Source of the DNA: a virus
IMG/VR virus record: IMGVR_UViG_3300032053_018318
Coordinates: 1-29,515 of that record
Reading direction: 5' to 3' (one strand)
Length of the DNA stretch: 29,515 nt
Positions 1 to 29,515 of this stretch are shown piece after piece (the first letter of the stretch is position 1; each line of letters opens with the position of its first letter). A program made the position numbers and the translations under genes. The notes below the pieces were generated by a model. It had not been told where the DNA came from, did not search any database, and worked only from the letters and a program-made list of their open reading frames with translations.

Positions 1-993
1 ATGCCAGATGCAAAAAGAACAAAACAAAACAGGGAACGGCATCGCAGGCGGGCCGAACATAGTGTGGATCAGCCGCAGACCGGCCAGGAGCAGTCGCATC
101 CCATCAATCACCCCACAGTGTTGACCGTGGCGCGGGTGCGCAAACTGGGGCTTGATTATGCCACGATCGTTGATGCTGCCGCCCACCTGGGACGGCGTTG
201 TGACTTCCCGCAATTGCTCGCGGAGCACGCCGATCTGGCGGCCGCCTGGTATCGGGGCCAATTTTTTCGCAACATCCGATTGCTCGCGGCGACGGGCACT
301 ACGATCGCAGAGGCGGCGAATCGGCTCGGGCTCACGGTGGATGATCTACAGACGCGCCTGGCATCCGACATGGAGCTGGCCAACATTTGGAATCAATCGC
401 GTTTGACGACCGCGGTCGAGATCAAGGAGGGTTGGCTGGCCAAGGCCAAGGAGGGCAACGCCCGCGCCATGGCCCAGGTCGAGATCGCCTTGGCGAATGA
501 GATCGCCCGGGCGGCGATGGACATCCACACGGTTCCCGAGGACCAAATGTGCATGATCTCCGGCGTCACCCGGCAGACGCTCAATCGCTGGCTGCGGGAG
601 GAAGCGATGCCGCGCAACGCCGGCGAAACGACTTACGATCTGCCCGCGGTTTGGTTGTGGTACGAAGGGTTTATCAAAAAGCGTTGCGGTTTCAACCTTG
701 ATTCCAACAAATCGAGTCGGCTCCACGACGCCAAGGCTGAGCGGATCGAGCTAGACCTTGCCAAACTCAAAGGCGCCTTGGTGCCTCTAGAATCCGTCAA
801 AGGCGGTATCCTCGCGAGGGAAGAGTCTCTCAAGGCTATTTTGGAACATGTCCCGGAACAGTACGGCCACATCTTGGCCGGCAAGACCCATCAGGAAATT
901 CAACGGGTCCTGGAGCAGCTCGCGAAGGATTTGTTGGTGTCCTGGTGCCGGGGAATCGCGGAAACGACAAACAGGAAGGAAATAGAAGCATGA
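1..993 (+). CDS. terS: Terminase small subunit, Nu1-like with an extra N-terminal helix-turn-helix region
   Basis: Probable small terminase that recognises the packaging site on phage DNA and recruits the large terminase. The C-terminal half (about residues 176-330) reads like lambda Nu1: a winged-helix segment with GVTRQTLNRWLREEAMPR (188-205), then a charged helix (243-262) ending in the typical GALVPLESVKGG turn and a helical tail. Residues about 85-165 hold a second helix-turn-helix-like segment (TTIAEAANRLGLTVDDLQ) of the type found in other small terminases, so the protein may carry two DNA-binding units. At 330 residues it is longer than Nu1 (about 180). The window opens exactly on this ATG, so an earlier start cannot be excluded. 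Its stop overlaps the next small ORF by ATGA and the large terminase is close by, which supports the call. Confidence 0.75.
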   Translation: MPDAKRTKQNRERHRRRAEHSVDQPQTGQEQSHPINHPTVLTVARVRKLGLDYATIVDAAAHLGRRCDFPQLLAEHADLAAAWYRGQFFRNIRLLAATGTTIAEAANRLGLTVDDLQTRLASDMELANIWNQSRLTTAVEIKEGWLAKAKEGNARAMAQVEIALANEIARAAMDIHTVPEDQMCMISGVTRQTLNRWLREEAMPRNAGETTYDLPAVWLWYEGFIKKRCGFNLDSNKSSRLHDAKAERIELDLAKLKGALVPLESVKGGILAREESLKAILEHVPEQYGHILAGKTHQEIQRVLEQLAKDLLVSWCRGIAETTNRKEIEA

Positions 994-1061
994 TTCCATA
1001 TCCCTGGTTCGCCCTCCTCGATCTCGACGGTGTCCTAGTGGATTACGAAAGGAGACAATGA
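990..1061 (+). CDS. 23-residue ORF carrying a HAD-type motif I (micro-gene or remnant)
   Basis: A tiny ORF starts on the ATGA that overlaps the small-terminase stop and ends on another ATGA that overlaps an ATG of the next gene. Its peptide contains FALLDLDGVLVDYER, which matches the N-terminal motif I (DxDGxxxD) of haloacid-dehalogenase-fold phosphatases. No other HAD motif follows. It could be the stump of a deleted phosphatase gene or a small gene used for translational coupling. I cannot assign a function, and the match could be chance in such a short peptide. Confidence 0.35.
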   Translation: MIPYPWFALLDLDGVLVDYERRQ

Positions 1062-1063
1062 AA

Positions 1064-1303
1064 ATGGCACAGGATGAATTGACCGGCCGACGCCCGTTTC
1101 CGCTCGAAGTGGCGGTGCTGATCGGCCCCATCCGTATTCCCGTGGAGGTCTGCACTTTCACGATCGAGGAGTTTCCGGGATCCACGGGGATGCGGATGCG
1201 GTTGCAGGAAGGGGTCCCGATGGCGAAAAAGATCGAGATCATTCTGAGAGGCCCGGAGCAGCTCGCGGTGTCCCGGGCCCTGGTAGCCTTATCGAAAGCG
1301 TGA
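1064..1303 (+). CDS. Uncharacterised 79-residue protein
   Basis: I do not recognise this gene. An in-frame ATG also lies at 1058, overlapping the upstream micro-ORF stop, but the GGAG at 1051-1054 is 9 bases from the ATG at 1064 and only 3 from 1058, so 1064 is preferred. The product begins MAQDELTGRRPFP, has a beta-rich middle (LEVAVLIGPIRIPVEVCTFTI) of which the strands are short, and ends in a helix (EQLAVSRALVALSK). No signal peptide or membrane segment is seen. It sits between the two terminase genes and presumably belongs to the packaging operon. Confidence 0.55.
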   Translation: MAQDELTGRRPFPLEVAVLIGPIRIPVEVCTFTIEEFPGSTGMRMRLQEGVPMAKKIEIILRGPEQLAVSRALVALSKA

Positions 1304-1304
1304 A

Positions 1305-3218
1305 TTGAAAACGGAACTTGTTCCATTCGTCGCGCCTTTCCCATTGTTCGCGGAGGAGGCGGAATTGCTGATGCCGCGGGACCGTCCAGACATGGTCGCG
1401 TGGGCTCAGAGTCACTACGTCCTGCCCACCGGCGACGTGGCGGTGGCGGGCCCCTGGTCCCCGGAATACGTACCATTCTGGGTGGGGCCGATGCGGTGGC
1501 TGTGTTCGAGCCTCGTGCGTCAGCTCAATGCCGCCGCCTGCACCCAGGCGGGCAAAACGGAGACCTCTAACATCTTCGTCAGCTACCGTTCGGACCTGGA
1601 GCCGTCGCCTAAATTGCTCATATTACCGACCGAGGACGCCGTGAAAGAGCGCTTGGAGATGCGTTTGAAGCCGGTGATCCAAGCGAGTCCCCACCTGCTC
1701 AGGATGTTCGGGGATGATATCCGCAATTTCAACATCAGCAAAGCGAATCGGTTCGGCCGGGCGATCCTGTACATTGGCTGGGCGAACAGTCCGATCAGTC
1801 TCTCCGACCGGCCGATCTGCGACGTCGTGCTCGACGAGCTGGCGAAATATCCGCACAGCGTCGGCCGGGAGGCGGACCCCGTATCGCTGGCGAAAAAACG
1901 CCAGCGGACCTTCCAACATAAATCCAAGCTCCTGATCGTCTCGTCGCCGATCCTGGAGGATGACCCATTCTGGCTGGCCTGGCTCTCGGGTGATCCCTAT
2001 GACTGGTGGGTCCCCTGCCCGCTCTGCGGAGTGTGGCATCAGATGCGGTGGGAGCACGTCGAGCTCGATAAAAACGACCGCGGCCGGCTCCTGGAACCGC
2101 GGGAATACCTGCAGGGCGGCCGGGCTCGGTATCAGTGTCCGCACTGCCGCCGGCCGTGGACGGAGTACGAACGTTGGCAGGCCGTCACCGCTGGCCAGTG
2201 GATCCAGACGGGGGCCCGCGTCGAGCCGGACGGCGCGATCGTGGGCGGCCGCCCGGCCGGTCCGAACCGGTCGATCCGGGTGCTTTCGATCATGCTGCAC
2301 CCGATCTTTCAGACCGTGGATGGTCTGGCGGCGGAATGGGCGGCGGCCCAGCTCGCGAAACGCCAGGGCAACGTCAAGCCACTCCAAGATTTCATCAATA
2401 ACCAGCTCGCGGAGCCGTGGAAAGAGACCGCGCGGGCGACGCCCCAGGACCTGCTCCATAAACACGTGGGCAGCCTCCCCGCCGGCGTGGTCCCGGATGG
2501 CGCGCTCTTCATTACGCGGGGGATCGACGTGCAGCTCGACCATTTCTACGTCCTGGACGTCGCCTGGGGCGATCTCTCGCAGGCCTGGGTAGTGTTCTAC
2601 GCCCGGATCGAGACCGGGGATACGGAGAAACTATCGAACTGGGGCCCACTAGAATATTATCTTCGCAGCGGCTGGCCCTTGGCGAGCGACTCCTCGAAGC
2701 GATTGCATCCGGTGCTGGCCTCGATCGACTGCGCCTATCACACGGAGGAAACGCTGACGTTCTGCCGTCAGTGCCAGCGGCAGGGGATCAAGGTGATTCC
2801 ATCCCGCGGCTCGGAGCACGAGCACATGCGCCGGGGGATCGTCCGGCCCTTCCGGGACGCCTCGAAGAACATCCTGCGCTATGATATGAACGTCGACCAC
2901 TACAAAAGCATCCTCCATTCCATGCTCTATGTGACACAGGAGCCGGGTCCCGGCTATCTCCACCTGCCGGCGGACACGCGGGAGGAGTTGTTGATCCACC
3001 TGTCGAGCGAGGAGGCGCGGGACATCCCCTACAAGGGCCGGCGGCTGGTGATCTGGGTGAACAAGCGCGAGCAGCCGAACCATTGGTGGGACTGCCTGGT
3101 CCACGCCCGCAACGCCGCCGAGCTGGTCGGCGTCCGCTGGTTGGACCCGGCGGCGGCCCGTCCGAGCCGGCCAGAGGGCAAGCCGGTGGGACACCTGGCG
3201 ATCCGCACGCAATACTGA
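1305..3218 (+). CDS. terL: Terminase large subunit, GpA family (ATPase plus nuclease)
   Basis: The DNA-packaging motor and genome-end nuclease. Counting from the TTG at 1305, a Walker A-like motif (CTQAGKTE, Lys84) and Walker B (DVVLDE, Asp177/Glu178) form the ATPase, with a coupling-type SSP motif at 213-215. Two CxxC pairs (CPLC 238-241, CPHC 278-281) are the cysteine knuckles usual in GpA terminases. The nuclease acidic residues are probably Asp408 (RGIDVQ), Asp475 (SIDCAY) and Asp596 (WWDC). Length 637 residues is normal for the family. The start is uncertain: TTG 1305 lacks a clear ribosome site, while ATG 1371 (615 residues) has GGAGGAGG at 1352-1359 and fits the usual GpA N-terminus. 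GpA terminases normally work with cos-type packaging. Confidence 0.96.
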   Translation: MKTELVPFVAPFPLFAEEAELLMPRDRPDMVAWAQSHYVLPTGDVAVAGPWSPEYVPFWVGPMRWLCSSLVRQLNAAACTQAGKTETSNIFVSYRSDLEPSPKLLILPTEDAVKERLEMRLKPVIQASPHLLRMFGDDIRNFNISKANRFGRAILYIGWANSPISLSDRPICDVVLDELAKYPHSVGREADPVSLAKKRQRTFQHKSKLLIVSSPILEDDPFWLAWLSGDPYDWWVPCPLCGVWHQMRWEHVELDKNDRGRLLEPREYLQGGRARYQCPHCRRPWTEYERWQAVTAGQWIQTGARVEPDGAIVGGRPAGPNRSIRVLSIMLHPIFQTVDGLAAEWAAAQLAKRQGNVKPLQDFINNQLAEPWKETARATPQDLLHKHVGSLPAGVVPDGALFITRGIDVQLDHFYVLDVAWGDLSQAWVVFYARIETGDTEKLSNWGPLEYYLRSGWPLASDSSKRLHPVLASIDCAYHTEETLTFCRQCQRQGIKVIPSRGSEHEHMRRGIVRPFRDASKNILRYDMNVDHYKSILHSMLYVTQEPGPGYLHLPADTREELLIHLSSEEARDIPYKGRRLVIWVNKREQPNHWWDCLVHARNAAELVGVRWLDPAAARPSRPEGKPVGHLAIRTQY

Positions 3219-3231
3219 AAAGAAAGGAAAA

Positions 3232-3447
3232 ATGATGGACTTGGAACGATATCTCGGCGCCGTGTTCGGCTGGTGCTGGCGCCGGCCGTCGAGAGAGTAC
3301 GCGTGGTGTATGAATTACGGGCGGCCGGTCCAGAGGGAGAAACCCGTAGCCGGCGAGCGCCTCCCGCGGCGAATGCCCCATTGGTCCAGCCTGCGTTCCG
3401 GCCGCCGCGGCCGGCACTGGAACCGCCGCCGAAATCATCAATCATAA
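3232..3447 (+). CDS. Uncharacterised small Arg-rich ORF (frame uncertain)
   Basis: A 71-codon ORF opens on tandem ATGs (3232 and 3235) five bases after AAAGGAAA, directly behind the large terminase. The predicted product starts MMDLERYLGAVFGWCWRRP and becomes strongly arginine-rich, which is unusual and may signal the wrong frame. A competing GTG ORF in another frame (3273-3467) encodes a more protein-like sequence with RVRVVYELRAAGPEGE and a proline-rich tail, but lacks a good ribosome site. One of the two is probably real; the ribosome site favours this one. Function unknown. Confidence 0.35.
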   Translation: MMDLERYLGAVFGWCWRRPSREYAWCMNYGRPVQREKPVAGERLPRRMPHWSSLRSGRRGRHWNRRRNHQS

Positions 3448-3452
3448 ACTCG
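3432..3452 (+). repeat. Heptamer-period A-rich spacer before the zinc-finger gene
   Basis: Three successive 7-base units (AAATCAT, CAATCAT, AAACTCG) end where the ribosome site AAAGGA of the next gene begins. The same kind of period-7 spacer occurs at six other gene junctions in this window. Confidence 0.6.
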
Positions 3453-3463
3453 AAAGGATTCGC

Positions 3464-3814
3464 ATGATGAGTCACCCCAAGGAGTCACCAGCCCGCCGCT
3501 GGATCTTCCCGTCCCCGACCCGGTGTCCGCGTTGCCAGCAATTTGACACCGAGGCGACGCACACGGATTCCGAGCGCGGGATCCAGTACCGTAAATGCCG
3601 CCGCGCCACCTGCCGGCGGAAGTTCTCGATCTCGGGGCCGCCCGTTTCGGTCGAGACGGCGGAAGTTCCTACCCCGGAAGTTCCCGCCTCAGTGCTCCTG
3701 CCCTGTCCCCACTGCGGCAAGAAATATCAGCGTCAGGGTGACCTGACGAAACATATTCAGAAAACCCATTCAGAAGGAGAAACGAACGATGTTGGAAGAA
3801 AATCCGAAATCTGA
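3464..3814 (+). CDS. Small protein with a four-cysteine zinc ribbon and a C2H2 zinc finger
   Basis: The 116-residue product has two probable zinc sites. The first (about residues 21-50) has CPRC, then KCRRATC, a zinc-ribbon spacing that recalls Ogr/Delta-type or transposase-type ribbons. The second is a textbook C2H2 finger near residues 84-105: Cys-x2-Cys, twelve residues, His, four residues, His, with the Tyr and Leu core positions in place. Tandem ATGs at 3464 and 3467 follow AAAGGA with good spacing. A sequence-specific nucleic-acid-binding role, perhaps in late gene control or packaging, is an inference. The last 26 bases overlap the next gene. Confidence 0.75.
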   Translation: MMSHPKESPARRWIFPSPTRCPRCQQFDTEATHTDSERGIQYRKCRRATCRRKFSISGPPVSVETAEVPTPEVPASVLLPCPHCGKKYQRQGDLTKHIQKTHSEGETNDVGRKSEI

Positions 3815-4151
3815 GGAAGGAGCGATCCCCTCTGTCCCCGCGCCATTTGCCCCGATCGATCCGCCCTGGGAATTCCTCGATCCCGATCTAGCCCGGTGGC
3901 TGCTGGCGAATCCCCTGCTCCATGCCGCCCTGCAGGAGGCCCGGGAGTGCGGCCGGTGGCTGATCACGGTGCACCGCAAGCTCAAGGACTCGCCGCCGGA
4001 CGATCTGGCGGGCCGGTCCGTGCGGTGTGATTTCCCCTCCGACTGCATCGTCGACGCCCTACGGGGTTTATGCCGGTCGATCCTGATCGATGATCAGCGG
4101 GCCCGGCAGGATGAGGGTCGCCGGTGCGCGGACAAAAATCAGTGGAAATGA
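3789..4151 (+). CDS. Uncharacterised 120-residue protein
   Basis: I do not recognise this gene. AAGGAG at 3773-3778 lies 10 bases before its ATG, inside the end of the zinc-finger gene. The product has an acidic, proline-rich N-terminus (residues 1-30) with PPWEFLDPDLARWLLANP, followed by helical segments and a charged C-terminus. No membrane segment or known motif is visible. Its stop overlaps the next gene's ATG by ATGA, so the two are probably translationally coupled. Confidence 0.6.
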   Translation: MLEENPKSEEGAIPSVPAPFAPIDPPWEFLDPDLARWLLANPLLHAALQEARECGRWLITVHRKLKDSPPDDLAGRSVRCDFPSDCIVDALRGLCRSILIDDQRARQDEGRRCADKNQWK

Positions 4152-4423
4152 AGACGACAAAAAAACAAATCAGGGAAATCGTAGAGCCGGTGCGTCACGC
4201 CTTGGGTTTACGGATCAGCCAGGGGTCAGAGGATGAGGGAGTCATCGAGATCTCGGCAACGTATTCGTGGTCTGTCAAAATCCCCTCCCAGGCGGTGATG
4301 ACGCCGGATCGTTTGGCGGATCATGTCCTGATGCAGATCCACGTCGAGCTGCTCGCTCTCCAAAGAAGGATCTGCCGTCATAAGGAGCGGATCATTCAGC
4401 TGCGGGTAAAGAACTCGCGGTGA
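4148..4423 (+). CDS. Uncharacterised 91-residue protein
   Basis: I do not recognise this gene. A GTG at 4124 is in frame, but the ATG at 4148 forms an ATGA overlap with the upstream stop and is the more likely start. The product has a lysine-rich N-terminus (MKTTKKQIREIVEPVRHAL), a short beta-like middle (VIEISATYSWSVKIP) and a C-terminal helix with LADHVLMQIHVELLALQRR, which may be a coiled coil. It is the last gene before a structured non-coding gap. Confidence 0.6.
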   Translation: MKTTKKQIREIVEPVRHALGLRISQGSEDEGVIEISATYSWSVKIPSQAVMTPDRLADHVLMQIHVELLALQRRICRHKERIIQLRVKNSR

Positions 4424-4448
4424 GATTCTTCCAGACTCTGGAAGAATC
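4424..4448 (+). terminator. Perfect 11-bp inverted repeat after the stop codon
   Basis: GATTCTTCCAG and CTGGAAGAATC form a perfect 11-bp stem around a three-base loop, starting immediately after the TGA at 4421-4423. The T-rich stretch (about 4466-4480) is some 18 bases downstream, so this is not a classic intrinsic terminator. It could be a terminator helper, an RNA-processing site or a palindromic operator. Confidence 0.5.
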
Positions 4449-4545
4449 TGAACGGTCAGGCAACATTTTTCCCTTTTTCCTCTTGCTAAGGATGGGTAGA
4501 TTGCCGAAATTATAAACAGTGACAACTGAGTCTTGAGTTTTCTTC
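4449..4545. other. A+T-richer gap between hairpins, possible promoter
   Basis: No ORF is supported here. The stretch is clearly richer in A and T than its surroundings. It has a TATAAA at 4511-4516 that could be a -10 element. The best -35 candidate (TTGCTA, 4483-4488) is 22 bases upstream, which is too far for a standard sigma-70 promoter, so I only flag it. Confidence 0.2.
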
Positions 4546-4589
4546 GGGGCCGTGCAGGGCGAAAGCATCTGCGCGGCCCCCTGTTTTTT
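4546..4589 (+). terminator. Strong intrinsic-terminator-like hairpin with GNRA loop
   Basis: GGGGCCGTGCAG (4546-4557) pairs with CTGCGCGGCCCC (4569-4580) over 12 positions with one G-U pair. The top of the hairpin contains GC-GAAA-GC, a GNRA tetraloop. A run of six T follows at 4584-4589. This fits an intrinsic terminator, or the 3' end of a small RNA. Confidence 0.75.
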
Positions 4590-4590
4590 A

Positions 4591-4641
4591 GGGCAACGGC
4601 TGTGCAGAGCTGCACCTCGAGCACGGCGCGTTGCCCTTTTT
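4591..4641 (+). terminator. Second terminator-like structure with nested hairpin
   Basis: GGGCAACG (4591-4598) pairs with CGTTGCCC (4629-4636), followed by five T at 4637-4641. Inside lies a second perfect hairpin, GTGCA-GAGC-TGCAC (4602-4615). Its GTGCAG/CTGCAC arms could also pair with the GTGCAG arm of the preceding hairpin, allowing alternative folds. The next start codon is only 14 bases downstream. Confidence 0.65.
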
Positions 4642-4655
4642 GTTGAGATGATGAC

Positions 4656-4925
4656 ATGGCTCTGACGAGCGCCAGCACGTTGACCGACGCCTTGAACCAG
4701 TACAAGGATAATCTCGTCTGGTGGGGCAGCGCCGCGGCGGCCGCGAATCTCTTGGCGGCGGTCCTGTACCTCTTGGCCTGCAAGCCCGAGACGATTGCGG
4801 CGGCGGATCAGAACGTCAACTTCGCGTCCCTGGAATCGTTGCGGGTGCGGCTCGAAAAGGAAGTGGTGAATCTGAGCTCGGCAGCCAATCGCGTCTCGTT
4901 CACGAGTGGAAAGATGTTGATGTAG
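4656..4925 (+). CDS. Small protein in the gpW (head-tail joining) position
   Basis: An 89-residue product lies directly upstream of the portal gene, with one base between them, the place that lambda uses for gpW. It has a mostly helical pattern: an N-terminal helix (TLTDALNQYKDNLVWW), an alanine-rich helix (AAAAANLLAAVLYLLA, about 26-41) and a C-terminal helical part (SLESLRVRLEKEVVNL). The alanine-rich helix is hydrophobic enough to be a membrane segment but fits an amphipathic packing helix too. I cannot see gpW sequence identity, so the assignment rests on size and position. No strong ribosome site is present; the start lies 14 bases after a terminator-like hairpin. Confidence 0.6.
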   Translation: MALTSASTLTDALNQYKDNLVWWGSAAAAANLLAAVLYLLACKPETIAAADQNVNFASLESLRVRLEKEVVNLSSAANRVSFTSGKMLM

Positions 4926-4926
4926 T

Positions 4927-6471
4927 ATGACGAAGAGCGTAGCCATCCTGGGTTCTGACGGCCGCCCGGTTCGCCTGGCCCGGTCTCGGACCCAGTCCGC
5001 CGACGGCCGTCATGAGATCGTCATGGATGGGGTCGGCGGCGCCTACGCCGCCACCGGCTATCACGCCCGCTCCATCGCCGTCAACGAAGGCCAGAGTTAC
5101 AGCCAGGGTTCCGGCGAGCAGCATCAGCGGTTCGATCGCTATATCCTGGTGGACGAATCGCGCGGCCTGGACCGGGACAATCCCCTCTATGCGTCGATCA
5201 TCGACACGGCGATCACCTATATCCTCGGCTCCGGTTTCTCGCTTCAGACCGAGCCGAGGGTCGAGCAGCTCTGGAACGACTGGTGGCGGGCGCCCGAGAT
5301 CACGAACCGGCTCTCGGGCGGCGAGGTCGAGCAGATGGTGCTGCGGGAGATCATCCTCTGCGGGGACCATCTGATCGTCAAGACGGAAAAGGGCCTGATC
5401 GACCTGATCGAGTCGGAGCGGTTGGCCAAGGGCAGCCGCATGGGCACGGGGATCACCACCGATCAACTCGGCCGGCCGATGGGATTTTCCGTCTGCGATT
5501 ACGGCAAAAACGGCATGCTGAATACGGCCACGGCGACGCTCTATCCCTCCGATCGGGTGATCTTTCTCGCCTGTCCCCGCCGACCCTCGGAGCTGCGGGG
5601 GATGCCGGTCCTGCAAAGCACGTTCGCGATGCTGCACCGGATCAACGATACCTGCGACGCCGAGGCGATCGCAATGCAGCTCCAGGCCCGCCTGGCGATT
5701 GCGATTAAAAAGACCCAGGCGGCGCAGCTCGGCTATTTGGAGAGCAAGGACGATGAGGGGCAATCGGCCACGGAGGATACGGGGGCCCTGACGACCCGGA
5801 TCACGGAGCTCAAATATGCGATCATCGCCCACCTGGAGCCGGATGAGGACGTGACCACGATCGAGCGGAACATCCCCGGCAAGGACTTCCCGCAGTCGCT
5901 GCGGATGTTCCTGCGGCTGATGGGTTTGCCCTTGGGGATGCCGTTGGAGTTGGTGCTCCTGGATTGGACGCAGAGCAACTACAGTCAGAGCCGGGCCGTG
6001 ATCCAGCAGGCCTACGAGCGCTTCTGCAAATGGCAGACCAAACTGATCGACTTCTTCTACGACCCATTGCTGCAATGGAAACTGTCTCAGTGGGAGGCCC
6101 AGAAACTGCTGGGCAACAAGGCCGCGAAGAATATCAAGTGGGAATGGATCACGCCGACCTCGCCCTGGATCGATCCCCAGAAGGAAATGGAGGCGGTGGG
6201 TCTGAAATTGGATCGGGGCCTGACGACGCACGGCCGGGAATGCAAGGCCCTGGGTTTGGATCGTAACGACGTGAACGATGCCCGCGAGGCGGAGATCCGC
6301 GACGCGATCAAGCGGGTGCAAAAAATCAAGGCGGACACCCAGGTGACAGTGCCCTGGCAACTCTTTGCGGGCGCCGTGACGGCCCCGGCCGCCCCGGCGG
6401 CGAAGAAACCGGAACTAGCGACGGCGGCCGAAAACGATCAACCAAAACCGGGAGTGGATGAAAATGCCTGA
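4927..6471 (+). CDS. Portal protein, lambda family
   Basis: Dodecameric ring at the unique capsid vertex through which DNA enters and leaves. The 514-residue length and order of motifs match lambda-type portals: an early block LDRDNPLYASIIDTAITYILG (part of residues 79-99) preceding the clip and stem, the DHLIVKTEKGLIDLIE strand region near residue 145, the DRVIFLACPRRPSELRG segment leading to a helix, then FPQSLRMFLRLMGLPLGMP and the QSNYSQSRAVIQQAYERF helix typical of the family's C-terminal core. The final 40 residues are alanine/proline-rich and likely disordered. The ATG follows the previous stop by one base, and the stop overlaps the protease gene. Confidence 0.95.
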   Translation: MTKSVAILGSDGRPVRLARSRTQSADGRHEIVMDGVGGAYAATGYHARSIAVNEGQSYSQGSGEQHQRFDRYILVDESRGLDRDNPLYASIIDTAITYILGSGFSLQTEPRVEQLWNDWWRAPEITNRLSGGEVEQMVLREIILCGDHLIVKTEKGLIDLIESERLAKGSRMGTGITTDQLGRPMGFSVCDYGKNGMLNTATATLYPSDRVIFLACPRRPSELRGMPVLQSTFAMLHRINDTCDAEAIAMQLQARLAIAIKKTQAAQLGYLESKDDEGQSATEDTGALTTRITELKYAIIAHLEPDEDVTTIERNIPGKDFPQSLRMFLRLMGLPLGMPLELVLLDWTQSNYSQSRAVIQQAYERFCKWQTKLIDFFYDPLLQWKLSQWEAQKLLGNKAAKNIKWEWITPTSPWIDPQKEMEAVGLKLDRGLTTHGRECKALGLDRNDVNDAREAEIRDAIKRVQKIKADTQVTVPWQLFAGAVTAPAAPAAKKPELATAAENDQPKPGVDENA

Positions 6472-7825
6472 GTCAACGAATGCCATCCCCATCTCCTTTT
6501 TGACGGATTTGGCGGCCGAGCCGTGGGCGATGGAGCCGGGCCGGTTGCAGAATTTCTTTCTCCAGATCCGCGACCATGCCGCCGCCTATGCCAGCCTGGC
6601 GAAGATCGAGATCGAGCGGTCCAAGCCCATCCTGCGCGTGGAGGGCACGACGGCCCTGATCCCGATCAGCGGCATCCTGATGAAGAAAGTTCCCTCCTGG
6701 ATGGCATTTTTCGGGATCGAAGCCACCGCCTATAGCGATATCCGCGATCTGGTCAACCAGGCGGCGGCCGCCCAACGGGTGACGGAGATCCATTTGGTGG
6801 TCGATTCGCCCGGGGGCACGGTGGCGGGCGTGGCGGACGCCGCCGCGGCGCTTCAGTCCGCCCGCCGGCAGAAACCCATGACGGCCCACGTCCAGGACCT
6901 CGCGGCCTCCGCCGCCTATTGGCTGGCGTCGCAGGCGGGGACGATCACGGCCGACTTCAACGCGGAGATCGGCGGCATCGGCGTGTATACCGTCATTGAT
7001 GATTTCTCCCGGAGGTTCGCCAATGAGGGAGTGACTGTCCATGTCGTCACCTCCGGAGAGCACAAAGGCGTGGGAGTATTCGGGGCGGCCGTTACGGAGC
7101 CCCAACTCGCGGCGCTCCGCGAGGTTATCGAGGGGATCGCGGCGAATTTTCGCGATGCCGTGGCTGCCGGTCGAGGTTTGGCCGCCGACGAGGTCGGGGC
7201 CCTGGCGACGGGCCGGCTCTGGGAGGCCAAGGCCGCCCTCGCCAATAAATTGATCGATGGGATCGGACCGCCGCCGCGCGGCGCAAATCCGAAATCCGAA
7301 ATCCGAAATCCGCAATCCAATGAAGGAGATCATCCCGTGGAAACGATCACCCAACCCCAACAACCTCCGGCCGCGGCTATTGCCCCGGACGTCGAGCAGA
7401 TCCGGAAGGAAGCCGTGGAGCGGGAACGGACCCGGCTCACGCAAATGCTGGCGGCGTTTCCGAAGGACCCGCATTTTGCCTTGACGCAATTTTCCGCCGG
7501 CGTCACGGTCCAGGAGGCCAAGGCCGCCTATTGCGATACCCTGCTGGCCCGCGGCAAATCGGAAAGCGAAACCGAGGACGAAGGCGTGGCCGGCACGTCG
7601 GGCTATCAGCACGGCGGCTATCAGGAGGGCGGCCCGGCCCCGGCGGCCGGCGGCTTCCTCGCGGCCGTACGCAGTTACGCCCGCGATCATAAATGCAGCC
7701 GGCTCGCGGCGATTCACGCGGTCCGGACCGACCAGCCGGGACTCTATGAGAAATTCCGCGCCGAGTCCCGGCCCCCGATGGTGCACGGCCGGTGCAAACG
7801 CGTCAATGTGGAGTTGGGCTCCTGA
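6464..7825 (+). CDS. S49-family head maturation protease with C-terminal scaffold region (gpC-like)
   Basis: Capsid-assembly protease that should cleave head proteins and then itself. An ATG at 6458 is also in frame, but GGGAG at 6450-6454 suits the ATG at 6464. Numbered from 6458, the SppA-like domain covers about 55-270. It shows the DSPGGTVAG strand-turn (116-124), the nucleophile region DLAASAAYWLAS with Ser151, and the general-base Lys203 in SGEHKG, the Ser-Lys dyad of S49 peptidases. After residue 270 comes a linker encoded by heptamer repeats (7285-7318), then a scaffold-type helical region rich in Glu, Arg and Gln. Translation can also begin inside it, as in lambda gpC/Nu3. The stop of the portal gene overlaps the start. 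Confidence 0.93.
   Translation: MPESTNAIPISFLTDLAAEPWAMEPGRLQNFFLQIRDHAAAYASLAKIEIERSKPILRVEGTTALIPISGILMKKVPSWMAFFGIEATAYSDIRDLVNQAAAAQRVTEIHLVVDSPGGTVAGVADAAAALQSARRQKPMTAHVQDLAASAAYWLASQAGTITADFNAEIGGIGVYTVIDDFSRRFANEGVTVHVVTSGEHKGVGVFGAAVTEPQLAALREVIEGIAANFRDAVAAGRGLAADEVGALATGRLWEAKAALANKLIDGIGPPPRGANPKSEIRNPQSNEGDHPVETITQPQQPPAAAIAPDVEQIRKEAVERERTRLTQMLAAFPKDPHFALTQFSAGVTVQEAKAAYCDTLLARGKSESETEDEGVAGTSGYQHGGYQEGGPAPAAGGFLAAVRSYARDHKCSRLAAIHAVRTDQPGLYEKFRAESRPPMVHGRCKRVNVELGS
7285..7318 (+). repeat. Heptamer tandem repeat inside the protease ORF
   Basis: Four perfect copies of AAATCCG (7285-7312) plus CAATCC form a period-7 tract. It lies exactly between the protease domain and the internal scaffold start, and is translated in frame as a linker. 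Confidence 0.9.
7337..7825 (+). CDS. Nested in-frame scaffold protein (Nu3-like)
   Basis: Inside the protease gene, AAGGAG at 7323-7328 stands 8 bases before an in-frame GTG at 7337. Initiation there would release a separate 162-residue protein starting METITQPQQPP. Its middle (DVEQIRKEAVERERTRLTQ) is a charged helix of the coiled-coil type typical of capsid scaffolds. It continues into a glycine-rich stretch (GYQHGGYQEGG) and a basic C-terminus. Lambda makes its scaffold Nu3 in exactly this way from within gene C. The internal start is inferred from the ribosome site and reading frame only. Confidence 0.65.
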   Translation: METITQPQQPPAAAIAPDVEQIRKEAVERERTRLTQMLAAFPKDPHFALTQFSAGVTVQEAKAAYCDTLLARGKSESETEDEGVAGTSGYQHGGYQEGGPAPAAGGFLAAVRSYARDHKCSRLAAIHAVRTDQPGLYEKFRAESRPPMVHGRCKRVNVELGS

Positions 7826-7867
7826 TAAACTAATCATACATTTCCGAATTATTGAAGGAGTTTCGCA

Positions 7868-8998
7868 ATGAGCGAACAACAGAATAGTCCGATCAATCTC
7901 CCGGCCGGCGAGATCCTGGAGGCTTTTCGCCGGGTAAAACAATCCGGTATCACGGTGGTATACGCCGACGCCGGGGAGCGCGGGATTGGTACTACGCAGG
8001 TCTACGTCGCCAGCGGGGGCCAGGCCCTGATCCGTCTGGACGGTCAGGGAACCGCAAAAATGATGGCGGCGGGGCCCTTCGCGGCCGGGGCGACCCTGTA
8101 CCCGGCCGATGACGGCAAGATCGATGATGTCAAAGTGGGTTTACCTCTGGGCAAATCCCTGGAGGCCGCGACGGCGGCCGGCAGTATCATCGAGGTCGTG
8201 CCGGTCATCGATGATGCCTCCTCGGTCTATATCTGGGTCAGTCCCGAGGGCGACGATTCGAGCGGCAATGGTTCCTTCTCGTTGCCCTACGCGACGATCA
8301 CCAAGGCCCTGACGGCCGTGACCACGGTCCGCAAGACGATCCTGGTGCTGCCGGGCGAATATACGGAGACGCTGATGTTGACGTGGCCCTCCATCAGCGG
8401 CGTGAGTATCAATGGCGTCCTGGGTCACGGTGACGGCGCCACGATCGCAGGGACCGCCGGCCAGACGGCCGTGGTCAAGATCGATCCCACGGTCCAAACG
8501 TCGACGTTCGAGGCGACGCTCAGCAACGTGACAATCGCCGCCCCGATCGGTGTGAATGGCATCGATTTCAACAACACCGCGGTCAATCGCAAGATCAACC
8601 TGTACCTGAAGAACGTCCCGATCGAAAACGCGGACACGAATGGCAGTGGGGCCGGCAAATCCCTCAACGTCATCCACGCGAACGCCGCCGAGGCCATGCG
8701 CGTGTACGCGAGCGGCCAGAAGGACATTTGGGAGGGGTTGTTGTATATCGAGCCCAAGAATACCAATGATCGGTTCCAGTTCGGCAACCTCCAATTCGAC
8801 GGGGGTGTGCAATTTGGAACGACCACGATCGCCTCGGTCTCGCGTTTCACGAGCTGCATCGCGGTGGACGACGGGGGCATCGGGGGTCAGGACACCCAAA
8901 TCCTGGCGATCCTGGGCTGCCAAAGTCTGACGGGCACGACCTATGCCGCCGCTGCCCTGGGTGATTTTGCGGACAATGCGGCGGAAGTGGTAGCGTGA
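7868..8998 (+). CDS. Capsid decoration protein fused to a predicted beta-helix domain
   Basis: Residues 1-113 look like a small capsid cement protein: a disordered N-terminus, then VYADAGERGIGTTQVYVASG, and the LPLGKSLEAATAAGSIIEV closing segment that ends many phage decoration proteins. From about residue 119 the sequence changes to YIWVSPEGDDSSGNGS, FSLPYATITKAL and VLPGEYTE, the opening of right-handed parallel beta-helix (pectate-lyase-like, DUF1565-type) repeats, which appear to run to about residue 330. Lambda gpD is only about 110 residues, so the extra 260 residues should project from the capsid surface. The start follows GAAGGAG with good spacing. It lies directly before the major capsid gene, the normal place for a decoration protein. 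No lyase active site can be named by eye. Confidence 0.72.
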   Translation: MSEQQNSPINLPAGEILEAFRRVKQSGITVVYADAGERGIGTTQVYVASGGQALIRLDGQGTAKMMAAGPFAAGATLYPADDGKIDDVKVGLPLGKSLEAATAAGSIIEVVPVIDDASSVYIWVSPEGDDSSGNGSFSLPYATITKALTAVTTVRKTILVLPGEYTETLMLTWPSISGVSINGVLGHGDGATIAGTAGQTAVVKIDPTVQTSTFEATLSNVTIAAPIGVNGIDFNNTAVNRKINLYLKNVPIENADTNGSGAGKSLNVIHANAAEAMRVYASGQKDIWEGLLYIEPKNTNDRFQFGNLQFDGGVQFGTTTIASVSRFTSCIAVDDGGIGGQDTQILAILGCQSLTGTTYAAAALGDFADNAAEVVA

Positions 8999-9013
8999 CA
9001 CGGAATCTCACAG

Positions 9014-9037
9014 CCGCCGCATGATTCATCGCGGCGG
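9014..9037 (+). other. GC-rich hairpin between decoration and capsid genes
   Basis: CCGCCGC (9014-9020) and GCGGCGG (9031-9037) pair perfectly, and an ATG/CAT pair extends the stem toward an ATT loop, with one bulged C. No T run follows. It could shield the messenger end or tune the capsid gene's translation. Confidence 0.45.
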
Positions 9038-9060
9038 AGTCTACGGAAAGGAATGTCATC

Positions 9061-10020
9061 ATGGGAGTACAGTACACGGGCTACAGCACGCCGCGCGAGG
9101 ATCTGGGCATGGCGCTGCACGAATTCGATCCTTCGAGCCAGGGCTTGATCGCGACGCAGGTCCTGCCGATCCGGCCGGTGAGGAAACAGGCGGCCAATTT
9201 CAGCATGATCTCCCGCGAGAATATGAAAAACGCGGAGCGGGTCAAGCGCGCCGCCGGCAGTGCGTTCGCCCGCGTGCACATGCGGGCGGAGGACCTGGCT
9301 TACGCCTGCGAGCTCTACGGCCTGGAGGCCCCGCTCGCCGACGAGGATCGGGACAATTACGAGGACGATTTCAACGCCGAGCTGGAGCTGACGCAGTTGA
9401 TCAACCTCCTCCTGCTGCTCGATCTGGAGATCGAGGTCGAGGCGATGGTCTTCAATACGACCACGTGGACGGGCACGGGTCTCTACGTGGACCACTACGC
9501 CGCCCCTTGGGACGCCGCGGCGACGGACATCATCGCCCAGGCCGAGGAGGCCAAGGAATATGTCCGCCAGAACTGCGGCCTGCCGGCCAACGCCCTGATC
9601 GTCTCCGCCAAGACGCTCTCGAACATGCGGCTGAACACGGGGATCAAGGGCGCCTTCCCGGGAATCCCCACGTTGACCTACTCGGCCCTGATCGGCAATC
9701 TGCCGGGCATTCTCGGCATCGAACGGATCATCGTGGGCGGCCAGGTCTACGACACGGCGGACGAAGGGCAGACCTCCACGATGGCGGATATCTGGCCGGA
9801 CGATTACGCGATGTTCGCCCGCCTCAACGGCCCAGCCGACAGTCTCTGGTCGCCCGGCCTGGGTCGGACGATGGCCTGGCAGGCGGTGTCCTCCGATCTG
9901 GTCGCGACCGACCAGTACCGGGAGGAGCAGACGAAATCGGACATCTTCCGCGTGGAACACGCGCTCGATCCGCTGATCCTCAACAAGTATTGCGGGTTCC
10001 TCATCAAGATCGACGCGTAA
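9061..10020 (+). CDS. Major capsid protein, HK97-fold
   Basis: The main shell protein. Length (319 residues), position after protease and decoration genes, and sequence pattern all fit. A long acidic helical segment (about residues 95-125, DEDRDNYEDDFNAELE...) corresponds to the spine helix. The middle contains the typical DIIAQAEEAKEYVRQNCGLP motif, in which a helix precedes the NALIVS strand, followed by FPGIPTLTYSALIGNLPGI. Late residues (KSDIFRVEHALDP) form the usual closing strand before the C-terminus. AAAGGAA lies upstream of the ATG. The first ~30 residues might be trimmed by the protease; no cleavage site can be read directly. Confidence 0.87.
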   Translation: MGVQYTGYSTPREDLGMALHEFDPSSQGLIATQVLPIRPVRKQAANFSMISRENMKNAERVKRAAGSAFARVHMRAEDLAYACELYGLEAPLADEDRDNYEDDFNAELELTQLINLLLLLDLEIEVEAMVFNTTTWTGTGLYVDHYAAPWDAAATDIIAQAEEAKEYVRQNCGLPANALIVSAKTLSNMRLNTGIKGAFPGIPTLTYSALIGNLPGILGIERIIVGGQVYDTADEGQTSTMADIWPDDYAMFARLNGPADSLWSPGLGRTMAWQAVSSDLVATDQYREEQTKSDIFRVEHALDPLILNKYCGFLIKIDA

Positions 10021-10080
10021 CGTCAGTCCCTCCGGGACGAATCGATCGGAGCAGCCGTGGAGTTTTTGGAGATTTTAGCT

Positions 10081-10308
10081 ATGCCGCCTAATCTCGAAGA
10101 CTGGTTGGCCAGTCCGGTCACCCAGGCGGTGATCGAGCAGATTGCCGCCAAGGTTACGCAGCAGGTGATCGAGCAGCACATTCAATGCTGTCCCCACGGT
10201 CGATTGCTGCTCAAGGGCCGTTCCTTGCTCGTCGGACTCTGTATCGGCAGCGGGGTCGCGGGCGGCGGGGTTTCCGCCCTGGTGCTCAAGGTATTGACGG
10301 GGGTGTGA
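10081..10308 (+). CDS. Small protein with one predicted membrane helix
   Basis: I do not recognise this 75-residue product. GGAG at 10068-10071 is nine bases before the ATG at 10081; a GTG at 10057 is in frame but has no such site. The N-terminal half is helical and Gln/Val-rich (TQAVIEQIAAKVTQQVIEQH), then CCPHGR, and the C-terminus is a single glycine-rich hydrophobic helix (SLLVGLCIGSGVAGGGVSAL). The topology resembles a small membrane-tethered protein, but a head-completion role is also possible from the position between capsid and connector genes. Confidence 0.6.
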   Translation: MPPNLEDWLASPVTQAVIEQIAAKVTQQVIEQHIQCCPHGRLLLKGRSLLVGLCIGSGVAGGGVSALVLKVLTGV

Positions 10309-10310
10309 TC

Positions 10311-10649
10311 ATGACGGATTTCGCGGCCGCGATGGATCTGGCCGCCGAGGCGGCGTGGGTGAGTTTGGACGTCGAGTCCATCACCTACACGCCGGCCGGC
10401 GGCGCCGGTCTGGTCCGTTCCGCCCTCGTGCGCCGTCTGGCGCCCCAGGAGATTTCGGGCCTGGGCCGGGCCCCGGAGGCGATGGTCACGCTGCGGAACC
10501 AGGCCGCTGCCGGCCGCCTGAGCTCCGTGGTGGACACCGGCGGAGACACGATCTCGTGGTCTCCGAAGCGGGGCGGGGCCGCGAAGGTCTCCCGCGTGCT
10601 GGAGATCATTTCCGCGAACGGCGGTTTCGTGACGGTCCTGATTGGGTGA
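10311..10649 (+). CDS. Head-tail connector, FII-like
   Basis: A 112-residue product beginning MTDFAAAMDLAAEAAW. Its layout (N-terminal helix, then SITYTPAGGAG, LVRRLAP, VTLRNQAAAGRLSSVV, GGDTISW and a final strand ISANGGFVTVLI) matches the small beta-barrel head-tail joining proteins of the lambda gpFII type, with which it shares size and position. The in-frame ORF is open further upstream, but this ATG comes just after the preceding stop and no upstream ribosome site is seen. Its stop overlaps an in-frame GTG of the next gene (GTGA). Family membership is inferred from pattern rather than clear identity. Confidence 0.6.
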   Translation: MTDFAAAMDLAAEAAWVSLDVESITYTPAGGAGLVRSALVRRLAPQEISGLGRAPEAMVTLRNQAAAGRLSSVVDTGGDTISWSPKRGGAAKVSRVLEIISANGGFVTVLIG

Positions 10650-10654
10650 GTGGA

Positions 10655-10676
10655 ATTTCGGATTGCGGATTTGGAA
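10655..10676 (+). repeat. Heptamer-period spacer, inverted orientation
   Basis: TTTCGGA, TTGCGGA and TTTGGAA follow each other in 7-base steps directly before the ATG at 10676. They are the reverse-complement form of the AAATCCG units at 7285-7318. Confidence 0.6.
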
Positions 10677-11302
10677 TGGCTGGTAGTGCACTACTGACGG
10701 TTCGAGTCGATCGTGCAGGGTTGCAGACCATGGCCCGGCAAGTGGCGGGCCTGCGCGGCGGTCTCGCCCGGGTAGTGCCGGCGGCGCTCAATCGTACGGC
10801 CGCCTGGACCCGCACGCGGCAGCGCCGGGAGGTGGCCAGTCAATGCCGCATCAAGGTTCGGGCGGCGGACCGGCTCCTGCGGACCGACAAGGCGAGTTCC
10901 GCCAAGTGGAACGCCCAGTGCGAGATCCTCAATCGCCGGGTTGGGATCGGCAAATTCCTGGCCGGGGCCCGCCGCAGCACCACGGCGATGTTCCCCAGCG
11001 GCCTAGTGATACAGTATCCCCGACATTTTGCAGCCACCATGCCGAGCGGGCATCGGGGCCTGTTCGTGAGGGCGCGGGTCGTCAAGCCGGGGATCAGTAT
11101 TCGCCGCCCTCAGCGCACGACGGCCGGCAAACACGGTGGGTATACGTACCGGACCGAGTTGCCGATCTACGAGCAGCGCGAGCGGCTCGGCGTCGTGATG
11201 CAGCTCGATTGGATGGCCGCTCTCCAGGACGCCGGGGCGGCCCAACTGCAAAAAGAGATCGATTCGAAGATCGCCTGGCTGACGGCGAAAGGAAAAGGGT
11301 AA
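10676..11302 (+). CDS. Minor tail protein Z-like (HK97 gp10-type) component
   Basis: A 208-residue basic protein that should act at the head-proximal end of the tail. A helical N-terminus (QTMARQVAGLRGGLARVVPAA) is followed by LNRTAAWTRTRQRREVASQ, the AlaLeuAsn-Arg-Thr signature common in gpZ-like proteins. Then come KASSAKWNAQCEILN, the GLVIQYPRHF strand, VRARVVKPG and a closing ELPIYEQRERLGVVM, which parallels the LPI..GPS ending of that family. The start is debatable: GTG 10646 overlaps the upstream stop, but ATG 10676 follows a heptamer spacer and is preferred. Confidence 0.68.
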   Translation: MAGSALLTVRVDRAGLQTMARQVAGLRGGLARVVPAALNRTAAWTRTRQRREVASQCRIKVRAADRLLRTDKASSAKWNAQCEILNRRVGIGKFLAGARRSTTAMFPSGLVIQYPRHFAATMPSGHRGLFVRARVVKPGISIRRPQRTTAGKHGGYTYRTELPIYEQRERLGVVMQLDWMAALQDAGAAQLQKEIDSKIAWLTAKGKG

Positions 11303-11304
11303 TC

Positions 11305-11775
11305 ATGGCGGCGTCGCGGCGGGAACAGATTTCCGAATGGCTCCGGGCCGAGGTGGCGAAGATCGCCGGGGTCACGGCCCTGCGTCCCAAGCGGGTTTTC
11401 TGGACCGAGGAGCTGACGAAGGACTTGACGGCGGTGATCCGGCAACGGTCCTGCCGGATCGTGCACGCGGATGAGACGGATCTGGCCTTCGAGCAGGGGT
11501 ACAAGATCACCGTGGCCGTGATCGACCGGGACACGGCGACGGCCCCGCTCGATACCCGGATCAATCTCGTGATGGCTGCCGTAGTCAAGGCCCTGGCGGC
11601 GGACCCCTCCTGCGGCGGTCTGGCGGGTTCGAATGGGATGGTCCTGGAGGAGATCGTATCGCTCCAGGAGGACAATAGTGAGCCGGTTTCGCCGGGTCTC
11701 ACGGGCGAAAGCCTGCTGCTGCGGGTTCATTTTTCCACGTTGAAAACGGATCTCAGCGCCGCGGGCGGCGTCTGA
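11305..11775 (+). CDS. Probable tail terminator, U-like
   Basis: A 156-residue product starting MAASRREQISEWLRAEV after AAGGAAAAGGG. Its order (N-terminal helix, strand KRVFWTEEL, strand CRIVHADETDL, strand YKITVAVIDRD, then a long helix DTRINLVMAAVVKALA and strands VSLQEDNSEPV and LLLRVHFSTL) matches the alpha-beta fold of tail terminators such as lambda gpU and its position between the Z-like and tube genes. Such proteins form a hexameric ring that stops tail growth and joins it to the head. Sequence identity is not evident, so confidence is moderate. Confidence 0.58.
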   Translation: MAASRREQISEWLRAEVAKIAGVTALRPKRVFWTEELTKDLTAVIRQRSCRIVHADETDLAFEQGYKITVAVIDRDTATAPLDTRINLVMAAVVKALAADPSCGGLAGSNGMVLEEIVSLQEDNSEPVSPGLTGESLLLRVHFSTLKTDLSAAGGV

Positions 11776-11790
11776 CGAAAGGAGTTTCGC

Positions 11791-12210
11791 ATGATCGGTA
11801 AAGGCGCGACGCTGACCGGCTCGGTGACGGGTTTGGTCGGCCACATTCGCAATATCAATTTCGAGGGCACCAAGGTCGACAATCTCGACAACACGGACGG
11901 GGACACCCCGGGCTATCACCGGACGTTCGAGCCGGGTCTGATCGATTCCGGCCGGTTCACCTGCGAGGTCCTGTACGACGCGACCTACGCCTGGGGCGTC
12001 CTGACGGCGTTGAAGAACCGCGTGACGGAATGCTGGAAGGTCCAGTTCGCCGACGGCCGCCGCCGGTGGTTCTGGGGCTATCCCGACGATAGTTCGCTCT
12101 CAGGTCCCTACGACGCCCTGGTCAGTTACAATTTCGGCATCAAGATCACCGGGGCGATCACGAGCAGCTCCTCGAGCAGTTTGTCGAGCAGCTCTTCGTC
12201 CTCGGCCTAA
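11791..12210 (+). CDS. Tail tube protein with serine-rich C-terminus
   Basis: The 139-residue product lies just upstream of the tail chaperone, the normal place of the tube protein. It has a beta-rich body: ATLTGSVTGLVGHIRNINFEG at the start, GYHRTFEPGLIDSGRFTCE in the middle and YDALVSYNFGIKITGAI near the end, the pattern of lambda-type tube subunits, in which DSG and a late KITG strand are common. The last 15 residues are a poly-Ser tail broken by one Leu and ending in Ala (12163-12207). AAAGGAG precedes the ATG. At this length it is shorter than lambda gpV, as it lacks the Ig-like domain; the Ser tail replaces it. Confidence 0.75.
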   Translation: MIGKGATLTGSVTGLVGHIRNINFEGTKVDNLDNTDGDTPGYHRTFEPGLIDSGRFTCEVLYDATYAWGVLTALKNRVTECWKVQFADGRRRWFWGYPDDSSLSGPYDALVSYNFGIKITGAITSSSSSSLSSSSSSSA

Positions 12211-12222
12211 ACCTCACGCAGC

Positions 12223-12250
12223 ATAGGAGAAACGAAATAGGAGAAACGAA
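12223..12250 (+). promoter_or_regulatory. Tandemly duplicated ribosome binding site
   Basis: The 14-base unit ATAGGAGAAACGAA occurs twice without a gap, and the chaperone ATG follows one base later. Both copies carry AGGAG, with only the second at a good distance from the ATG. Confidence 0.7.
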
Positions 12251-12251
12251 T

Positions 12252-12620
12252 ATGGTCCTGACCCGCGAGCGCATTTTGACGTATCAGAAGCTCAGGCAGA
12301 AGAAGGTTGATTTCCCGGAGATGGGAGGCGAGCTGCTCTTTCAGGAGATGTCGGCGGATGCCTGGGAGGATTTCGACCGCAAGACCCCGAATTATTCCCT
12401 GCGGCTGTTCATCGCCGGGGCGATCGATGAGAAGGGTCTACGTCTCTTCCGGGACGAAGACGTCAATCTCCTGGCCGGCAAAGGCGCCCACCTGATCGAG
12501 AAGGGGGCCCGGGCGGTCCTGGAGCTGTGCGGCGTCCTGCCGGAGAGTGAGCCGGAGATCCTAAAAAACTCCAAGCCGACCCCGCCCGCGCCCAAGAGTG
12601 GCGCATCGCCCTCGGTTTAG
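12252..12620 (+). CDS. Tail assembly chaperone, short form (gpG-like)
   Basis: Zero-frame product of 122 residues that should coat the tape measure protein during tail assembly. It starts MVLTRERILTYQKLRQKKVDFPEMG, and the middle (ELLFQEMSADAWEDFDRK) fits the tail-chaperone family. The last part is Pro/Lys-rich and probably unstructured. A canonical A AAA AAC slippery heptamer (12563-12569) lies in frame near the end, so a minority of ribosomes should shift to the -1 frame and make the longer G-T form. It lies between the tube and tape-measure genes, as expected. Confidence 0.82.
   Translation: MVLTRERILTYQKLRQKKVDFPEMGGELLFQEMSADAWEDFDRKTPNYSLRLFIAGAIDEKGLRLFRDEDVNLLAGKGAHLIEKGARAVLELCGVLPESEPEILKNSKPTPPAPKSGASPSV
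12563..12569 (+). promoter_or_regulatory. Programmed -1 frameshift site (A AAA AAC)
   Basis: In the zero frame the codons read CTA-AAA-AAC, so the heptamer A AAA AAC has exactly the X XXY YYZ phasing that allows tandem tRNA slippage. A GGAG at 12554-12557 ends five bases upstream and may influence the event. The -1 frame stays open to the TGA at 12887-12889. Confidence 0.82.
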
Positions 12621-12889
12621 GCCGGACCCGGGCGGAGCTGCTGGCGGGCGTCACGTGCTCGGAGCTGGCGACGTTGCGGGTTCTCGACGGGGTCCGGGCT
12701 TTCGGAGAACGCCGGGCGGATCTACGGGCCGCGAAACTGACGATGCATCTGGTGGCATGCCTGCGGTCGAGCAAAAGCGGCGTCGTACATCTGGAGGAGT
12801 TTCTCCTGCGGCATCTGGACGATCCGGAGCCGGAGACGGAAGACTCCGATACGGCCGACCGGTTCGACGCCCAGGCCGGTCTGGTTTGA
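12569..12889 (+). CDS. T extension of the tail chaperone, made by -1 frameshift (gpT-like)
   Basis: After slippage the -1 frame continues with LQADPARAQEWRIALGLG and then TRAELLAGVTCSELATLRVL, a pattern common in phage T extensions (short helices with a conserved ..L..LT..EL motif). RADLRAAKLTMHLVACLRS and VHLEEFLLRH follow, the usual RADLRA...F..EDF.. ending. The joined G-T protein would be 212 residues. There is no suitable start codon with a ribosome site at the head of this frame, so it depends on the frameshift. It probably recruits tube subunits to the chaperone-coated tape measure. Confidence 0.82.
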   Translation, partial: LQADPARAQEWRIALGLGRTRAELLAGVTCSELATLRVLDGVRAFGERRADLRAAKLTMHLVACLRSSKSGVVHLEEFLLRHLDDPEPETEDSDTADRFDAQAGLV

Positions 12890-12917
12890 AAATCAAAAAT
12901 CAAAGATCATAAATCAC
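12890..12917 (+). repeat. Heptamer-period spacer before the tape-measure gene
   Basis: Four 7-base units (AAATCAA twice, AGATCAT, AAATCAC) fill the gap between the T stop and the tape-measure ATG at 12925. No usual ribosome site is visible in the gap. Confidence 0.75.
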
Positions 12918-12924
12918 CAATGCT

Positions 12925-15138
12925 ATGGCCGACACCTGGCAAAAATCCGGCATCGAGTACATCGTCAAGGACTCCACGGAGACCGGTACCGCCGCGGTTT
13001 TGCGGAGTCTACAGAGCATCGACAAAAATCTGCAGTCCGTCACGGGAAATCTGCAGTCCGTCACGGGAAAAATGAAGGGGGTGGCGGCGGAGAGCCGGGG
13101 CATTGGGGCGGAACTCAAAGCGGCCCTCGCGATCGGGGTGGGCTACCTGGGGATTTCCAAACTGGTCAGCGGCTATCAGGAAGTCTCCCGGTCGATTTCT
13201 GATACGGCCAAGGCGGCGGACATCCTCCAGATCTCGACGGAGAGTCTCAGCGGCCTCCGCTATGTGGCGGAGCAATCGGACGTCGCCGGCACGTCCCTCG
13301 ACGCGATGATGGTGAAGTTCACCGCGTTCGCGTCGCGAGCCGTGCAAGGCTCCGCCTCAGCGCGTTACGCGTTGCAGCAACTGGGTCTCAGTGGGGAGGA
13401 ATTGACGCGGATCCGGCCGGATGAAGCGCTGCTGAGATTGGCGGACGCTTTTCAAAAGGTCCGTGACCCGGCTGACCGGGTACGGCTGGCGCTGGAAATC
13501 TTCGGGCGTACCGGCACCGCCGGCACGCAGATGATCGAGATCCTCGCCCTGGGCAGCGCCGGGATCAAGACGATGACGGATCGTTTCCGGGCCCTGGGCG
13601 GGGAAGTGACGCGGGTGGACGTGGAAAAGGTCCGCCAGGCGAACGCCGCTCTCAAAGACGTCAAGACGATCCTGGGGGCGATTCGGAAGGAGATCGTGAT
13701 CCAGGTGGCGCCTTACGTCGCCGCCCTGGCGGGCGGTCTCGCGGACGCCGCGGCGGCCGGCGGCGGGTTTGGGGCGACGGTGACGAACGCGATGGAATCG
13801 GTCGCGGTGGCGGCGGCCACGGTGCTGGATATCCTCATTAAGATCGAGAACCTCAAGAACTCGGTGGCCCTCCACGCCTATGACGTCGCGTTCGAGAAAG
13901 ATGTTTTCGCGCAAACGAAAGAGATCTACGCGGGTCAGATGAAGCGGGAGGGAAAGAAGCCTTGGGGCATGTTCGATCGGGGCGGTGTCCTGTACCCGCC
14001 TCGCTGGTCCCAAGCCGAAGAAATCGTCCGCCGGGATTTGACGCCTGCCTACGAGGCGGGCCGCAGGCCGCTGGTTCAGGAAACGAATAACGCCGCCCAG
14101 GTCCAGACGTATTTTGGCCAACTCCGTCAACGGGCCCAGGGGCTGAGCGAACAGGCGGAGATCAAGACCCGGATCACGGAATATGGCCGGAATCCGGAGG
14201 CCGGCTCGAATCTGCCTTCATCGATGCCGACCGTGCAGGAGCTCCAAGACGCTGAGCAGGCGCTCGAAGACGAAGAGAAAGCGGTCGAGCGGGCGGCGAA
14301 TGGGATGCAGAGGCTGCGGGACCGGGTCGAGGACATGGACGCGGCGATCCAGACGGAGATCGAGGTGGTCCGCCGCGCCGGGGACGCGCACGGCAAGCTC
14401 GGCGAGATCGTGCGCTATGAGATGACGGTCCGGGCCGCCTACGGCGACGATCTGGACTTGGTGACGCGTAAGTTGGAGGAGCATCGCCGGCAATTGGAGT
14501 TGCTGGCCCGGGTGGATTTCTCGAACAAGTCGTTCGATGATCTCGGCCAGAGTCTGACGGACCTCGTGTTCGATTTCCAAAACGCCGCGAAGTACGCGGA
14601 GCAATTCTTCAACACCCTCGCCCGCCGGGCCGTAAATGAGATGATCATGCAGCCCTTCATGGCCGCCCTCAAGCCGGGGGTCGCTGCGTTATTCAGTGGC
14701 GGCGGCGGCATGACGAGTGAGGGAATGGCCACGGTGGCGAGATATCACGATGGCGGGACGGTGGGCGCCGTGCCGGAGACCCGGTATCTGCCGGTCGGGG
14801 CGGCGGACCGGTATCTGGCGTCGAATGAGAGGTTGATCGTGGCCCGGGTGGGTGAGGAGGTCCTGACGAAGCAGGAGTCCCGCCGGCGGCGGGTCTCGGT
14901 CTATCATGAGGGCGGCGTGGTCGGGGAAGGGGGTTCGAGCGTCGCGGCCTCGGGCAATGCGGGCCAGCCCTCGCAGGTCCAGGTGCGGATCAGCAACCCG
15001 CCGGGCAGTCCACTGGAGGCGACGGGGGCCCAGATCTCCTTCGATGGCCCCACGATGATCGTCGGCGTGATCCTCGACAACATCCGGCGGGGCGGCGCCA
15101 TGCGGGACCAGATCCGCATGACGGCGCGGGGAGGATAG
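12925..15138 (+). CDS. Tail tape measure protein
   Basis: A 737-residue protein that sets tail length and is ejected with the DNA. It is strongly helical with long Ala/Leu/Glu-rich stretches. The N-terminal third has the phage tape-measure pattern (SRSISDTAKAADILQISTES, then LSGLRYVAEQSDVAGTSLDA and ...RLALEIFGRTGTAGTQMIE). The middle contains a hydrophobic segment (VAPYVAALAGGLADAAAAGGG). A coiled coil spans about 430-530. The C-terminus has YHDGGTVG and YHEGGVVGEGG, the His-x-Gly-Gly motifs typical of tape-measure ends. At roughly 1.5 angstrom per residue this predicts a tail near 110 nm. Residues about 35-48 come from a perfect 21-bp direct repeat. Confidence 0.94.
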   Translation: MADTWQKSGIEYIVKDSTETGTAAVLRSLQSIDKNLQSVTGNLQSVTGKMKGVAAESRGIGAELKAALAIGVGYLGISKLVSGYQEVSRSISDTAKAADILQISTESLSGLRYVAEQSDVAGTSLDAMMVKFTAFASRAVQGSASARYALQQLGLSGEELTRIRPDEALLRLADAFQKVRDPADRVRLALEIFGRTGTAGTQMIEILALGSAGIKTMTDRFRALGGEVTRVDVEKVRQANAALKDVKTILGAIRKEIVIQVAPYVAALAGGLADAAAAGGGFGATVTNAMESVAVAAATVLDILIKIENLKNSVALHAYDVAFEKDVFAQTKEIYAGQMKREGKKPWGMFDRGGVLYPPRWSQAEEIVRRDLTPAYEAGRRPLVQETNNAAQVQTYFGQLRQRAQGLSEQAEIKTRITEYGRNPEAGSNLPSSMPTVQELQDAEQALEDEEKAVERAANGMQRLRDRVEDMDAAIQTEIEVVRRAGDAHGKLGEIVRYEMTVRAAYGDDLDLVTRKLEEHRRQLELLARVDFSNKSFDDLGQSLTDLVFDFQNAAKYAEQFFNTLARRAVNEMIMQPFMAALKPGVAALFSGGGGMTSEGMATVARYHDGGTVGAVPETRYLPVGAADRYLASNERLIVARVGEEVLTKQESRRRRVSVYHEGGVVGEGGSSVAASGNAGQPSQVQVRISNPPGSPLEATGAQISFDGPTMIVGVILDNIRRGGAMRDQIRMTARGG
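13027..13068 (+). repeat. Perfect 21-bp direct repeat in the tape-measure gene
   Basis: Two adjacent identical 21-base units (13027-13047 and 13048-13068) encode NLQSVTG twice. Because 21 is three times seven, it could descend from the same kind of spacer as the heptamer tracts, but it is also simply a coding duplication. Confidence 0.85.
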
Positions 15139-15140
15139 GG

Positions 15141-16157
15141 ATGTCCACTTTGCGCGAAAATTGGATCTATGATGGCGCCGCTTATACGGAAGTCGGAGGA
15201 ACGGACTGGCGGGCGCAAAGCTTCCTATGTGGCTATGCGACGCCCTGGCAGGCCTATCAAGTGACATCGATCCAATTGCGGGGCTATGCGTATCAATCTT
15301 CGGGTGATTTTACAGTAGGGATTTATTCGTCCGTGTCGGGAAAACCGGGCTCTTTATTGATTTCCAAAACGGTGTCCAAATCCTCTCTGCCTTCCGGTTC
15401 TTCCAATTGGTTTGAAATCACGTTTGACGATCCCTATCTGTTAACGTTGAACTCCGTTTATCATATCGTCTCCTCGGCCAGTAGTGGAACGGTACGCCTG
15501 CAAGATCAAAATGGTTACAGTGGCGGGTCCTTTGCCTATTCCTCGGATGGAGGAAGTTCTTGGACTGTCAGCGGCACAATTGATATGGTATTTGCAGTTT
15601 GGGGTATCGAGCCGTTTTCATCCTCCTCCAGCTCCAGTAGTTCCTCTTTTTCTTCGTCCAGCTCCTCTTCCTCCTCCAGTCTCAGCAGTTCCTCCTCTTC
15701 GAGTTCGCTGTCCTCCAGTTCGAGTTCGCTATCCTCCAGTTCGAGCAGCAGTTTCAGCGTGGATTTCCCGGTCTTGACCCGGGCCTCCGCCCGCGGTTTT
15801 CCGGCGGAGTTCGTGATCGATCCGGGCGTGGTCACGGCCGCGCTGGGGATCGGCCGGCCCCGGGTGCGCCGGGAATTTCAGGATGCGTTTCGCGGCTGGC
15901 GGGACCAGCGGACGAATTGCAGCGCCGCCGATTACGCCGCCTTCGAGATCTTCTATCGGGAGACCGTTCAACGTAGCGTCCGGCCCTTCCGCTGGCGCAA
16001 TCCCCGCACGCGGGAGCGGGTCGTGGTGCGGTTTTGGTTTCGGGAGCCGCCCCGCTGGCAGCGGGTGGCGGAGCATCAGGTCGAATGGACCGTGGATTTC
16101 ACGCTGGCCGAATGCGCCGGGGCGACGGGGGTTGGGTATGGAGGAGCGGACGCGTGA
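15141..16157 (+). CDS. M-like minor tail protein with N-terminal sandwich domain and poly-Ser linker (copy 1)
   Basis: Three parts are visible in 338 residues. Residues 1-159 look like an all-beta sandwich (WRAQSF, VTSIQLRGYAY, FTVGIYSSVSGKPGS, and SSDGGSSWT near the end), a fold often used for carbohydrate or surface binding. Residues 160-206 are an almost pure Ser linker (15618-15758) with a few Leu and Phe. Residues 207-338 are a compact tail domain containing DYAAFEIFYRETVQRSVRPF, then ERVVVRFWF and a closing VEWTVDFTLAEC. This end resembles lambda gpM or DUF2460 tail proteins, and it directly follows the tape measure, as gpM does. The N-terminal domain is visibly less G+C-rich than its surroundings. 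GAGG precedes the ATG. Function of the sandwich domain is unknown. Confidence 0.66.
   Translation: MSTLRENWIYDGAAYTEVGGTDWRAQSFLCGYATPWQAYQVTSIQLRGYAYQSSGDFTVGIYSSVSGKPGSLLISKTVSKSSLPSGSSNWFEITFDDPYLLTLNSVYHIVSSASSGTVRLQDQNGYSGGSFAYSSDGGSSWTVSGTIDMVFAVWGIEPFSSSSSSSSSSFSSSSSSSSSSLSSSSSSSSLSSSSSSLSSSSSSSFSVDFPVLTRASARGFPAEFVIDPGVVTAALGIGRPRVRREFQDAFRGWRDQRTNCSAADYAAFEIFYRETVQRSVRPFRWRNPRTRERVVVRFWFREPPRWQRVAEHQVEWTVDFTLAECAGATGVGYGGADA
15618..15758 (+). other. Poly-Ser linker tract, 47 codons
   Basis: Nearly every codon is Ser, but TCA, TCC, TCT, TCG, AGC and AGT are mixed rather than repeated, with scattered Leu and Phe. The mix suggests selection for the protein linker rather than mere DNA slippage. 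Confidence 0.95.
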
Positions 16158-16178
16158 AATATGACCTTAGAAGTGGGA

Positions 16179-16196
16179 GGCGGGCCGTGGCCCGCC
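16179..16196 (+). repeat. GC-rich short palindrome (REP-like)
   Basis: GGCGGGCC-GT-GGCCCGCC is an 8-bp perfect inverted repeat lying in the gap between two tail genes. It looks like an intergenic repeat palindrome of the type seen in bacterial chromosomes. No T run follows. Confidence 0.6.
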
Positions 16197-16205
16197 GGAC
16201 TCTTG

Positions 16206-16240
16206 AAATCAACAAACGACAATCAGAAATCAAAAATGCC
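16206..16240 (+). repeat. Heptamer-period spacer abutting the L-like start codon
   Basis: Five 7-base units (AAATCAA, CAAACGA, CAATCAG, AAATCAA, AAATGCC) run without a break up to the ATG at 16241. This is the clearest case of the spacer ending precisely on a start codon. Confidence 0.8.
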
Positions 16241-17086
16241 ATGAAACAGATCCCGGATCTCATCCTGCGGCGGCTGAAGGAGTTGGAGACGTCCGAGCCG
16301 TTCATCTCGCTCTTGGACGTCGCGCTCAATGACCTGGCCGATACGCACATCCGCCTGGCCCGCGACACCCGCCTGATCACGTTCGGCGGGGTCGACTACG
16401 TGCCCGCCGCCTTCGACCTGCAGGTTCTGGGCGTGACCAAGCGGGAGGGGATTCCGCAGTTCGATCTGGCGATCAGCGACGTGGAAGATCGTTTGCGGCC
16501 GGCGTTGTATACGTCGAACTATTTCCAGGGCGCGACCCTGACGATTGCCGTCGTCATGCCGGACGCCCTCTCGCTCGATTACCAGGATCTAGTGACGGAG
16601 TACAGCATTCTCAAGGCGCGCCCGCGGGCCGAATGGGTGTACCTGACGATCGGGGGTCCGGACCTGCTGCGTAAGCGTTTTCCCTGGGGCCGGTTCTTCG
16701 CGGACCTGTGCGAGTACCGGTTCGGGGACGATCCCCGTTGCCCCTATGTCCCCTCGAATATCGTCGCGGTGGACCACTCCGGCTCGGGGCCCGTGACGGT
16801 GACGGTGACGGACCATCCCTTCGAGACCGGGGACGAGGTGACGCTGGCGGGCGGGGCGGGCCTGACGCCGCCCTTGGCGGGCACGTTCGTGGTCACGGAC
16901 ATCGGGGATGACGCGTTCACGCTGGACGATACGAGCGGCGATGATTACACGGGCACGTACTCCGAGAGCGGCACGGCCGCCTTCACGATCTGCGAGCGGA
17001 ACCTGGACGCCTGCCGCAAGCGGGCGGCGACGCTGCATTTCTGGGGCTGCGTGGGTCTCCGCAACCGGGTGTCCCGTTTGGCTTGA
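16241..17086 (+). CDS. Minor tail protein L-like (iron-sulphur type) with an inserted beta module
   Basis: A 281-residue protein with the gpL pattern: an N-terminal beta domain (LITFGGVDYVPAAFDL, then GIPQFDLAISDVEDRL), and a C-terminal part with Cys157 and Cys167 (LCEYRFGDDPRCPY) and Cys251 and Cys258 (ICERNLDACRKRA). In lambda gpL four such cysteines bind an Fe-S cluster at the tail tip. Between the two cysteine pairs a module of about 78 residues is inserted (171-248: IVAVDHSGSGPVTVTVTDHP...), resembling the small FCCH-like beta modules of phage tail proteins. Lambda gpL is about 232 residues, so the insert explains the extra length. ATG 16241 follows the heptamer spacer. The stop overlaps the upstream end of the next reading frame. 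Confidence 0.8.
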   Translation: MKQIPDLILRRLKELETSEPFISLLDVALNDLADTHIRLARDTRLITFGGVDYVPAAFDLQVLGVTKREGIPQFDLAISDVEDRLRPALYTSNYFQGATLTIAVVMPDALSLDYQDLVTEYSILKARPRAEWVYLTIGGPDLLRKRFPWGRFFADLCEYRFGDDPRCPYVPSNIVAVDHSGSGPVTVTVTDHPFETGDEVTLAGGAGLTPPLAGTFVVTDIGDDAFTLDDTSGDDYTGTYSESGTAAFTICERNLDACRKRAATLHFWGCVGLRNRVSRLA

Positions 17087-17088
17087 AA

Positions 17089-20000
17089 ATGATACATCAA
17101 ACGTCAAACGTCAAACGTCAAACTTCCGGCAATTGCTGGCGGCTCGTGCAGGAGACGCGGCGGGCGGCCGGATTGCCGATGCCGGATCAGGCCACGTGGC
17201 TGACGGCCCTGGTTCGCAACTCGGCCCCGGCGGTCCGGTTCGTCCGTCTCGCCGCCCCGCAGCTCTACGCCATCGTCGCGCTCAAAACCGGGGAATACGT
17301 CACGCATCTCGGCGTCGTGCTGTCCCCGCGGGAGTTTCTCCATGACGGCGGCGCCGGGCCCCAGGTGGAACGGATCGAAGTGTGGATCCCCCGGATCGAG
17401 GGTTTCTACGAGTTCGGCGATTGGCCGCTCCCGCCTGCTGGGTATCCGATCGCGGCGGTGGGGGCGCCGGGGTCCCTGGTGATCCTCACGAATCCTCTGA
17501 CCGGCGCCTGCCGCACGGCGTGGGGGGATGCCCAGGGCGGCAGTGTGGCCCAGTGGCTGGCCCGGGAGGATGTGCCGGCGGGGGCGGTCTGTCTCTTGAA
17601 TGGGACGCCGTTGTCTCCCGAACATTGGTCCTATCGGCCCGGTCCCCGGGATCGGCTGCAGGTCCTGATCCCGATCGGCAACAATAATCAGATGCTGGGC
17701 ATCATGCTGATGGTGATGCTGGCCGTAGTCTCTTATGGCGTCGGGGCCTACGTCGGCGGGGCCGCCGGCCTAGGGATGGGCGCGGGCTGGGGGGCGGCGG
17801 CCAGTGCCGGAATCATGATCGGTGGCTCGCTGCTGCTCAATGCCCTGCTCGCCCCCGGCGTCCCGGATACCACCAAAGACGAAGTGAAATCGCAATGGGG
17901 CGAGCAGACGGTCCAGGCCCAGGGGGGGGCGGTCCCCAAAATCTATGGGGACGTCCGAGTCCACGGCAACATCATCGCCCACTACAGCGAGCAACTCGGG
18001 GTGGAAGTGCACGGCGGCTTCCTAGCGCGCATGCCGGAGGAACATATCCGCAACGTCCTGGTGTGTTTCGGTGAAGATCCGGTGGAAGGTTTCGACGAGT
18101 CGTCACTGCGGATCAACGATGTGGCGATTGCGGAGCTGCCCGGCGTGGCGGTCGAATACCGGCGGGGACTCCTCGATCAGACGGCGACGAGTAAATTCGC
18201 CACGGAGACCCCGATCGAGTTCTTTGCCGGATACGTGCTCGACTATGAGACGAACACCCGGACGTACACCCTGCCGGGCGTCGGCTATGATGACGCCGAG
18301 GTGACGGTTCTATTCACGAATGGTTTATGGTCGCTGGATCAAAAAAAAGGAACGATGAAATGGCAGGTTTCCACCCTCAAGGTCGAGGCGGGGGACGCGT
18401 TGACGGATACCTGGCAAACCATTCTGTATCGGACGGAGACTCACAACAACACCAACCCCGTGCGCTTCAATTACCGCGCCAGCGGCTGGGTGTACCCCGG
18501 ATTACCGGGGAAACAACACTATATAGGCGGTGCGATTTTCACGATCACGCGGGCGATGCAGCCCCGTTTTCGGGTTACGCGGATCGATCCGGCCTATCAG
18601 GGGATCAGTTGGGGCGGCGACTGCATGATCGCGGAGGTCCGGGGGATCTTGAATGAGGTCTTCGAGCATCCCGGCAAGGTCCTGTTGCAGATCAGCGCCC
18701 TGCCCTCGAAGATGCTCTCCGGCTCCCTCGACGTCAGCATCGTGGTGAACGGTTCCATCCTGCAGCGGTGGGACGGCGCCGCCTGGGTGCTGGACGCGGT
18801 CAAGTCGCGAAACCCGGCCTGGATCGATTATGACATCCTGACCTATCCCCTGATCAGCGGCGATGGCGATGGAACGCCCTACGCCGTCGCGAAGTACCGG
18901 GGCGTCGATCCCGCCGACCTCGATGTGGCGGGTTTCCTGGCGACGGAGACGCTGGCGGATGGTCAAGTCCCCGACGGCCAGGGCGGCGCTGGGCTGGAGA
19001 ATCGGATCGAGATCGGTACGGTCTTCGGGGAGACGAGCAACGCCTACGACGCGGTCCGGCGGATCGGCGTGACGGGCCGGGCGGGTCTCGATCTGCGGGG
19101 CAATCGGGTAGGACTCTGGTGTGACCGGGCCCGCGTGCCGGTGGGCCTGTTCGGCGACGGCAATTGGCTCAAGGACTCCTGGGAGCCGGACCCGATCCCG
19201 CAGGCGGACCGGGCGGCGGAACTGGAGATCGTCTATTATGACCGGGACAACGGGGACGAGCAGACGCCGATCTTAGTGCCGGATCTGGACATCGACACGA
19301 CGAATCGCTCCTCGATCGATTGCGCGTGCACCCGGCGGCGGAGCGAGGCCTGGCGGACGGGCCGGTACAACCTCGCCCGCAATCGCCTGCTGGATCTCGC
19401 GGGCAAGTTCTCGACGGATATTGACGGGATCATTTACGAGCCGGGCGACGTGCTGTACCTCCAGTTGCCGGGCCGGTCCTGGGGCGGACGCCTGGCGGCG
19501 GTGGATTCCGGCGCGGGTACGGTCACCCTGGATCAAGACGTCCAGACGTCCGCGAATGACGTTCTGATCGTCCAGGTCCGCGATTCGGTGACGGGCGTCC
19601 AGGCGGCCGGATATCGGATCGTGGCCTCGCGCGCCGGGCGCGTGGTGACGTTCAGCGGCGCCTGGGTTTTCCCGGCGGGCGTGACGGCGGCGGCGGCCCC
19701 GGACGATCCGTACCTATTCGGCCCGGCCGCCATCCTGGCGGACACCTTCGAGGTCCTGGAGGTCCGGCCGCAGGCGCATCTGCAATTCGAGTTCTCCGTC
19801 CTGCGTTACGCGGGCGGCGTCTATACGGTCGATGACGAGGAGTCGGGCCTGTCGATCGATTCCGGCTTGGCGGTAGATCCTATCCCGGCCGGGCCGCCGC
19901 GGCCCCCGACGGCGGCGGCCATCGCGGGCTATTTGCCGCCCGGAATCCAGACTTCAGGACGGGCCCCGGAAATCGAAATCCTCGGACTCGACGTAACGGG

Positions 20001-20664
20001 CGACGCCGCCACGACGATCTATTGGGACGCGGGGCTGATCACGATTGGCGCCTCGGAATATGAGATCGCCGCCGGGTCCACGACGGATGAATACGTATGG
20101 TTCGATCCGGGGGCTCCGGACCCTCTGACCCTGAAGACCGGCGCGGTTTGGGGTGGCGCCGGCACGTACAAGATGTTCGCCAACCAGGCCGGGCGGCCCG
20201 ATCCATTCTATGCGCCGTTGGCGGCGCTGGGGATCGAGATTTCGGGTCTGGGCGTGACGGGGGACGGCGACGATACGATCGATTGGCTGGCGGGGCAGAT
20301 TTCCTATCGCGGGCACGATTATTCGATCGGCGCGGGGTCCACGACGGATAAATACGTCTGGTTCGATCCGGAGGCCGCCGATCCTTTGACGCTGAAGACC
20401 GGCGCCGCGTGGCCGGAGGACCCGGATATCTACAAGATGTTCATCAATACGGCCGGCGCGGCGACGGGACTCTACGGCCAGGCCTCGGCCACGGAGCCGG
20501 TGACCGTGGTAGACAGCACGTCGCTCGATCTGACGGTCGCCGGTCAGCAGATCAGCGGGACCGTACTGCCGGGCGGCGGGTTTATCGACGTGACGTTCGA
20601 CGGCGGGACCTCGAACGTAGGGCTGGACACGGATTTCAGTTTCGATGCGGGGTATAGTCTATGA
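17089..20664 (+). CDS. Giant tail-tip hub: NlpC/P60 peptidase (K), I-like and J-like parts in one chain
   Basis: One 1191-residue product replaces lambda K, I and J. Residues 1-110 look like a K-type NlpC/P60 cell-wall peptidase: Cys16 in GNCWRLVQETRR, His73 in THLGVVL and His85 in FLHDGG as the probable triad. Residues about 145-196 match the ubiquitin-like part of gpI (SVAQWLAREDVP, LLNGTPLSPEHW), followed by a Gly/Ala-rich hydrophobic stretch (201-255). From about 280 (GGAVPKIYGDVRVHGN) the J hub begins, with domains typical of the central tail tip through about residue 940. The C-terminus has two tandem repeats (19969-20190 and 20230-20457) and a beta-rich end. A TTG at 17083 is also in frame. 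The start region is a heptamer tract, so the exact N-terminus is uncertain. Stop overlaps the fibre gene start (ATGA). Confidence 0.83.
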   Translation: MIHQTSNVKRQTSGNCWRLVQETRRAAGLPMPDQATWLTALVRNSAPAVRFVRLAAPQLYAIVALKTGEYVTHLGVVLSPREFLHDGGAGPQVERIEVWIPRIEGFYEFGDWPLPPAGYPIAAVGAPGSLVILTNPLTGACRTAWGDAQGGSVAQWLAREDVPAGAVCLLNGTPLSPEHWSYRPGPRDRLQVLIPIGNNNQMLGIMLMVMLAVVSYGVGAYVGGAAGLGMGAGWGAAASAGIMIGGSLLLNALLAPGVPDTTKDEVKSQWGEQTVQAQGGAVPKIYGDVRVHGNIIAHYSEQLGVEVHGGFLARMPEEHIRNVLVCFGEDPVEGFDESSLRINDVAIAELPGVAVEYRRGLLDQTATSKFATETPIEFFAGYVLDYETNTRTYTLPGVGYDDAEVTVLFTNGLWSLDQKKGTMKWQVSTLKVEAGDALTDTWQTILYRTETHNNTNPVRFNYRASGWVYPGLPGKQHYIGGAIFTITRAMQPRFRVTRIDPAYQGISWGGDCMIAEVRGILNEVFEHPGKVLLQISALPSKMLSGSLDVSIVVNGSILQRWDGAAWVLDAVKSRNPAWIDYDILTYPLISGDGDGTPYAVAKYRGVDPADLDVAGFLATETLADGQVPDGQGGAGLENRIEIGTVFGETSNAYDAVRRIGVTGRAGLDLRGNRVGLWCDRARVPVGLFGDGNWLKDSWEPDPIPQADRAAELEIVYYDRDNGDEQTPILVPDLDIDTTNRSSIDCACTRRRSEAWRTGRYNLARNRLLDLAGKFSTDIDGIIYEPGDVLYLQLPGRSWGGRLAAVDSGAGTVTLDQDVQTSANDVLIVQVRDSVTGVQAAGYRIVASRAGRVVTFSGAWVFPAGVTAAAAPDDPYLFGPAAILADTFEVLEVRPQAHLQFEFSVLRYAGGVYTVDDEESGLSIDSGLAVDPIPAGPPRPPTAAAIAGYLPPGIQTSGRAPEIEILGLDVTGDAATTIYWDAGLITIGASEYEIAAGSTTDEYVWFDPGAPDPLTLKTGAVWGGAGTYKMFANQAGRPDPFYAPLAALGIEISGLGVTGDGDDTIDWLAGQISYRGHDYSIGAGSTTDKYVWFDPEAADPLTLKTGAAWPEDPDIYKMFINTAGAATGLYGQASATEPVTVVDSTSLDLTVAGQQISGTVLPGGGFIDVTFDGGTSNVGLDTDFSFDAGYSL
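17098..17125 (+). repeat. Heptamer tandem repeat at the start of the hub gene
   Basis: CAAACGT occurs three times followed by CAAACTT, in perfect 7-base steps. It is translated as the N-terminal linker just before the catalytic-Cys motif of the peptidase. Confidence 0.9.
19969..20457 (+). repeat. Two tandem protein repeats at the hub C-terminus
   Basis: Two units start 261 bases (87 residues) apart. Both contain EI.GL.VTGD, AGSTTD.YVWFDP, DPLTLKTGA and a KMF.N.AG ending. They may be surface-exposed binding modules at the tail tip. Confidence 0.85.
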
Positions 20665-22916
20665 GCACGCGCTGGCAATGCAAACGGGATACGGCGGCGA
20701 ATTGGACCTCGAATAATCCAGTCCTCCTGTCCGGGGAATGGGGTGTGGAAACGGATACGAAGAAATTGAAGATGGGAGACGGCGCCACCGCGTGGAACGG
20801 TCTCGCCTATGATTTCTCACCACAGAACAACGTGGCGATCACCGGCGGCTCCATCACGGGGATCACCGATCTGGCCGTGGCGGACGGCGGCACGGGGGCC
20901 TCGACGCTGACGGATCACGGCATTCTCCTGGGATCGGGCACGGCCGCCGTGACGCCTCTGGCGGCCGCGACGAATGGGCAGATCCCGATCGGCAGCACGG
21001 GGGCCGATCCGGTCCTGGCCACGATTGCCGGCACGGCGGATGAGGTGGACGTCAGCGTCGGGGCCGGGACGATCACGATTGGCCTGGTGAATCCCCTGAT
21101 CGCGGGCAAAGGCGGCACGGGGGCCTCGACGCTGACGGATCACGGCATTCTCCTGGGATCGGGCACGGACGCCGTGACGCCTCTGGCGGCCGCGACGAAT
21201 GGGCAGATCCCGATCGGCAGCACGGGGGCCGATCCGGTCCTGGCCACGATTGCCGGCACGGCGGATGAGGTGGACGTCAGCGTCGGGGCCGGGACGATCA
21301 CGATTGGCCTGGTGAATCCCCTGATCGCGGGCAAAGGCGGCACGGGGGCCTCGACGCTGACGGATCACGGCATTCTCCTGGGATCGGGCACGGACGCCGT
21401 GACGCCTCTGGCGGCCGCGACGAATGGGCAGATCCCGATCGGCAGCACGGGGGCCGATCCGGTCCTGGCCACGATTGCCGGCACGGCCAATCAAATTGTC
21501 GTGACCAACGGGGCCGGGACCAGCACGATCGGGACTCCGTTACTCGCCGGGAATGAGCCGGTACGACAGGTGATTCACGGTGGGGTGGCGACCATCCATG
21601 CCGGCAACAACGGGTTGGGGCAGAGTCGCCCGCCAAATTCCAAGATCACCCAAAGCGCCGCGATTGCCGGGACACGAACCACGGCCCAAATCTTCACCCG
21701 CACGACGGGAACGTGGACCGCAGATGTCTTGATTGCTCAATATGCCTTCTTCTACGCGGCCGCGGTCCCGCACACGGGGAATTGGTTGCCCATCGTGGAT
21801 AATGACGGTACTACTTTGACCGTGACCGGGACGATCCTGGCCGCCGCGGACACCGTCAAGACGTGTGTTTGGACTCCGATTCAACGGTCCTACGCGCACG
21901 GCCAGGGGGCCGCTGCTTTCATCGGGGGTTTCTTTGACGGTCAAAACGGGTGGCTGGTGCCATACAATTCCACCAATCTGGTCAAAGTCAATCCGGCCGA
22001 CGGCACGATGACTGCCTACGCGCACGGCCAGGGGGCCGGTGCCTTCGCCGGGGGTTTCTTTGACGGTCAAAACGGGTGGCTGGTGCCCTTGAATTCCACC
22101 AATCTGGTCAAAGTCAATCCGGCCGACGGCACGATGACTGCCTATGCGCACGGCCAGGGGGCCGGTGCCTTCATGGGGGGTTTCTTCGACGGTCAAAACG
22201 GGTGGCTGGTGCCATACAATTCCACCAATCTGGTCAAAGTCAATCCGGCCGACGGCACGATGACTGCCTATGCGCACGGCCAGGGGGCCGATGCCTTCAT
22301 GGGGGGTTTCTTCGACGGTCAAAACGGGTGGCTGGTGCCATACAATTCCACCAATCTGGTCAAAGTCAATCCGGCTGATGGGACGATGACCTCCTATGCC
22401 CACGGCCAGGGGGCCGGTGCCTTCATGGGGGGTTTCTTCGACGGTCAAAACGGGTGGCTGGTGCCAAGAAATTCCACCTATTTAGTCAAAGTCAATCCGG
22501 CTGATGGGACGATGACCTCCTATGCGCACGGCCAAGGGAGTGGTGCCTTCATCGGAGGTTTTTTCGACGGTCAAAATGGGTGGCTGGTGCCCTTCAGTTC
22601 CTATAACATAACCAAGGTCAACCCGGCCGACGGCAGCATGACCTTCTACGCGCACGGCCAGACGGCCGCTGCGTTCCAGGGAGGTTTCTTTGACGGTCAA
22701 AACGGGTGGTTGGTGCCCAGCCGCACTACCGCTAACCTAATTCTTTTCTCGCCCATCGGTTTTGGAATAATAGGCACTCCAAACGCGGGGGGTGTGACAT
22801 CTCTATTGACCTTGGATGATGGGGCCAACTGGCGGATCACAATGAATTTCGTCGGCGGAATTCTGACCGCTAAAACTACCGCCGCGTCAAGTGGGCAATG
22901 TGCAACTTGGTCTTAA
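20661..22916 (+). CDS. Tail fibre with repeat shaft and seven-unit beta-propeller
   Basis: Predicted receptor-contact fibre of 751 residues. The N-terminus (WQCKRDTAANWTSNN, LLSGEWGVETDTKKLKMGDG, AWNGLAYDF) is the attachment module shared by many phage fibres, which often continues, as here, into GGTGAST repeats. Residues 76-275 comprise two complete 75-residue units and part of a third (20886-21487). After a spacer, seven units of 42 residues (from 21891, period 126 bases) each carry YAHGQG, GGFFDGQNGWLVP, NLVKVNPADGTMT or close variants. A 42-residue blade repeated seven times fits an NHL/YVTN-type seven-bladed propeller. The remaining tail is short and beta-rich. The ATG overlaps the hub stop (ATGA). 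Receptor binding is an inference from position and architecture. Confidence 0.85.
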   Translation: MSTRWQCKRDTAANWTSNNPVLLSGEWGVETDTKKLKMGDGATAWNGLAYDFSPQNNVAITGGSITGITDLAVADGGTGASTLTDHGILLGSGTAAVTPLAAATNGQIPIGSTGADPVLATIAGTADEVDVSVGAGTITIGLVNPLIAGKGGTGASTLTDHGILLGSGTDAVTPLAAATNGQIPIGSTGADPVLATIAGTADEVDVSVGAGTITIGLVNPLIAGKGGTGASTLTDHGILLGSGTDAVTPLAAATNGQIPIGSTGADPVLATIAGTANQIVVTNGAGTSTIGTPLLAGNEPVRQVIHGGVATIHAGNNGLGQSRPPNSKITQSAAIAGTRTTAQIFTRTTGTWTADVLIAQYAFFYAAAVPHTGNWLPIVDNDGTTLTVTGTILAAADTVKTCVWTPIQRSYAHGQGAAAFIGGFFDGQNGWLVPYNSTNLVKVNPADGTMTAYAHGQGAGAFAGGFFDGQNGWLVPLNSTNLVKVNPADGTMTAYAHGQGAGAFMGGFFDGQNGWLVPYNSTNLVKVNPADGTMTAYAHGQGADAFMGGFFDGQNGWLVPYNSTNLVKVNPADGTMTSYAHGQGAGAFMGGFFDGQNGWLVPRNSTYLVKVNPADGTMTSYAHGQGSGAFIGGFFDGQNGWLVPFSSYNITKVNPADGSMTFYAHGQTAAAFQGGFFDGQNGWLVPSRTTANLILFSPIGFGIIGTPNAGGVTSLLTLDDGANWRITMNFVGGILTAKTTAASSGQCATWS
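20886..21487 (+). repeat. 225-bp repeats, two full and one partial copy
   Basis: Units begin at 20886, 21111 and 21336, all in frame (75 codons). They are nearly identical, with single-base differences such as GCC to GAC in the GTAAVT/GTDAVT segment. The third copy breaks off near 21487. Confidence 0.95.
21891..22772 (+). repeat. Seven 126-bp repeats encoding propeller blades
   Basis: Units begin at 21891, 22017, 22143, 22269, 22395, 22521 and 22647, exactly 126 bases apart. The middle units are almost identical in DNA, while units 6 and 7 diverge. Differences cluster in the positions after GWLVP. Confidence 0.93.
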
Positions 22917-22917
22917 A

Positions 22918-23838
22918 ATGAGCACGAAACGCGAATACTACGAAGAGACCGAGGACACGTTCACGTCCGTGACGGGATCGACCTGGAAGGCCCAGGCTTT
23001 CACCGTGGGTCAGATCTCCGGGGATTCCTATCTGCTCGATGGGGTCTATCTCTATGGGGCGGCGGCGGAGGCGGCGGGCAATCTTGTCATCGAGATCCAG
23101 ACGAACTCCGGCGCCGATCAGCCCTCGGGCACGGTTTTGGCCACGCTCACGGTCGCGAAAGCGAATCTCCTAGTGGACGGATGGCACGTGGCGATCGTCC
23201 CGGTTCCCTTCGCGGTCAGTGAAAACGATGTTCTGCACCTCGTGGCGCACGTGACGGCGGGAACGTTTTATTGGCGGATGCGGCAGACGGAGCCTCTCTA
23301 TACTCGGGGCGGCGCCTGCACGTCCGGCGACGGCGGCGTGACTTGGACCGGCCCGGCGGCGACGGCGGACCGCAAGTTCCAGATCTGGGGTTCCCCGTTG
23401 TCTTCTTCTTCGTCGAGCATCTCCTCTTCCTCCAGCTCGCTCTCCAGTTCCAGCAGCTCCAGTGGGGGAGCCGAGAGCATCCCGGTTTTCCCCACCCTGG
23501 GCCGCGCGGAGGCGCCGGGTTCGCCCCAGCAGCAGATGGCGGCGGACGGCACGGTGCACGCCCTGCTGGGCGAGGGGTCGCTGGCGGCTCGGGCGGATTT
23601 GACCCACCGGAGGTCGTGGACCTGCGCGATCCACTTGCTGACCCTGGCGGATTACGCTAGTTTTCAGACCTTTTATTACACAACGGTCCACCGTTCGGTG
23701 CGGGCGTTCTGGTGGACGAATCGGGCCAATGGAGAACGGGTCCTGGTCCGCTTCAGTCCCGCGGCCCCGCCGCAGTGGCGCCCGGTGGAGAATACGAAAG
23801 AACGGTGGGACTTGGAATTTTCTTTGATCGAGGCTTGA
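22918..23838 (+). CDS. M-like minor tail protein with N-terminal sandwich domain and poly-Ser linker (copy 2)
   Basis: A 306-residue paralogue of the protein at 15141-16157. Both start MST.RE, share W.AQ.F, a GVYLYG-type strand, and an SGDGGVTWT/SSDGGSSWT segment followed by an FQIWG-type ending in the N-terminal beta domain. A 21-codon poly-Ser linker follows (23401-23463). The C-terminal domain keeps LADYASFQTFYYTTVHRSVRAF, ERVLVRF and a final LEFSLIEA, parallel to the first copy. The ATG lies one base after the fibre stop; a GTG at 22891 is in frame but lies inside the fibre gene. The second copy sits after the fibre rather than beside the tape measure, so it may serve a fibre-linked role. 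Confidence 0.66.
   Translation: MSTKREYYEETEDTFTSVTGSTWKAQAFTVGQISGDSYLLDGVYLYGAAAEAAGNLVIEIQTNSGADQPSGTVLATLTVAKANLLVDGWHVAIVPVPFAVSENDVLHLVAHVTAGTFYWRMRQTEPLYTRGGACTSGDGGVTWTGPAATADRKFQIWGSPLSSSSSSISSSSSSLSSSSSSSGGAESIPVFPTLGRAEAPGSPQQQMAADGTVHALLGEGSLAARADLTHRRSWTCAIHLLTLADYASFQTFYYTTVHRSVRAFWWTNRANGERVLVRFSPAAPPQWRPVENTKERWDLEFSLIEA
23401..23463 (+). other. Poly-Ser linker tract, 21 codons
   Basis: Mixed Ser codons with one Ile and one Leu separate the sandwich domain from the M-like domain, at the same place in the protein as the tract at 15618-15758. Confidence 0.93.
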
Positions 23839-23863
23839 CAAGGCCGGGGCGCGACGTTACCTT
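23835..23863 (+). promoter_or_regulatory. Possible sigma-70-type promoter before the modification cassette
   Basis: A perfect TTGACA (23835-23840) overlaps the stop of the preceding gene. Seventeen bases later is TACCTT (23858-23863), which keeps the first, second and last positions of a -10 element. It sits at the border between tail and sugar genes. The -10 is weak. Confidence 0.3.
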
Positions 23864-23902
23864 GGCGCCATCGCATCCGAGTCATTCGCAAGGAGAAACG
23901 GC

Positions 23903-24508
23903 ATGGCAACGGTGATCGATTACGAGGTCCTTCGGCGGCAATCCCACGGCCGCCTGGCGGTCGAGGATATGCAGCTCCTGGAGCGGGCCTGTGCGGTGTG
24001 CTCGGCCCGGACGATCTTGGAGATCGGGGCGGCGGACGGCGGTTCCTCGGTGATCCTGGCGGCCCAGGCGGCAAAGAGGGCCGGGCGCCTCTATTCCATT
24101 GAGGGCAATCCCAAGGCCGGCATGATGGCGAATCTGGCGGTCTATGGTTTGCAGGACCGGTGCACCTTGCTGCCCGCCTGGTCGCCCTGGCTGGGTCCGT
24201 TGGAGCAAGAGATCCCTCCCGTGATCGATCTACTCTTCATCGACGGGCGACATGATATTCGCTGGTGCCTGATGGACTATCACTATTGGCAGCCGCGGGT
24301 CCGGCCGGGCGGCGTGATCGTGTTCCACGACACGGGAGGCATGTGCCGTGAGGACCGGGCCCAGACGGACTTCGGTTCCCCCGGCTACCTCCCCTTGGTC
24401 CGCCGCGCCATCGCCCTGATTCTCGCGACGGACCTCTTGGTCCAGATCGACGCCAGTGACGGTCGCGACGGCGGGGCCATCGCCTATCGCAAAGGAGTCG
24501 CCCTATGA
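23903..24508 (+). CDS. Class I SAM methyltransferase, Methyltransf_24-like (first)
   Basis: A 201-residue product. Motif I is visible as ILEIGAADGGSS (residues about 38-49), the acidic SAM-ribose residue is Glu in YSIEGNPK, and IDLLFIDGRHDIRWCLMDY leads to PGGVIVFHD. These are the hallmarks of Methyltransf_24-type enzymes that often lie in polysaccharide and glycopeptide clusters. AAGGAG at 23890-23895 is seven bases before the ATG. The stop overlaps the next ATG. Substrate unknown; a sugar or glycan O-methyl acceptor is likely from the neighbours. Confidence 0.85.
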   Translation: MATVIDYEVLRRQSHGRLAVEDMQLLERACAVCSARTILEIGAADGGSSVILAAQAAKRAGRLYSIEGNPKAGMMANLAVYGLQDRCTLLPAWSPWLGPLEQEIPPVIDLLFIDGRHDIRWCLMDYHYWQPRVRPGGVIVFHDTGGMCREDRAQTDFGSPGYLPLVRRAIALILATDLLVQIDASDGRDGGAIAYRKGVAL

Positions 24509-25104
24509 TCGGCGGTTTTCCGGAGCTGAGGGAATGGGTGACGAAAGTAGTGCACCCCCAGGATGGAGGCAAATTCCGCACCCGCGCCTTTCATTCGTAT
24601 TACCGGCAAAAGTATTTGATCGCCGCGCTCTTCTCGCCCGCCACGATCGCGGAGATCGGGGTCCGCTGGGGCTATTCGGCGTGGTCGTTTTTGCGGGCGT
24701 GCCCCCGGGCGGAGTATACCGGTTTCGACTTCCAACGGGGTACGCATGGGGGCGTCAAGGGCGTGAATACCTTCGATTGGTGCACGGAGATTCTCGGCCG
24801 CGATTATCCGGCGGCCGACGTCGAACTGTGCCTGGCCGATACGCAGACCTTGACGTCACTGGGCGGACCTTACGATCTGATCCACGTGGACGGCGACCAC
24901 AACGAGCGCGGCTGCCGCCACGATCTGGAGCTCGCATGGGGGGCAACGGCTCCCGGGGGAGTGATCCTGGTGGATGACTATGATTACATTCCTGGCGTCC
25001 GTGGGGCGGTCAAGGATTTTTGTCGTGGCCTGAGCCGGAACGAGGCCGGGCAGATGGCGGTCCCGTCCCTGCGGGGCGATTACCTGATCCGAAAGGGCGG
25101 CTGA
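24505..25104 (+). CDS. Class I SAM methyltransferase, Methyltransf_24-like (second)
   Basis: A 199-residue product of the same broad family but quite different in sequence. It has IAEIGVRWGYSAWSFL as motif I, YTGFDFQRG for the acidic ribose residue, and YDLIHVDGDHNERGCRHDLE followed by PGGVILVDDYDY. The HVDGDH and DDY acidic residues are a likely metal site, as in related O-methyltransferases. AAAGGAG upstream lies inside the first methyltransferase gene, and the ATG forms an ATGA overlap. Its stop overlaps the next ATG by a base (TGATG). Substrate unknown. Confidence 0.85.
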   Translation: MIGGFPELREWVTKVVHPQDGGKFRTRAFHSYYRQKYLIAALFSPATIAEIGVRWGYSAWSFLRACPRAEYTGFDFQRGTHGGVKGVNTFDWCTEILGRDYPAADVELCLADTQTLTSLGGPYDLIHVDGDHNERGCRHDLELAWGATAPGGVILVDDYDYIPGVRGAVKDFCRGLSRNEAGQMAVPSLRGDYLIRKGG

Positions 25105-25817
25105 TGGAACTGTATTTTTTCTGCGCGGTGGATGAGAACCCCGTCTATCGGCATGAGGCCGATCTCCTGATCGAATCGGGGCGGGTCTTCGGCCGCGAAA
25201 TCCACCTCTACGACATTCCCGCCCCGGAGATCTGGAACCGGTACAAGGTGAATCTCTTCCTGGCGGACCTGCCGCCGGCCGACCGGTACATCTACCTGGA
25301 CGGCGATTGCGCCTTGACCGGCCCCGGCGACTGGGAAGCCCAGGACGGCATCGGCGTTTGCGATGTGCTCTACTACTGCAACGCCTATGACCGCGCCCGT
25401 CACACCAAGGGCTTTATGAGGAATCATACGCTGCTCGTCGGCGAGCAGCGGGGCTATGACTACGTGGCCCAACTCTATCTCGAACGGGGCCAGCCGCCCT
25501 GGTGCAATTCCGGCGTGGTGGTCCTGCCGGCGGAGGATCGTCTGCCGTTCGCCCGGCTGTGGAAGGACTGGATGAATCGAATCGACGCCGAGTGCGAGAA
25601 GGGCTTCATGGTGGGCGATGAGGCCGCCCTGCTATTCGCGCGGCAGGAATATAGCCTGCCCTTACTGCCGCCGAGATTCAACGGGATGTGCAAATGGCAG
25701 CCGATCTTCGATTGGCATGTTTTGATCCACGCCGACGGCAACGTCGGCGGTCCGAAACGGCAACCCTATCTGGACGCCCTCCAACGCGTCCAAAACCTAA
25801 AGGAGAAACGGACATGA
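25104..25817 (+). CDS. GT-A fold glycosyltransferase, GT8-like
   Basis: The 237-residue product begins MELYFFCAVDENPVYRHEAD and contains RYIYLDGDCALTGP, in which Asp-Gly-Asp is the metal-binding DxD motif of GT-A enzymes. WCNSGVVVLPAED and GDEAALLFARQ follow, as in GT8-type transferases, and HADGNVGGPKR near the end replaces the usual late His motif. The gene starts one base inside the preceding stop and ends in ATGA with the epimerase gene; the latter's ribosome site lies in its last codons. Probably adds a sugar to a glycan or protein, acceptor unknown. Confidence 0.76.
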   Translation: MELYFFCAVDENPVYRHEADLLIESGRVFGREIHLYDIPAPEIWNRYKVNLFLADLPPADRYIYLDGDCALTGPGDWEAQDGIGVCDVLYYCNAYDRARHTKGFMRNHTLLVGEQRGYDYVAQLYLERGQPPWCNSGVVVLPAEDRLPFARLWKDWMNRIDAECEKGFMVGDEAALLFARQEYSLPLLPPRFNGMCKWQPIFDWHVLIHADGNVGGPKRQPYLDALQRVQNLKEKRT

Positions 25818-26695
25818 AAGTTCTGGTGCTCGGCGGCGCGGGCTTCATCGGCCGCCATTGCTGTGATTTGCTGATGGCGCAGGGCCACGTGGTGACGGCC
25901 TTCGATCCGGCCCCGTTGGAGCTGCCGGCCCCGCATGCCGGCGTGCGCGGGGACGTCCGGGATGCCACGGCCGTGCAATGCTACGTCGCCCAGCACGACG
26001 TCGTGATTCATCTGGCCGGCATTCTCGGCACGGCGGAGACCGTGGATCGGCCCGGGCCGTCCGTCGAGGTCAACATTCTGGGCGCCCTGAACGTCTTCGA
26101 GGCGGTCCGTCACGAGGGCAAGAGAACGGTGACGATCACGGTGGGAAACCACTTCATGCTGAATAGCTATTCGATTACGAAAAGCTGCGCGGAGCGGCTG
26201 GCGCTGATGTACAATCGCGAGCATGGGACGCGGATCGCGGTCGTGCGCGGTCTCAATGCCTATGGACCCAACCAGAAGGCCCGGCCGGTCCGTAAGGTGA
26301 TGCCGAACTTCATTCTCTCCGCCTTGCGGGGCGAGGATCTGACGATCTACGGGGAAGGTGATCAGATCATGGATTTCATCTACGTCCGCGATCTGGCGGC
26401 GATTCTATTAAGGGCGGTATTCTTCAATCACGAAACCTATGACCAAATCTTCGAGGCGGGCAGCGGCCGGCGCACGACGATCAATGAGATTGCCGCGGCC
26501 GTCATCACCCAGACCGGTTCCCGCTCCCGGATCGTTCATCGTCCGATGCGGCCCGGCGAGACCGCACATAGTGTAGTGCTGGCGGACGTGGAGAGTTTGG
26601 GGCCTCTGGGAGTGGACGTGGCGGGGATGATCTCCCTCGCGGATGGCCTCGGCCTGACAATCCCCTGGTATCGTCAGCATCAAATGGAACTTTGA
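25814..26695 (+). CDS. NAD-dependent sugar epimerase/dehydratase (extended SDR)
   Basis: A 293-residue nucleotide-sugar enzyme. The dinucleotide-binding motif GGAGFIG is at residues 7-13, and the catalytic Tyr-x3-Lys occurs in SYSITK. FNHETYDQIFEAGSG and DFIYVRDLAAILL fit the late motifs of the UDP-glucose-4-epimerase/4,6-dehydratase group. Ribosome site AAAGGAG lies in the end of the previous gene, 8 bases before the ATG. It probably supplies a modified sugar donor to the neighbouring glycosyltransferases. The exact reaction cannot be read from sequence alone. Confidence 0.92.
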   Translation: MKVLVLGGAGFIGRHCCDLLMAQGHVVTAFDPAPLELPAPHAGVRGDVRDATAVQCYVAQHDVVIHLAGILGTAETVDRPGPSVEVNILGALNVFEAVRHEGKRTVTITVGNHFMLNSYSITKSCAERLALMYNREHGTRIAVVRGLNAYGPNQKARPVRKVMPNFILSALRGEDLTIYGEGDQIMDFIYVRDLAAILLRAVFFNHETYDQIFEAGSGRRTTINEIAAAVITQTGSRSRIVHRPMRPGETAHSVVLADVESLGPLGVDVAGMISLADGLGLTIPWYRQHQMEL

Positions 26696-26709
26696 GGCCC
26701 TGCGCCCCG

Positions 26710-27444
26710 ATGGAATCGGAAATCGGAAATCATCGATCATCGAAAATCTTCCGGGCCCCGCTCTGGCGCGGTGAGTTCGGCTGGGAGGTAATGACCTGGG
26801 CCCCCTGGTGGCGGGCCCGGAGCCGCGCGGGGCCGGTGGCGATTACTGGTTTTGCGGACAGCCGGGCCTTATACGTCGACTTCGCCCGGGAGTTTCACGA
26901 CCACGGCGAGACGCGGCGCACGTTGGACTATCCGAAGGGTTTCGATCAGTATCACAGCGACGGTCCCGGTTTCGAGCATTACGAGTACGGTGATCCGGAC
27001 CGGGCGGAGCCGTTCGACGTTTTGATCCACGCCCGCGGCATCGCCCGTAAGCGCAGCATCAATTACCGCCATTGGGACACGATGAGCCTTTGTCTCCTGA
27101 GTCTCAAGTGCGCCTCGATCGGCACACTCCAGGACCAACTCGTGCCCGGCACGAGGGACCTGCGGGGTCTGCCGCTGGAGAACCTGATGGATCTCTGCGC
27201 GGCGGCGGATGTCACACTCGGATGCAGCTCGGGGGTGATGCACCTGGCGGCCGCCTGCGGCGGCAATCTGGTCGTCTGGGGCGATACGAAGACCAGATAT
27301 CGCGAGACACTGGAAAGGAGATATCGGGAGACGTGGAACCCGCACCACGTGCGGGTCGCCTGGCTCGACGCCGACGATTGGCAGCCGCCGGCCCACCGGG
27401 TGGTGGCGGCCCTCGAAGAAATTGCCAGCCGCACGATGGGTTGA
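26710..27444 (+). CDS. GT9-like glycosyltransferase
   Basis: A 244-residue product from the ATG at 26710; a TTG at 26692 overlaps the previous stop and is possible. The first dozen residues are coded by a heptamer tract and may not be native. FRAPLWRGEFGWEVMTWAPW opens the protein proper. CAAADVTLGCSSGVMHLAAA then CGGNLVVWGD is the nucleotide-sugar-binding end of GT9 (heptosyltransferase-type) enzymes. It is shorter than typical GT9 proteins (about 320-350), so the N-terminal half may be reduced. No good ribosome site is visible. Its neighbour is a longer GT9-containing fusion. Confidence 0.62.
   Translation: MESEIGNHRSSKIFRAPLWRGEFGWEVMTWAPWWRARSRAGPVAITGFADSRALYVDFAREFHDHGETRRTLDYPKGFDQYHSDGPGFEHYEYGDPDRAEPFDVLIHARGIARKRSINYRHWDTMSLCLLSLKCASIGTLQDQLVPGTRDLRGLPLENLMDLCAAADVTLGCSSGVMHLAAACGGNLVVWGDTKTRYRETLERRYRETWNPHHVRVAWLDADDWQPPAHRVVAALEEIASRTMG
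26713..26747 (+). repeat. Heptamer-period tract in the GT9-like gene start
   Basis: GAATCGG, AAATCGG, AAATCAT, CGATCAT and CGAAAAT run in 7-base steps immediately after the ATG at 26710, so the tract is translated if that start is used. Confidence 0.7.
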
Positions 27445-27451
27445 AGGGATT

Positions 27452-27470
27452 ATTCCCGGATTCCGGGAAT
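27452..27470 (+). other. Perfect 8-bp hairpin between glycosyltransferase genes
   Basis: ATTCCCGG and CCGGGAAT pair around an ATT loop, 8 bases before the ribosome site of the next gene. No T run follows, so it is more likely to affect messenger stability or translation than termination. Confidence 0.5.
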
Positions 27471-27493
27471 TCGAGAACAAGGAGAAAAACGGC

Positions 27494-29515
27494 ATGCAGT
27501 TCATCGAAACGATTGACGTGGCGTCCCCCTTACGGGTCATGTTGAAGAATCATCAGGAGCTGCTCGGGGACCGGATGGGGATGACCTCCCTGGTCCGGGA
27601 TCTGAAAGCGACGTATCCGCACTGGCAGATTTACGTGGCGGTGGCGAATGACGAGGTCTGGCGCAACAATCCGCACGTGGCGGGGATCGTCCTGCCGGGC
27701 GCTCCGGACCCCGAGAAGGTCGATCTGGCGGTGGACGTGGGCCCCTTCCGCGCGACCCAGGCGAGCAGGGGCAATGGGGTGCATTTCATGCGGGCCTGGA
27801 ATTACGGCTTCATCCGGGCCACGGGTCTGCCGGTCCACGCTGGTCCCATGAGGGCCGATCTCCACCTGTCTCCCGAGGAGTTGTCGTACCAACCCGTGGC
27901 GGGCCGTTATTGGGTTTTCAATGCGGACACGAACAACATGGGATCCAAGCGTTGGCCCGCCGCGCGGTGGCGGGAGGTGCTTCGGTCGCTGCCGGGAATC
28001 CGGTTCGTCCAGGTGGGACTGGCGAAAGATCGGCTCGAGGATTACGGCGACGAGCCGAACGTCATGAGCCTGGTCGGCCGGACGGACGTGAGGCAGTTGT
28101 TCGCCCTGGTGGCGCACGCGGAGGGTTGCGTCAGCCTGATCAGCTCCCTGATGCACGTGGCCGGGGCGTTCGACAAGCCCTGCGTGGTCCTGGCCGGCGG
28201 CCGGGAACCGGCGACGTTCGAGCAGTACCCGGCCCATTATTTCATCAGCCGCGTCGGGATGCTCGACTGTTGCCGGGACCTCGCCTGTTGGAAAAACTCG
28301 ATCACGGCCTGCCGGGACCGGGTCGAGACGCCCGCCGGTCCCATCGCCCGGTGTATGATGACGATCTCTCCGGCGGACGTCCGGCGGGGGATCGAGCTGT
28401 ATTACGAGGGAGGGCGATTTCCGGTCGATGCGAAAGTGGAACCATCGCCTGGCGCACGCGCGCCAACCGATCCATCGCGATTGCCGGTGGGATCGCCGGC
28501 GCAGGTTCTGCGGATCGTCACGAACGGCAAATGCTTTGGCGGCGCGGAGCGGTCCTGCCTGGAGATCGCCCGGATGTTCCGGGCGCGGGACTGGCAGGTG
28601 GAGATCGCGACCCGGCAACCGATGTGTTTCGAGATGGCGGCGGCGTTCGATCCATTCGCGGTGCGGACGGACCGGGTCTCCTCGCCCTGTGACGTATTGC
28701 TCTGGTATGCCAGCGACCAGGTCTACGATGCCCACCTGCCCGAGTTCGAGCCTCTCGCCCACGCCCAGGCATCCAGGAAGATCATGGCGCTGACCTATAA
28801 GATCGGCAAGGCGCCAGAGTTGCCCTGGTGCCGGGACTGGGATCAATATCTATTCCTGTCCGCCGCTTTGCGGGATTCGTTCGCCGAGAGAATGAAATCA
28901 CCGGGGGAGGATCAGGTGTCCAACGGGGTTTCGTTCGCGGAAGAACCGGATGCGCCCGATGAGGAATTTCCCCGGATGCGGGTTCTCGCTCCCCCGGTTG
29001 ATTTGTTTCCCTTCCTGGCGGTCCAACCGAATTACGCTCTTCCGGTCCGCGTCATCCGCCATAGTTCGCAGGGTGACGACAAATGGCGGCGCGAGACGGG
29101 AAGGTTGCTCGATGCCTGTCCCGGCGCCGAATTTTGGTTCATGCCGTGCCCCAGTTGGTTGCCATCTGGGAGAAATCTTCATCGTTTTAATTGTGGCGCC
29201 CTACCGGTTCCGGAATTCCTCGCGCGGGGCAATCTGTTTCTCTACCTAGTCCCGGATGATTACACGGATCAGGGTCCGCGCGTCGTGGTGGAGGCGATGG
29301 CGGCGGGTCTACCGGTGATCTGCCAGCGCCGGGATGGTTGCGCGGTCCGGGTGAAGCGGGAGACGGGTTGGTTCGTCCGGACGGAAACTGAGGCGGCGAC
29401 GATCATCAACTGCGTCGTGCCCGAGGTGCTCGCGGCGCTAGGGGAAGCCGCGCGCCACCGGGCCCGCGTGGAGTTCGATCCGTGGAAATGGTACGCCGCG
29501 ATCGCGGGGGACTGA
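27494..29515 (+). CDS. Two-domain glycosyltransferase (GT9-like plus GT4-like)
   Basis: A 673-residue fusion. Residues 1-310 form a GT9-like half with LLGDRMGMTSLVRDLKATYP, IRFVQVGLAKDR, SLISSLMHVAGAFDKPCVVL and a cysteine-rich end (CC at 259-260, Cys265, 273, 287). After a Pro-rich linker (about 311-337) a second half begins: VLRIVTNGKCFGGAERSCLE is the start of a GT4 enzyme, and GPRVVVEAMAAGLPVICQ near residue 594 is its donor-binding E-x7-E-type region. AAGGAG at 27479-27484 precedes the ATG. The chain ends on TGA, the final three bases of the window. One protein would catalyse two sugar additions. Confidence 0.85.
   Translation: MQFIETIDVASPLRVMLKNHQELLGDRMGMTSLVRDLKATYPHWQIYVAVANDEVWRNNPHVAGIVLPGAPDPEKVDLAVDVGPFRATQASRGNGVHFMRAWNYGFIRATGLPVHAGPMRADLHLSPEELSYQPVAGRYWVFNADTNNMGSKRWPAARWREVLRSLPGIRFVQVGLAKDRLEDYGDEPNVMSLVGRTDVRQLFALVAHAEGCVSLISSLMHVAGAFDKPCVVLAGGREPATFEQYPAHYFISRVGMLDCCRDLACWKNSITACRDRVETPAGPIARCMMTISPADVRRGIELYYEGGRFPVDAKVEPSPGARAPTDPSRLPVGSPAQVLRIVTNGKCFGGAERSCLEIARMFRARDWQVEIATRQPMCFEMAAAFDPFAVRTDRVSSPCDVLLWYASDQVYDAHLPEFEPLAHAQASRKIMALTYKIGKAPELPWCRDWDQYLFLSAALRDSFAERMKSPGEDQVSNGVSFAEEPDAPDEEFPRMRVLAPPVDLFPFLAVQPNYALPVRVIRHSSQGDDKWRRETGRLLDACPGAEFWFMPCPSWLPSGRNLHRFNCGALPVPEFLARGNLFLYLVPDDYTDQGPRVVVEAMAAGLPVICQRRDGCAVRVKRETGWFVRTETEAATIINCVVPEVLAALGEAARHRARVEFDPWKWYAAIAGD

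Follow-up and report, generated by a model that had tools for sequence, protein, structure and literature searches.

A cassette of glycosyltransferases and methyltransferases that may O-glycosylate poly-serine virion proteins of an uncultured phage

Introduction

A few actinobacteriophages are known to glycosylate their virions with enzymes encoded in their own genomes. The genome of an uncultured phage, IMG/VR record IMGVR_UViG_3300032053_018318 (29,515 bases, one strand, 5' to 3', analysed whole and referred to here as the window), raises the question of what a phage modifies with sugar and methyl genes of its own. The window holds a siphovirus-like structural module, terminase through tail, followed by a cassette of such genes, and several of its structural proteins carry runs of serine (poly-Ser). 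Gene content, homology and co-occurrence together make it probable that the cassette serves specifically to O-glycosylate poly-Ser tags carried by the virion proteins of this phage.

A six-gene cassette downstream of the tail genes

An earlier sequence-only reading described a six-gene sugar and methyl cassette following the tail genes. All six genes are found there, on the + strand at 23903-29515, in one compact operon; the gene calls stood apart from small start corrections, with the GT9-like enzyme now at 26710 and the fusion at 27494.

23903..24508, + strand: MT1, a Methyltransf_24 SAM methyltransferase (PF13578, 1.1e-18), conserved in relatives
24505..25104, + strand: MT2, a second Methyltransf_24 methyltransferase (PF13578, 1.6e-15)
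25104..25817, + strand: GT-A fold glycosyltransferase, DxD type (AF2 mean pLDDT 87.5; Foldseek)
25814..26695, + strand: SDR nucleotide-sugar epimerase/dehydratase, YxxxK (PF01370, 1.9e-41; phrog_540, 2.7e-49)
26710..27444, + strand: small GT9-like enzyme with a GEFGWEVM motif (PF01075, weak, 2.9e-4; aligned with eight relatives)
27494..29515, + strand: GT9-GT4 fusion glycosyltransferase, 673 aa (PF01075, 7.6e-13, then PF13692, 8.7e-6/PF00534)

The genes are joined by ATGA/TGATG overlaps or else separated by short gaps, as had been noticed earlier; the gaps measure 14 and 49 nt. Also as noticed, they follow the phage's own ribosome-site style: GGAGAAACG is common to MT1, the epimerase and structural gene 12252, and the site of the fusion is GGAGAAAAACG, a variant of the style seen at that structural gene. 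Ahead of gene 12252, at 12223-12250, the ribosome-site segment ATAGGAGAAACGAA occurs twice in exact tandem.

The GT-A protein has no Pfam match, and its assignment comes from an AF2 model of good confidence that shows a GT-A fold and a DGD motif and whose Foldseek matches include UGGT, LARGE1, LgtC and blood-group glycosyltransferases (E 2.5e-6 and up). The GT4 half of the fusion matches GT4 structures with Z about 24. Against 50,697 phage records, megablast of the window gave no match, nor did tblastn of the GT9-like enzyme, the fusion or the GT-A protein, and MT1 gave a single match (29%, an uncultured megaphage). Genome scans for cellular relatives returned no GT-A relative and only generic, weak GT9 matches in MAGs.

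The record begins with ATG and ends with TGA, apparently trimmed at gene boundaries. This raised the possibility that the cassette is host sequence left at one end of a trimmed provirus, a reading rejected because relatives have more poly-Ser virion-type genes beyond the cassette. The cassette is linked to virion genes on both sides: it stands behind the tail genes, and in contig L030 a 1154-aa poly-Ser protein begins right behind the fusion, which places the cassette inside the virion gene module. Since the window record stops exactly at the fusion stop codon, an equivalent large poly-Ser gene may have been cut off. Two relatives encode very large poly-Ser proteins (up to 1154 aa) shortly after the cassette, at 14814-18275 in L030 and at 16134-17033 in L032.

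Poly-serine stretches in structural proteins

Three poly-Ser stretches of about 14, 46 and 21 codons are present in structural proteins of the window, close to the 14, 47 and 21 mixed codons counted before. Together with a head cement-like protein, the carriers are as follows.

7868..8998, + strand: head cement-like protein with a DUF1565 beta-helix region (PF09956, weak, 0.021; PF07602, 9e-8)
11791..12210, + strand: major tail tube protein with a C-terminal poly-Ser tag at 12163-12207 (phrog_158, 6e-7; PF16460, 1e-4)
15141..16157, + strand: tail-module protein with a poly-Ser linker of ~46 residues at 15618-15755 (phrog_384, virion structural protein, 3e-5)
22918..23838, + strand: paralogue of the 15141 protein with a 21-residue poly-Ser linker at 23401-23463 (phrog_384, 0.012)

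The stretches are not simple DNA repeats, because five or six kinds of serine codon are mixed within them; imperfect 21-nt repeats occur in parts of two stretches only. Mixed codons and conservation together rule out chance or simple DNA repeats as their origin. The 22918 and 15141 proteins are about 34% identical. C-terminal poly-Ser is also found on the tail tube homologues of L019, L032 and L033, and a frequent tag ending is poly-Ser followed by A, GA or GGA at the end of the protein.

The cement protein differs between close relatives. In L007 and L008, which are 98-99% identical over most genes, the cement N-terminal domain is followed by ~100 serines and not by the DUF1565 beta-helix; the L007 counterpart matches PF09956 at 1.1e-5. 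A domain swap thus separates the window protein (7868-8998, DUF1565) from its counterparts in L007 (1263-2306) and L008 (~100 serines), and both relatives also have a second cement-like ORF at the swapped domain. The tail fibre (20661-22916) starts with Mtd_N and contains two large arrays of tandem repeats, one of 225 bp x 2.7 (20886-21487) and one of 126 bp x 6.6 (21889-22717), in which it differs from near-identical L007.

Co-occurrence of the cassette with poly-serine proteins

The sequence-only reading had proposed examining related phages for co-occurrence of poly-Ser proteins and the cassette, whose absence would have refuted virion glycosylation. Strong co-occurrence is seen from three sides, starting from the cassette, from tail protein J and from a poly-Ser pattern blind to the cassette.

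Relatives of the cassette were gathered by scans with the fusion, GT-A, GT9 and MT1. Every relative that matches the cassette strongly and has enough sequence in view carries one to five poly-Ser ORFs. All six genes and poly-Ser virion proteins are present in L001/L012 (71% identity) and in L006, L029, L030, L032 and L033 (~30% J identity), with the gene order reshuffled in some relatives. In L019 and L023 the cassette is reduced to MT1, GT9 and the fusion, and poly-Ser is still present. The exceptions are short fragments (L034, L024, L025) and the distant-homologue contigs L036/L037, which encode a distant GT9 and two Methyltransf_24 homologues and have no poly-Ser ORF in 14 kb; the acceptor of their enzymes may be something other than poly-Ser.

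The second comparison covered 80 J homologues, 3 with cassette genes and 77 without. Poly-Ser ORFs occur on 3/3 of the cassette-bearing contigs and on 1/77 of the others (p=5e-5), a comparison that is weak on its own because the J tree was built quickly and leaves forks open, and because a single acquisition may underlie the cassette bearers. The single case without the cassette is L044, a fragment of 7.6 kb, and its J is grouped with the J of the cassette bearer L006. Among J loci of at least 10 kb the counts are 1/1 for cassette bearers and 0/59 for the rest. In the J tree L045 is nested among the cassette bearers; the 16.7 kb of it that were read contain no poly-Ser, and its entire 44-kb record lacks a GT9 domain. 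In the window, the listed J start (17083-17130) falls within TCAAACG heptamer repeats at 17097-17123, and the true start is probably further downstream; similar short repeats lie at 7285-7318.

The third comparison, which took no account of the cassette, used a DNA pattern in which TCN and AGY codons alternate. It yielded 120 stretches, which were divided by whether an ORF contained true poly-Ser, and whole records were searched with the fusion profile. A GT9 domain was found in 14/49 poly-Ser viral records and in 0/50 of the hits without real poly-Ser (p=1.8e-5), and the counts for 14-100 kb records only are 9/28 and 0/26 (p=0.002); all p values of this search are optimistic and the counts not fully independent, because some records are related to each other. 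In the first batch, a profile of the GT9 half alone recovered the same eight records as the fusion profile. Other cassette-type domains follow the same trend, with Methyltransf_24 in 8/25 poly-Ser records (1/25 of the others) and PF00534 in 6/25 (0/25). The GT9 gene also lies close to the poly-Ser genes: among seven near-complete records, five have a distance to a poly-Ser ORF of 0, 97, 752, 939 or 1427 bp, and across all seven it is shorter than under random placement (permutation p=0.004). In an unrelated phage group (L132, L151, L182 and L196), several structural-looking proteins end in poly-Ser followed by ESS, TST or ESA, and the L151 record additionally has a GT9-Methyltransf_24 fusion.

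The GT9 half of the fusion and TibC

The GT9 half of the fusion is the candidate enzyme for attaching the first sugar to serine.

27494..28438, + strand: GT9 half of the fusion (profile A9: 1psw, 4.5e-10; TibC, 4.2e-5)
28268..28354, + strand: invariant cysteine motif C259, C265-W266, C287 (alignments A8, A9)

The GT9 halves of 15 divergent sequences share few invariant residues, among them a GD pair (G25, D26), a lysine (K152, aligned with TibC Lys-230) and the C...CW...C motif. This motif occupies the position of the TibC iron finger. TibC glycosylates serine, not threonine, and requires four iron-binding cysteines (PMC4358343). The phage halves have three invariant cysteines and others less fixed (including C273, present in many members), in the right place but with a spacing unlike that of TibC's four. 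At TibC Arg-286 and Trp-305 the profile has no identical aligned residue: position 305 holds a different residue, mostly His, and a conserved Arg stands two positions off Arg-286. The donor sugar of the GT9 half therefore probably differs from TibC's. TIGR04414 is matched weakly by 3/15 members (best 1.2e-5), and the window's GT9 half is absent among the matches listed. AF2 modelled the GT9 half with low confidence, and TibC is not among the structure matches listed for the fusion model, a list filled by the GT4 half. Fold matches to GtfC, Gtf3, XcOGT and SdgB were set aside as evidence, being generic GT-B matches. We read the GT9 half as working like a TibC-type protein glycosyltransferase, on the basis of its profile and motif, and do not file it as a BAHT member.

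GT9 enzymes are, for the most part, LPS heptosyltransferases, the window enzymes match those models, and phage serotype conversion is an established phenomenon. The cassette could accordingly modify the host envelope (LPS or capsule) and exclude other phages, with poly-Ser stretches as flexible linkers and the association a product of shared hosts or habitats. In the profile of the GT9 half, however, the match to LPS heptosyltransferase structures runs to about residue 240 and ends before the cysteine motif, which is shared with TibC-type protein glycosyltransferases, whereas the match to TibC continues through the cysteine region to residue 300. The NCBIfam equivalog cut-offs for LPS heptosyltransferases (RfaC/RfaF) were missed, the best score being 30 bits vs 134-569. 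Moreover, the cassette contains no membrane flippase, acyltransferase or polymerase, and envelope modification leaves unexplained both the co-occurrence with poly-Ser and the closeness of the genes in unrelated phages. We regard it as unlikely.

Proposed mechanism

Poly-Ser might instead be modified by other phage or host enzymes, the cassette acting on another virion part such as tail fibres and the serines serving as spacers. Most poly-Ser records have no GT9 domain in view (it is present in 29% of them, and many of these records are fragments), and their serine runs possibly depend on other enzymes or have pure linker roles. L035 is a case in point: of the cassette genes, only MT1 and a distant homologue of GT-A accompany its poly-Ser, and its record lacks a GT9 domain. 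Such a division of labour is nevertheless improbable, as the GT9 domain adjoins poly-Ser genes across three architectures (GT9 alone, GT9-MT24 and GT9-GT4). Glycosylation of phage DNA through hypermodified bases, suggested by the fact that phage glycosyltransferases often act on DNA (PMC12619734), is very improbable, since it predicts no poly-Ser link, the partial window gives no hint of modified-base synthesis, Methyltransf_24 is a general small-molecule/sugar family and the PHROG 'DNA methyltransferase' labels of the cassette methyltransferases are short partial matches.

Under the favoured O-glycosylation of virion proteins, the cassette would be a late operon of the structural module that builds an O-glycan on poly-Ser tags. 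The stretches would be disordered, exposed acceptors, placed as C-terminal tails on two abundant proteins, those of the tail tube and the head cement, and as linkers in tail-module proteins. The GT9 domain of the fusion would attach the first sugar to serines, much as the iron-finger enzyme TibC does. Chain extension would fall to the GT4, small GT9 and GT-A enzymes, the epimerase would supply the nucleotide sugar, and the two methyltransferases would cap or modify the sugars. All steps would take place in the cytoplasm during assembly, which fits the lack of clear membrane segments in any cassette enzyme. We infer serine as the acceptor, the enzyme order, the donor sugars and the purpose from gene content, order, conservation, co-occurrence, proximity and homology, which the sequences themselves show. 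The glycan may shield the particle from recognition, whether by antibodies, predators or proteins of the host surface, or may serve to control or tune adsorption. The earlier suggestion that the phage may sugar-coat its own tail gains support from the co-occurrence and from the kinship of the GT9 half to serine glycosyltransferases; its restriction to the tail is given up, as the proposed acceptors extend to the head cement protein.

On balance, the data lean towards a widespread, hitherto undescribed system in diverse uncultivated phages, in which portable C-terminal poly-Ser tags on abundant virion proteins and a phage-specific cysteine-finger GT9 family, occurring singly or in fusion with GT4 or methyltransferase domains, produce a self-made glycan coat. 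If so, a poly-Ser tag together with a cysteine-finger GT9 gene would be a signature marking uncultured phages with glycan-coated particles, the role of poly-Ser runs in phage structural proteins would be explained, and the pair would offer a testable acceptor and enzyme for protein O-glycosylation on simple serine runs.

Comparison with known systems

In the largely open-access literature consulted, no account was found of poly-Ser tags that accept glycans in phages, and we know of no such tags in glycosylated mycobacteriophages. In the latter, methyltransferases reportedly also take part in the decoration. Capsid and tail tube proteins of mycobacteriophages are reported to bear glycans at their C-termini (PMC12619734, PMC13313380, citing Freeman 2023). 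The window phage resembles these phages in its phage-encoded glycosyltransferases and in the C-termini concerned, its own glycan being predicted from genes. It differs in its predicted poly-Ser acceptor and in its enzymes, three of which have no match in the phage record collection, with MT1 having the one 29% match.

Glycosylation of Ser-rich repeat adhesins (GtfA/GtfB, Gtf3, GtfC; SdgB in Staphylococcus) likewise pairs a disordered Ser-rich protein with adjacent dedicated glycosyltransferases, including GT4-fold enzymes. Its acceptors, however, are adhesins that bacteria secrete with the help of an accessory secretion system and not parts of a virion, and the fold match between its enzymes and the fusion is of the generic GT-B kind.

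A parallel in enzyme type is the BAHT family (TibC/AAH), GT9-type enzymes with a cysteine finger after the catalytic core that hyperglycosylate protein serines. Unlike these, the phage domain frequently occurs in fusion with GT4 or MT24 domains; it also departs from them at the Arg-286 and Trp-305 positions and in its few, weak TIGR04414 matches. The acceptor of a BAHT is the autotransporter passenger encoded by the adjacent gene, whereas the neighbours of the phage domain are phage virion proteins.
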